A stretch of DNA of 64,000 nt from Favolaschia claudopus (Eukaryota; Basidiomycota; Agaricomycetes; Agaricales; Mycenaceae), in contig JAWWNJ010000279.1 of assembly GCA_037176885.1 (NCBI GenBank), positions 40,973-104,972 of the forward strand. Direction: 5' to 3'. Shown piece by piece: positions 1 through 64,000 of the stretch; the first letter of the stretch is position 1, and the number at the start of each line of letters is the position of its first letter. The notes under the pieces are model-generated. The model was not told where the DNA came from and made no database searches. It worked only from the letters and a program-made list of their open reading frames with translations. The position numbers were made by a program, and so were the translations under genes.

Positions 1-155
1 TCATTCAAACTTCTGGTACATCACAACTCACCAGGATCTAAATGAGAATCAGTAAGACTACATGTTGCTGATGCCAAACTTCATCCAAGTTGAACTTTGA
101 CTACAAGTTCAACTTCCGGTTCAATTACCATTTTTGGAAAACTTAAGGTCGGAAC

Positions 156-461
156 TTGAACTTCACTCAAAACTTCGGGGGAAGCGGTAAACTATCCCCA
201 AAACTACAATCTCGAGTTCCTCTGGGGCTGAAACTAGAATATTTACTGAAAAATGAATTTATAGTTAACATCGACCTGTACTTCCATACGAACGAGGGAC
301 CGGTGAAATTGAATGTTGAAGCTTACATTGTTAGTGGTATGTCAACTCCGTTTATCTTAGGCAATGATTTTGCGGATCAGTATTCGATTTCTATTGTCAG
401 AGAGGAAGGGAATACCTACCTGCGCTTTGGAAGTTCTGGCCGTCAATTATGTAAAGGTTGA
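156..461 (+). pseudogene. gypsy aspartic protease, C-terminal part
   Basis: The frame contains FILGNDFA, matching the C-terminal (I/L)LG.(D/N) hallmark of retroviral-type aspartic proteases. The catalytic D(S/T)G triplet must lie left of it and is not in open frame in the window. The frame ends at a TGA at 459-461. Pol continues from about 430 in the +1 frame, so either a programmed shift or a one-base mutation separates protease from reverse transcriptase. The lack of an intact upstream frame favours mutation. Confidence 0.6.
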
Positions 462-3400
462 ATCTTCGACTTCACCGAGTTTATTGGATGACGAAGGCCA
501 TGCCTTCAAAGTCAAAGTTCAATCTGAAGTAAAGCATTCTGGACCTTCGAAAGGAGTTCATCGTCGAAATCAGAAGTTAAAACGACGGGCTCATCAGCGT
601 CAAAGAAATGCAGAAGTTTGGGCAACTGAACGTACTGTTATTGCCCCGGAATCAAGTAAAATTGTTCCAGTCGGTGCGAACTTTCCTAAAAATCAAGATT
701 CCCTCTTTGTGGAAAGGAAGATAGCCTCGAATGGCAATGAAGACGATTTCTACGGTGCCGCTGATACCTTGATATCGAAGGAAAACTCTGTTCTTCACGT
801 TGCAAACTTCTCGAAGATGCCTGTGGTGATTTCGGCTGGTCAAGTACTCGGTACTGCACGTAATCCCAAGTCCTGGCTTGATAAGTTGAATAAGTTCAGT
901 TCGGAACAACAGCAGAGAATTAATGCTCATGCGCACCTGATCCGGACTCTTGTTGCTGAGCATTCTGGCAAATCGACAGCGGTCGACGGAAGCAAAAGTG
1001 AAGATGATCGCCGTCCGGAGACAGCGGGATCTTCACCGGAGGCAGTGCCTGTCATGCCGTCACCAAATCTCTCTTGCGCTGTGCGCTCAGAGACGGAAAT
1101 CGCATCCAAGGCTCAACGCAACGCAACAGAACCAGACGATCCGCTGGCGGAAGAACCACTAAAAGGTGGACCAAAGACTGCTGAAGTTGCTCCAGAACCG
1201 GTGAGTTCGGCGCAACTGCTGACAGAAATCGACATCTCACCAGATGTTACGCCGGAGCAGCGGAAGCAGCTCGAAGAGGTTCTCATACGCAATAGTTCAG
1301 CATTCGGACTTGACGGAAGACTGGGAAACTACGAAACTAAGGTGGAGATTCCGATGAAGCCAGGTGCAGAACCTGTATCTTTGCCTCCATTTCCCGTTTC
1401 TCCAGCTAATCGCGAAGTTATCGATAAACAGATGGATTCTTGGCTGAAGCTCGGCGTTATTGAACCCTCTAAAAGTCCCTGGGCTGCGCCCGTCTTTATT
1501 GTGTATCGGAATGGTAAGCCGAGGATGGTGATTGACCTCAGGAAATTGAATGAACAAGTTGTTGCAGACGAATTCGGATTGCCTCGACAAGACGAAATTC
1601 TGCAAGCACTCTCTGGGTCTCAGTGGCTCACCACTCTCGACGCTCTCGCTGGATTCACTCAACTCACCATGGCGCCTAGTTCCGCTGAAAAACTCGCGTT
1701 CCGAACACATCGCGGACTTTTTCAATTCGCGCGAATGCCCTTTGGCTATCGAAACGGCCCCAGCGTCTTTCAACGCGTGATGCAGACGGTGCTGGCGCCA
1801 TTCCTCTGGATTTTTGCACTAGTCTACATCGACGACATCGTGGTTTTCTCGCTCACCTTCGAAGACCACGTCAAACACCTCGACCTTGTCTTTGGCGCCA
1901 TCGCCGCCGCCAACATTACCCTCTCCCCTCCGAAATGCCATTTGGCGTATCAATCACTACTACTGCTTGGTCAGAAGGTATCGCGCCTCGGTCTTTCTAC
2001 TCATAAAGAAAAGGTTGACGCGATCCTTCAGCTTGCCGAACCGCGCAACACCCACGAACTTCAAACTTTTCTAGGAATGATGGTTTACTTCGCTGGGTAC
2101 GTTCCATTCTTTGCCTGGATTGCGCAGCCTTTATTTGAACTGTTGAAGAAGGGTGTAAAATGGAATTGGAACGAACTTCATCGTGAGGCTTTCGAGCTAA
2201 GTAAACAAGTTCTAACTAATGCACCGGTTCGCGGATACGCCATTGCAGGGAAACCATACCGTGTCTACACTGACGTGTGTGATTACGCACTCGCCGGAAT
2301 CTGTCAACAAGTCCAACCGGTTCAAATTCACGACCTTCGCGGTACTCGGTTGTACGAACGGCTTGAACGCGCCTATAAAAACGGTGAGGACGTGCCAACT
2401 CTAGTTACAGTGATCAAAGGCATTGACGATGTTCCAACGCCCGGTCCGTGGGCTGAGAATTTTGAAGATACCACAGTTCACGTCGAACGCGTCATTTGCT
2501 ACTGGTCCCGGGTCCTCAAATCCCCGGAACGCAATTACTCGCCAACTGAACGCGAAGCCCTCGCTCTCAAGGAGGCACTCATTAAATTTCAACCATTCCT
2601 CGAAGGCGAGTCTATTGCTGGCATTACCGACCATGCCGCGTTAACCTGGAGCCGAACATTCCAGAATGTTAACCGCCGCCTTCTCACATGGGGCACGATA
2701 TTTGCGGCGTACCCCGGACTCAAAATTGTGCATCGCGCTGGCCGCGTCCACTCAAACGTTGATCCGATCTCCCGACTTCGTCGTCGAGTCCCGCCTCAAG
2801 ACAGTCCGAGTACGGAACATATTCCTATGTTAAACCTCACTGATTGTGATCCTCTCAAGAATATGTATGACGATTTGGGGCCTCGTTTAGAAGAGAAATT
2901 GCTTAACTTGGCAACAAAGGTTGTACGCACTGAGCAGGATTCAGGAACACCGGACATAGTCTCCGTTGGTGGGATTTCATTGGATCATGACGAGGAAGTC
3001 ACTTCACTCTATACCACGGCCCGTTCTTATGCCGTATTAATAGGAATTTCAAAGGACGAAATCACAGAGTGGGCTGCAGCATACCAAGAAGACCCTCATT
3101 TTTCTAGGGTACTTCAGGGTTGGAAATCGGAGAAGGACTGGTCCAATCCTCTCTACCCACAGTATCATTACAGTGACAATGGATTGATCTTTTTCGAAGA
3201 CTGGCAAGGTCTAAGTCGCCTCTGCGTTCCTGCAAAATTCCGCACCTCAATCATGGCCGAAATTCACGATACTCCCACAGAATCGGCCCACGCCGGCTAC
3301 CATCGCTGTTATAATCGAATTGCCGCAACTTATTACTGGCCTCGGATGTCGCGCGACGTTAAACGCTACACTTCAACCTGCGATATTTGTCAAAAGAGTA

Positions 3401-3981
3401 AGCCTCGACGGCACGCTGGCATCGGCCTACTCCAACCCATTCCTGTCTCAATGGACTTCATTCCCGAATTACCAAACTCAAACGGCTTTGATAATGTTCT
3501 AGTGATCGTTGATAAGCTCACGAAATATGGTATATTCATTCCTTGCTCCGTAAAGATTTCTGAGGTGGAAACGGCTCAACTGTTTTTCAAGCATGTTGTG
3601 ACGCACTTTGGTCTTCCGCGCCAAGTCATTACCGATCGCGACACTCGCTGGAAAAATGACTTTTGGGCGGAAATCTGCCGCCTGATGGGAATGAAACGAG
3701 CATTGACCACAGCTTACCATCCGCAAGCGGACGGACAGACTGAGATCCTCAATCAGACTCTAGAAATAGCACTGCGCGCTTATATTGGTCCATCACGGGA
3801 TGATTGGGCCAATCATCTGGATGCTCTGGCTCTATCCTACAATACGACAACACATTCTAGCTCAGGATTCACACCGGCATACTTGCTCTATGGCTTCCAT
3901 CCAGTGACCGGAAGCTCTATGATTTTACCTGGTGACTCTATTCGTTACGAGCCGGCTGTAGTAGCCGCGGGTTTAAGTTAG
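364..3981 (+). CDS. gypsy pol: reverse transcriptase, RNase H, integrase
   Basis: This is a 1,205-codon open frame; its first 25 or so codons overlap the protease frame and are probably not translated as such. The reverse transcriptase has YIDD near residue 487. The RNase H region (about 620-800) contains an extra segment of roughly 60 residues between its first and second conserved blocks. The integrase shows a zinc-binding H-H-C-C region at about 967-1013 (CDICQKSK at its end), then catalytic D in MDFIPELP, D in ITDRD and E in QTEILNQ. The frame stops about 80 residues after the catalytic Glu, with no GPY/F region or chromodomain, so the C-terminus looks truncated. The stop codon lies inside the SINE target-site duplication and therefore pre-dates the SINE. 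Confidence 0.85.
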   Translation: MILRISIRFLLSERKGIPTCALEVLAVNYVKVESSTSPSLLDDEGHAFKVKVQSEVKHSGPSKGVHRRNQKLKRRAHQRQRNAEVWATERTVIAPESSKIVPVGANFPKNQDSLFVERKIASNGNEDDFYGAADTLISKENSVLHVANFSKMPVVISAGQVLGTARNPKSWLDKLNKFSSEQQQRINAHAHLIRTLVAEHSGKSTAVDGSKSEDDRRPETAGSSPEAVPVMPSPNLSCAVRSETEIASKAQRNATEPDDPLAEEPLKGGPKTAEVAPEPVSSAQLLTEIDISPDVTPEQRKQLEEVLIRNSSAFGLDGRLGNYETKVEIPMKPGAEPVSLPPFPVSPANREVIDKQMDSWLKLGVIEPSKSPWAAPVFIVYRNGKPRMVIDLRKLNEQVVADEFGLPRQDEILQALSGSQWLTTLDALAGFTQLTMAPSSAEKLAFRTHRGLFQFARMPFGYRNGPSVFQRVMQTVLAPFLWIFALVYIDDIVVFSLTFEDHVKHLDLVFGAIAAANITLSPPKCHLAYQSLLLLGQKVSRLGLSTHKEKVDAILQLAEPRNTHELQTFLGMMVYFAGYVPFFAWIAQPLFELLKKGVKWNWNELHREAFELSKQVLTNAPVRGYAIAGKPYRVYTDVCDYALAGICQQVQPVQIHDLRGTRLYERLERAYKNGEDVPTLVTVIKGIDDVPTPGPWAENFEDTTVHVERVICYWSRVLKSPERNYSPTEREALALKEALIKFQPFLEGESIAGITDHAALTWSRTFQNVNRRLLTWGTIFAAYPGLKIVHRAGRVHSNVDPISRLRRRVPPQDSPSTEHIPMLNLTDCDPLKNMYDDLGPRLEEKLLNLATKVVRTEQDSGTPDIVSVGGISLDHDEEVTSLYTTARSYAVLIGISKDEITEWAAAYQEDPHFSRVLQGWKSEKDWSNPLYPQYHYSDNGLIFFEDWQGLSRLCVPAKFRTSIMAEIHDTPTESAHAGYHRCYNRIAATYYWPRMSRDVKRYTSTCDICQKSKPRRHAGIGLLQPIPVSMDFIPELPNSNGFDNVLVIVDKLTKYGIFIPCSVKISEVETAQLFFKHVVTHFGLPRQVITDRDTRWKNDFWAEICRLMGMKRALTTAYHPQADGQTEILNQTLEIALRAYIGPSRDDWANHLDALALSYNTTTHSSSGFTPAYLLYGFHPVTGSSMILPGDSIRYEPAVVAAGLS

Positions 3982-4582
3982 CATGAACGAGGCGGCGTGG
4001 TGGAGTGGTTATGCTCACGCTGTCTGGCGTCCGATTTATTTTAGATGCCCCGGGTCCCGCGAGGGTTCGAATCCCGAACACACCACTCCAGCGGGGTCAA
4101 CTGGCTTTTGTGGATGCGCCATAATGTTGATCCGGTCGAGCCGATGCGCCGGCCGCCGTTTGGAAGCTGTTTCCTTCGGCCGCGGGTTGAAATCCCGCAC
4201 TAAACCATCAGGGAGTTTTAGTGGGTATTGCGTGTCAGCCGAGTCCCACAGTACCATCAAAGTTGCGAACAGGAAAATCCTGATGGCGACGCGGCAGCTA
4301 CCTACAAAAGGGGCTTATGCCTAAAATGGTCTGCGTAAATGCATTTCTTCCTGGAGCCGTAGTCTGCTCCAATCTGGGTAAAAATTTCCCATGATAGACT
4401 ACTTGTGGCAGTGAACCGGACTGTTCGAGGCGGCCCAGAAAGGAGCTACGGCTATCCTGGAGGGGGGTACTTATCACGCGTCTGATAAGGCTCTTGGTAG
4501 CGGCAGCGCAAGCTGCAGCTGGTTAACTCACTGTGTTATCACACCTCAAAAAAAAAAAAAAAAAAAAAAAATTAGCATGAAC
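3978..4582 (+). mobile_element. tRNA-derived SINE with poly(A) tail and 11-bp target duplication
   Basis: TTAGCATGAAC occurs at 3978-3988 and again at 4572-4582, flanking an insert that ends in 24 A residues (4548-4571). This is the mark of LINE-type target-primed insertion. The insert (3989-4571) begins with a tRNA-like head containing an A box (TGGTGGAGTGG, 3998-4008) and a perfect B box (GGTTCGAATCC, 4064-4074). A second B-box-like site with a perfect 5-bp T-arm stem (GGGTTGAAATCCC, 4184-4196) suggests a dimeric tRNA-derived head. No open frame is present in the body. The partner LINE is not in the window. Confidence 0.85.
3991..4090 (+). promoter_or_regulatory. RNA polymerase III internal promoter (tRNA-like SINE head)
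   Basis: A and B boxes match the tRNA consensus, and the spacing fits a class II (Ser/Leu-type) tRNA with a long variable arm. The acceptor stem does not pair, and only the inner three pairs of the T stem form, so this is not a functional tRNA. It would serve as the polymerase III promoter of the SINE. Confidence 0.65.
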
Positions 4583-4875
4583 AGCAAGTCACGGGGTAAA
4601 ATTACCCTCTTGAGTGAAAAATCGGTCATTTTGATTTCGAGGGCTTTTCAGTTGCTTTTCAGATGCCGAAAACGCGTTTTCCCGGCCGAGGGATCTCCCC
4701 TCGGAGATCGATCGGCTTTAATCGGTCGGGCGACCGATTTGCCATCACCGGGGTTTGGTGACCGGCAAGTCGGTGTGATCAAATGTCTGCCATCCATCGG
4801 TCCCTTCTGCAGCCTCAGCGGTCAACATTGCGAAGAAACTTTGAGTGCATAATCTCTAGCCATTAGCAATCCACA
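4583..4875. other. no gene seen
   Basis: This is the sequence into which the SINE inserted. It contains short frames only, with no recognisable motif. A local palindromic patch (CCGAGGGATCTCCCCTCGG, 4684-4702) is the only structure noticed. Confidence 0.5.
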
Positions 4876-5023
4876 GGGAATGTCCCGGCCACAATTTTTA
4901 TTTTGGCCCTTATTACTTTGGAAATGAATATTTTATCTCGGACACAGCCATTTCTCTGCCATTTCAGCGGTTCTGTTCCGGGTTCACTGGGCAAAATTTA
5001 AAAAATCGACGCGGGACATTCCC
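4876..5023. mobile_element. short inverted-repeat element, possible MITE
   Basis: GGGAATGTCCCG (4876-4887) is exactly inverted at 5012-5023, and the next bases on both sides are AT-rich. The unit is 148 bp. No convincing target duplication flanks it, so this could be a chance inverted repeat or a degraded MITE. Confidence 0.35.
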
Positions 5024-5033
5024 TTCTCGTATA

Positions 5034-5721
5034 TACAGTGGTGGCAAATAGAAATTGCCGTGGCTTTTTGGCCAAAATCTTGCTGTATACTTCACCGAAT
5101 GACCTGAAATAAAATGTAGAGATAGATATATGATACCTCTGTACTGCTTAGAACACTCAGCTATATATCACGCCCTGACAATGCATCAATAACAGGACAG
5201 TTTCTGATTATTGCCATATCTGGAAAGACTCGATGTATCCTCAGCAAAAAAGTGTCACAATAGGATGAAGGTACTTGAAAAACAGTCCTAGTTTCCACTT
5301 TTGTTGAATGGAATTGACCCTCATTTGAGCTCACAACAACCGCTCAGAGTTGGCTATTTTCACACAAGATAGCTGAAAATGCAGAGAAAATAGCTAAAAT
5401 GACCTACTTCGAGCGGCCGTTGTGAGCTCAAATAACAATCAATTCCAGTCAATCAAAGTGAGAAATAGCATTGTTTTTCAAGTACTTTTATCCTATTATG
5501 ACACTTTTTTGCTGAGGGTACATTGTGTTTTTCCGGATATGGCAAAAATCGGAAACCATCCATTATTGATGCATTCTCAGTGCATGATATGTTGCTGAGT
5601 GTTCTAAGAGGTACAGAGGTATCACATACCCATCTCTACATCTTATTTGAGGTCATTCGGTGAAGTATACATCGAGATTTTTACCAAAAAGCCACGGCAA
5701 TTTCTATTTGCCACCACTGTA
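5034..5721. mobile_element. fold-back MITE of Tc1/mariner type, TA target duplication
   Basis: The ends CAGTGGTGGCAAATAG (from 5036) and its inverse (to 5719) are flanked by TA on both sides. CAGTGGTG-like ends with a TA duplication are typical of Tc1/mariner elements. The two halves remain alignable as inverted repeats almost to the centre near 5377. For example, ACTTCACCGAATGACCT at 5091-5107 is inverted near 5650-5670. The 684-bp element is therefore one long imperfect palindrome. It has no coding capacity. Confidence 0.85.
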
Positions 5722-5866
5722 CTCGGTTATCAATGTGTTTAGACGTGGCATGGCACGATCATTCTCGTTTCTGTCAAGGAGCTTTGATGGCATTCAATGG
5801 TGAAGCGATCCGACTTTATTGCACTACATCAGAGCCTTCCCACGCTTGATCCTCTGGCCAAAACAC
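5722..5866. other. no gene seen
   Basis: A short spacer between the fold-back MITE and the next dispersed repeat. Nothing recognisable. Confidence 0.5.
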
Positions 5867-6238
5867 TCCGATTAGATAGTAGACTAAACCCCCTAGAGGG
5901 ATTTCTCGTACACTCAAAACTCACAATAAATATATTCTTCACGGCACGGATTTGACACATCACTGATGCAATCAATCAATCACTTACGTGTGCTTATGGC
6001 ACCTATCCATTTTGGGTACCCATCAACCGACAACGAGTTATATGCTCTCAAAGTCATTAGAAAGCCCTTTGCTGCCACTTATATCCTCCCCCCAGCTCTT
6101 TAAATGTGTCTTCCATGAAAATTCAGTACAGAAAATGCAATATAAAATTTCATGTTTTGTTCTTGGGCGATTTGAGACATCAATGATGGCATCAGTGATG
6201 GGACCTATTTGGTGGTGTTTAGGCGATGCGCACCATAG
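5867..6238 (+). repeat. dispersed repeat, copy A (partner at 46677-47039)
   Basis: The segment begins with TCCGATTAGATAGTAGACTA and ends with ACCTATTTGGTGGTGTTTAG followed by GCGCACCATAG. A diverged copy of about 365 bp with the same start and end lies at 46677-47039. Each copy contains two related sub-blocks built on TTTGAGACATCA.TGATG. No terminal inverted repeat or target duplication was found, so the element class is unknown. Confidence 0.7.
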
Positions 6239-6320
6239 TCCCACAATCAATACCAAATTGACCTCTGAGTCTTTCTCTCTTCTGCCTTTCTGTGCGCCTG
6301 CATTCGTACAGTCAACCCAG

Positions 6321-7451
6321 ATGCGCCTGTTCTCCAAGATCTCCCTTACAGACCATGAGGGTCACACTCGTACTTGGGACGAGGTGCCGACAGTTGGTAG
6401 AATCGCATCGGTCCAGCCGTTGAGAAATCTCTACGCCATCCTCCAGAATTCAACCCATCTCTCTACCTACATCACGACTGTAAATCTATTTTTTCGGACT
6501 GACGAGGAGGAGAATCTGGTACTGGGAATCTTATCTTCGACCACATCCCTCGACACACTGATCCTTGGCGGCTATCTGCTTCGGCCTTTCCCTATTAATG
6601 CCACCACCCTCAGTATATTCTCGCATCCGACTCTCCGATGCGTTGATCTTCGCAACTCTCAATTTACGGACGAAAACGCATTGGAGTTACTCTTGAGCCA
6701 CGCGATAGGCTTGAAGGAGCTCATCCTTCGTAACCTCTATATCTTCAATGACCTCGATGCGGATGGGGACGCAAATGCGCAGGAGACGGTCCGGCATAGT
6801 GGCCGCAACCGCATCCGGCTCGAAAGTCTGACTTTGGCCGGGTTCGCTGAACCAGAACGCATTCTCCAGACATTCTCGACCGTGGATATTAAGCATCTGC
6901 TGTCACTTTCCATTTTTGATGGCCCTTCAACCGCTTTCATCCGAGCAAATGCTGCATCCCTTCAGCGGCTCAGTGTAGGTCAGGCGCACGGTGGTATCGG
7001 TGAGTCCGTTCAACAATTTTTTGTGAATCTCCATACTCAACCAATGTTCAACAAGGCTACGGCGGCCTACTCGAGCAGACTGACACAATGCCTGCTCTCC
7101 AATCAATATCTCGACTTGGAGGCGAACGACATCTGTGGTTTCGTCTCTTTCATCGGCTGTCTCGGACATCTGGATAATCTCAGCGCATTGAAAACAGTAC
7201 GGGTCATATTTCACCAGGCGCTGGACCAAGGGTACGTGGTCGCTAACGATGATGATTATTGGGCATCCGTGGATGAAGACTTGCATGAATTGCGCAGTGA
7301 TGTCGTTGTGCAAATTCATGGAGCTCGCGCCACTGATTGTGATTGTGAGCCAGAGGACAGGCTTACGGTGGATATGGTGAAGAGTGCTCTGCGGCTAACG
7401 TCCAATCGCCGCGATTTCCATGTGTATTTGGACCAAATGCCAGATCAATGA
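6321..7451 (+). CDS. leucine-rich-repeat protein, F-box/LRR type, probably 5' truncated
   Basis: The open frame extends upstream to 5988, but its first 80-odd codons are dispersed-repeat sequence, so the Met at 6321 (376 residues) is preferred. The product has irregular leucine-rich repeats (for example LDTLILGGYLL, LRCVDLRNSQF, LKELILRNLYIF), as in basidiomycete F-box/LRR adaptor proteins that select substrates for SCF ubiquitin ligases. No F-box is visible. The usual N-terminal F-box exon is absent and the dispersed repeat sits exactly there, so the gene is probably a 5'-truncated remnant. The frame is otherwise unbroken, suggesting the truncation is not ancient. Confidence 0.5.
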   Translation: MRLFSKISLTDHEGHTRTWDEVPTVGRIASVQPLRNLYAILQNSTHLSTYITTVNLFFRTDEEENLVLGILSSTTSLDTLILGGYLLRPFPINATTLSIFSHPTLRCVDLRNSQFTDENALELLLSHAIGLKELILRNLYIFNDLDADGDANAQETVRHSGRNRIRLESLTLAGFAEPERILQTFSTVDIKHLLSLSIFDGPSTAFIRANAASLQRLSVGQAHGGIGESVQQFFVNLHTQPMFNKATAAYSSRLTQCLLSNQYLDLEANDICGFVSFIGCLGHLDNLSALKTVRVIFHQALDQGYVVANDDDYWASVDEDLHELRSDVVVQIHGARATDCDCEPEDRLTVDMVKSALRLTSNRRDFHVYLDQMPDQ

Positions 7452-8011
7452 AAGAAGTCGCGCGTACGCTAAACAATGCAAATCTCGCTGTATTTCGCTA
7501 GAAACTGCTGGTAGGCTACATAGGATACATAAGAGTGTAGTCATACATTAAAATGATATCTGAATGGCTCCAAAATTTCACAGTACAGTTCTGAATGGTC
7601 GTTTAAGTTATTCTTGACATATTTGGGGTAGCAAACTCGGTCCATTATCTCTTCTTTCATCGTGAGTACCAGGACCCCTGGCCACAGCACACCAGATCAT
7701 AGCTCTTCACGACCCGTCCTTCTGTATCGCCGTGGACATACTCGTTATGGACAGAAGTGATGGACGGTGGGTTTTTGGACGATTCTCGGCCATTGAGTAT
7801 GCGTTTTGCATGATTTGAAGTGCTGGAGGGACTTGAGAGGACGAGACACGTATTTCTGACCCATAATTTCCATCAAAATTCATTGATGTACTGCCAAATT
7901 GGGCAACATTCTGAAAGTCCTTGTCATCGTCTTGCCGAAGCCGCCGAAGACAGAAGCCCAACATCAATCTGCATATTGCACGCCACGCAGCCTCTGCATG
8001 AGGATATGAAG
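7452..8011. other. no gene seen
   Basis: The longest frame (minus strand, 7707-8030) has no recognisable motif and runs into the following MITE, so it is not called. Confidence 0.5.
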
Positions 8012-8760
8012 TAAGGTAGCCCCCATCCACCCTCGACGAACGTCACGTGGTGCCATCAAACATTTCCATTTCGGGTGTCGTTCGACAAAACAATTCTCTC
8101 TGCAACAGCCAAGGACATTGGGGCAAATCTTGGGCAAATCCCCTCGACCAAATTTTAGATATTCATGTTGGTTGTATGTAGAAAAATAACTGGAGCTCTA
8201 GGCAACTTCTGCAGGAGTTTATTACCGAATCTATGCTAAAAGTGTGATATCTGGCCATACCACAGTGTTCGTGCCCTCACTGGCACCAGGTGAGGGCTCC
8301 AGAGGTATAAGAAGACAATAAAAGCGTTTAGGTTTGATAATAGCTGTTAATGATGCTGGGAACGGCATAGGCCAGTCAAATTCTGATAAGGTCTCCCCGT
8401 GGAGAGCAAAAGTAAGCAGCATGATTAGTACAGATACCCTCAAATTTCATTCTAGTGGTGCCATAAAACAAATTCTATGCATTGATTGTTGTAAGAGCAC
8501 TTGAGGAACACAACAGGGGGAGAACATCCCAAATACCGCACTTTTAGCATAGATTCGGTAATAACCTCCTGCAGAAGTTGCCTGGAGCTCCAGTTATTTT
8601 TCTACATACAACCAACATGAATATCTAAAATTTGGTCGAGGGGATTTACCCCAATGTCCTTGGCTGTTGCAGAGAGAATTGTTTTGTCGAGCGACGCCCG
8701 AAATGGAAATGTTTGATGGCAGCACGTGACGTTCGTCGAGGGTGGATGGGGGCTACCTTA
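8012..8760. mobile_element. MITE with about 230-bp inverted-repeat arms, TA target duplication
   Basis: The left arm (8012-8246) begins TAAGGTAGCCCCCATCC. The right arm (about 8537-8760) is its inverse with few differences, ending GGATGGGGGCTACCTTA. TA borders both ends (8012-8013 and 8759-8760). The 290-bp centre is not palindromic and has no gene. Arms of this length with a TA duplication suggest a non-autonomous Tc1/mariner-like element, but the end sequence itself is not diagnostic. Confidence 0.8.
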
Positions 8761-9695
8761 TACAGAAAGAATTTTTCAGCATATAGTTATGGGGGGGCTG
8801 TCACTTTGTTCCAAGAACTCTGTCCAGAATTGAGGTAGCTACAAGAAAAATGAGTTGTCGCCTGTTCAAGGAATTCGAATGAGCCCGAAACGGTCATCGA
8901 TCGTCGGCCGAAGGGGGCATGATATCCGGATTTGTTCGGCCGCCCACCTCTTGCGACATCTCGTCTCGTCTACATATTGAAAACTTAAGCTCCGTTTCCG
9001 CGCCCTGACGAACGACAAAACCACCTTGCTTTGACGGAGCTCCGCCTCACTACACCTCAAGCACGGAAGTTATGGCCTCAAGTCTATTCAGTAACGACTC
9101 ATCCGGAATATGGTGCGTGACTACCTCTCGCGTCGTCTTTCTTACTAACTACATCATTCCTCACAGTCCATCCTCTCCTCCCCTACCATCTCTCACACCC
9201 AAATGCCGCCTAACCGCACCGATGGCGCAGATGTTGCGTCGTCGGTGTGGCGGCATCTGGGTATCTCTCGCATCTTCGTTGAGCCGTAGTCGTGCAAGCA
9301 CCAACGTACGTCGCCGGCGAACGTGCACACCGCCCCGCGTGCGCCGGCGACGCATCAACATTGCTTGGCGCTTTCGCAATACAAAACCAAGCGCGCCTGG
9401 ATCCGCCCTCGTCAAGATCATCCACATGACAATCTGGCCGTCGTGACTCGAGCCTCGAGCCCTGGTGGACCAGTGCTTGGGCGGAGTTGCGACGAACGAT
9501 GGGCGCGATGTAGACGCACACAAACGACGAGCGCGAGTTCGCCTGTGGTCCTTTGTGCGCGTCTATCAACCGCGCGCCGTGTGTTTGCTGCGTCACGCAA
9601 GACAAGAAGTAACGACACATTTATTACTTGGTTAAGTTTTTTTTTGTGCTACGCTGCGCCGGTCCTCTTCGCCCTGATATCCTGCTCGCTTTTTC
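8761..9695. other. no confident gene; one well-formed intron signal
   Basis: An ATG at 9072 is followed by a well-formed 54-bp GT-AG intron (9113-9166) with a CTAAC branch-like site. The reading frames after it are short or low-complexity (28 codons from an ATG at 9202). It may be the 5' end of a lost gene. The rest contains Arg/Pro-rich frames on both strands that look like GC-rich shadows. Confidence 0.3.
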
Positions 9696-10204
9696 TCACG
9701 TTCTCACTGACGCTAAAGCTGGATGTTCGGGGCACGCATAGTATTTCTGCCCCCCTTTGCCCGGACAGGTTTGCCATCGAGGGAAACCAACTTTCACGCA
9801 CCGTGCGCAGCGTTTTGGGGCTCGAGACGTGGTTGGCTTGGGTGCGGGAGCTCCAGGGAGGAAGAGTTGGTGTTGGCCGTGACTCGGTGGATCGTTCTGC
9901 GGGTTGACGGGTCCAAGATCGTGACTAGGCACTAGAGCGGGCTCGTAAATGTCCATCCGAATGACGACCTGCACTGCAGGAATTTCTGCGGGCGATTCGT
10001 TGGAATCCGATCCTATAGGATCGCCTGCCCCGGTTTTTTTATTCTGCCATTGCTTAGCACCGGCTGTTTGCACACTGGTCGGCTCTCCTGAGGTTTGAAT
10101 CTTACCACTCTGCGTTTGTCCCTTACAAGGAAGCTATCAAGTTGGTTCTGTTTCCCGTCAGCTTCTCCTGTGCCAGCGCTGAAAGCAAGTTTCAATTTCT
10201 TCAT
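9696..10204 (-). CDS. small two-exon zinc-finger-like protein
   Basis: The model is exon 1 at 10204-10106 (33 codons), a 62-bp intron (10105-10044, GTAAG...CAG, with GCTAAG near its end), and exon 2 at 10043-9696, giving 148 residues. The C-terminus has Cys-Xaa2-Cys, a third Cys, then Cys-Xaa2-His spaced like a zinc-binding knuckle. The N-terminus is Lys-rich (MKKLKLAF) and the middle is Pro/Ser-rich. I do not recognise a named family; similar Cys-rich tails occur on proteins of Agaricomycete mobile elements. The intron is inferred from splice signals and from the frame change across it. Confidence 0.45.
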
Positions 10205-11037
10205 AGATACGCAACTGACATGTCCCTGGGGAGATAATCACAGTGAATACACAGTTGAATCGATTGAAACACTGTTTCTGAGGTCAGTACTGAGCTGCGC
10301 TGCGCTTCAAACCACTTCAAACGTCGAAATCGATTTTTTCCTCTGCACTCTCCTCGCTAATTCGATGTTTTTACATCGGAAATAGAATTACAGCCTCATT
10401 CAGTACATAGACATGATTTACTTATTTATGGTCTTGCACTCTGGAACGTTTCATCGAGAAGTTTCGGGCGGAGGACGTACATTGAACTCGGACTGAGTTT
10501 TGGTTGAAGTCACGGCAGATGCCGAGGTTGAAAGGCAGGATCAGTCGGAACTGCGGGGATCAGGTAAGATCAATTGGCTATGTCTAGCCGAGACATAGCC
10601 AACCACAGCACGGTTAATGAGCCTTTTGATCGGCTGGGGTATTTCAAAAGTTGCTTACCTGCGCGTGCCAGTGCGTGGCATTGCCGAGGAGCCGGATGCA
10701 TCTCAACCGTAGTCTCGGAAACCCAGACGTTTAGCCGCAATCCGAGAGGGCTCGGAGCTCTTTCCTAATCTGTAATTACAATGACAGCGTTTGACGTTTG
10801 ATTGGGGGAGCTTGCTCCCCCTTGTCTGAGGATTCCGGAAAGTGTATGGCTGTGCAATGTGCCTGGGAAGGTCGTGTTGATCTCCCACGGGTACACCATC
10901 AGTCGTAATCTCCCACGGGTACGCCATCAGTGCTGGCATCGCACATCTGCCACATTTGTTTGCTTGCTTTTCGCCCTCTCCCTCTCATCTCCCCCCTGCT
11001 CTCACGGCCGCCTACGGCCTCGAGAACCCTCCAAGAA
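10205..11037. other. no gene; small hairpin, tandem duplication and short dispersed repeat
   Basis: GGCTATGTCT/AGACATAGCC forms a 10-bp hairpin at about 10577-10601. A 28-bp unit beginning ATCTCCCACGGG is tandemly duplicated at 10880-10935 with one or two differences. 10711-10806 is a diverged inverted copy of 47107-47211. No coding frame is convincing. Confidence 0.5.
10711..10806 (-). repeat. dispersed repeat of about 100 bp, inverted partner at 47107-47211
   Basis: Shared blocks are GTCTCGGAAACCCAGAC, TTTCCTAATC.GTAATTA, AATGACAGC and TTTGACGTTTGATTG, in the same order. At the partner locus a second partial block (GTCTGGGTATCCGAGACTAG, 47224-47243) follows. Confidence 0.6.
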
Positions 11038-11458
11038 TATGGTGCCGCTCACTTATGTAGTCACCGCTAGTTTTGTACAGGGGCCAATCTGGCCGCGGAA
11101 ATTTTTTGGCTGATAGCCCCTTTAAATTCGCAGATTTTGGCTCAAATTTAGAGCTCTTTTGGAAGGATTTAGCGCGCGCAGCGCGAGAAAAATCATCGTT
11201 TTTGCCCTTTCCAGTGTTATTCCACCCCTCGTAAGGCCTCGCTGGAGGCATTTTGCTAGGGGTGGCCAATTCGGTCGAAGGTAAAATATAGATCTCGTCC
11301 AGTTTTCATTTTGAGCTCAATCCCTCTTGCCAAAATGTAGCTACCGTGAAATGGAGCATTTCTGCAAGAGGATTAAAAAATCAGATTTTTCCCTGATGAG
11401 ATCAGTGGGCCATCAATTTCTGTACAAAAGTAGCGGTGACTAAGTGAGCGGCACCATA
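11038..11458. mobile_element. MITE, ends TGGTGCCGCTCACTTA, TA target duplication
   Basis: The end at 11040 and its inverse at 11456 match over about 40 bp with small gaps (CACTTA.GTAGTCACCGCTA, TTTTGTACAG). TA flanks both sides. The element is about 417 bp and non-coding. A related, more diverged element lies at 50614-51046. Confidence 0.75.
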
Positions 11459-11851
11459 GCTACTTACATAGTGTGAATCGCTTAGAATAGCTCAATCTGT
11501 GTGAAGTCCGCCTGCGTAGCCTTAGTCTGCCGCTGCCTTGGACCTCTTACATAGTGTGGTGTCCAGTTGCTTGAGTCTCGACTGCGCCAAATTATCGCTT
11601 CCACCTGCATAAAGCAGGAAAGGGGTGTTAATGAGCGTCAATAAGCTTTGGGAATATTCCCCTGGTACTGCCTTGCAGTGATTTCTAATTGTGAAATACT
11701 CTGGAGTGATTCTCATCAAAGAATGGCCACTACTTGGATATCCCTGGACCCTCTCTAGTAGCTCTTTGTGGTTTTTGTGACTCTGGACAATACTGTAAGT
11801 ATTGTATCCTTATACTATTCAAAATTATATGTTCAATATTTGTAGTGCTAA
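11459..11851. other. no gene seen
   Basis: The phrase CTTACATAGTGTG recurs about 80 bp apart (near 11465 and 11550). Nothing else is recognised. Confidence 0.4.
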
Positions 11852-13712
11852 ATGCCAGCCACTGATCCTGAACTTCTCAAGGCTGCACGAGCAAGAGCTG
11901 CTCAAGTGCGCCGTGACCGAAAACGAACTCAAGGAACAACAAATGCATTGACGTGCCCCAAATGCACCTGCCCACTGTGATCTTGGAAGCCTTGGAAAGC
12001 GTGATATAGATGGTGAATATGACTGGGTCCAGCAGTCTCCTGATCAAGCTACAGTTGCTGCTGCATCACAGTGGTTGTCCAGTTGGGTTAAGGAGTCGCC
12101 AAATGATGAACTGCAGGTTTTGCCCGAGCATGACTATCGGAAGTTGAAAGGAGCACAACGAGATGTCTTCCTACAAGTCATGGCATACTTCAAGAGGTTG
12201 GAGGCAGACGTTCCCGGTCCCAAACCTCCTCCCCTTCGAATCAACGTAGATGGAACTGCTGGAACTCGAAAGTCTTTCCTCATCTGGTGCACAACAACGG
12301 CCGTTCGTGAACACTTCAACATCAATATTACTGAGCAGGGTGCCAAGGATCCAGTAGTGCGACTGACTCCAACTGGAATATCTGCCTTTGGCATTCGGGG
12401 CTGGACCATCAACTTTGGTCTGACAATTCCGGTTAAGGAGAAATCAGGCTTTGCACAGCTATCTCGCTCCGGCCTCACTCGCGTCCAGACTCGGTGGCAA
12501 AACGTCAAATTGCTGATTGTAGATGAGAAGTCTGGATTGGAAGGGCACAACTCGGAAGAGTTGATCGCAGGCTGCGTCAGGCTTTTCCAGAGTTTTCAGA
12601 TTAGCAACTGGGAAATATTCCAACCATAATCCTTGGTGATTTTTACCAACTCCCTCCAATTGGAGACACTCCTTCCTAGTTGGAAGGCGCGCTGGTCTAA
12701 GTGCAAAGTGACGCACTGTGTTTGAATCTTTCACGCAATCAGTCACACTGCAAACAGTCTTTCGGCAACAAGGAGATGATCCAGAGCAGATAAAATTTCG
12801 TGATGCATTAATGCGACTTCGAGAATACAAGACAACAGCTGAGGATCACACTCTATTCTCTAGCAGATTTTGGGATCGCCTCTCAGCACAAGAGCGAAAA
12901 AGTTTTGAAGATGTATTGCATTTGCTCCCAACTAAGGAGGGAGTCAGTGGATGGAACACTCGCTGTCTTGCATCGTTGGGAAAACCTGTTTTGCTTTGTC
13001 GGGCTGAGCACAATAGCCGTGAAGCTAGCAAGGCTTCTGAAGAGGACGCTGATGGGCTGGAGCAAGAGGTGCTTATTGCTGAAGGAGCTCGGGTCATAAT
13101 CAATCGCAATGTTTGAACATCAAAAGGTATTTGGTGGAGATACTTGCAAAGCCGCAACTAATAATTCTTACTAGGCTTGGTCAATGGTGCTCAAGGGGTC
13201 GTCAAAAAGATCTGGTTTTTGCCAGGATCAAACCCACAATGGAAACTCGCAGCGGTCGTGTTTGTTAAATGTGATGATGGCGGTTATTCAGGTATTGTCT
13301 ATGAGTAAAAGCTCCCAAATGAATGAAATTTGATCCACTCCAGGGCCACCTCTACCACAATGGGAAGGTATTGATCCCAGTTGGGTTTCAATTGTCCAGG
13401 TGGGAGGATAAGATGGGGAAGTCATTATTAAGAACACAACTCCCCTTGACAGCAGCTTGGGCAATCACAATCCACAAGAGTCAAGGACTAACGCTGAAAC
13501 AAGCAGTCATTGACCTTGGGCCCAGAGATTTTTCTTCCGGTCTTTCTTTTGTGGCCATTTCTCGGGTCAAAAAATTGTCTGGAGTTGCGTTTCGTACCCC
13601 TTTTCCACTGAGCAGACTACAGAGAGCGAATGTGACGGAGTCAATGAAGATGCTTGAAGCAGATGTGATGCGCCGAGCAGAGCTTGGTTTTACTTTAGAT
13701 ACATATGGTTAG
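11852..13712 (+). pseudogene. PIF1-like DNA helicase, broken
   Basis: Three collinear pieces (about 11852-12640, 12700-13120, 13190-13712) read as a PIF1-family 5'-3' DNA helicase of the kind carried by Helitrons or free-standing in basidiomycetes. Walker A is DGTAGTRKSF, with the invariant Gly before Lys changed to Arg. Walker B is LLIVDE. The C-terminal block has AWAITIHKSQGLTL and FVAISRVKKLSGVAF (motifs V and VI). Stops and frame changes occur near 12630 and 12700. A possible intron (ending CTTACTAG near 13174) joins the second and third pieces. No Helitron Rep domain is visible. With a damaged P-loop and broken frames it is not functional. Confidence 0.85.
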
Positions 13713-13908
13713 CGAATTTGTATTCGAGGATTAATGATAGAATTGTTCACTATTAAATTATGGTCTCAAGAACACGGAATCCACGCAAGCTCCCCCTTTT
13801 CTGTAAGCCGGGCACCGGCATTACAAACATACTTTGATTTTGAAGGGGAAAGTGCAAGGAAAATTCTATTTGGCACCTCAAGATGCCGGCATACCTGTGA
13901 GTACCCGA
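13713..13908. other. no gene seen
   Basis: Short spacer. Two small palindromes (GCCGGGCACCGGC, ATGCCGGCAT) were considered as a Helitron end, but no CTRR follows at the right distance. Confidence 0.4.
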
Positions 13909-14560
13909 GGTAGCGCTGGCCAAATACGAATATAATATGCCTTTTGGCGTATCGTATTCATATCCGTATCGTATTTGCCTCCCAGGACCGTATCATATTC
14001 ATAGTATATTGTACTCATAGTCATAGGGTTGAATACGAATATATTTTGAATATATTCAAATATATTTGGGTTGCAAAATTTTCAACGAAGTGCTCCAAAA
14101 ACAGCTCAAATAAGGACATATCCTCCTCTCATGCTGTTTCAATGCATTATAGTGCATTTCTAAGGAAGAATCTCCACCCCAACACTGAGATGCAAAGCCA
14201 GATCAAATTGTTGTGATGGTCGGTGTTCACCCGAGATGCCCGGGGATGCGTCGGAACAGTTGCCGAGCCGTCGGGAGCCCGGGACAACGGTTGTCAGCTG
14301 GCCGGACAGGCATTATGTTGATTTTGGCCCTCGGCTCCAAGGGCCGGAACACATTTGATGGCAAAAGTTGTGGTAAAATATATTTGAATACGCTGGGGTC
14401 CATATCGTACTCATATTCATATCGTATCGTAGTCATATTCTTCCATATTCATATTCACTTCCCCTCTCCAAGCCGTATCGTATTCGTATTCCGTTTTGAT
14501 TCCGTTGAATATATTCAAAATATATTTTTCGTATTATATTTTTGGCCAGCGCTACCCCGA
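13905..14560. mobile_element. AT-rich non-autonomous element, ends GGTAGCGCTGGCCAAA
   Basis: GGTAGCGCTGGCCAAA (13909-13924) is exactly inverted at 14541-14556. CCGA precedes the left end (13905-13908) and follows the right end (14557-14560), a possible 4-bp target duplication. The subterminal 150 bp on each side is packed with variants of TATCGTATTCATAT and AATATATTC. Such iterated motifs could be transposase-binding sites. The core is GC-richer and non-coding. Confidence 0.7.
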
Positions 14561-14686
14561 TGTAGTTCTATTACCTCAAAATATTTCATTAGTCAGCAGG
14601 ACAAAAACCCCAGATGGGCTACTGATAGCAGTTCCGGGGCATTGAGAAGTAAGATAGATAAGATTACAATGTTTTACAATGTTAAT

Positions 14687-15175
14687 TCATCTTCTACGCT
14701 TTCGGGGGGACAAAACCAAGCCTGCCTCTGCTAAGTCGCGATCAGCTGAATGTCGCTTTTTGCGCGGCACATCCGGTAGCGGCTTGTTTTCCTTTGCATC
14801 TACGCTTGAGCTCTCATTCACCATGAATTTCCCCACCTTGCGTTCCACCCCTGCCAGCACCGTACGCTTGAGTCCCTTCTTCTCCAAACCCTTGGACTTG
14901 AGCTTTGCAGTTGCGATGGAGAGAGCATGACGACGCTGGTGAAACACCCACACACGCGGGTCGCCATCACAATACAAAATCCTGAGATGAGGTTAGAGCG
15001 AGTGTGAATATAGGGAGATCGAGGAGCGTTCATGATGTCATCAAAGATCCAGCGCTCATCGAGCAGGCAGGTGAGGTTGTAGAGAGGAGTCTGAGTGATA
15101 GTGAAGCCGGCCAGAGGTTCGGAGAAGCGATTGAGTTTGAGCTCCTCGAGGAGCGACGGAGAAAGAATGTTTTGT
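14687..15175 (-). pseudogene. fragment of an unidentified gene, possibly Ulp1-like
   Basis: On the minus strand an exon-like piece (about 15175-15020) encodes LYNLTCLLDERWIFDDIMNA, which resembles the N-terminal edge of an Ulp1 (C48) protease core (hydrophobic block followed by W..DDI.NA). A second piece (14977-14687) encodes DPRVWVFHQRRHAL and a Lys/Arg-rich tail ending RKRRR. A 3' splice signal (CTCTAAC...CTCAG) lies just before the second piece, but no matching GT donor is visible, so the gene is broken or incomplete. The catalytic residues are absent. Family assignment is tentative. Confidence 0.35.
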
Positions 15176-15199
15176 GCGGTAATAAACGAAATTGAATCA

Positions 15200-15360
15200 G
15201 AATCCTTTGAGAATCGCCGAAGCTCCTCCGGAGGAGATTCGACGATTCGAGTGATTATTGATTTTTAAATTGGGAATCGGCGATTTTCATTAACCAGATC
15301 GTTTTCAGAATCTTTTTAAGAATCACTGCAGAATCGTCCAGAATCGTCTACTCTGACTGC
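15200..15360. repeat. degenerate GAATCG-rich tract
   Basis: Variants of GAATCG/CGATTC (for example GAATCGCCGA, GAATCGTCCAGAATCGTC) recur about ten times within 160 bp. It looks like a decayed simple or satellite repeat. Confidence 0.45.
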
Positions 15361-16421
15361 CCCTATTATTGTGCGCAAATGTCATCTGTGAGTCATATCT
15401 GCATCCTGCAAAAAAGCCGAGCTGATTTGGTTTCTTGACGGACTCAAACGAGCCCATTTAGCGGAAATTTGTCTTGTGATGCTGAACGGGGAATTTTTCC
15501 AGGAAATGCAGACACATTTGACGGCTCCCAAGCATCCCAAACCCGTCCTAACATACATTTAGAACCGTAATTGTTTATATCCCGTTATCGCGACATGCGA
15601 GGGGGAGTTGAGGATTTGTTGCGCTTCTACGTTAATAGGCCAAATTCGGTAATGCCGAGCTTTGGGCCTCGATCTTCCTCAAAACAGGCTAGTTCGTTGC
15701 GGATCTTTGGAAAAACCCGTAGATGGGATACAGGACTACTGGTCCAGCACAAAGAATGCTGGTATTTCATGTTCTATCCATGCTGAAATTACCGAGAACG
15801 CTAACCGTTGCGCTTCCTAGTTTACGACTGTAGCTTGTATTTCTATGTAAAACTTTGACCCCAAGTGGCCTCTGTGTGACGGAATAAATGTGTGACAAAT
15901 GACACTGTGACTGCTGACATAAGGGTGCGGGCTTCCCACGCCCTCCATCTTATTTTAAAGTTACAAGAGGAAATTGATTATTGTAAAGTGCGTACTGTCT
16001 CAACATTGCCATTTATGGGTATCATCACAATCCAGGGTGTACAATTTCGTCTACCCGATGTCGTCCCTGACGCGCGTCTCGTCTCTAGTAGGTCGGGACC
16101 GTTGGGTGGAGGATCTTTACCATAGTCTAAGTCACCTCTCAGATTTCTACAGTCAAGTTCGGTCTTACAGGGCTCCCAAATTGGCAGACTGGCGCTTAGA
16201 CTATGTACATCTTCCAGACCTGGCAAAAAACAGGCAGTCTGACTGCCGCAGTCATCATACTGTTTAACAGTTTAACAGTGTGATATTCGTCTACGTACAC
16301 AAGCTACTTAGGTACGTGTACCTCGACGAACCCAAAAAGAAATAAAATGCCTAGTCACCTATATATAGCCACGTGACCCAATGACATAATCATCCATCGA
16401 AAAAGTCCATCGCTGTCGACG
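15361..16421. other. no gene seen
   Basis: About 1 kb with only short frames on both strands and no motif I can name. Confidence 0.5.
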
Positions 16422-16627
16422 GCAAGGTAGGTCTGTGTGATCGCTAGACAAAAGAGGGAAACGAGAGATGATGATTTTTGGGGTGTGTGCGGGGAACGAC
16501 CGTTCCGACCGACGAGGACGGGGCGCGGAGACGAATTTTCGTCTCCCGCCGCTCCGCGTGGGCTACAGACACGGCCGAACCGTACGCAAAGGACACTGAG
16601 GGTCGTAATGAGACCCCGAGCGACCCA
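16422..16627 (+). repeat. 206-bp direct repeat, left unit
   Basis: Appears identical to 16860-17065; the two are 438 bp apart, start to start. The unit carries a 10-bp hairpin-like ACGAAAATTCGT core (inverted in the text as GACGAATTTTCGTC). It does not begin TG or end CA, so an LTR identity is not established. Confidence 0.75.
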
Positions 16628-16859
16628 GCGTAAGATGAAAATGAGGGGATAGCGTGAGCGAAGGGTGGGTGGGTGACAAAAAGACCGCAGATGGTGCGAG
16701 GGAGGAGGATGAGCCGTCGAGGCTGCAGCGGACACGGCGGCAGGAGGAAAAGAGAGACTTGACAGCTGTCAACGGAGATCAGATGTCAAGTCTACTCTCC
16801 CACGACTACCTTGCCTATCACTCAGCCGCACTCACAAGCTCGTCACGGCTGAGCTCACA

Positions 16860-17065
16860 GCAAGGTAGGTCTGTGTGATCGCTAGACAAAAGAGGGAAAC
16901 GAGAGATGATGATTTTTGGGGTGTGTGCGGGGAACGACCGTTCCGACCGACGAGGACGGGGCGCGGAGACGAATTTTCGTCTCCCGCCGCTCCGCGTGGG
17001 CTACAGACACGGCCGAACCGTACGCAAAGGACACTGAGGGTCGTAATGAGACCCCGAGCGACCCA
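16860..17065 (+). repeat. 206-bp direct repeat, right unit
   Basis: Second unit of the pair with 16422-16627. The 232 bp between the units have no gene. The arrangement resembles a tiny terminal-repeat element (TRIM-like) or a simple local duplication. Flanks show no target duplication. Confidence 0.75.
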
Positions 17066-18529
17066 ATGGAGTGAAGCTCAAAGAGTCGCAGACTCGCGCG
17101 AGGGCGAAAAACGAACCCGAGGTCCCACTAAGAGCGAACGGATAGGAAAGCAGCAGATGAGGTCAATGGACAGGTAATACCGGAATATCGTGTGTAGGAA
17201 CACGATCTCGAGGGAAATGGGCGATGCGCGAGATGATGAAGAAGTATGAGAATGCACCTGTTCGATCGTATGACAATCTATAGGGCGACGCCATTTTTGA
17301 ACAGTTCGACCAGATCTGCGATGAAATGTTGGGTTCAAGGATATGCTTGAAATGCGCGTGGTTGTAAATGAATGAGGAGATGTAGAGGAACCACTGCAAG
17401 GGTAGGCAACCAACGGTTGATTCGATAGTGGGAGATGATTGTTGATGGAGCGAAAGTCGATCGAGCAATGGTGTCGACACGATGAAGAGCCGGACGAACA
17501 AATGCGGATTTGTCAACCTGTTTGAGACGAATGTAGGTCGATTGCCCGAGATCGGTGGCACCTAAGTATTGCACAGTGGAGAGGAAGAGGTCGAAGCATC
17601 CAGAACGGTCAGCGCTTCCTCGTCGACCTATCCCGGAGTTCCCCAAATCCACTTAAACGATCCATTGTCCTCCATTCTCGTCAGGGCGTCGACTACGAAG
17701 ATTTACTTCTCTTTGACGTCGGTCGCGTTGGACGGCCTGGCGCTCCATCTCACACGACGACACGTACCTCTTTCATCATCACATTATTTTTATCGGGATG
17801 ACACTCGTTGCCGCCGTGGACGTATTCATCGCACATCATCTTCTCTTCATCCCATTCTCAACGCTGCGTCGTCAGTTTGACTAAATTCCCTCTTGGAGAT
17901 CAACACCTACTGGCTCAAGACCATGGCAATTGAATCGTTCTTCATCTTCTTGGAGAGCGAACACTTTCACAATGCTTATTCTTCTCCGTTCCGACTATCA
18001 CGAGCTGCGCTCTTCACCACATCTATATTCTCACTTCCTCGAATCTCGCCGTTCTTACTGAGCGATCATCTGCTCGGCATGTTGACTTGACCCGCTACAT
18101 CGACATGATAACCTAGTCCCGTGTACATCAGTATCGATCCGTCGTTCATCCCAGTCCCAGCTGCTGCACGTCCCCACCAACTTCGGCGAAATTGACTGGA
18201 ACTGGATTTGCGCCGCGGGAAGTACTCACTCCAGCACTCGCGGGTTCTTCATGTCGTTCTGGGGCCGCAACTCACTTCCCTTGTTCATGTTCTTCATCGC
18301 GGGCTTTCTTCTGGCCGATACAAACCTGCCGACGTTACTTGCTCCAAACACCCGTCCATCCTCCCCGCCCCATGTTCCGAATACAATTCATCGTCTGGCG
18401 ACTACATATTTTGATAAGTCCATCCTTCGATATCTCGGGCTTACATCTCACTCTTTTGTTTTTTCTCGCTGATGGTCAGAATTGCGACCTTTCTTTAATC
18501 AACAAGCACGCAAACAGACTCGGTTCAAC
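17066..18529. other. no gene; contains an inverted piece of the duplication boundary
   Basis: No coding frame is convincing. 17604-17755 is the inverse of 54194-54345, a 152-bp segment that in the second copy lies directly left of the duplicated block. In this copy it sits about 0.8 kb away in reverse orientation. Confidence 0.55.
17604..17755 (-). repeat. inverted 152-bp boundary segment (partner 54194-54345)
   Basis: Both copies are 152 bp. The right edge of the partner (…GACCGTT) adjoins CAGCTGCATG at 54346, whereas here the same edge is joined to unrelated DNA and CAGCTGCATG resumes at 18530. This is what an inversion of 17604-18529 would leave. Confidence 0.7.
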
Positions 18530-18946
18530 CAGCTGCATGCCTCCGTCCCTTGAATATAGACCTTTGGGGAGGAGGGGGCAAATTAGATTGGCATGCTGCT
18601 ATACACAGACATTCGGTTACCGGTGTCAATACCCACCTCCCTTCAAAGTCTCGTTAGCGGAATCGCTTGAATATAGACTCGATGTACCTCGAGCTCCTTC
18701 GTCCTCCCGCATATTCCCTTCTTTCTCCATCTTCTTCCATCTACCTCAGAGTCAAGTCCCCTACGCAGCTCTTTCGGTTCATTCCACCGCCTTCCTTCCT
18801 CAATATGTTTCCACGGACCCGTCCGAATGCACCTCTGTGGCGAGAGTATCTGGATCAATGCTCAAGTAATGGTCGTGATAACTCGTTCGCACTCATGACT
18901 CAGCGAAGCAGCGCTTCGATTCAGCCTGCGGATTAAAAGTCGACGA

Positions 18947-19264
18947 TAACAGAATCTGAAAATGCGCGGAAGGCGCAATAACCTCAGTCTCCCGCAATGT
19001 GGGATGAAAGACTGTATATTAAATACCTGAAAATGCGCGGAAGGCGCAATAACTACACAATGAGTAAGTAAATACAAGTAGGTAGATAGAAAGAGAACTC
19101 ACCAGTACTCACCCTCAGTCTCCCGCAATGTGGGATGAAAGACTGAGGGTGGTGGACAGACGAGCGCGGTTTATATGTAAGAACAAGGCTGTATGATAAG
19201 TATCAGATATCTATCAAGGGCCGGAGCGGCGGGGCGGCTACCCGGAATAATTCATATTCTGACA
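18947..19264 (-). repeat. copia 3' LTR (copy 1), 318 bp
   Basis: In element orientation it runs TGTCAGAAT...ATTCTGTTA. It contains two copies of GCGCCTTCCGCGCATTTTCA and two of CTTTCATCCCACATTGCGGG. A purine-rich GAGTGGGGG tract abuts it on the internal side (19265-19273), the expected polypurine primer. Confidence 0.9.
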
Positions 19265-21782
19265 CCCCCACTCGACCCAGGCCGTAGTCCCATAGATAGA
19301 CAGAATTTGGAGTGCTTGTCATGAGATAAAGGTTTTGTGAAAATATCGGCCACCATTTCATCTGTAGGATACCACAAGACAATACATTCTCCAGTGCGAA
19401 CCAAGTCATCACGGACAAAATGATATTTTCTTTGTATATGCTGAGTCCTAGCGCGGTATTGTGGATCCTGGGACAGAATAATGGCAGCTCGATTATCACA
19501 TCTCAACTCAGTGGGATTTCTCTGATGTTGACCTAGTTCGTCAAAAAAGGATCTTAACCATGCTAGATGTTGTCCTGCATTTGCAAGTCCAATGTATTCA
19601 CTCTCAGTAGAAGATAGAGCAACCATGGATTGCCGACGGCTAGACCATCCGATTGCTCCAGAGTTGACAATGAACACATAACCAGAAGTAGAACGAGATG
19701 TATCTCTGTCTCCATTCCAATTGGCATCACTGTATCCCAGAAATTGCATGTCCATGCTAATGTCAGCCCCGTTGTATACAAGTTCCCAATGACGGGTGCC
19801 TTTGAGGTATCGAAGAAGTCGTTTTGCTGCTGCCCAATGAATTCTCTTTGGCTTTGCACTAAATCGACCAAGTACTCCTACACTGTATGCAAGATCTGGT
19901 CGAGTACCTAGCATGGCATACATAGCAGACCCGATTACACTTTGATATGGAACAATAGATCCACCTTCGACAATAGCCATATGGGTAGTAATGATACTGT
20001 CGTCATCAGGGTCATTCTCTGTGAGCGAAGTTCCAGTAGACATAGGCGTGAATACAGGTTTGCAGTCTGTCATGCCATAGCGAGAAAGGACTTTGTCAAT
20101 ATACTGACGCTGGTTCAGTGCAATGGTGCGCTTCTTACGGTTTCGAACGATCTCGATCCCAAGGAGGTATTTGGCTGGACCTAGGTCTCGCATCTTAAAA
20201 GTAGATGAAAGCATTCTTTTGACTTTGGAAGAGAATTCTTTAGAAGTTGCAGCAACAAGAAGATCATCAACATAGACCACAACAAAACAAGTCTGTTTGC
20301 CTTCTTTATAAACATAAAGGCAGGTCTCTGAATTCAAGCGATGAAATCCGAGTTTTAGAATCTCTGTGTCAAAAGTCCTGTTCCAAGTTCTCCCAGCTTG
20401 TTTAAGACCATACAATGAACGCTTGAGTCGCCAGCAGTGACCTTCTGGAATTTCAACACCATCTGGAGGCATCATGTAGATTTCTTCCTCCAGTTTACCA
20501 TTGAGGTAGGCTTGTGAAACATCCAGCTGATCCAGTTCTAAGTCATATTTGGCAGCAAGAGCACAAATGATGCGAACAGACTCAAGATTGGCAGTGGGCG
20601 CAAAAACTTCTTTGTAGTCAACACCTTCTTTCTGAGTATCTCCTCTGGCAACGATTCGGACTTTGTAACGAGCAATTTTGCCTGTTTCATCCACTTTGAC
20701 TTTGGGAACCACTTTGGATTTAATAGGCTTGACACCGTCTGGTATGGGAACAACATCATAGACATCATTTGCTCGGAAACCAGCAAGTTCCTCTTCAAGT
20801 CCAGCTTTCCAATGTTCAGCATTAGGACCCTGCAATGCTTCTTGCCAACTAGAAGGGTCAAGAGGGTTCTGAGCTAAAAAGGCTTCTTCAATAGCATCAT
20901 CTAGAGAAGCAAGCAAGACTGCCTCTGGAGCATCAGGGACTTCAATGTCTGGTTCGACAGAAGCTTCATTTTCTTTCGCCTGTTTACGTGCTGCATTCTC
21001 TGCATCACGCTGAGCTTTTGACTGATGCTGTGGTCCTTCAGCTATTCTGTCGTACTCAGCAGTGGGATGTTGTGCCCTTGCATGTGGACGTGTTGACCGC
21101 CTAGTAGGTTCCTGTCGTACGCCTGCGACCTTGCGCAATGGTGGAGCTCCCCTATTTGATGGATGGACAATAGACGGCGGATCAGCCTGACTTAGATTAT
21201 CCCCCACTGAACCTGGTATCGGGTGAGGCAAAGTGTCCAGTTCACCATCATCGTCATCATCACCATAATATGGGGTAGACCTCTTCCGCAGTGTCTGAGC
21301 AAAATCCTCATATTCTTTCCTAGATGTAGCAGGTGCCTCAAGCTTTGGTTCTATAGGTGAATCAAGTTCCTGGTCATCAAACCGAACATGCCTAGATGTG
21401 ATGGTTTCACCATAAGAACCATCTTTGTTGATTACTAGCAAGTCATACGCTTTACTGTTTTCATGGTAGCCAACAAAGATGCAACGCTTTGCTTTATCGC
21501 CAAATTTCTGCTTGTGACGCTTTTCTTTAGGAATCAGAGGATAAGCTCTACAGCCAAAGGGATGCAGGTGTCGTATGTTTATTGGACGGTCAAAAAGTTT
21601 CTCATGAGGGATCTCAAATTCCTGTGCTGAAGTAGGTGTTCTATTCACAGTATAACCAGCTGCTCGCATTGCTAAGACCCAAAATTTACGAGGAAGGCGT
21701 GAGGCAATCAACATAGTTGTAGCTCTGGAAACAAGTGTTTGATTCATTCGCTCTGCTACTCCGTTTTGCTCTGGAGTGTAAG
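19252..21782 (-). CDS. copia pol, C-terminal part: integrase end, reverse transcriptase, RNase H (copy 1)
   Basis: This is the 3' part of the copia polyprotein. It opens with TPEQNGVAERMN, which carries the catalytic Glu of the copia integrase. Next comes a long acidic/Pro-rich linker, then reverse transcriptase with YVDDLLVAA, then RNase H with LSSTESEY and an IHxRHH-like end. The frame is open to 21840, but the codons beyond 21777 read into the chromovirus LTR. The 5' remainder lies at 27705-29642. It differs from copy 2 by very few bases; one changes Phe to Tyr just before YVDD. The insertion separates integrase from reverse transcriptase, so this copy cannot make an intact polyprotein. 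Confidence 0.9.
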
Positions 21783-22115
21783 TGTAAGGGCAACCTTTAG
21801 GACCCGAGATGTCTCGAGGGTCTAGCGAGGGAGAATCCAAAGTTAATTAAGAAGCTACTAAGAATACATCACAGCGCACCTAGCGAGGGAGAATCCAAAG
21901 AGAAGAAAGGCTGAGGATTCCCACGCTAGGTGCAGTAAACATATAGTAACTAGTTCCCACAAGCTCGGAGCAATCGGCAATGATCCCGGGCCAAGTCACA
22001 TGCCTTACTCCACGATGACATAGGGCTTTGGGGATTTGACGGGAAAGTGGGAAATCTGCAGGAGGCCTGCGTCATAGGTGGCTGTGTAGTGCCAAAAGAG
22101 GGAGTTCCCCTGACA
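21783..22115 (-). repeat. chromovirus 3' LTR, 333 bp
   Basis: In element orientation it begins TGTCAGGGGAACTCCC and ends GGGTTGCCCTTACA-like (TG...CA). Reading by eye shows no difference from the 5' LTR. Confidence 0.9.
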
Positions 22116-25100
22116 TCATCCCCCCCTTGGAATGCGGCGCCTCGACGCATAGATCGCACCTGAGCTGGAGTTGACAAGCGGTCACGGAAGGGAAGGGAAT
22201 CGAAGGCAGCAACAGCAATGGAGCGAGGTTTGGAAGGGTATTTGCGGTAGAAGGCAGCGACAGCGTCCGGGGCAAAGACATTAGAGTGCTTCACCCATTG
22301 ATCATGGGACGGGTCATAACCCTTCCAGCGAACAAAGTACCATAGACTCCCATAGCGGATCTTGGCATCCAATATCTCCTCGACCTCCCATTGCTTGTCG
22401 CCAGGCACGTCAAGGACTGGTGGCGGCTCTTCGTGTCTGGGGCGAGTGGGGAATGGATCGGCTTCCACAAGCTGAAGTTTCACGACGGGGAAGACAGGGT
22501 GGAGGGCAGAGTACCGGGGCGGCAGCTCCAGTTTGAAGGCACCGTTACCGACGACCTTCAGAACCTTGAAGGGGCCGATACGCCGGTGGGAGAATTTCAC
22601 CGAAGGGCGGGTGGTGCGGATATCTGAAGCATCAACCCACACCCGGTCACCAACCTTGATGTCTGGAGCTGGCGTCCGCCGGCGGTCATAGTACTGCTTG
22701 TACTCTGCTTTGGCCTTGACAAGTGCTGCCTTTGCCTCGGAAACCCCTGACGCAATCCGATCGTGGAACTCGTTCACAGCCTCCAACCTAGAGCGTGCAG
22801 CGTGGGGCTCAAAGCCCATCCGTGGAAGCCGACCAGTGTCCGTCATGAACGGTACCTGCTGCGTGGAGGAATGCATGTGGTTGTTGTACGCAAACTCCGC
22901 TGCAGGTAGCAGCTCATCCCAGTCGTCCTGCTTGTAATTGGTGAAGAGCCGGACGTACTGCTCGAGTTCCTGGTTAACACGCTCCGTTTGGCCATCGGTC
23001 TGCGGGTGGTAGGCCGTAGAAGTGGCTGGGGTGACCCCAACGAGGCGCCAAAGCTCGCGCGTGAACTCTGCGATGAACTGGGTGCCACGATCCGAGATGT
23101 ACTTCTCTGGCAGGCCATGGTGGCGCCAGACGTTCCGGTAGTACAGCCGAGCAGCACCAACCGCGTCGATGGTGGTGTGACACTCCATGAAGTGCGCTCT
23201 CTTCCCAAGGGCACAGACAACGACCATGACTGCATCGTATCCATGGGCCTCGGGAAGCTCGACGATAAAGTCGACCGACACGGTGTGCCAGCGCTCTTCT
23301 GGGATCTCTGTGGGGTGGAGCTCACCAATCGGCAGTTGACGAAGCGCCTTGGTGCGGCAGCACAAGTCACAAGTCGCGACATACCGACCGACATGGCGCG
23401 ACAGCTGGGGCCACCAGTAGTTCCGAGACACGAGCTCCAGGGTCTTGAAACGACCGGCATGGCCTGCAACACGCGTGTCATGGTGCTGCTCCAGGATGCG
23501 TCGGCGGAGGTCCCTGTCTCGGGGGACGACAATCTTCCCCCGGAAGTAAAGGAGTCCACCTTCAATACGCCATTCCGAAGACCGGGCAGACCGCACACCT
23601 CGGGCCTTGAGGAGTTCCTTCGCAGTCAGGGCGATGGGCTCTTCAAGGTCGGGGTCTCCAGCAAGCGCATCACGAATGTCGCCCAGGAGGGGAGCCTCAG
23701 GGCCAGCAACAACCAGGGCCTCGGTGGCCCGAACGTGGAACAGCTCGGGTCGAAGCAGGGTAACGTCCTGGTTATCGTCCTGCACTCCATGGTCTGGTCT
23801 TCGAGAAAGCGCGTCGGGGCGACCCATGAGGCGACCCGGTTGGTGGTGCAGCGAGAAGTCGAAACGGGAGAGGTAGAGAGACCACCGAGCTTGGCGACGG
23901 TTGAGCTTCTGGGCCTTCCGGAAATATTCCAGGTTTTTGTGGTCCGTCCAGATCTCAACCGGGTGCTGCGCGCCCTCCAGGAAGTGGCGCCACTCCTCAA
24001 GGGCTCGCACAATCGCAAGCATCTCCTTGTCGTGAATCTCGTAATTCCGCTGCACCTCGTTCAGGCTTCTGGAGTAGAACGCAACCGGATGCCACTTGCC
24101 ATCGTCACCCTGCTGGGAGAGGACGGCACCGGTGGCATAGTCAGAGCTGTCAGCCTCGAGCCGGTAAGGGCGCTCGGGGTTCGGAAGAACCAGAACGGGG
24201 TCCCGAGTCACCCGTCGCTTGAGCTCGTCAAAGGCAGCTTGCTCTTCGGGCCCCCAGGTCCAGGCAATGCCCTTCTTGGTGAGTCTGAAGAGGGCTTGAG
24301 CAACGTCTGAGAAGCCCGCAATGAACCGGCGGTAGAAGTTTGTGAAGCCAAGGAACTGCTGCACATCCTTCTTATTCTCAGGCGCTGGCCAAGCTGCCAC
24401 TCCTGCAACCTTTACAGGGTCCATCTCAACGTGGTTGTGGGAGATAATCACGCCGAGGTACTCAATGGAGGTCCGCTCAAACTCACACTTCTCGGCTCGA
24501 AGGTAAAGCTTGTTTGCGCGAAGCCTCCGCAGGACCTCTCGGACGATCTCTCGATGCCGACGGATGTCTGAGTGGGCAATGAGGATATCGTCGAGGTAGA
24601 CCATGACGTCGCCAGAGAGGATAAGATCCTGGAAGATGTCGTTCATCATGGTCTGGAAGGTTGCAGGGGAGTTGGTCAGACCGAAGTACATGACCAGCGG
24701 CTCAAACAGTCCCCGGTTAGTCCGGAACGCTGCCTTCCACTCGTCGCCTTCACGGATTCGAACGTTGTTAAAGCCCCATCGGACATCGAGCTTCGTGAAG
24801 TACCGGGCTCCCCTGAGTCGGTTGATGAGGTCGTTGATTAAGGGGAGCGGGTAACGATTCTTCACAGTCATAGCGTTTAAAGCTCGATAGTCCTGTACGA
24901 ACCGAAGTCCGCCGTCCTTCTTCTTGACGAAGAAGACGGGTGAGGCCATAGGTGATTTTGACGGTCGAATCCGGCCAGTGCCAAGTCCCTCCTCGATGAA
25001 GGCATCAAGTTCCTTCTGTTCGAGAGGCGAGATTGGGTAGACCTTGCAGTTCGTGGGTTTAGAGTCCGGCACGAGCTCAATGGCATGGTCCCAGGATCGG

Positions 25101-26095
25101 CGTTCAGGCAGCGAGTCAAAGGACTCCTTGTTGAAAACATCGTCAAACTCTCGGGCCCATTCGGGAACGTCCGAGCGCGCCGGGGCTGAGTTTTTGGCGT
25201 ATGCCTCAGCCAGGCGCTGGGAGACGGTGCTTCCAGCACGGATATCCTCAGAAGGCAGGAACTGGGTGTAGAACACCCGGTCTCCCGGCTCAAGGGGGTC
25301 ATCCACTTCATCCGCATCATCCACTTCATCCACATCATCCTCGTCGTCATCCTCGTAGTCTGGGAACAGCTCCGGCAGGTCATCGTATTCATCTTCGCCT
25401 AAGTCTATGGCACAGATGGATGGAAGGGGACCAAGTCGGAGCTGCCGGAGGATCTCAGCGGCCAGGCGAGACTCTCTGCGGGCAGCACGAGCCTCCAGGC
25501 GAGCCTCAGTGCGGCACGTGGAGCACTCGCTGGGGCATCTGCTCATCTTGACCTCTCGGGTGTCCCAGTCGATCTCCGGGTTATGTTTCCGGAGCCAGGA
25601 GTAGCCGAGGATGAGCTTCTGCTTCCCGAGACGGGTAACAGCGAGCTGCATACGCTCAGAGTGACCACGATACTGCAGCACAACGTCGGCCACCTCACGA
25701 ATCGCACCAGCCTCATTTGGGGAGTCATCCACGTTGAAAACCGGAATGGGCTGTGCAAGGCGGCGGAGGGGGAGGCCAGACTTAGCTGCGAACTCAGAGT
25801 CAATGAAGTCTGAGGTGGCACCGCAGTCGACGAGACCTTCGAGAGAAAGCTTAGTGGCGTCCTGAACTGCCTGGATCTCAAGGGGGAGATGCAGGGAGTT
25901 GGCACCAGGTGCAGCAGCAACAGTATAGCGCTGAGGAAGTCTACGCTCCCAAGGCTTTCGCCGGATGCGTGGGGACCGGAAGGGGGCAGGGGGTACGTCT
26001 TTCGTTTCGGCAGGTTCAACAGATGTAACATTGGCAGACTCATCATACAAACATGCGAAACGATTAGGAGACGCGATCGAGGGCGTACCGCTCAC
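21950..26095 (-). CDS. chromovirus pol: protease, RT, RNase H, integrase, chromodomain
   Basis: The frame begins with a GTG overlapping the gag stop, so it is probably made as a Gag-Pol fusion by -1 frameshifting. It has the protease [11 protein letters not shown] near residue 90, reverse transcriptase YLDD near 498, and RNase H with [10 protein letters not shown]. The integrase has a zinc region at about 870-913 (ends CDLCC), then [16 protein letters not shown] and [11 protein letters not shown] carrying the D, D and E residues. A chromodomain follows at about 1232-1285 ([18 protein letters not shown]). Chromodomains of this group bind modified histone tails and steer integration. The last 100 or so residues run into the LTR, and the frame stops at 21950. 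The length is usual for the clade. Confidence 0.92.
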
Positions 26096-27228
26096 TCGTC
26101 GCGTAGGAGAAAACCCTGCTCTTCCTCGACGGCCACAGACTCTGGCTCAGCCAGCGAGTCGGTGGTGGCAACCCGAGCCACCAGTTCGGAGAGGAGCTCG
26201 GACCCAAGCTGACGGATGACCTTGTCAAGGACGTCAGCAGCTCGGACATCAGCAGGGGTGGGGCAATCCCGCGCCAGGTGCGGGCCGCCACATCGGTAGC
26301 AGCCACGGGGAGGCCCTCTTCCGGAACGTGTGCGATCAACGTCCATGGGGACTACCTGCGGAGGGGGAGCAGGGGCTGGCATGGCACGAGGGGGAGGCGC
26401 ATGGGCAGGGACAACGGGGAAGACCCCTGCTGGACGCGAGCGAGAGGCTGGCGGAGCCGAGGGGGCCTTTGGGAGAAGCCCAGCAGCACGAGCCCGCACG
26501 TGCGATTCGTACTGGCGGTATGCTCGGGTCCGCCAAGCCATGTAGTCGCGGAGGTCTGGCGGGTCGCTGGACGATGTGATGGCCGCATTGATGGCAGGGT
26601 CAAGGCCAGAGCGGAACTTGGTGACCTTGACCAATGGGTCAGCAAACCCAGCAAGGTCGAAGAGGTCTTCGAAGTCATCAGTGTACTTGAAGACATCCCG
26701 GGAGCCCATATAGTATGCCCTAGACTCGAGTTTGTGTAGGGCGTGGTCCTGCTCGTTCTCCTCAACAAAACGGGAGCAGAACTCCTTGGTAAAGGCGTCC
26801 CAGGTGAGGAAGGGGAAAGGGGTTTTGGAGGACATGCGCTCAGCCCATTTTTGCGCAGAGTCTTTGGACATGAAGGACATGGTGAAACGCACTGCCTTTT
26901 CCTCAGACATCTCGCCGCCTTCAACAAACGCCTCCGGAACCAGTCGGATGTAAGTCCGAGCTGAGTGAAGGAAGGCCCGGCCAGCCGAGCGGTCGCCGTC
27001 AAAGACGAAAGGGGGGTTCGGTCGAAGGACCGTTTTTGCTGCCGGTGTGAGGTTGGCAAAGAGTCCTGGACTCTCGGCCGGAGGCTCTGGGGGAGCGGCA
27101 GGGGTCGGAGCAGTAGTAGTGGGAGGATTGGCAGCGGTTTGAAAAAGCTCGACCAGACGGTCAACAGTCCTCTCGAGCCTATCCATCCGCTCGGCGGCGG
27201 CTGCAGCAGCGGCGGCAGAGTCGGTCAT
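26092..27228 (-). CDS. chromovirus Gag, CCHC zinc knuckle
   Basis: 378 residues. There is an Ala-rich N-terminus with a short leucine heptad ([16 protein letters not shown]). The capsid-like region contains W...F...F motifs typical of retrotransposon gag (about residues 85-230). A Pro/Ala-rich linker follows, then a zinc knuckle [13 protein letters not shown] (about 312-324) that binds RNA. The stop TGA overlaps the first pol codon. Frame and start (ATG at 27228) are unambiguous, because the LTR ends 144 bp upstream. Confidence 0.92.
26110..26116 (-). promoter_or_regulatory. predicted -1 ribosomal frameshift site GGGTTTT
   Basis: On the minus strand the heptamer G GGT TTT lies in the gag frame exactly as X XXY YYZ, 15 bases before the gag stop. 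A -1 slip here enters the pol frame without a stop (reads through S-P-T-R-R-V-S into pol). The same heptamer is kept in the degenerate copy at 44096-44102. No downstream pseudoknot was evaluated. Confidence 0.65.
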
Positions 27229-27371
27229 GGTGGGTTCTAGAGAGGGGGAGGAGGGGGCAAGATTCGCGGTTTGCGCGTCCGAGACAGCAGAGGAGGAGTC
27301 CGACGAAGCGTCTGAAAAATCGCCAAAGCGCGCAATCTTGACCAGTTAATCCCTTGGAGCCTTTCTTCTGC

Positions 27372-27704
27372 TGTAAGGGCAACCTTTAGGACCCGAGATG
27401 TCTCGAGGGTCTAGCGAGGGAGAATCCAAAGTTAATTAAGAAGCTACTAAGAATACATCACAGCGCACCTAGCGAGGGAGAATCCAAAGAGAAGAAAGGC
27501 TGAGGATTCCCACGCTAGGTGCAGTAAACATATAGTAACTAGTTCCCACAAGCTCGGAGCAATCGGCAATGATCCCGGGCCAAGTCACATGCCTTACTCC
27601 ACGATGACATAGGGCTTTGGGGATTTGACGGGAAAGTGGGAAATCTGCAGGAGGCCTGCGTCATAGGTGGCTGTGTAGTGCCAAAAGAGGGAGTTCCCCT
27701 GACA
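27372..27704 (-). repeat. chromovirus 5' LTR, 333 bp
   Basis: Matches 21783-22115 as far as can be read. Its outer edge adjoins the target duplication GTAAG at 27705. Confidence 0.9.
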
Positions 27705-29642
27705 GTAAGGTGCTGTTGTTTCATGGATGATGCCTAGACGTTTGAATTCTGTTTCCATTTGATGAGACGTGAATTCACCACCCCCATCTGTGCGAAAGAA
27801 TCGAGTCCAGCCCTCACAGAATTCCCAATTAGCAATTTGAGCACGAAAATGAGCCTCAGTAGATTTTCGCCATTCTTTGAGTTTTGAATAGACTTGGGAT
27901 TTCTTTTGGGCAAATAGAATCCACACCTCAGAGGAATGATGATCTATAAGGACCACCCAGTAGCGTATTCCACCTGGGCCTTCAGGTGTTACGGGACCAC
28001 CAACATCAGATGATACAATATCTAAAGGACCACGAGCTTTGGTTTGACTTTTGGAAAATGGTAATTTCTTCATTTTCCCAAGAACACAGGGTTCACAGAA
28101 TTTGGGGATTCCTGTCAAGGATGTAATTTCACCAAGTCGGCCTTTAGCAACAGATTTCTGTAATAGTTGGAAATTTGTATGACCAGATATTCGATGAAGA
28201 TGATTGATATCCATAGCAAATAGTGCATGTGGATCTTCACTCAAAGGAGTATAGACAATGTGGTACAGTCCCTTCCGATGCTGGGCTTCAATCATTCTTT
28301 GCCCTTTTGGGTTTCGAACAATGCAGACATCTGCTTCGAACATGCAATTGTATCCCTTTTTAGCCATTTGTTGCACTGAGACAAGTGTGATACCAAAGGA
28401 TGGGACATGTAATGCACGTAGAGAGACATCAGACATCCCTCGCTTTGTTTTGCAAGATAGACGGATGGTTCCAGTTCCAACTGCATCACAATATGTGTCA
28501 TTACCAAGCCGCACCCTTTTTGGTGGAGTGAGTACTTTATAAGAACCTGTCTCAAACCATGCCTCATTTGGTGTCATGGTGGTAGAAGCTCCAGAGTCAA
28601 TTACCACAGCTTTGGATGAAGGGTTTGCATCACTCAAAAGATAAGCAGACATAGCAGCATAAGATTTCTGGGAAACAACAGGTACAGCTAAATGTCCATG
28701 TTCAGAGTCATCGGAATCAGATTCAGAATCTGTAGTAGCAGAGGCATTTGCCTTGTCACGGCGCTTTCTAGGTCTCGCTTTCTCAGACTTCTGCTTGTCA
28801 TTCTTCTTGGAGTCCTTTGATCCCTGCGCTAGATTCTTCAACTGATAGCAGTTATCGGAAGTATGGGATTTGTTTTGTCCATGTATAAGGCAATGTTTAT
28901 CGCCCTTGGCAGATGGCTTTCCTTTGCCAGGGTTTGTGGATTCAGCAGCTAGAGCAGTGTCGTCGCTGTTCTCACTCTTTGGCAGTTTACCAAGAGTGAT
29001 CAGGCGAGCACGAGCTTTATCCCAAGTTATGCCTGTACCAAGAGAGGACACAATGTTCCCTTTAATCCCTGTCCAGTAGCTATCATCTGGTAGAGTGCTG
29101 AGCAGAATGAGAGGCTGAAGCTCTGGGGGAAATGGAAATTCCAGGCGTGCAAGCCTATCAAAACAGGTCTTGATAGCAGCTACATGAGAAAGAATCTTGT
29201 TGCGATCCATGAGCTCTGGTTCGCCTTCAATAACGAGGTTGGTGCTAAAAAGTTCTGCTAGAACACCCATTGCGGAATCGGCACGATTTTCTGCTTCAAA
29301 GCGCTGGCGCAGTTTGGCCCAGAGAATTCCAGCATTAGATTCGTTGACATACTCTGTGCGCAGTTCTGCTGAAAGAAGCTTCTGAATGACACCTAAAGCA
29401 CGGCTATTACGTTCGCCAGGGGTATCCTTGAAAGCTACGCCAGCAACAGGAGCTGTGGCAGGCAGAGGAGTAACAGCAGCAGCAGCAACAGTGGCATCAG
29501 CTGCATTTGCAGCGAGGATAACAGATTCAAGCAGAGTGTAGACTCCCTGTAGGCGCAGTTCCACTGTAGCATTAACATGAAAAATTGGCCAGTCTTCTGC
29601 TCCGGAAAGCTCAGAAGAAGCCGAGTTTGCCGCAGTTGACAT
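27705..29642 (-). CDS. copia gag-pol, N-terminal part: gag, protease, integrase core (copy 1)
   Basis: The start ATG is at 29642 (MSTAANSASS). The gag region spans about residues 1-260. A zinc knuckle of the form Cys-Xaa2-His...His-Thr...Cys (CLIHGQNKSHTSDNC) sits near 290. A basic/Ser-rich linker follows, then the protease VIDSGASTTMTP, then the GAG_pre-integrase H-H-C-C block (HRISGHTN, CEPCVLGK). The integrase has D in DIVSSDVG and D in FFRTDGGGEF. The frame continues into the chromovirus LTR and stops at 27594. An in-frame extension upstream to 29858 exists in this copy only, because of a 10-bp difference in the leader, and is not the likely start. Confidence 0.9.
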
Positions 29643-29796
29643 TGTGTGAGAAGTCCGAGGAGAGTCCGAGGGAATTTCGGCAACAGGTTGTGTGATTGAT
29701 TGATTGATACAAGTCTGTGCTTGTGATGCTTCGAGCTCTGATGAGCGAGCAGGTGAGTCTTCCAATAGGTATGTCTTCAGAGAGCTAGCGCTCGGT

Positions 29797-29807
29797 GGCC
29801 CATAACC
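29797..29807 (-). promoter_or_regulatory. copia primer-binding site, half-tRNA-iMet type
   Basis: GGTTATGGGCC (minus strand) directly follows the 5' LTR. It is complementary to the anticodon-loop region of initiator tRNA-Met, as in copia elements that prime with a cleaved 5' half of that tRNA. The same site is at 60034-60044 in copy 2. Confidence 0.7.
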
Positions 29808-29954
29808 TAACAGAATCTGAAAATGCGCGGAAGGCGCAATAACCTCAGTCTCCCGCAATGTGGGATGAAAGACTGTATATTAAATACCTGAAAATGCGCG
29901 GAAGGCGCAATAACTACACAATGAGTAAGTAAATACAAGTAGGTAGATAGAAAG
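29808..29954 (-). repeat. copia 5' LTR (copy 1), internal-side part
   Basis: The LTR is split by the DNA transposon. This part plus 36738-36898 equals the 308-bp 5' LTR seen whole at 60045-60352. Confidence 0.9.
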
Positions 29955-29965
29955 AGGACCCCTGA

Positions 29966-30246
29966 CTATACCCTAGGAGCCTAGCCCACTTTCCGGACAA
30001 AAATCGCAAATTTTGGCCTAAAACCTAGGTCCCAACCGGACAAAATATCACTCTGGCTGCGGGGGTAGCTAGGTCCTTGGTCCGGACAAAAATGCTGGGG
30101 GTGGAGCGCAAAATTTACACTTTTGTATGGATATCTTGGTCTAGCGGTATGGCCTTCGGATAGTAGTGTTGTGCCGGTTCGAGTCTGGCTTTTGCCTCTT
30201 ATTTTGCGTCTTTTAAAAATCACGCAATTTAGCTAAAGCTGTAACC
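29966..30246. promoter_or_regulatory. left subterminal region with repeated CCGGACAAAAAT motifs
   Basis: Three CCGGACAAAA motifs and several CTAGGTCC/CCTAGCCC boxes occur here; both types recur near the right end. They are candidate transposase-binding sites. The promoter of the fusion gene must also lie in this 280-bp stretch. Confidence 0.55.
30129..30196 (+). promoter_or_regulatory. tRNA-like sequence with A and B boxes in the transposon leader
   Basis: The D arm (GGTC/GGCC) pairs fully around an A box (TTGGTCTAGCGGTA). The T arm (GCCGG/CTGGC, with one G-U) pairs fully around the loop in GGTTCGAGTCT. Acceptor and anticodon stems do not pair, so it is not a working tRNA. It may be a tRNA relic or a polymerase III promoter. 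Confidence 0.5.
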
Positions 30247-33200
30247 ATGCAAATACAATCATCAATTTTTGCCGAGTATTTGAAAATCGTCTCCCAATCG
30301 TCTCCTCTCTTCGCTCGCGAGACTTTCATGGATCTAGACGTCGACGACCTCGAGGCGGCATTCATCCCCGCCGATTGGATCGGAAAGAAGAAGAAATACT
30401 CCGAAGACCTACCTGCTTCTGTCATCGCTGCGAAAAATGCCGTATTCAGCTGTCCCACCTCAGCCACGGAGATTGCAATAGCAGACAAAAACCTACCTGT
30501 GCTGAAGTTTGTCGACATCAAACTCCCGCGAGTCTCTTCGGAGCTTGTCTATGGGCAAAGTGCTCTGTGGTTTAGCAAGGACGAGCCGGCTAGCGACATC
30601 ACCTTCTTACGAGAGCGAAATATTCCTCCTCCTCGGGTGCTGTACCAATTGCGTCGCAAATCTGGACAGGCGTGGTTAGACGGAGCCAAATCGATATCCG
30701 ACCCACGTTATAACGATGGTCAAGATCGTTTTCCGCTTTACGTCTTGACACTTTGGACGGAGATGTCACAAATGGTGGAGGAGCAGGGGGCCTGGAAGAG
30801 AAGTGTTGAGTGGCTGAGAATGCAGCGGGAGAAATGCAAGGATGAGCTTACTCGGGATATCATCGACGAGGCGGGAAAAGCTTTGAAGACGATGGCACGG
30901 GATGCTCCGCTCACATACGGCCGTCAGTCGGTGTCGACGATAGATCTCCGAGAGTTTCTCGGCACGGTCTGGCTGAAAACGAATAACATCGATATCATGA
31001 TGGAGGATTTGGCGGATCGAGTCGCTTCTGATCCTGGAGTGGCGGGCAAAGTAATTGTGGCGCCGCTTGCTTTCGCAAATGCAGTACTTGCGGCCCGTAA
31101 GGGAGAGTATACGAGGGAGAAGGCGAGATTGCTGCACCGCTACGAGTGTGAGGTTAAAGAGCATAAGAAGGAAAGGATCGTCTTCCCGGCAAATGTCGCA
31201 AATTGCCATTGGATTGCGGGTGTTATCGATTTCCGGCACAAGACTATCAGCTTTGGTGAGTAATTGGTGCCTTTCGAGATATATTGAATACTTACAATTG
31301 TCAGGCGACTCCATGTCGGAATGGGTTGCCCCAGAAGAGAGGTTGGTGGGGGGTTTGATGCGGTGGCTTCAGATGCAATTTGGAGGAGGATTCAGCTGCG
31401 AATACGACGGGTTAGAGCATGGAAATCAACAGGACAACTTCAGTTGCGGAGTCGTGATGGAAAATACCTGCCAGCGAGCGATCTTCCCCAATACACCGCT
31501 CTGGATTCCCCGTCTAGCCGTCCGTGCGCGGCTCGAGCATTTTTTGAAGTATGCGTCCACCCAGGTGGAGCGTGTGGAGTCCAAAACGGCTGAGGTTCGT
31601 ACATCAGCGGCACTATCTGCATAAAACAATACTCACGCACCTTTAGACTGTATTCCGTCCTGCCCAGAAAGAAAATGAAGTACTCTGCGAGCATCCAGCG
31701 TTTGGCGCTCGGGTAGGACGTGGAGATCACAATTTTGAGGACAACACACAGTCGTTGGCACACGGCCGTCGAGTGCGAATCACAGACCTTTTAAATCCTC
31801 AAGACGACGCCATCTCGATTCAATCCAGCGAATCATCGTCGTCCCGCGGGTCCGTCGTCCTCCTTGGAAAAGCAGCGTGGTCGGACGATGAAGCGAGTAG
31901 CACAGGCGGTGACGGTGGCGGCGGCGGCAGTGATGGTGGAGGCGGCGGCGGCAGCGATGGCGGAGGCGGAGGTGGAGGTGGAGGTGGAGGTGATGTGGAT
32001 GTGGATTGGGATGCAGGCGGAGACGGATACACCACCGGCGGCTTTGAATCCAGCGAGCGCGCGTCTGCATCATCATTGTTGGCAGACGAGTTTGCGAGCT
32101 CGGGCGATGATTTTGGACCGGCGAACACGTCGTCAGAGGGCTTTTCTGTGGCTGGAGATGTCGAGTCGATGGGTGCAGAAGGAGAGGACACAGATTCAGT
32201 GATGGACTTGGACCCACCGCCGATTTCTGATCGACCTCCGAGTCCGGTTCCTCCTCAGACTTCACTGTTGGGACTCTTCAAGGGATCGAAACAGACGAAG
32301 CCGGAGAAGTTTGCGCCTCCGCCTCCGCCGAAGAAACGAGGTCGCCCGAAGGTGGATGACAGCGAGAGTGAGAGTAGCCGCGTTCCCACGAAGAAGAAGT
32401 TGAAGAAAGAGCGCCCGCCGACTCCTCCGCCTTCTCCGCCCAATGTCGGCATCAGTAAATCGTCGAAAGCCGCCAGAGAGTTGATGAGAAAACTGAAAGC
32501 AGGAGTTCTTCATCTGGAGCCGAGCCATCCCAAACGTTGGCAAGACTTCAAAGATGCTTGTCTTGAGCTCGATCCGGAAGCCGAATTCATGGGCGATACC
32601 GATATTCAAGAGATGCGACGCATTCGGCACTCTGCGTGTGGCACAAAAGTCACAGGAAGAATTCCGTACGAAGTTTTACGGTTCAGATCACATTGCAACA
32701 AAGAGTGCCCAATAATTCACAAGGATGCGGGGATGTCGACGCTCAAGAAGATCATAAAATCGGCTACTGCTGGCCTCAAGCTCTCGAAACTGGGACGATC
32801 GCGAACGACAAGTCCTGAACCTGATAAGCCTTGTTCAGGGGTCACGGACGACGATATCCCCAACGTTCAACGATACTTGCGGCGAACCAGCGCTCCGGGT
32901 GGAGGGTCTCGATCTGTGTTCAAGATTGCGATGGAAAATTTCAAGAAACCGTTCATCAAACTGTCCTCTGGGCGCCAGGAAGAGGTTCGCGACCGCCAAT
33001 ACCACGAGCAGAAGTGGCGTAACGATCATGCTCGACTCCGCGTTTTTTCTACCAGCTGCGACAAAACAGTTCCCGCGCGAAAACCTCGAACTCTCCCCTG
33101 TCCTCCCTGTACATCCTTACTCAACAATAGGGCGTTCAAACGCGCACTCAAAAAACAGGGACCGTCGCATCCAGACAACTATATCTTCACAAACCACTTG

Positions 33201-36200
33201 TTTCGAAATCCCATCCTCGGTGAACTGTACGGACGTTGTGCTGGCTTGAGAGAAATCATTGAACATCCGGTGCGTATTCTCGTATCACAGTGGGTGTTAC
33301 TAAACTTATTATATCTGATAGGACGCGAAAAATACGCCCTGTATTCGCTACGCTCAAGGTGTTCTTGCTGGTAAATACAAAAACGAAGTTTTCAACGGCC
33401 TCGTTGAGGCGATGGTTACTAAAACGGATCGTGAAGAGCGCGGTGTCGGCATGCAGAACTTCAAATACGCTCCTGCGTACGATGAGTTCTGCAATATCAT
33501 CCGGATCAATAGCCCTGCCGCCTATCGCGCCTTCCAGGAGCACCTTCCCTCACGCAGCGAGCGAAGCTTTCGGTAGATTTGCTTTGTTTGTCTCGTTTTT
33601 CAACCAGTTTGTACTCAACATTTAATTGTTAGGGCCAAAGAGGCACGCGAACCCCGGTTTCCCATGGATATTTCCGATCGCAACTTCCAACTCGTCGCCG
33701 AACACTTGGCTGCATTGAATTATGACGGCCCAGTGGGTTTGAGCTGCGACGATACTAAGCTATTCGCCTCCTTTCGGTTGTATTGGGACAAAGAGAAGAA
33801 CTCACATGTTCTCGTTGGGGGAACGGATGGGCCTCTTCGGGTTGCTGATCCAGAGCATGTAAAAGAAGTGATTGCGGCAGCGAAGGCAAAGAAAGCGACA
33901 AAAGTGAGTGCTGTCAGCTCTCGGGATTCATTTCTTCCGTTAACAAGTTCTTCAGGTTCGTGTTTGGTGTCTCACAATTCCCATCCCCGGTATAACACCT
34001 ATCATCGTTGCGGCTCTTCCGATCGGGAACGATTTGACGGCAGAAACTCTCCTCGAATATTTGAACAAGGTCGTTCACGGACTCATCGATCATAACATCA
34101 ACATCATATCGTATGCTTGTGATGGCACCGGGACTGAGCGCCGCATTCAGGAGATGTTCGTGAACCAGGCGTCAGAAAAAATCGAGCATCTCATACCAGA
34201 TCCTCGAGGGAAAGGCCCACCGCTGCGTATCATCATAGCCGTTGTTCGCGGTCACTTAATTTGCATGATACAGGACTCAAAACATGGTCTCAAAACTTTG
34301 CGCAACAATCTCTTCTCGGGTGCGAAGTTGTTGACTATAGGGAGCTACACGGCAATTTACTCGCACATCTGCGAGATCGCTTTCGCGGAGGGTTCACCGC
34401 CTTACCATCGGGATGTCGTCAAAATGGATCGGCAGGATGACAACGCCGCAACACGTTTGTTTTCTGCAGATACCCTCAAATACCTCGCCGACCACCATCC
34501 CGAATATCTTGGCGAAATCGTCTACCTCTTCGTTTTCGGCGAGCTGATTGATGCGTACCAGAACAGGACGATAGATCATGCAGAGCGAGTCAAACTTGTT
34601 CTGCGTGCTCGCTATTTCCTCGATTCCTGGTGCTCTTTCCTCAAACTCGCAGATTACCCCAAATCGGTCTATTTCCTCTCGCACGAGGCCGAAGACATCA
34701 CCCGCATCATCATCGAAGGATATCTGGCTCTCCTATACACACATCGCGACCACCTCGGTCAAGTCTTCCCTCTCCTTCCTTGGCTACACTCCAGCGAGGC
34801 TTGTGAGCATGTTTTTGGCGAAGCACGCCGCATCGTCAAGGACTTCACTATGCTGGACTTCTTCTATCTTATCCCGAAACTTCGGGTCAAGCTTCGGGCG
34901 GCCGTTCTTCGCGGGAAAGCTTCCAATCCCAAAAGTCGCGCCACCGGTTACGCTCATACTTATTTCGACACCACTGGGATCGACATCCTTGCCCTCTCCT
35001 CGTTTCCGGATGACGACACTATCGCTGAAATCGCCTCAGAAGCCTCGGAGGAAGCAGACAGCTTACTGGCTCTCCTTGGCTTGGTTCCTTCGCAATTACA
35101 CCCCGAAAAGGCTGTAGAATCGTCTACCTTGCCGAGTATTTCCAGCTGGTACGATAACACGGGCGACGACTCGGATGCATCGGACTATGCCGAAAGCATC
35201 TCATCGGCGCAGGAACTGCAGGATATTATTGATCGCGCAGCTGACGACAATGATCAACGTACAAGGGCCGAGAACGACGAGCTCTTGAACTTAACCTCTG
35301 CGGCTCTCGCCTTGTCAGCGGACGACATGATTCAGATGTGCGTGTTGATATTAGTATTTGCTTCATGGCGTTGTGGCTGATATAACTCGCCAAGTCATCG
35401 GCTTCCAGACACTGACACCACAGCCGAGGTATTTGACGAGATTATCGCAGAGGAACAAGCTGCCCTCGATCTCCCCGCCCTAAATATCGAACCTTCAAAG
35501 CCTTTGGGTCGAGGTACGGCTGTTCCCGACAATCTTGATTTCGACTATCTCGTGGATTTACGGCGCCGGCACCAAACGATGCAAGCTGCAGTTGGTGTGC
35601 GAACACGGGTTGGAGACAGCCCGGATTCAGAGAAAGCTAAGGATCGCTCGTTGCGGCAGCAGCTCATCCGCAAATTCCATCTCGCTCTGAAAGAGGAACA
35701 GGACACGGCTACAGGTACTGGTTTGGAACGCGCCGCTCGCTGGCGTGCTCCAGCTCGTGGGGGAGGCGATTCGAAGACTCCTGAAAAGAATCAGGTTGCC
35801 GGAAATTCAGCCAATGCTGCGTTAGCTGCAAACGCCGTCGCGAAAGCCGTATGATTCCTTTATTTCCGCCATATGATCATGTATTTATGGCTATAAAAAC
35901 ATAGGCTGCCGTCAAGCGAAAGGCTGTCTACACGAAAGCCAGTGTGCCAAACCTTCCTGAAGTCATTGCTGCGCGGGTTACGCCCATACGGCCAATTACC
36001 ATCCATGACTTTGGATTTATTTTCACGCGTCGCGGGCTGATGGTGGGACACGGTGAATATTTATTGGTTTCTTCCCACTTTTCAATGCTCATATCAATCT
36101 ACTAGTGTTTGAGATGTATTCAAAAGGCGGCGGCAAATATGGAAAACACGAACCAGTCACCGAGTCATCCAATATCTCAGCACTCTCGAAGATTTCGGTC

Positions 36201-36494
36201 CAGGTGTATGAGCACGGGCACGGCGCCCAATTCAGGGCAATTACCACCGCCACTGCGGTTGTTCAATCCAAGCAATTCGCTCATGTCGAGCCCTTCCAGT
36301 TCGTGTGCTTACTCTCTTCACATCCAAAGATTGTTCCTGCCGGGATCGAGCTTGGGCTAGACGATATCAATCGGTTCAAGGCACTTTTACGGGGCTCAGA
36401 CAAGTTCGAGAATGCGATGAAATTGTTTCGCAAGAGAGGAAAGAAGGCGGGAGTAGGGATGGGCGAAGATTCGGGCGAGGAGGTCGACGAATAG
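30247..36494 (+). CDS. Ulp1-type cysteine protease fused to an RNase-H-like transposase, nine exons
   Basis: Exons: 30247-31255, 31305-31594, 31647-33269, 33322-33572, 33633-33903, 33956-35337, 35395-35848, 35905-36052, 36106-36494. They sum to 5,817 bases, 1,938 codons with no stop, and every intron is 49-60 bp with GT-AG ends. Residues 240-420 form a C48 protease: His 321 (CHWIAGVID), Asp 338, Gln 378/379 and Cys 384 (DNFSCGVV). The middle has a poly-Gly tract, Pro-rich blocks, an AT-hook (KRGRPK, about 663) and Cys/His pairs (about 761-787, 904-921). The transposase part has GVGMQNFKYAP, LSCDDTKLF (about 1097), YACDGTGTE (about 1202), DSKHGLKTLRNN (about 1255) and CEHVFGEAR (about 1430). 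These acidic residues suit a DDE/D fold like P/THAP9 or hAT enzymes. Two separate genes remain possible if a start exists within exon 3. Confidence 0.85.
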
Positions 36495-36718
36495 TTTATA
36501 TATTGAATATATATTTGTGGAAATTTTTACCGCGCCTAAAACCAGTTTCTGGGGTTGCGAAATAGTGTCAAAACGCGCCCAAAGGGCGCGGAGGCGAAAA
36601 AAACGAGTTTTACCAGGCTAGGTCCCGTCCGGACAAAAATCCCAACTTTCGCCCAAAATTTGTCCGGACAAAAATTGGCCAATCGGGCTCCGGCGGGACC
36701 TAGCCTCCAAAGGCATTA
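36495..36718. promoter_or_regulatory. right subterminal region of the transposon
   Basis: It contains two CCGGACAAAAAT motifs, GCTAGGTCCC and its inverse GGGACCTAGC, and a GCGCCCAAAGGGCGCG palindrome near 36575. The polyadenylation signal of the fusion gene is expected here. Confidence 0.5.
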
Positions 36719-36737
36719 TCAGGGGTCCTATAGAAAG

Positions 36738-36898
36738 AGAACTCACCCTCAGTCTCCCGCAATGTGGGATGAAAGACTGAGGGTGGTGGACAGACGAGCG
36801 CGGTTTATATGTAAGAACAAGGCTGTATGATAAGTATCAGATATCTATCAAGGGCCGGAGCGGCGGGGCGGCTACCCGGAATAATTCATATTCTGACA
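36738..36898 (-). repeat. copia 5' LTR (copy 1), outer part
   Basis: Remainder of the LTR cut by the DNA transposon. It ends in CTGACA and is followed by the copia target duplication GACGA. Confidence 0.9.
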
Positions 36899-36903
36899 GA
36901 CGA

Positions 36904-37620
36904 CGCACCTCGGATTTATACCGAATTGCTGAGACTTGGGAGACCTCTTCGTCAGCGGCATGTATAGTCCTGCAGGCCGTCTTGACTGGCATTGGCGCTC
37001 AAGCGAGAGGGAGCGCCGTCGGACGCGGCCGCCGTCGAAGAGAAGTAAATCCCTGTAGTCGACACCTTTCCGACATTAAAGTGGATTGGACAGTGTTGGG
37101 ATGAGTTGCGAGTACGAGGAAGCGCTGACAGTTCAGCTGCATGCCTCCGTTGCGGACACTTGGTGTATACATTCTATCCCACTAAAATCTCGTTAGCAAA
37201 CTTTCCGCGATAAGAAGTGGCACGATGCACCTCGTCTCACTTATCATACTCTTGCGCGTCCCTTTCCTTACGATCGTCCGGCACCCGCCTCGCTTTCCCT
37301 TGGCCACTTGCTCTGCTTTGCGCCGCTTGCCGACCGCACTGGGGGGCATCGAAATGGATTCGGACGTTGTTGCTGTCGAGTCGCGCGTCTCCCAACATCG
37401 TTTGGGTTCTAAGGGATTCGTTTCGGAAGCGTGGTAGTGGTTTGGAGGATTGGGGGGCTGTGAGGTGAGGAAGCGCGGACGCTTCGCCGTTCCGCTGCAA
37501 GCCTCCGTCTTTCGAATATACGCGTTTGGGGGGCCAAGATGTATTGACTCTGCTACATATGAACACTTGGTGTATATATCCATTCACTTCGAGTTCCCGT
37601 CATAGCAGCCACAGTCATTT
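36904..37620 (-). pseudogene. degenerate transposase-gene relics
   Basis: On the minus strand short blocks recur: GGLQRNGEASALP (from about 37505), a GMQLN block near 37140, and EVHRATSYRGKFANEI near 37225. They correspond to the block [14 protein letters not shown] at 52870 in a recognisable transposase C-terminus, and to similar pieces near 53700 and 54340. Stops and frame changes separate them. They are probably decayed fragments of one transposase family. The copia element inserted at the edge of this relic. Confidence 0.45.
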
Positions 37621-38030
37621 TTAGCTTGCAAGATCGCCCAAGGCTTCCAGCCAGCCGCTCTTAAAGGGGTCGAGCGAGGCTTCCTCTAGCAAGCCTGTAT
37701 AAAAGGTGTAGGCGTGGTAGATAAAATCTTGAAGATGTTCGAGGGCGAGAGGAGAAGTGAAGGAACGCAGCGAGTCGAGAAGCTTATGGAAAGCGAAAGT
37801 CCACAAACGAGTGATGATGTTGTATTTGGTGGGGATGTTACGGAGGGATGCGGGAATGCTGGGTGCGAGGGATATTCGAGTAGATTGTGAATGTTCTCTG
37901 CAAGTCTGAGAACCCGTTCTCGATTAGCGAAGTATTCCGGTATTTGGATCGGAGAAGAAACCCAGCCTTTGTGATCCTCGATTTGACGCTTCCACTTTTC
38001 CCATTCCTCGTCGTGTTCAGCATCATATAA
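37621..38030 (-). pseudogene. EST1/SMG-type protein fragment
   Basis: One frame gives EEWEKWKRQIEDHKGW and FANRERVLRLAENIH. After a shift near 37860 another gives IPASLRNIPTKYNIITRLW, FHKLLDSLR, LQDFIYHAYTFYTGLLEE and WLEALGDLAS, ending at a stop. The second part resembles the helical repeat region of EST1/SMG5-7 family proteins (telomerase and nonsense-decay factors), especially the conserved A...FYTGLLEE...WLEALGDLA stretch. The frame change and the stop right after the motif mark it as a fragment. A second copy is at 61075-61484. Confidence 0.55.
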
Positions 38031-38131
38031 AGATCAGAGATGATGCAGAAACATATTTGCCAGCGGATTTCGGTGTCAGAAGTGCATCTTGAGTGCCTTT
38101 GATCTTGAGCAGAACACGACCGAAGTCCTAG

Positions 38132-38576
38132 GTCTCATCTAGTGTACATGGCAGGTCAGTTCTGCCGGTCTGCCAGGCAGAACGGCAATTGCCGGATTTC
38201 GGCAGAATTGGCAGAACCTAATAAGGAAATTATCCCCGGAGCGCAAGTGCAGCCAATTTTGGTGCAAAATAACACTAAAGATGCAGTGTGTGGACTCAGT
38301 GAAGATATTCTAGACTGTATACCACTCTACATCTGATACCATATTGCAAGTGGTCGATTTGGTGGAGACCCTTTCTCTCACGTGACATTCGGCGAGCTGC
38401 CGCTTACTCGGCTAACCTTTCAGAATTGATCAGGGCTCTCCGGCATTCACGGAAGGCATTAGCCGATGGGTTCTGCCAGGTTCTGCCCAAGCTCCTCGAG
38501 CTACTGCCGGCAATTGCCAGGTTGGCAGAATTGATGGGCAGAACTCTGCCATTCTGCCAGTCACACTAGTCTCATC
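38132..38576. mobile_element. hAT-type MITE, 8-bp target duplication GTCTCATC (copy 1)
   Basis: GTCTCATC at 38132-38139 and 38569-38576 flanks 429 bp. The element begins TAGTGTACATGGCAG and ends in the near-inverse CTGCCAGTCACACTA. Both ends carry many TGGCAGAA/TTCTGCC words, and CGGCAATTGCCG occurs on each side. An 8-bp duplication fits hAT elements. Confidence 0.85.
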
Positions 38577-38752
38577 CCAGTGCTCTGAGTCTCAAAGTAC
38601 TCGCAACTCAGAGAAAATGGGCGGAAAACTGAGTTGATCGGAATTTGTTGGGATGGCACAAAACAGAAGCAATGGAAGTAGAATTCGTTGGGGCGCTTCT
38701 GAACAGTCGCATACAGGATAGAACTAGCTGGACTGAGTCCCTGTTAGAGTCG

Positions 38753-39219
38753 TACAGTTGGATATCTCACAATGCATAGGGTCCGTGGACCCCCAAACCT
38801 TATGGATTATGAGCATTATGCATTTCGAACTGGTGTCACGCAGTGTGACCAGAGTGACCACGTCACGGATTTCACTATATTTGGTAGTTCGGGGGATGCC
38901 GGAGGGACCAAAAATCTCTGAGCGTATATGGTAAATGATCGTAAAAGTTGCCAGAACGCACACATTTAACCAACATTCAACTCAAATAAGGAGCCATACG
39001 ATGATTTTTCTCTAAAACGGTTCAAAAGGTTAGTATTTTGAGCTAATGTTGGCCAAAACAGGGATTTCAAAATGCATAACGCATACCCAAACCTTATGCA
39101 TTATGCAAAATCAACAAAATGCATAAAACCCCCGCCTACCAAGTCGGTGGACCCCCAAACCCTATGCATTATGAGGTTTATGCATTTTGACCTTATGCAT
39201 TATGAGATATCCAACTGTA
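38753..39219. mobile_element. MITE, ends CAGTTGGATATCTCA, TA target duplication (copy 1)
   Basis: The end at 38755 (CAGTTGGATATCTCA.AATGCATA) is inverted at 39217, with TA on both sides. The interior repeats AATGCATAA/TTATGCATT many times. Non-coding. Confidence 0.8.
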
Positions 39220-39619
39220 CTTGCGGTTGCGTGGCAGGAAGGTGTCGGTGTCACATATGTCACAAGGTGTGACAGAAAGGCGTCGCAAAACTTGAGTTAT
39301 GGGGCCTTAACATTCAAGGGAAACTCATGCTTAAAAATCTCATAGGGATAGAAGATTGTATCAACTACAGAGGAAAGATGTAACTAAGGCATGCCGCCCA
39401 ATATTGACGGCGTAATGAGGTTTCGGAAATGGGTGTCTCAGAACCAAAGATACGCAAACTCGTATTCAATCTCTGAGGCACAATGCTTATTTGAGAGCTT
39501 CCCTCAACTCAAGGAGGTTCAGAGGAGTTAAAGCTCAACACCATTTTTCATTAGAGCAGACAAAGCAAGTACATGTTACACAATAGGTGGAGCACTGACA
39601 GATTGAAGGAGAGAGAAAA
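39220..39619. other. no gene seen
   Basis: Spacer between the MITE and the 3' end of the next gene. It contains a small palindromic word, GTCACATATGTCAC. The gene's 3' UTR must lie here. Confidence 0.5.
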
Positions 39620-41837
39620 CTACATCATACTATGGCGACCGATAGCGATGAGAGATTGAGTCAAAAACCAGTAATCAAAAGCTTCTTGGAAGTCGCGAGA
39701 TTCTCCCTCTGGAACGTAACGAACCTCGGCGAGGCGGAGGGCATATTCAACTGGGAAGCGGATGCTGCGGTGGCAGGTCTGGATATGAAAAGTACCTTCC
39801 CTAGCCAAGACATCGCGCTCGGCAACGGTACCGCCAGGAATTCCATAACCCTCTCCATGGGTGTTGATAGGGCCCAACTGTTGGGCGATTGAGCTCGGCG
39901 TATGAATCAGAGAACAAAGGAAAGACGCACCGAGATACGACCGCCCGCTGGATCAACAAAGGGCGAGCCTGTAGCAGCCCACGCAAGCATCTGAGAGCGA
40001 AAGGCCGGGGAGTCGATGCGGTCTAGGTCAACGATGGAGTGGAATGCTCCCTTTGCGGCAGCGAACATCGCAGGACAAGGAGTGCCGATGCCACGCAGGT
40101 ATCGCTCGATGAGCATGTGGAAGGTGAGAGTGATGTCGCCTGTGATACCGCGCAAAGAGTCGAGGAGTTCCGCTGAGTTGGGAGCGTTCACAATGTCGAG
40201 AACGGCCAGCAGAGAGTCTGCAGAGCTGATGCGAGAGGTTTCCATCACGCTGAAAAACGTGTCTGACCCGCCTTCGAAGTTGCGGATTGCCTGTGGTGAA
40301 GAGTTCAGTAAGCAGGTTGAGACGTGAATGAAGACAACTCACCCAAGGCAGGTTGACCCCGTTTCTGCATGCCAGAAGATACCCCGTGCGGAAAGAGGTG
40401 GGCTCCGGTTTGTCGAACGTGTCATTCGCAACGGTAGGCAGATAAAGCATGTGTACACCGAGGGATTCCGTCATGCGTAGCACGGTCGCGGTAGCGGAAC
40501 GCTGCAGCCTGAACTAGGATTGAGATTACAAAATAACAAACAGTGCAGACACTCACCTCTGCGCCATGATAAGTGATGAGATGGGTTTGAAAAGCACTAA
40601 GATCATCCGTCTCGGAAGTCGCAAGGAAGTCTAGCACTTGGCGCGTGAGGGCGGGGAACCATTCATAGGTAAAGTTGCGCGAGAGGGCGCGGAGATCGCA
40701 GTGGTTGACAATATACTGAAAAAGAGCGACGCTGATTGAGGGGATCAATTGACCAAGGATGTGGGCAAGGCCGCAGAGAGCGTCCAAACGTTTGAATTTG
40801 ACGAGCCGTGCGGGCGAAGCAGGGATGGATGAGGGGAGTATGCGAAGGGTGAGCGCATTGTCCTCTCCGTGGTTGAAATAGGTAGATTCGTCGGCAAGCT
40901 CCCGTTGGAGCGCTGCGTGAACAACCTCGCGTTCCACCCCTTCCCCCACTGCCTCATCCGTGGTCCTGCACTTGAAGTTAGACAAGAAGGATTCCAAGTT
41001 CAGGAAAGAACTTACATTACAAAACTGCGCTCCGGATTTAAGAGCTGTGTATAATCACCTGTTCTACCAAGCTGATCTATTACTGCTACAAATGCGTCCA
41101 CCATCTCGTCGATATTGGCTCCGCGGATTGACAGGGGAGGACAGATCCTGCGCCTTGGACAGCCCACTGCCTGAGGTCATGCGTGAATCGGTTGGGGCTG
41201 AAATCACCACGAGAGTGAGGCTGGTATGTGTTCTCGTCGCCCCAGATCCTAGGAGGAAGAGAGAAGTCGGGCTCGGGGGACAACGAGCGCGTGCGGGCTC
41301 GGGGGACGGGGAGGTCACCAAGCACACGGAGAGAGCGAGGTGGGCGAGTTAAGGCAGGTGGGGCGGAGACGGTTGCGGGCGCAGGTGCGGCACTGGCGGT
41401 ACTGGCGGGATCGCGAAGCACGCGGCGCGGAAGCTCGGAAGTGGAGGTGGCGGCATCTGCAGTGGTGCGCACACGCGGACGGCTTGGTGTGGTGGCTGGA
41501 GCGCTGCCTGCTGGAGTGTTTTGAGGAGCAGGTGCAGCGTGTGCGTTCGAACGCGTCAACCGAGGGGTCTGGGCGGCGGTGTTGCGAGGGGTGCGCTGCG
41601 AAGATATCAGTTGAAACGAGAAAAGCAAGGAGTTTTGCTTCCACATACCCAGAACAAACGCGCTACGGTGCGCTCTTCTTCCTCGCTGTCGACTTCCTCC
41701 CCTCCCGACGTATTCACGTCGTCATCAGAGCGCATACTGTTGCCATCGCACGGAAACAGCGAGTAAATGTGCTGACCGAGGCAGTCATGGCCATGGCGGC
41801 GGCCGTCCGAAGAAATGTAGCTCAGCTCAGTTCCCAT
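39620..41837 (-). CDS. conserved hypothetical protein, seven exons (copy 1)
   Basis: Exons on the minus strand: 41837-41649, 41595-41208, 41166-41016, 40965-40557, 40501-40343, 40290-39931, 39877-39620. They join to 637 codons with all phases consistent; introns are 41-55 bp. The first 200 residues are acidic, then Pro/Ala/Thr/Arg-rich and probably disordered ([22 protein letters not shown]). The rest is globular and helical ([50 protein letters not shown]). I do not recognise the family. Further exon-like sequence upstream (41892-42212) is cut off by a chromovirus fragment, so the true start may be lost. The second copy is at 63076-64000. Confidence 0.6.
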
Positions 41838-41891
41838 GACAGCTGTTAATATCGTGAGTAGGCAACCGAAAGTAAGAAGAAAGGCACGAAC

Positions 41892-42212
41892 CGAGTCTTA
41901 ATCCAAGATCCATCCCGGAAGCTCCCGGGATCGGCGAAGTGGTTGCTCGTGAAGGGTCGTCTCGAGGGGTTGAGGTATGATGCGAATGCGGGGTCCAGTA
42001 AAATGGGCAGAGGTCCGCCCGCGATCTGCAAGTCCCAGCGGCTGGACGGTGGTGACCGCGACTGCCGCGGCAGCAGATGACCGAATGGTCTCTTCGAAGC
42101 CGAAATGAGCCCTCGAAACGACCATGTCGCCATGAGCCATGCGCAGGAGATCGTTGACGCGCGTATTGAGGGGGAGGATGTATCGGTAGAGCAGATGGTT
42201 TTCTTCCAGAGC
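41892..42212 (-). pseudogene. possible upstream exon of the hypothetical gene, truncated
   Basis: One minus-strand frame reads [19 protein letters not shown] and [16 protein letters not shown] with codon use like the downstream exons. A GT donor at 41891 and an acceptor at 41843 define a 49-bp intron before the ATG exon. The frame does not join cleanly. The sequence ends abruptly at the chromovirus junction. Confidence 0.35.
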
Positions 42213-44077
42213 CAAAGGCAGCTTGCTCTTCAGGCCCCCAGGTCCAGGTAATGCCCTTCTTGGTGAGTCTGAAGAGGGGTTGAGTAACGTCTGAGAAGCC
42301 CGCAATGAACCGGCGGTAGAAGTTTGTGAAGCCAAGGAACTGCTGCACATCCTTCTTATTCTCAGGCGCTGGCCAAGCTGCCACTCCTGCAACCTTTACA
42401 GGGTCCATCTCGACGTGGTTGTGGGAGATAATCACGCCGAGGTACTCAATGGAGGTCCGCTCAAACTCACACTTCTCGGCTCGAAGGTATAGTTTGTTTG
42501 CGCGAAGCCTCCGCAGGACCTCTCGAACGATCTCTCGGTGCCGACGGATGTCTGAGTGGGCAATAAGAATATCGTCGAGGTAGACCATGACGTCGCCAGA
42601 GAGGATAAGATCCTGGAAGATGTCGTTCATCATGGTCTGGAAGGTTGCAGGGGAGTTGGTCAGACCGAAGTACATGACCAGCGGCTCAAACAGTCCCCGG
42701 TTGGTCCGGAACGCTGCCTTCCACTCGTCGCCTTCACGGATTCGAACGTTGTTAAAGCCCCATCGGACATCGAGCTTCGTGAAGTACCGAGCTCACCTGA
42801 GTCGATTGATGAGGTCGTTGATCAAGGGGAGCGGGTAGCGATTCTTCACGGTCATAGCGTTTAGAGCTCGATAGTCCTGTACCAACCGAAGTCCGCCGTC
42901 CTTCTTCTTGACGAAGAAGACGGGTGAGGCCATAGGTGATTTTGACGGTCGAATCCGGCCAGTGCCAAGTCCCTCCTCGATGAAGGCATCAAGTTCCTTC
43001 TGTTCGAGAGGCGAGATTGGGTAGACCTTGCAGTTCGTGGGCTTAAAGTCCGGCACGAGCTCAATGGCATGGTCCCAGGACCGGCGTTCAGGCAGTGAGT
43101 CAAAGGACTCCTTGTTGAAAACATCGTCAAACTCTCCGGCCCATTCGGGAACGTCCGAGCGCGCCGGGGCTGAGTTTTTGGCGTAAGCCTCAGCCAGGCG
43201 CTGGGAGACGGTGCTTCCAGCACGGATATCCTCAGAAGGCAGGAACTGGGTGTAGAACACCCGGTCTCCCGGCTCAAGGGGGTCATCCACATCATCCGCA
43301 TCATCCACTTCATCCACATCACCCTCGTCATCATCCTCGTAGTCCGGGAACAGCTTGGGCAGGTCATCGTATTCATCTTCGCCTAAGTCTATGGCACAGA
43401 TGGACGGAAGGGGACCAAGTCGGAGCTGCCGGAGGATCTCAGCGGCCAGGCCGGACTCTCGGCGGGCAGCACGAGCCTCCAGGCGAACCTCGGTGCGGCA
43501 CGTAGAGCACTCGCTGGGGCATCTGCTCATCTTGACCTCTCGGGTGTCCCAGTCGATCTCCGGGTTATGCTTCCGGAGCCAGGAGTAGCCGAGGATGAGC
43601 TTCTGCTTCCCAAGACGGGTAACAGCGAGCTGCATGCGCTCAGAGTGACCACGATACTGCAGCACAACGTCGGCCACCTCGCGAATCGCACCAGCCTCAT
43701 GGGGAGCCATCCACATTGAAAACCGGAATGGGCTGTGCAAGACGGCGGAGGGGGAGGCCAGACTTAGCTGCGAACTCAGAGTCAATGAAGTCTGAGGTGG
43801 CACCACAGTCGACGAGACCTTCAAGGGAAAGCTTAGTGGCGTCCTGGACTGCCTGAATCTCAAGGGGGAGATGCAGGGAGTTGGCACCGGGTGCAGCAGC
43901 AACGGTATAGCGCTGAGGAAGTCTACGCTCCCAAGGCTTTCGCCGGACGCGTGGGGAACGGAAGGGGGCAGGGGGTACGTCTTTCGTTTCGGCAGGTTCA
44001 ACAGATGTGACATTGGCAGACTCATCATACAAACATGCGAAACGATTAGGAGACGCGATCGAGGGCGTACCGCTCAC
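42213..44077 (-). pseudogene. chromovirus pol fragment (protease, partial RT)
   Basis: Minus-strand frames cover the protease ([11 protein letters not shown], about 43840), the acidic linker and reverse transcriptase with YLDD (near 42585). A one-base deletion near 43700 and disruption near 42795 (a changed splice-like CACCTGA) break the frame. RNase H, integrase and chromodomain are missing. Confidence 0.85.
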
Positions 44078-45197
44078 TCGTCGCGTGGGAGAAAACCCTG
44101 CTCTTCCTTGGCGGCCACTGACTCTGGCTCAGCGAGTCGGTGCTGGCAATCCGAGCCACCAGTTCGGAGAGGAGCTCGGACCCAAGCTGGCGAATGACCT
44201 CGTCAAGGACATCAGCGGCTCGGACGTCAGCGGGGGTGGGGCAATTCCGTGCCAGGTGTGGACCGCCGCATCGGTAGCAGCCACGGGGAGGTCCTCTCCC
44301 GGACCGCGTGCGATCAACGTCCATGGGGACTACCTGCGAAGGAGCAGGAGCTGCCCGAGGAGGAGGCGCATGGGCAGGGACAACAGGGAAGACACCTGCT
44401 GGACGTGAGCGAGCAGCTGGCGGAGCTGATGGGGCTTTCGGGAGAAGCCCAGCAGCACGAGCCCGCACGTGTGATTCGTACTGGCGGTACGCTCGGGTCC
44501 GCAAAGCCATGTAGTCGCGGAGGTCTGGGCGGTCGCTGGACGAGGTGATGGCTGCATTGATGGCGGGGTCAAGGCCAGAGCGGAACTTGGTGACCTTGAC
44601 CAACGCGTCAGCAAACCCAGCAAGGTCAAAGAGGTCTTCAAAGTCATCAGTATACTTGAAGAAATCCTGGAAGCCCATGTAGTACGCCCTAGACTCGAGT
44701 TTGTGTAGGGCGTGGTCCTGCTCGTTCTCCTCGACAAAGCGCGAGCAGAACTCCTTGGTGAAGGTGTCCCAGGTGAGGAAGGGGAAAGGAGTTTTAATGG
44801 ACATGCGCTCGGCCCATTTTTGCGCAGAGTCTTTGGACATAAAGGACATGGTGAAACGCACTGCCTTTTCCTCAGACATCTCGCCGCCTTCAACAAACGC
44901 CTCCGAAACCAGTCGGATGTAAGTCCGAGCTGAGTGAAGGAAGGCCCGGCCAGCCGAGCGGTCGCCGTCAAAGACGAAAGGGGGGTTCGGTCGAAGGACC
45001 GTTTTTGCTGCCGGTGTGAGGTTGGCAAAGAGTCCTGGACTCTCGGCCGGAGGCTCTGGAGGAGCGGCAGGGGTCGGAGCGGTAGTAGTGGGAGGATTGG
45101 CAGCGGTTTGAAAAAGCTCGACCAGACGGTCAACAGTCCTCTCGAGCCTATCCATCCGCTCGGCGGCGGCTGCAGCAGCGGCGGCAGAGTCGGTCAT
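44046..45197 (-). pseudogene. chromovirus gag, C-terminally frameshifted
   Basis: 383 codons, collinear with the intact gag (26092-27228) including the zinc knuckle [14 protein letters not shown] 4-bp deletion near 44133 (in CTCAGCGAGTCGG) puts the last 25 or so codons into another frame, so it runs on into pol sequence. Several small indels shorten the Pro-rich linker. Confidence 0.85.
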
Positions 45198-45340
45198 GGT
45201 GGGTTCTAGAGAGGGGGAGGAGGGGGCAAGATTCGCGGTTTGCGCGTCCGAGACAGCAGAGGAGGAGTCCGACGAAGCGTCTGAAAAATCGCCAAAGCGC
45301 GCAATCTTGACCAGTTAATCCCTTGGAGCCTTTCTTCTGC

Positions 45341-45672
45341 TGTAAGGGCAACCTTTAGGACCCGAGATATCTCGAGGGTCTAGCGAGGGAGAATCCGAAG
45401 TTAATTAAGAAGCTACTAAGAATACATCAAGCGCACCTAGCGAGGGAGAATCCGAAGAGAAGAAAGGCTGAGGATTCCCACGCTAGGTGCAGTAAACATA
45501 TAGTAACTAATTCCCACAAGCTCGGAGCAGTCGACAATGATCCCGGGCCAAGTCACATGCCTTACTCCAAGATGACATAGGGCTTTGGGGATTTGACGGG
45601 AAAGTGGGAAATCTGCAGGAGGCCTGCGTCATAGGTGGCTGTGTAGTGCCAAAAGAGGGAGTTCCCCTGACA
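45341..45672 (-). repeat. chromovirus 5' LTR of the truncated copy, 332 bp
   Basis: Same ends as the 333-bp LTR at 27372-27704, with one base missing (CATCAAGCGC) and about ten substitutions. This copy is older than the intact element. Confidence 0.9.
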
Positions 45673-45875
45673 CAATCGCGTAACGCAATCCGGGAACTGG
45701 CCGGCCGCTTGTATGGCAGGACCTCTGGCTAAAACCCGTAGGACCTATGGTGTTCATGGACTCACTTCAACGTGTCGGCCGAAACAGCCCGTCTGGATTG
45801 TTGCGACTTCGCAACTCAGAGTTCGAATATTTGCCGATAAATAATGCCATACACTCTGTTCGCCACAAACCAGCT

Positions 45876-46419
45876 CTCGTGTGCAGTGTTCCTCCTAAGG
45901 GTTAAGCCTTAGAATGAATTAACCCTTAATTTCAAGTTAATGCTAAGGGTTAACATGAAGCTGGATCCATCTTAACCCTTAATTAAGCCTTACCTTGGAT
46001 TACGTCACCTTCTCGGCTACGTTCGGCAGGTTCGGCAGCTTGGTTGGCAGCTGCCAAAGGCCTGCAGCATTGTCAAAGGGATTCTCAACGGCAGTGTCTG
46101 GCAGGTTCCCTTGATTCTGCTGAAGGCCGTGTCGGAACATGGGTCAAGCCCTCAGCTCGGCTACCTGCATTGCCCTGGCGGGAGCAATTTCAGTCCAGAG
46201 ACATCAAGTTCAGCCAAAACTCAGCTGGAGCCAGCCATAAGAAGCAAACCCGCTTTGGAACTCCCCGAAAAATGCATCTAAAAAAGCCCGGAAAAATTTG
46301 CATTTTTTCATCCTAAGGCCCCTTAATATGGAGCCCTTAATAACCTTATTAAGGCCTTTAAGGCCTTAGCCTTCGGAGGTCCCCTTAATAAGGCCTTAAG
46401 AAGGAACACTGCTCGTGTG
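45876..46419. mobile_element. hAT-type MITE, 8-bp target duplication CTCGTGTG
   Basis: CTCGTGTG at 45876-45883 and 46412-46419 flanks 528 bp beginning CAGTGTTCCTCCTAAGG and ending in the near-inverse CTTAAGAAGGAACACTG. CAGTGTT ends and an 8-bp duplication are typical of hAT elements. The subterminal DNA is full of TTAACCCTTAA/AAGGCCTTAA palindromes. Confidence 0.9.
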
Positions 46420-46676
46420 CCGAAACTCTTGCCTTACGGTAAACTTTCACATTCGGAGACTCGGCCGAGTGGCTGTACCAGCTCACCTCGCACACAAAAC
46501 CGAGCGCCAATTTGCCATGGGCGAGGCATGGCAACAGCAGTTGATCGATAATATTTGGGGGCCCTCATTGGACAAAACCAGTGTTTTTGCACCTGAATGG
46601 TCGGGATCCTTGAGGATCCCTGGGGATCGGTCGGGAATGGTCAGGATCCCGATGATTCCTGATGATTCCCGATGAT
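46420..46676. other. no gene seen
   Basis: Contains GATGATTCC iterated three to four times just before the dispersed repeat (46645-46680), and a palindromic GGGATCCTTGAGGATCCC. No coding frame is supported. Confidence 0.45.
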
Positions 46677-47039
46677 TCCGATTAGATAGTAGACTAATCC
46701 CTCTAAAGGAATTTACTGTCCCCTCAAAATTCACAATAATTACTTTTTCCAAAGAGCGGATTTGAGACATCAGTGATGCAATCAATCAATCAGTCATGTG
46801 CGCTTACGAAATACTCCCAGTGTGGGTAACTACTTCATCTTATATGCTCTTGGAGAGCTCTGTGAGCTACATACTACACCAACTGAAGCTTCCTGGCATG
46901 TTTTGGATCTTGTTGACCCCAGCTGTGCAGCAGAAATCACAATTTAAATTGAAACTTTTTCCGCCGGTCAATTTGAGACATCAGTGATGGCATCAATGAT
47001 AGGACCTATTTGGTGGTGTTTAGGCCGAGCGCACCATAG
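46677..47039 (+). repeat. dispersed repeat, copy B (partner at 5867-6238)
   Basis: Same start and end as copy A, with moderate divergence in between. The flanks differ from those of copy A. Confidence 0.7.
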
Positions 47040-47106
47040 GCCGCCTCAGGAGTCAGGGAATTGGCCCAGACCTTCCTAAGTCCTCTTTCCCATCACCCCT
47101 CAAAAT

Positions 47107-47211
47107 CAATCAAACGTCAAAAGCTGTCATTATAATTACCGATTAGGAAACATATCCGGCTCTGCACTACGCCCTCTAGGACTACGCAGGAAGGTCTGGG
47201 TTTCCGAGACT
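47107..47211 (+). repeat. dispersed repeat of about 100 bp, inverted partner at 10711-10806
   Basis: Shares four ordered blocks with 10711-10806 in the opposite orientation. The remaining sequence 47040-47352 has no gene. Confidence 0.6.
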
Positions 47212-47352
47212 AGTACGTAGAAACGTCTGGGTATCCGAGACTAGCGGGAGGGGGCCACAGACATGAAGGCCGTTTGGCGTGGAAATGATGACCGTCACGA
47301 GATGTGACACTTTGTTACACTGGTGGCATTGCCGACCCCCACCATGAGGAGG

Positions 47353-49451
47353 TTACCAAAGTGAGGACATACGAACGTCGCCGAGCCCTGCAAGGTCAGG
47401 CCGCAGCTCGAGCCCGGCACAGGGCGTGAGCCCGCCATCCATTGAAAGCCCTATCCATTCGGGCGAGGAGGTGAGTGAGTTGGGGTCACCACCTATAGCG
47501 AACATCGACGAGCACCCCAATACAGGGGAGGGCTGACCAGTGTGGGTACCGACGCTGTACGGCTGGGGGAAAGGGTTGATGAGGGAAAGGTCTTCGAGGG
47601 ACCTACAAAACGAGGACACATCTGGTGATGTGGAGGTATCTGGGAAGGCGTGCGAGAAAAGGTACGAAGGATCGAAGAAGGGGGAAGACGAGGACTTGTT
47701 CAAGGGCGGCCACTCGAACGTGGATGTGAATTCGTCGTTGGCAGTTGGACGAATAGACGACAGTAAGTCGAAGGAAAGCTCCAACGTGGAGGCAAAGCCG
47801 GTGTTGGGGGCTATTGCAGGAACGGACGACAGCAGGTCGAAGTCGGAGTCGAACGCAAACGTGGCTGTTGATGCCTCTGGATCTATGGGAGTCGAGGGTG
47901 ACAATGGCGGGGGAAGCGTGCACCTCCCATCCTTCCCCTCCTCGCTCTTCCGCCGTTTCTCGTTCCTACACCTCCGCCGCACAACAAAGCTCCGGCTCCC
48001 CTCCCGCTCAAAGGGGGCAGGATCTGACTCCTCCAGGCGTCCCTCTGGCGTCTCCACCGGGCCAAACCGCACCTCAACTCCGCCCTCCCCACGCTCCCTG
48101 CGCTCCTGATCGAACTTGGCAATTGCCTCTCTTAGCTCCACGCCCCGCAGCTTGGATAGCAACAATGACGCAATATGCGCCTGGCGTACGCAATCCGGTA
48201 GTGCTGGGTTTTGAATGCTGTAGTTTACGATGTATTAATACAGGGCGTATTTATACACGTATAATACATTTCCTACATGGGAGCCTCGGAGGGCTATGTA
48301 TTTTATGTGTGTATTTAATTGCAGATCGTCCCATTCTAGAGGCACATTTTGAACTGAACACAAGTTGCTCACAGCCTTTTTGTACAATCTGGCCCATATA
48401 GGGTATGATTGATCGAAATCATGGATATTGGTGGTTCGGCTGGTTCCGGCAACAATGTTTGACCCCTTGATACGGTCTCAAATGGGGAAAATCCTGATGA
48501 TCTTGCGGAAATGCCAAGGAAAGCAGTCTCAGCCCGAAAAAAAACCCATACGAGGCGAAAAAATGGTTCAAAACGCAATTTTCAGGGCTCCAGAGTGATC
48601 CGGCCCGGCGTGTATTTAATGTATTTTTACAAGCCATACATTGCATACATTGGGCCTCCTGCGCCCATTCAATACATACACAGCCAAAATCATTTCCGAC
48701 CCAGCACTACAATCCGGCGGCACCACCTCCCTCTGCTTGCGCCGGTTCGGCCTCGCCACGACGGCAGCTAAACCCCCCTTCCCGCTACCCCGACCCACAT
48801 ATCTGTCCCTATCGCTCGAGCCCGAAGCAGACGCGTACGCTGGGAATCGCTCCAAATACCTCTTCCGCTCCTCCTCCGCCTTGCGATGCCACGCCGCCTT
48901 CTCGAGAGCGGGAAGCGCGGCCCATGTGAGCCCAGCAATCGCAGAGAGCGAGGCGTGAGAGGTCTCGACGTCGGCAGGGACCTCACCGGTGCGGATGAAA
49001 GCTGAGCGGAAGAAGATGAATGCGTTGGGAGGGCGCGGGTTGCGGGTTTGCGTGTGTGGTTCTCTTGGATGGGGCTGCACTGTGGGTGCTATGGACAGTG
49101 AAGGGGTCACCTTGTGTTTGTGCCTGGTGCGATTTGGCTTCGACTCTGTGGAGGGCGGGGCATCGAGGAATGCTGCTGATTTGGCGCGCTCGGCCTTCAA
49201 GTTGTGCTCCACGGAGAACTTGTAGATCATGCAGGGCATTGCCTGGCTTGATTCATCCCACGCCCCAGGCGTCAGATTTGTCGCCAATGAAATGCCTGGC
49301 GGTACCAAGGGCTCTGTCCATACCAATCCATCTCCTACGATCGTAAGCAAGTGAACAGAAGAGTTAGTAGTTCATCATCATGAGTTGGCGAACAGGCAAA
49401 CTGACCATCCGCACAAGTTCGCCGCGAGCCACGGCTACGTTCTACTGGCAT
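47353..49451 (-). pseudogene. HMG-box transcription factor gene, split by a MITE
   Basis: Model: exon 1 at 49451-49406, a 71-bp intron, exon 2 from 49334. The HMG box (about residues 105-170 of the product) starts RPPNAFIFFRS and continues with WAALPALEKAAWHRKAEEE, the basidiomycete type seen in sex- and development-related regulators. It bends DNA in the nucleus. A 511-bp MITE with an 8-bp duplication interrupts exon 2. Without it, exons total 1,509 bases (502 codons) in one frame, so the downstream part (48190-47353, Ser-rich with repeated FDLLSS blocks) belongs to the same gene. With the MITE present, translation stops at 48616, after the HMG box. The gene may therefore make a shortened DNA-binding protein. 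Confidence 0.75.
48191..48717. mobile_element. MITE with 8-bp target duplication CAATCCGG, inside the HMG-box gene
   Basis: CAATCCGG at 48191-48198 and 48710-48717 flanks 511 bp with ends TAGTGCTGGGT and ACCCAGCACTA. TGTATTAATACA- and GTATTTAATGTATTT-like AT blocks lie inside each end. The 8-bp duplication and TAGTG end suggest hAT. Insert plus duplication is 519 bp, a multiple of three, but it carries in-frame stops. Confidence 0.9.
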
Positions 49452-50613
49452 CTCAGAATCGAGCACGGCGGAGTTTCTGGTCTTCTTTGGGTTTATGCTG
49501 AGAGTGTGAAATGGCAAGGTAAGTGGGGCGGATCAAAGACGGGGATCTTTGCAGGATCTCTCAACAGTTGGGGTGCTCTTTATAAGTAAGTGCGACACTT
49601 GGTTGGCCACACGTCGTTCTGGGCCCTTACATTTAGTTTTGATAAGCTTTGTTGGTCTTGCCCACTTGGACACAAGGCGTGGAATTGTGAGCATGGTCAT
49701 TGCAGGGTGTGCGCCGCCGCAGCCCACGGTCCTGGAATCCAGTCCAAGAATGGTCCAAGGATTTCCCACAGATGACGGCAAGCTCCTAGACCAGTGGGGG
49801 CCCGGTGTTCAATTCTTCTAGCTCGCGAGCTCGTCTCGTCCAGGAGCTGACGAGTTAAAAATCAGACTTGAGCGCCCCTAGTACCAGGAATAAGTCTGGA
49901 CCTTGTGTGCGAAGGAACAAGAACGGGAGAGTGAGTGCGGCGATGCCCCGTGCTAGTCGACGTCGTGGGCACGGAGGGTGAGGCGCGACGGCACGGAGAT
50001 ATAGTATAGGCAAACATTGGCTAAAAGACGAAGATAATCGTACACAAGACCTGCGTCATGAGACTAAGATATCCCCCCTTCTTCTCGTTTCCTTCCCACT
50101 CAAGCTTCTGCGCCGCTTACAAGCGCAAACTATGTGTGCTCAGCTATTGGGAGGAGGCTGATCTCAACCACTCATCAGCCACGATCAGCCCTCATCGATC
50201 CCAGCGAGAATCCGGGCGCTCCTTAGTTTATCGCGGGGGTCGGATCGTTTACAGAGCTTATTATGTAATATCATGTAAGCAAACTTCGAGTCCGGTAAAT
50301 CTCCCGTCCACAACGCGATTTCTGCAAAGTAGTTCGCCAGTCCAATTTCTATTGGTGTATTTTACAATTCTGGTGGCTCAGAATTTTCAGAAACGGCTGG
50401 AACCGCTTGCGCGGGATCGCCGATTTTGCTCACGTGGGCCTTCGGCCGAAGCGAATCCGACCGCTGGAGAACCCGTCGAAAAGCCAGTTTCCGTCAAAAC
50501 AAAGTAAATTAATTGGAAGGAGTGCTCAGAGACTCTCTATAAACATCAAATATGGTACTGCGCATCATAGCTCTGCTCAAACTGTGAGGAGCGCAGCTTG
50601 AGTTTCCTATTTG
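49452..50613. other. no gene seen
   Basis: Frames on both strands are short and lack motifs. The promoter of the HMG-box gene is expected near 49460-49700. The remainder holds nothing recognisable. Confidence 0.5.
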
Positions 50614-51046
50614 CATGCGCCCGTGTCACTTAGTCACCGCTTCTCTTGCACTACTGCCAAATCGGCCGGAGGCCGAAATTTTTTCAAATACCTTGTTTGA
50701 GCGTGGATTTAGACGCAATTTGGGTGCTTTTTAAGTGGACTTTTGGCGTACCTAGAGCCTAATCTCGGGTGTATGGAACACTGTCATAGATACTGGGCTT
50801 ATGAGCACACAATATTAATATTGAACCCTCTGGAGGCCACGAACGCCGGAATTGCCCTGTACTGCCAAATTGGGTGGGGTGAAAAGTTATAGCTCCTTCA
50901 AATATTCAAATTTGGGAAATCTGTCTTGGGAAATTGTTCCTCTGTTGAAAAGGAGTCGATTGGCAAGAGGAATTAAAAATGGGATAAAAACTGCGGCCTC
51001 AGATAGCCTTGTCATCGAGAGGTGGTGACTAAGTGACGCGCACCAT
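50614..51046. mobile_element. diverged MITE related to 11038-11458
   Basis: GTCACTTAGTCACC near 50624 is inverted at about 51023-51036. The outer bases (GCATGCGCCC / GCGCACCATATG) match imperfectly. The same CACTTA.GTCACCGC core forms the ends of the element at 11038-11458. The interior is AT-rich and non-coding. Confidence 0.6.
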
Positions 51047-52346
51047 ATGTACAGTAGTCACTAATGCCGCTTCCTGCCTCGACTGCGCGTCGACGGCGTC
51101 GATGTGGAGCCCCCACGCAATCCACGCCGGACATTGGACGAGCGGGATTGAGACTGAGATGATTGTGTTTGAGAGAGGCCAGCACGAGAAGGACCCGCCT
51201 CAGGCGCGTGCGGTTGGGCCTGGAAATAGATTGAGCTAAGCTACGACAGTAATCAAATCGCATACCGGCGGTGTATCATCATCGTGCTCGTTCTGCGCTC
51301 GAAAATGAGTCTGTATATGCTGACTGATTGACGATACGAGATTTCATGTATCCAATGCGCGCTGCCGCGCAGGGTAGGGGATTCGACCGGCTGGCGGGCA
51401 GTTGTAAGGTCGTAAGCACCATAATCCCTTATTACAGTGGATTGGAAGCCGCCGAGTGGGTTACAAACCATTATAAGGTTCCGACTGTATGTTACAATCG
51501 GCACTTAGGCTTAGGCCTTTGTAACGTCTTGTAACTGATCATAGGCCGTTCCAAGCAATCTGGGATTTTTCCGACATATTTTTGAGCCGGAGATTGAGCG
51601 ATTTTTGAACGTTGATTTACCCTATCGCCTACGGACCTCATAGGCAGTGACCGGGAGCCTATTCAAGGTCGTTAGAGCTTAGCCGTGTTCGGGGTTGAGA
51701 ATTTTTCGCCGCTCATGCTGAATTCGAGCCCGGTTAAATAATACATCCCTGATATTGGTAACTGAAGGGCCTGGGCCGTCGATACCGGGTGGGCCTGCGA
51801 GCAGCTGAGACGCTGTGGCGCATAAATCTAGAGTATACGAAGTTTGAATATGATTTGTATGCCGGAATCCGGCCTACAGAAGGAGGAGCTTGCGCAAATC
51901 CGCACTGACTCTGCGCTGTGTACTTACTGAAGAAAATACTTGGTTGTGCTCCGGAATTTTTTACATTTCATTGAGAATTTAACCTTCAAGTTCAAACGTT
52001 ATGATAAGAACTCTCTTCAAGGGAATACACTCATCTGGACCAATTCATGTACTAAACGCTATCCCCCCAACACCTGTGCCCCCACGTGACCCGCGGATCA
52101 ACCTTCCGACATCAGGAAAAACCTACTTTGGAAAATTACCGGTAATTTGGAGAAATTTCTTTCTTACATTGCAAATAGCGGTAATATGGCAAAATTGGCG
52201 GAAATTTGGTACCAACTGCCTTCATTAGCTTTCTTGGTAGGTTACCGAAACTTACCTTGAACCGGTTGGAATACAGAGACATATCAGATAGGCGCCCACG
52301 GCAACAGCCGATGATTTGGCGCTAAAAGGAGACTGAGAGTCCGGTG
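51047..52346. other. no gene seen
   Basis: About 1.3 kb with no convincing frame. Fragments such as TTATAAGGTT...GTTACAATC near 51470 hint at decayed repeats. Nothing can be named. Confidence 0.5.
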
Positions 52347-52407
52347 GCTGTGACGGCGAGCAACTTTACCATCATTTACTGATCGTAAAGTTGCTCGCCG
52401 TCACAGC
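52347..52407. repeat. perfect 23-bp hairpin with 15-nt loop
   Basis: 52347-52369 and 52385-52407 are exact inverses (arms begin GCTGTGACGGCGAGC). A partial outer pairing (GTCCG near 52339, CGGAC near 52420) extends it. It is not inside a recognised element. It could be a tiny fold-back element, a small-RNA precursor or a protein-binding site. Confidence 0.85.
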
Positions 52408-52529
52408 ATTTCCGTTTTCGGACAAGATTGATGTTGCTTGTGCGTAAGATAAAATTGTTCATGGGCAATGTATGTTTAAAAGGGACAGGAAGTCAATTAT
52501 TTAATCATAAAATACATTGAAGCTTAGTA

Positions 52530-52990
52530 CTAGTACACTGTAGTATAAACATGCCTATCAGAAAAACAATTTACAAAGAAAGTAGGACATTCGTCAAGAA
52601 CGTTAGCTGAAGTCCAATGCGGAGGCGCAACAGGTCCAAATTTAGGTAGTAAATGCACGCTCCGCCGAATATTCGCAACGGGAATGATGCTAGCTGTCCG
52701 AGCTCCATCCTTGAGGGAACGCTTCACCTTGTACATGAGATGATGCGGCTCTGGCTGGGCAGTAAACGGCGAAAACCATTCAACATAAGCCAGATGGCGA
52801 GGAGGAGATGAGCTGGTGTCTGGAGAGATACAGGGCCGAAAATATATCTCACGCGTTTCCTTCATTCGAGGAAGCGCTGACGTTTCGTCGCCGAGCTGCA
52901 CGCCTCGGATCTTCATGACGACGTCGTTCTCCACCAGACTCCTCTTCACAACACGTCGGTCGCCGGGCGCGACTACACAGCTGCTGGTGG
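52530..52990 (-). pseudogene. C-terminus of a Plavaka-like (CACTA-type) transposase
   Basis: The frame ends with [56 protein letters not shown] and [12 protein letters not shown] followed by a stop. This ordered set is, from memory, the conserved tail of Agaricomycete proteins annotated as Plavaka-type transposases, where it follows the catalytic core. Only about 150 codons are present. The upstream sequence does not continue the frame, so it is a 3' fragment. The block [14 protein letters not shown] near its start matches decayed pieces elsewhere in the window. Confidence 0.6.
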
Positions 52991-54193
52991 CTTTTTGCTT
53001 GATGGAAGATGTCGGGCTTGGGAGGCTCCGCTCTTGTCGCTTCGTCTACGTCAGCACTTGCGGTCTTGGTCTCTTCAAGCCGGCTGCCTCTTCTCAACTC
53101 ACCCTCCTCAACTGCGCCGGCTGTTTCTGGTCCGAGATTCTCGAAACGGTTACCGCGCTGTACGCATCTGCCAACAGCCTCTCTGGATACGACTTCGCGC
53201 TTGTAGCGAACTATCGAGTGCCTTCGAATCTACCCATGCGACTATCCAGTTGACGAGAACATACGAGCCGCGAGCGAGTCATGCGTGGCGAGTTGCAGGG
53301 AGGATTTGGTTGGTCGATGATTCAACGAGGCGGACGACGTCGCCTTTCAAGTCGATGACGCACCTTGGCGTTTCGCCAAACTGCTGAGACTAAGGGGACA
53401 TTCTTGAGTATGCGGCATGTATTGTCTCACAGGCTGCACTGACCCACCTTGACGCTCGTCCACCCCATGGGATTGAGGTCTGGGTGAGGTTGGAGCGCCG
53501 TTGGACGCGGCCGTCTGAAGAGAATTGACTCCCCACGATCGACGACGCACTGCCGGCGAATATCGTGTTCACGCAAGTATGAGTGGAGATAGAAATAGAA
53601 TTTATTGACTACATCTATGGGCATCGCGACTCCGTGCTACCGAGATTAACGGACGTTGGGAGCGAGTGAGCAGAGATAAGAATGAAGTCCACGTCTGAGG
53701 AAGCGCTGGGTGGCTGGCTGCACGCCTCAGACGTCCGTCCAATGGTCTCGTTGCCGGCGCAACTATAGCTGGCCCCACAAGTGGATCATGCTTACGAACG
53801 CGCCTTCATTCCCGAAATTCTCGTTAGCAAGATAAGAGGGAAAGGTGGATTCGTGCGGCGTACCTCACGCTCGCCTGTCCTCTTAAATGACACTCGCTTC
53901 CCTCACGCTCTTCCGCTGCACCTAACATATTCCATCGATCGCCACTTTCCTCCACCTTCGTGTCGCTGCTGGTGATCGATCACTGAATCCTTGGATAGAA
54001 GTGCCTTGGGAAGCGTGAATCAATCTCGTCGTACAATAAAAGACGAATCATGGAAGGGCGTACCCGTCTACTCCACTGCACCTCGTCCGAGACAGAACCC
54101 CTACATTGGGGGGCGAGAGGGAGCTTTCGAGTGCACGCAAGCGCGAGCGTCGTGGATGGGGGGCTTGTTGAGATTCACGCGAAGACGAGTTTG
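52991..54193. other. degenerate repeat-derived region
   Basis: 53310-53480 resembles 36899-37040 (GACGCACCT..G, CTGCTGAGACT, GGAGCGCCGT.GGACGCGGCC). GAGGAAGCGCTG and CTCGTTAGC near 53700 and 53820 match the relics at 37110-37200. These are probably further pieces of the same decayed transposase family. No intact frame is present. Confidence 0.45.
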
Positions 54194-54345
54194 GTGTGAG
54201 ATGGAGCGCCAGGCCGTCCAACGCGACCGACGTCAAAGAGAAGTAAATCTTCGTAGTCGACGCCCTGACGAGAATGGAGGACAATGGATCGTTTAAGTGG
54301 ATTTGGGGAACTCCGGGATAGGTCGACGAGGAAGCGCTGACCGTT
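54194..54345 (+). repeat. 152-bp boundary segment of the duplication (inverted partner 17604-17755)
   Basis: Adjoins the duplicated block directly in this copy, so this is probably the original arrangement. It resembles the relic at 37030-37140 (GAAGAGAAGTAAATC, GTAGTCGAC, GAGGAAGCGCTGAC), so the boundary lies in a dispersed repeat. Confidence 0.7.
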
Positions 54346-54762
54346 CAGCTGCATGCCTCCGTCCCTTGAATATAGACCTTTGGGGAGGAGGGGGCAAATT
54401 AGATTGGCATGCTGCTATACACAGACATTCGGTTACCGGTGTCAATACCCACCTCCCTTCAAAGTCTCGTTAGCGGAATCGCTTGAATATAGACTCGATG
54501 TACCTCGAGCTCCTTCGTCCTCCCGCATATTCCCTTCTTTCTCCATCTTCTTCCATCTACCTCAGAGTCAAGTCCCCTACGCAGCTCTTTCGGTTCATTC
54601 CACCGCCTTCCTTCCTCAATATGTTTCCACGGACCCGTCCGAATGCACCTCTGTGGCGAGAGTATCTGGATCAATGCTCAAGTAATGGTCGTGATAACTC
54701 GTTCGCACTCATGACTCAGCGAAGCAGCGCTTCGATTCAGCCTGCGGATTAAAAGTCGACGA

Positions 54763-55080
54763 TAACAGAATCTGAAAATGCGCGGAAGGCGCAATAACCT
54801 CAGTCTCCCGCAATGTGGGATGAAAGACTGTATATTAAATACCTGAAAATGCGCGGAAGGCGCAATAACTACACAATGAGTAAGTAAATACAAGTAGGTA
54901 GATAGAAAGAGAACTCACCAGTACTCACCCTCAGTCTCCCGCAATGTGGGATAAAAGACTGAGGGTGGTGGACAGACGAGCGCGGTTTATATGTAAGAAC
55001 AAGGCTGTATGATAAGTATCAGATATCTATCAAGGGCCGGAGCGGCGGGGCGGCTACCCGGAATAATTCATATTCTGACA
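54763..55080 (-). repeat. copia 3' LTR (copy 2)
   Basis: Matches 18947-19264 except for rare substitutions (GGGATAAAAGAC for GGGATGAAAGAC near 54950). It includes the 10-bp CAGTACTCAC addition. Confidence 0.9.
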
Positions 55081-57598
55081 CCCCCACTCGACCCAGGCCG
55101 TAGTCCCATAGATAGACAGAATTTGGAGTGCTTGTCATGAGATAAAGGTTTTGTGAAAATATCGGCCACCATTTCATCTGTAGGATACCACAAGACAATA
55201 CATTCTCCAGTGCGAACCAAGTCATCACGGACAAAATGATATTTTCTTTGTATATGCTGAGTCCTAGCGCGGTATTGTGGATCCTGGGACAGAATAATGG
55301 CAGCTCGATTATCACATCTCAACTCAGTGGGATTTCTCTGATGTTGACCTAGTTCGTCAAAAAAGGATCTTAACCATGCTAGATGTTGTCCTGCATTTGC
55401 AAGTCCAATGTATTCACTCTCAGTAGAAGATAGAGCAACCATGGATTGCCGACGGCTAGACCATCCGATTGCTCCAGAGTTGACAATGAACACATAACCA
55501 GAAGTAGAACGAGATGTATCTCTGTCTCCATTCCAATTGGCATCACTGTATCCCAGAAATTGCATGTCCATGCTAATGTCAGCCCCGTTGTATACAAGTT
55601 CCCAATGACGGGTGCCTTTGAGGTATCGAAGAAGTCGTTTTGCTGCTGCCCAATGAATTCTCTTTGGCTTTGCACTAAATCGACCAAGTACTCCTACACT
55701 GTATGCAAGATCTGGTCGAGTACCTAGCATGGCATACATAGCAGACCCGATTACACTTTGATATGGAACAATAGATCCACCTTCGACAATAGCCATATGG
55801 GTAGTAATGATACTGTCGTCATCAGGGTCATTCTCTGTGAGCGAAGTTCCAGTAGACATAGGCGTGAATACAGGTTTGCAGTCTGTCATGCCATAGCGAG
55901 AAAGGACTTTGTCAATATACTGACGCTGGTTCAGTGCAATGGTGCGCTTCTTACGGTTTCGAACGATCTCGATCCCAAGGAGGTATTTGGCTGGACCTAG
56001 GTCTCGCATCTTAAAAGTAGATGAAAGCATTCTTTTGACTTTGGAAGAGAATTCTTTAGAAGTTGCAGCAACAAGAAGATCATCAACATAGACCACAACA
56101 TAACAAGTCTGTTTGCCTTCTTTATAAACATAAAGGCAGGTCTCTGAATTCAAGCGATGAAATCCGAGTTTTAGAATCTCTGTGTCAAAAGTCCTGTTCC
56201 AAGTTCTCCCAGCTTGTTTAAGACCATACAATGAACGCTTGAGTCGCCAGCAGTGACCTTCTGGAATTTCAACACCATCTGGAGGCATCATGTAGATTTC
56301 TTCCTCCAGTTTACCATTGAGGTAGGCTTGTGAAACATCCAGCTGATCCAGTTCTAAGTCATATTTGGCAGCAAGAGCACAAATGATGCGAACAGACTCA
56401 AGATTGGCAGTGGGCGCAAAAACTTCTTTGTAGTCAACACCTTCTTTCTGAGTATCTCCTCTGGCAACGATTCGGACTTTGTAACGAGCAATTTTGCCTG
56501 TTTCATCCACTTTGACTTTGGGAACCACTTTGGATTTAATAGGCTTGACACCGTCTGGTATGGGAACAACATCATAGACATCATTTGCTCGGAAACCAGC
56601 AAGTTCCTCTTCAAGTCCAGCTTTCCAATGTTCAGCATTAGGACCCTGCAATGCTTCTTGCCAACTAGAAGGGTCAAGAGGGTTCTGAGCTAAAAAGGCT
56701 TCTTCAATAGCATCATCTAGAGAAGCAAGCAAGACTGCCTCTGGAGCATCAGGGACTTCAATGTCTGGTTCGACAGAAGCTTCATTTTCTTTCGCCTGTT
56801 TACGTGCTGCATTCTCTGCATCACGCTGAGCTTTTGACTGATGCTGTGGTCCTTCAGCTATTCTGTCGTACTCAGCAGTGGGATGTTGTGCCCTTGCATG
56901 TGGACGTGTTGACCGCCTAGTAGGTTCCTGTCGTACGCCTGCGACCTTGCGCAATGGTGGAGCTCCCCTATTTGATGGATGGACAATAGACGGCGGATCA
57001 GCCTGACTTAGATTATCCCCCACTGAACCTGGTATCGGGTGAGGCAAAGTGTCCAGTTCACCATCATCGTCATCATCACCATAATATGGGGTAGACCTCT
57101 TCCGCAGTGTCTGAGCAAAATCCTCATATTCTTTCCTAGATGTAGCAGGTGCCTCAAGCTTTGGTTCTATAGGTGAATCAAGTTCCTGGTCATCAAACCG
57201 AACATGCCTAGATGTGATGGTTTCACCATAAGAACCATCTTTGTTGATTACTAGCAAGTCATACGCTTTACTGTTTTCATGGTAGCCAACAAAGATGCAA
57301 CGCTTTGCTTTATCGCCAAATTTCTGCTTGTGACGCTTTTCTTTAGGAATCAGAGGATAAGCTCTACAGCCAAAGGGATGCAGGTGTCGTATGTTTATTG
57401 GACGGTCAAAAAGTTTCTCATGAGGGATCTCAAATTCCTGTGCTGAAGTAGGTGTTCTATTCACAGTATAACCAGCTGCTCGCATTGCTAAGACCCAAAA
57501 TTTACGAGGAAGGCGTGAGGCAATCAACATAGTTGTAGCTCTGGAAACAAGTGTTTGATTCATTCGCTCTGCTACTCCGTTTTGCTCTGGAGTGTAAG
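55068..57598 (-). CDS. copia pol, C-terminal part (copy 2)
   Basis: Same gene piece as 19252-21782: integrase Glu motif TPEQNGVAERMN, acidic linker, reverse transcriptase YVDD, RNase H LSSTESEY. It carries Tyr instead of Phe in the residues before YVDD. The frame is open and runs on into the solo LTR. The 333-bp LTR plus 5-bp duplication (338 bp) disrupts the polyprotein. Confidence 0.9.
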
Positions 57599-57936
57599 TG
57601 TAAGGGCAACCTTTAGGACCCGAGATGTCTCGAGGGTCTAGCGAGGGAGAATCCAAAGTTAATTAAGAAGCTACTAAGAATACATCACAGCGCACCTAGC
57701 GAGGGAGAATCCAAAGAGAAGAAAGGCTGAGGATTCCCACGCTAGGTGCAGTAAACATATAGTAACTAGTTCCCACAAGCTCGGAGCAATCGGCAATGAT
57801 CCCGGGCCAAGTCACATGCCTTACTCCACGATGACATAGGGCTTTGGGGATTTGACGGGAAAGTGGGAAATCTGCAGGAGGCCTGCGTCATAGGTGGCTG
57901 TGTAGTGCCAAAAGAGGGAGTTCCCCTGACAGTAAG
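57594..57936 (-). mobile_element. solo chromovirus LTR in the copia integrase
   Basis: The LTR occupies 57599-57931 (333 bp) between GTAAG duplications (57594-57598 and 57932-57936), the exact site occupied by the full chromovirus in copy 1. Recombination between the two LTRs has removed the interior. Confidence 0.95.
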
Positions 57937-59869
57937 GTGCTGTTGTTTCATGGATGATGCCTAGACGTTTGAATTCTGTTTCCATTTGATGAGACGTGAA
58001 TTCACCACCCCCATCTGTGCGAAAGAATCGAGTCCAGCCCTCACAGAATTCCCAATTAGCAATTTGAGCACGAAAATGAGCCTCAGTAGATTTTCGCCAT
58101 TCTTTGAGTTTTGAATAGACTTGGGATTTCTTTTGGGCAAATAGAATCCACACCTCAGAGGAATGATGATCTATAAGGACCACCCAGTAGCGTATTCCAC
58201 CTGGGCCTTCAGGTGTTACGGGACCACCAACATCAGATGATACAATATCTAAAGGACCACGAGCTTTGGTTTGACTTTTGGAAAATGGTAATTTCTTCAT
58301 TTTCCCAAGAACACAGGGTTCACAGAATTTGGGGATTCCTGTCAAGGATGTAATTTCACCAAGTCGGCCTTTAGCAACAGATTTCTGTAATAGTTGGAAA
58401 TTTGTATGACCAGATATTCGATGAAGATGATTGATATCCATAGCAAATAGTGCATGTGGATCTTCACTCAAAGGAGTATAGACAATGTGGTACAGTCCCT
58501 TCCGATGCTGGGCTTCAATCATTCTTTGCCCTTTTGGGTTTCGAACAATGCAGACATCTGCTTCGAACATGCAATTGTATCCCTTTTTAGCCATTTGTTG
58601 CACTGAGACAAGTGTGATACCAAAGGATGGGACATGTAATGCACGTAGAGAGACATCAGACATCCCTCGCTTTGTTTTGCAAGATAGACGGATGGTTCCA
58701 GTTCCAACTGCATCACAATATGTGTCATTACCAAGCCGCACCCTTTTTGGTGGAGTGAGTACTTTATAAGAACCTGTCTCAAACCATGCCTCATTTGGTG
58801 TCATGGTGGTAGAAGCTCCAGAGTCAATTACCACAGCTTTGGATGAAGGGTTTGCATCACTCAAAAGATAAGCAGACATAGCAGCATAAGATTTCTGGGA
58901 AACAACAGGTACAGCTAAATGTCCATGTTCAGAGTCATCGGAATCAGATTCAGAATCTGTAGTAGCAGAGGCATTTGCCTTGTCACGGCGCTTTCTAGGT
59001 CTCGCTTTCTCAGACTTCTGCTTGTCATTCTTCTTGGAGTCCTTTGATCCCTGCGCTAGATTCTTCAACTGATAGCAGTTATCGGAAGTATGGGATTTGT
59101 TTTGTCCATGTATAAGGCAATGTTTATCGCCCTTGGCAGATGGCTTTCCTTTGCCAGGGTTTGTGGATTCAGCAGCTAGAGCAGTGTCGTCGCTGTTCTC
59201 ACTCTTTGGCAGTTTACCAAGAGTGATCAGGCGAGCACGAGCTTTATCCCAAGTTATGCCTGTACCAAGAGAGGACACAATGTTCCCTTTAATCCCTGTC
59301 CAGTAGCTATCATCTGGTAGAGTGCTGAGCAGAATGAGAGGCTGAAGCTCTGGGGGAAATGGAAATTCCAGGCGTGCAAGCCTATCAAAACAGGTCTTGA
59401 TAGCAGCTACATGAGAAAGAATCTTGTTGCGATCCATGAGCTCTGGTTCGCCTTCAATAACGAGGTTGGTGCTAAAAAGTTCTGCTAGAACACCCATTGC
59501 GGAATCGGCACGATTTTCTGCTTCAAAGCGCTGGCGCAGTTTGGCCCAGAGAATTCCAGCATTAGATTCGTTGACATACTCTGTGCGCAGTTCTGCTGAA
59601 AGAAGCTTCTGAATGACACCTAAAGCACGGCTATTACGTTCGCCAGGGGTATCCTTGAAAGCTACGCCAGCAACAGGAGCTGTGGCAGGCAGAGGAGTAA
59701 CAGCAGCAGCAGCAACAGTGGCATCAGCTGCATTTGCAGCGAGGATAACAGATTCAAGCAGAGTGTAGACTCCCTGTAGGCGCAGTTCCACTGTAGCATT
59801 AACATGAAAAATTGGCCAGTCTTCTGCTCCGGAAAGCTCAGAAGAAGCCGAGTTTGCCGCAGTTGACAT
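57937..59869 (-). CDS. copia gag-pol, N-terminal part (copy 2)
   Basis: The start ATG is at 59869. Gag, zinc knuckle (CLIHGQNKSHTSDNC), protease (VIDSGAST) and integrase core (HRISGHTN, CEPCVLGK, FFRTDGGGEF) are as in copy 1. The leader differs from copy 1 by a 10-bp insertion (TGAGATAACC-like, near 59888), so the in-frame upstream extension seen in copy 1 is not present. Confidence 0.9.
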
Positions 59870-60033
59870 TGTGTGAGAAGTCCGAGGTGAGATAACCAGA
59901 GTCCGAGGGAATTTCGGCAACAGGTTGTGTGATTGATTGATTGATACAAGTCTGTGCTTGTGATGCTTCGAGCTCTGATGAGCGAGCAGGTGAGTCTTCC
60001 AATAGGTATGTCTTCAGAGAGCTAGCGCTCGGT

Positions 60034-60044
60034 GGCCCATAACC
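60034..60044 (-). promoter_or_regulatory. copia primer-binding site (copy 2)
   Basis: GGTTATGGGCC directly after the 5' LTR, as in copy 1. Confidence 0.7.
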
Positions 60045-60352
60045 TAACAGAATCTGAAAATGCGCGGAAGGCGCAATAACCTCAGTCTCCCGCAATGTGG
60101 GATGAAAGACTGTATATTAAATACCTGAAAATGCGCGGAAGGCGCAATAACTACACAATGAGTAAGTAAATACAAGTAGGTAGATAGAAAGAGAACTCAC
60201 CCTCAGTCTCCCGCAATGTGGGATGAAAGACTGAGGGTGGTGGACAGACGAGCGCGGTTTATATGTAAGAACAAGGCTGTATGATAAGTATCAGATATCT
60301 ATCAAGGGCCGGAGCGGCGGGGCGGCTACCCGGAATAATTCATATTCTGACA
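60045..60352 (-). repeat. copia 5' LTR (copy 2), uninterrupted
   Basis: 308 bp. It contains the empty target site (single ATAGAAAG) that the DNA transposon occupies in copy 1. Confidence 0.9.
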
Positions 60353-60357
60353 GACGA

Positions 60358-61074
60358 CGCACCTCGGATTTATACCGAATTGCTGAGACTTGGGAGACCT
60401 CTTCGTCAGCGGCATGTATAGTCCTGCAGGCCGTCTTGACTGGCATTGGCGCTCAAGCGAGAGGGAGCGCCGTCGGACGCGGCCGCCGTCGAAGAGAAGT
60501 AAATCCCTGTAGTCGACACCTTTCCGACATTAAAGTGGATTGGACAGTGTTGGGATGAGTTGCGAGTACGAGGAAGCGCTGACAGTTCAGCTGCATGCCT
60601 CCGTTGCGGACACTTGGTGTATACATTCTATCCCACTAAAATCTCGTTAGCAAACTTTCCGCGATAAGAAGTGGCACGATGCACCTCGTCTCACTTATCA
60701 TACTCTTGCGCGTCCCTTTCCTTACGATCGTCCGGCACCCGCCTCGCTTTCCCTTGGCCACTTGCTCTGCTTTGCGCCGCTTGCCGACCGCACTGGGGGG
60801 CATCGAAATGGATTCGGACGTTGTTGCTGTCGAGTCGCGCGTCTCCCAACATCGTTTGGGTTCTAAGGGATTCGTTTCGGAAGCGTGGTAGTGGTTTGGA
60901 GGATTGGGGGGCTGTGAGGTGAGGAAGCGCGGACGCTTCGCCGTTCCGCTGCAAGCCTCCGTCTTTCGAATATACGCGTTTGGGGGGCCAAGATGTATTG
61001 ACTCTGCTACATATGAACACTTGGTGTATATATCCATTCACTTCGAGTTCCCGTCATAGCAGCCACAGTCATTT
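60358..61074 (-). pseudogene. degenerate transposase-gene relics (copy 2)
   Basis: Same as 36904-37620, with no differences noticed. Confidence 0.45.
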
Positions 61075-61484
61075 TTAGCTTGCAAGATCGCCCAAGGCTT
61101 CCAGCCAGCCGCTCTTAAAGGGGTCGAGCGAGGCTTCCTCTAGCAAGCCTGTATAAAAGGTGTAGGCGTGGTAGATAAAATCTTGAAGATGTTCGAGGGC
61201 GAGAGGAGAAGTGAAGGAACGCAGCGAGTCGAGAAGCTTATGGAAAGCGAAAGTCCACAAACGAGTGATGATGTTGTATTTGGTGGGGATGTTACGGAGG
61301 GATGCGGGAATGCTGGGTGCGAGGGATATTCGAGTAGATTGTGAATGTTCTCTGCAAGTCTGAGAACCCGTTCTCGATTAGCGAAGTATTCCGGTATTTG
61401 GATCGGAGAAGAAACCCAGCCTTTGTGATCCTCGATTTGACGCTTCCACTTTTCCCATTCCTCGTCGTGTTCAGCATCATATAA
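61075..61484 (-). pseudogene. EST1/SMG-type protein fragment (copy 2)
   Basis: Same sequence and same frame break as 37621-38030, so the damage pre-dates the duplication. Confidence 0.55.
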
Positions 61485-61585
61485 AGATCAGAGATGATGC
61501 AGAAACATATTTGCCAGCGGATTTCGGTGTCAGAAGTGCATCTTGAGTGCCTTTGATCTTGAGCAGAACACGACCGAAGTCCTAG

Positions 61586-62030
61586 GTCTCATCTAGTGTA
61601 CATGGCAGGTCAGTTCTGCCGGTCTGCCAGGCAGAACGGCAATTGCCGGATTTCGGCAGAATTGGCAGAACCTAATAAGGAAATTATCCCCGGAGCGCAA
61701 GTGCAGCCAATTTTGGTGCAAAATAACACTAAAGATGCAGTGTGTGGACTCAGTGAAGATATTCTAGACTGTATACCACTCTACATCTGATACCATATTG
61801 CAAGTGGTCGATTTGGTGGAGACCCTTTCTCTCACGTGACATTCGGCGAGCTGCCGCTTACTCGGCTAACCTTTCAGAATTGATCAGGGCTCTCCGGCAT
61901 TCACGGAAGGCATTAGCCGATGGGTTCTGCCAGGTTCTGCCCAAGCTCCTCGAGCTACTGCCGGCAATTGCCAGGTTGGCAGAATTGATGGGCAGAACTC
62001 TGCCATTCTGCCAGTCACACTAGTCTCATC
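61586..62030. mobile_element. hAT-type MITE, target duplication GTCTCATC (copy 2)
   Basis: Second copy of 38132-38576, with the same ends and duplications; the insertion pre-dates the duplication. Confidence 0.85.
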
Positions 62031-62206
62031 CCAGTGCTCTGAGTCTCAAAGTACTCGCAACTCAGAGAAAATGGGCGGAAAACTGAGTTGATCGGAATTT
62101 GTTGGGATGGCACAAAACAGAAGCAATGGAAGTAGAATTCGTTGGGGCGCTTCTGAACAGTCGCATACAGGATAGAACTAGCTGACTGAGTCCCTGTTAG
62201 AGTCGA

Positions 62207-62675
62207 TACAGTTGGATATCTCACAAATGGCATAGGGTCCGTGGACCCCCAAAACCTTATGGATTATGAGCATTATGCATTTCGAACTGGTGGCACGCAG
62301 TGTGACCAGAGTGACCACGTCACGGATTTCACTATATTTGGTAGTTCGGGGGATGCCGGAGGGACCAAATCTCTGAGCGTATATGGTAAATGATCGTAAA
62401 AGTTGCCAGAACGCACACATTTAACCAACATTCAACTCAAATAAGGAGCCATACGATGATTTTTTCTCTAAAACGGTTCAAAAGGTTAGTATTTTGAGCT
62501 AATGTTGGCCAAAACAGGGATTTCAAAATGCATAACGCATACCCAAACCTTATGCATTATGCAAAATCAACAAAATGCATAAAACCCCCGCCTACCAAGT
62601 CGGTGGACCCCCAAACCCTATGCATTATGAGGTTTATGCATTTTGACCTTATGCATTATGAGATATCCAACTGTA
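62207..62675. mobile_element. MITE, ends CAGTTGGATATCTCA, TA duplication (copy 2)
   Basis: Second copy of 38753-39219. It and its left flank carry several 1-2 bp indels relative to copy 1 (near 62183, 62206, 62226, 62255, 62370, 62466), more than the surrounding duplicated DNA. Confidence 0.8.
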
Positions 62676-63075
62676 CTTGCGGTTGCGTGGCAGGAAGGTG
62701 TCGGTGTCACATATGTCACAAGGTGTGACAGAAAGGCGTCGCAAAACTTGAGTTATGGGGCCTTAACATTCAAGGGAAACTCATGCTTAAAAATCTCATA
62801 GGGATAGAAGATTGTATCAACTACAGAGGAAAGATGTAACTAAGGCATGCCGCCCAATATTGACGGCGTAATGAGGTTTCGGAAATGGGTGTCTCAGAAC
62901 CAAAGATACGCAAACTCGTATTCAATCTCTGAGGCACAATGCTTATTTGAGAGCTTCCCTCAACTCAAGGAGGTTCAGAGGAGTTAAAGCTCAACACCAT
63001 TTTTCATTAGAGCAGACAAAGCAAGTACATGTTACACAATAGGTGGAGCACTGACAGATTGAAGGAGAGAGAAAA

Positions 63076-64000
63076 CTACATCATACTATGGCGACCGATA
63101 GCGATGAGAGATTGAGTCAAAAACCAGTAATCAAAAGCTTCTTGGAAGTCGCGAGATTCTCCCTCTGGAACGTAACGAACCTCGGCGAGGCGGAGGGCAT
63201 ATTCAACTGGGAAGCGGATGCTGCGGTGGCAGGTCTGGATATGAAAAGTACCTTCCCTAGCCAAGACATCGCGCTCGGCAACGGTACCGCCAGGAATTCC
63301 ATAACCCTCTCCATGGGTGTTGATAGGGCCCAACTGTTGGGCGATTGAGCTCGGCGTATGAATCAGAGAACAAAGGAAAGACGCACCGAGATACGACCGC
63401 CCGCTGGATCAACAAAGGGCGAGCCTGTAGCAGCCCACGCAAGCATCTGAGAGCGAAAGGCCGGGGAGTCGATGCGGTCTAGGTCAACGATGGAGTGGAA
63501 TGCTCCCTTTGCGGCAGCGAACATCGCAGGACAAGGAGTGCCGATGCCACGCAGGTATCGCTCGATGAGCATGTGGAAGGTGAGAGTGATGTCGCCTGTG
63601 ATACCGCGCAAAGAGTCGAGGAGTTCCGCTGAGTTGGGAGCGTTCACAATGTCGAGAACGGCCAGCAGAGAGTCTGCAGAGCTGATGCGAGAGGTTTCCA
63701 TCACGCTGAAAAACGTGTCTGACCCGCCTTCGAAGTTGCGGATTGCCTGTGGTGAAGAGTTCAGTAAGCAGGTTGAGACGTGAATGAAGACAACTCACCC
63801 AAGGCAGGTTGACCCCGTTTCTGCATGCCAGAAGATACCCCGTGCGGAAAGAGGTGGGCTCCGGTTTGTCGAACGTGTCATTCGCAACGGTAGGCAGATA
63901 AAGCATGTGTACACCGAGGGATTCCGTCATGCGTAGCACGGTCGCGGTAGCGGAACGCTGCAGCCTGAACTAGGATTGAGATTACAAAATAACAAACAGT
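63076..64000 (-). CDS. conserved hypothetical protein, 3' exons (copy 2), cut by window edge
   Basis: Exons corresponding to 39877-39620, 40290-39931 and 40501-40343 are present with the same splice sites and no visible frame damage. The 5' exons lie beyond base 64000. Whether this copy keeps the upstream region lost in copy 1 cannot be seen. Confidence 0.6.

Follow-up and report, generated by a model that had tools for sequence, protein, structure and literature searches.

Fusions of an Ulp1-type protease with a transposase are already known from Ginger1 and from some Mutator elements (PMC2836005, as far as its accessible text goes). Ginger1 combines an Ulp1 (or OTU) protease domain and a transposase in one protein, but this transposase is Gypsy-integrase-like, the protease is C-terminal, the target duplications are CCGG or CCGT, and the families listed in the accessible sections are from animals (PMC2836005); the same sections cite Mutator elements of plants, hydra and lancelet in which an Ulp1 protease is mobilized with a DNA transposon. 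In CryptonF and CryptonS of oomycetes, a C48 peptidase also resides on a mobile element, which employs, however, a tyrosine recombinase and in CryptonS encodes the peptidase as an additional protein (PMC3212892, accessible part). The P superfamily, with the Drosophila P element, THAP9 and the rust-fungus elements P-1_MLP and P-2_MLP, has 8-bp target site duplications (TSDs), inverted ends, a P-type RNase H-like fold and a D-D-(DxxH)-E site, its signature being given as D, D, [C/D](2)H and E in the available part of PMC8230255.

The locus analysed here lies in a window of 64,000 nucleotides (the whole stretch of DNA studied) from Favolaschia claudopus, a fungus of the Mycenaceae lineage of the Agaricales. 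As read from its sequence, a single gene in it almost certainly encodes an Ulp1-type cysteine protease N-terminal to a P-type transposase. With the P superfamily the mushroom element shares TSD length, inverted ends, predicted fold and acidic signature, but it adds an N-terminal C48 protease and a long linker (a protease comparison that covered elements other than the rust P elements), and no THAP domain was matched at E<=1 in residues 1-500 and 701-1938 or in residues 1-1058 of the deposited protein P0069. It differs from Ginger1 in its 8-bp TSD and in having no integrase match at E<=1 in the pieces of the window protein scanned, from Mutator in that the Mutator transposase belongs to a superfamily different from P, and from the Cryptons in that the scanned pieces gave no tyrosine recombinase match, the predicted fold being of DDE type instead.

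The original prediction had placed Ulp1 genes on several transposon groups, which stands, and had regarded a fused arrangement as unfamiliar, which does not, in view of Ginger1 and some Mutator elements (PMC2836005, accessible text). The general idea of an Ulp1-type protease on a transposase is thus known, but a P-type transposase with an N-terminal Ulp1 is apparently new within the open-licence literature searched: no account of it was found among the open-licence papers listed, with Repbase and other papers lying outside the search, and the protease terms sought are absent from the accessible parts of three papers on fungal transposons (PMC12730594, PMC3411680, PMC10799480).

The transposon and its gene

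The whole nine-exon gene is located inside a transposon with inverted repeats (TIRs) and TSDs (table 1). The window element and five extra loci of the same genome were compared, with a TIR/TSD search rule that required ends beginning with AGGA. Perfect 8-bp TSDs are found at four end-to-end copies, all with both halves of the gene present, i.e. the window element and those on contigs C155, C161 and C112; in the copies on C27 and C16 no TIR/TSD pair was found in the stretch fetched. TIR identity is 80% over 30 bp in the window element and 30/30 in the C161 and C112 copies. Across the genome, 40 scored places match the left end, that in the window among them. Empty targets with a single, uninterrupted 8-mer were seen at 40 of 40 scored places (425 candidates; three at 100% identity, 37 at 99%), and insertion was therefore exact and occurred within a repeat. 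One such empty site lies in the window itself, at about 60117-60293, where the repeat is uninterrupted and matches the joined flanks at 100%. The target repeat borders a copia-like element (assigned from reading frames). Two short non-autonomous elements of 445 bp (L007 and L008, on contigs C64 and C147) have the same ends and perfect 8-bp TSDs, and the family therefore includes miniature derivatives.

Table 1. Features of the transposon and its nine-exon gene, with positions in the window.
Feature	Position	Strand	Basis
P-superfamily DNA transposon, complete, 6,775 bp	29955..36729	+	TIRs, TSD, empty sites elsewhere in the genome
Left TSD copy, 8 bp, ATAGAAAG	29947..29954	.	Identical to 36730-36737
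Right TSD copy, 8 bp, ATAGAAAG	36730..36737	.	Identical to 29947..29954
Left TIR, 30 bp, outer 11 bp exact	29955..29984	+	80% complementary to 36700-36729
Right TIR, 30 bp	36700..36729	-	Pairs with left TIR
Left subterminal repeats, TCCGGACAAAAAT motif	29988..30093	+	Repeat families D1, D2, D7, D12; further copies near right end
Right subterminal repeats	36618..36675	+	Repeat families with copies near the right end
Exon 1: protease N-terminal extension and first part of C48 domain, His321	30247..31255	+	Open frame; present in deposited P0069
Exon 2: remainder of C48 domain, Asp338, Gln378, Cys384	31305..31594	+	Alignment of fusions
Intron 2, 52 nt, phase 0, protease/linker joint	31595..31646	+	Used in deposited P0069 and P0020
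Exon 3: linker with DHNF and LLNP motifs, a Gly-rich run and a basic stretch, and transposase N-terminal Cys/His-rich module	31647..33269	+	Motifs common to homologues above shuffles
Exon 4: region corresponding to P-type helix-turn-helix	33322..33572	+	PF12017 in some relatives; no match at E<=1 in the window protein pieces or P0069
Exon 5: start of RNase H-like core, Asp1097/1098	33633..33903	+	Asp1098 column invariant, 47/47 fusions
Exon 6: RNase H-like core and insertion domain, Asp1204, Asp1255 (DxxH), Glu1432	33956..35337	+	Alignment; fold match on relative P0065
Exon 7: C-terminal helical region	35395..35848	+	Open frame, conservation
Exon 8	35905..36052	+	Open frame, conservation
Exon 9: C-terminal beta-rich domain, stop codon	36106..36494	+	Open frame, conservation

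Several further features surround or resemble the element. On contig C7, four near-identical short deletion derivatives (L009-L012, at about 322, 351, 381 and 410 kb) follow each other at a spacing of about 29.3 kb, which indicates tandem duplication of a block about 29 kb long; under the TIR/TSD search rule, three of the four are 464-465 bp long and have the same TSD, GCCGTCGC. The 5' leader (30125-30185) includes a sequence resembling tRNA A and B boxes (GGTTCGAGTC), the B-box-like part of which is also present in the C7 derivatives, and neither ARAGORN nor Rfam gave a match for this box pair. On the minus strand, the window contains two copies of a copia-like element (19252-29879 and 55068-60013, assigned from reading frames), the first of which is apparently split in two by a gypsy-like element (21950-27345). 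The P-type transposon has entered this first copy immediately upstream of the gag-like frame. Another gypsy copy, related to the gypsy-like element and again read from frames, lies at 41827-45314.

Joining the exons across GT-AG introns of 49-60 nt reproduced the reading frame as originally proposed, with nine exons and 1,938 codons plus a stop, and no internal stop. The C-terminal part is provisional in its details, since 48 combinations of candidate splice sites at introns 4, 6 and 8 include six with an open frame, which differ at introns 6 and 8 and give 1,921 to 1,940 residues. P0069, a protein of 1,058 aa deposited for this contig, shares exons 1-4 and stops just inside intron 4; it joins protease, linker and the N-terminal part of the transposase, is without the catalytic core and departs from the 1,938-residue model beyond that point. 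P0020, deposited for the copy on contig C155, is joined at intron 2 in the same way, and P0001 of Mycena galopus is a single protein of 1,920 aa that covers 98% of the query.

The sequence supports the proposed union of a C48 protease with a DDE-type transposase, and P0069 and P0020, deposited from the same genome and both fused across intron 2, speak against a most improbable alternative, i.e. that the transposon carries two genes, a free Ulp1-type protease (exons 1-2, with TAA at 31622-31624) and a transposase starting within exon 3, the fusion being an artefact of gene prediction. If retained, intron 2 does introduce an in-frame TAA at 31622, where an unspliced protease frame would stop, and half-only database models are common: searches with the separate halves listed 128 more proteins (the best 120 of 249, plus 18), 99 with the transposase only, 18 with the protease only and 11 with both. 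The half-only proteins are probably for the most part incomplete models, because many come from metagenome contigs or partial models; among large models, by contrast, 62 of 64 are fused, in a search limited to proteins between 0.55 and 1.75 query lengths, a limit that favours fusions. The transposase could in principle start separately between 31650 and 32300, at residue 608, the first in-frame Met of exon 3, but such a start would omit the DHNF and LLNP motifs, which directly follow intron 2 upstream of this Met and yet are common to homologues. LLNP occurs in 21 of 48 linkers as against 0.44 expected from shuffles (at most three in 500 shuffles), and a DHNF-like motif in 10 of 48 as against 0.006, with shuffles that in both cases ignore relatedness.

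The genomic copies bear on the same question. Five copies were compared, that in the window and four others. Their second frame begins between -61 and +325 nt relative to the protease stop and has its first Met 16 to 194 codons in, and in three of these five copies an in-phase candidate intron of phase 0 joins the frames (52 nt in the window, 51 nt in the C155 copy, a candidate of 56 nt in the C161 copy), which argues against two genes. No short frame-joining intron was found in the C112 copy (two candidates, the one shown being of 128 nt) and no candidate at all in the C27 copy, which may have an extra exon. Two apparently continuous frames were rejected as evidence for an intronless fusion: an 821-aa frame with both halves in the C16 copy is an internal deletion that joins protease residues 135-362 to transposase residues 1368-1566, and the frame over residues 28-974 in the C155 copy is interrupted by stops at introns 1 and 2.

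The protease and transposase halves

The protease half of the window protein matches PF02902 (Peptidase_C48) at E 5.2e-5 (23.6 bits, with a cutoff of 20.7); the profile is also matched in P0069, and in P0001 at 2.1e-9. Its catalytic residues, His321, Asp338, Gln378 and Cys384, are those that had been described as kept, and their columns are conserved in 43-47 of 47 aligned fusions (His in 47, Asp in 43, Gln in 45, Cys in 45; the alignment comprises 47 of 64 listed proteins, mostly the longer ones). Two fusions have another residue in place of the Cys; the Asp is substituted in two and lies in an alignment gap in two others. Structure prediction, suggested earlier for both halves, was evaluated on the relatives P0065 and P0175 instead of the window protein and returned a P transposase fold for the former and an Ulp1/SENP fold for the latter. 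Among the structures matched by the P0175 protease model (mean pLDDT 90), yeast Ulp1 and human SENP1/SENP2 (PDB 1euv, 2iy0, 1th0), which share the His-Asp-Gln-Cys arrangement, rank best (TM 0.72 to 1euv by target length), and the modelled protease is clearly of the Ulp1/SENP type. NEDP1 as well as bacterial and viral relatives match too, and, with both SENP and NEDP1 structures matching, the tag removed may be SUMO, NEDD8 or ubiquitin. Unlike Ulp1 and the SENPs, the transposon protease adds an N-terminal part of about 200 residues, which is confidently modelled in P0175 and not covered by the Pfam C48 match; the Foldseek alignment spans about 236 columns, in a model of 449 residues.

The acidic motifs of the transposase half, Asp1097/1098, Asp1204, Asp1255 (DxxH) and Glu1432, have likewise been kept, with the columns of Asp1098, Asp1204, Asp1255-xx-His and Glu1432 conserved in 43 to 47 of the 47 fusions; from their order and the fold, they may correspond residue by residue to those of Drosophila P. 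In P0065, the predicted structure matches the Drosophila P transposase and has the P-type RNase H-like fold with an insertion domain, a domain that in the P superfamily uses GTP as a cofactor. The enzyme, previously just a DNA transposase, can therefore be given a name, as motifs and modelled fold both point to the P superfamily. PF12017 (the Tnp_P_element helix-turn-helix) reaches its cutoff in P0106, P0141 and P0161 among six proteins scanned and is present at E<=0.1 in 7 of 32 relatives, with no match at E<=1 in the pieces of the window protein or in P0069. A profile of the 32 transposase relatives retrieved no P transposase from the PDB sequences, giving four weak matches only. The C-terminal beta-rich domain (36106-36494) is confidently modelled in P0065 and lies outside the range of the structure matches.

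KDZ/Zisupton had been a first guess, based on the 8-bp TSD, which also occurs in Zisupton, and on the fungal host; it now seems less likely, with no Pfam KDZ match at E<=1 in the pieces scanned and a fold that favours P, and the literature search found no paper on transposon, Ulp1 and Zisupton together. After the catalytic core, residues around 1488-1530 (about 34970-35100) show a weak profile similarity to the CRADD death domain (E 0.1), which is probably due to chance.

Recurrence, selection and shared history

When searched as a whole, the protein found 64 proteins, 62 of which match both the protease and the transposase profiles, with the protease first in 62 of 62; 15 of these 62 are absent from the alignment behind the profiles. 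The fusion thus recurs, as had been asked of Agaricomycete proteins, and homologues are not always encoded as two separate proteins. By their species names, the fused homologues come from what we take to be Agaricales, Atheliales, Thelephorales, Boletales, Polyporales and Russulales.

Within the genome, the matches listed include 83 to the transposase, which form 54 clusters. In 29 of these, a protease match lies upstream on the same strand within 8 kb, at distances of 4 to 6,305 nt, a set that includes one internal deletion (C16) and inverted duplicates; in the other 25, the matches listed include no protease within 8 kb in either orientation. When the protease profile was run on about 4.5 kb upstream of five of these 25 clusters, none was found, and copies without a protease therefore exist. 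Three such clusters, fetched more fully, gave no TIR/TSD pair (ends beginning AGGA), and none of the three came out as an intact protease-less element.

Both halves are under purifying selection. Compared with other copies in the genome, dN/dS is 0.14 (290 codons) and 0.15 (222 codons) for the protease, 0.19 for part of the linker (76 codons) and, for the transposase, 0.09 in the N-terminal part, 0.03 in the core and 0.11 and 0.16 in the C-terminal part. The values for linker, N-terminal part and core derive from a single copy (C141), with its three stop codons left out; comparisons with more distant copies were dropped since synonymous sites were saturated. For the 47 fusions, the protease tree and the transposase tree have a distance correlation of 0.87, reached in none of 2,000 permutations, and they have 22 well-supported splits in common, of 27 and 30, along with nine conflicting pairs. 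The halves largely share their history across Agaricomycetes, and the simplest reading of these sequences would be an old fusion that was mostly inherited as a unit.

Possible roles of the protease half

The element is fairly probably an autonomous-looking cut-and-paste transposon of the P superfamily that carries its protease in cis to its own ends. In such an arrangement, the transposase half would bind the inverted ends via its Cys/His-rich and helix-turn-helix modules, and its D-D-E site would cut and join DNA to generate the 8-bp duplications. The protease half would thereby be brought to the transposon ends, where it may strip SUMO or a similar ubiquitin-like modifier off the transposase itself, bound repressors of chromatin or proteins of DNA repair, and removal of the tag could favour excision, insertion or repair. 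We propose this SUMO removal in cis tentatively, as the likeliest of the readings considered here. The SUMO state can affect transposition, as with HMGXB4, whose SUMOylation weakens its support of Sleeping Beauty (PMC10138897, accessible part). Against this proposal, the linker shows no enrichment of SUMO-interaction-like motifs (4 of 48; mean 0.104 vs 0.113 in shuffled sequences).

Rather unlikely, by comparison, is an action in trans on host SUMO pools, for instance by lifting family-wide silencing, with the fusion merely providing co-expression. The 18 protease-only proteins listed would fit such a role, and so would the C48 peptidases of Crypton elements, an additional protein in CryptonS (PMC3212892, as far as accessible). 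Yet 62 of 64 large homologues retain both the fusion and its order, and the protease and transposase trees are largely congruent, a pattern that suggests linkage in cis is needed.

Self-processing, in which the protease would free itself from the transposase by cutting after Gly-Gly, had been raised in the original prediction and is very unlikely. A Gly-Gly-Gly from residue 851 is conserved, with Gly-Gly pairs in 37 and 39 of the 47 fusions, but this site, the sole Gly-Gly kept in at least half of the 47 rows over residues 380 to 1000 of P0001, sits within the conserved N-terminal module of the transposase and no ubiquitin-like domain was recognized in P0069, which includes the whole linker; self-cleavage is for these reasons improbable. 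In the linker itself no adjacent Gly-Gly reaches half of the 47 rows, and neither the C155 copy nor P0001 shows the Gly-rich run that this copy has. Equally remote is the idea of a decaying passenger without function in transposition, for which one might cite the loss of catalytic residues in some fusions and the copies without a detected protease, but against which stand the protease dN/dS of 0.14 and 0.15 and a catalytic His kept in 47 and Cys in 45 of 47 fusions.

Returning to SUMO removal in cis, a more elaborate and quite unlikely version would see here a distinct mushroom lineage of P elements that has its own SUMO-removing enzyme and in which splicing chooses the form of the product. 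If intron 2 were retained, the product would be a free protease that stops at 31622; if intron 4 were retained, it would be a protease with the DNA-binding part but without the catalytic core, and full splicing would give the active transposase. Drosophila P elements produce a repressor in much this way, by retaining an intron. The form predicted for retention of intron 4 is exactly that of the deposited 1,058-aa model.

Ulp1-type proteases have thus been gained by unrelated groups of transposons, i.e. Ginger1, Mutator and Crypton and, here, P elements, in a fusion that is widespread and under selection. Mushroom proteins now named 'hypothetical' or 'ubiquitin-like protease family' can be identified as transposon genes. 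The P transposase is well studied, and the added module can therefore be tested against a known mechanism. With both activities in one protein, this family allows the question to be addressed whether a transposon's own removal of SUMO helps transposition, and on which target it would act.
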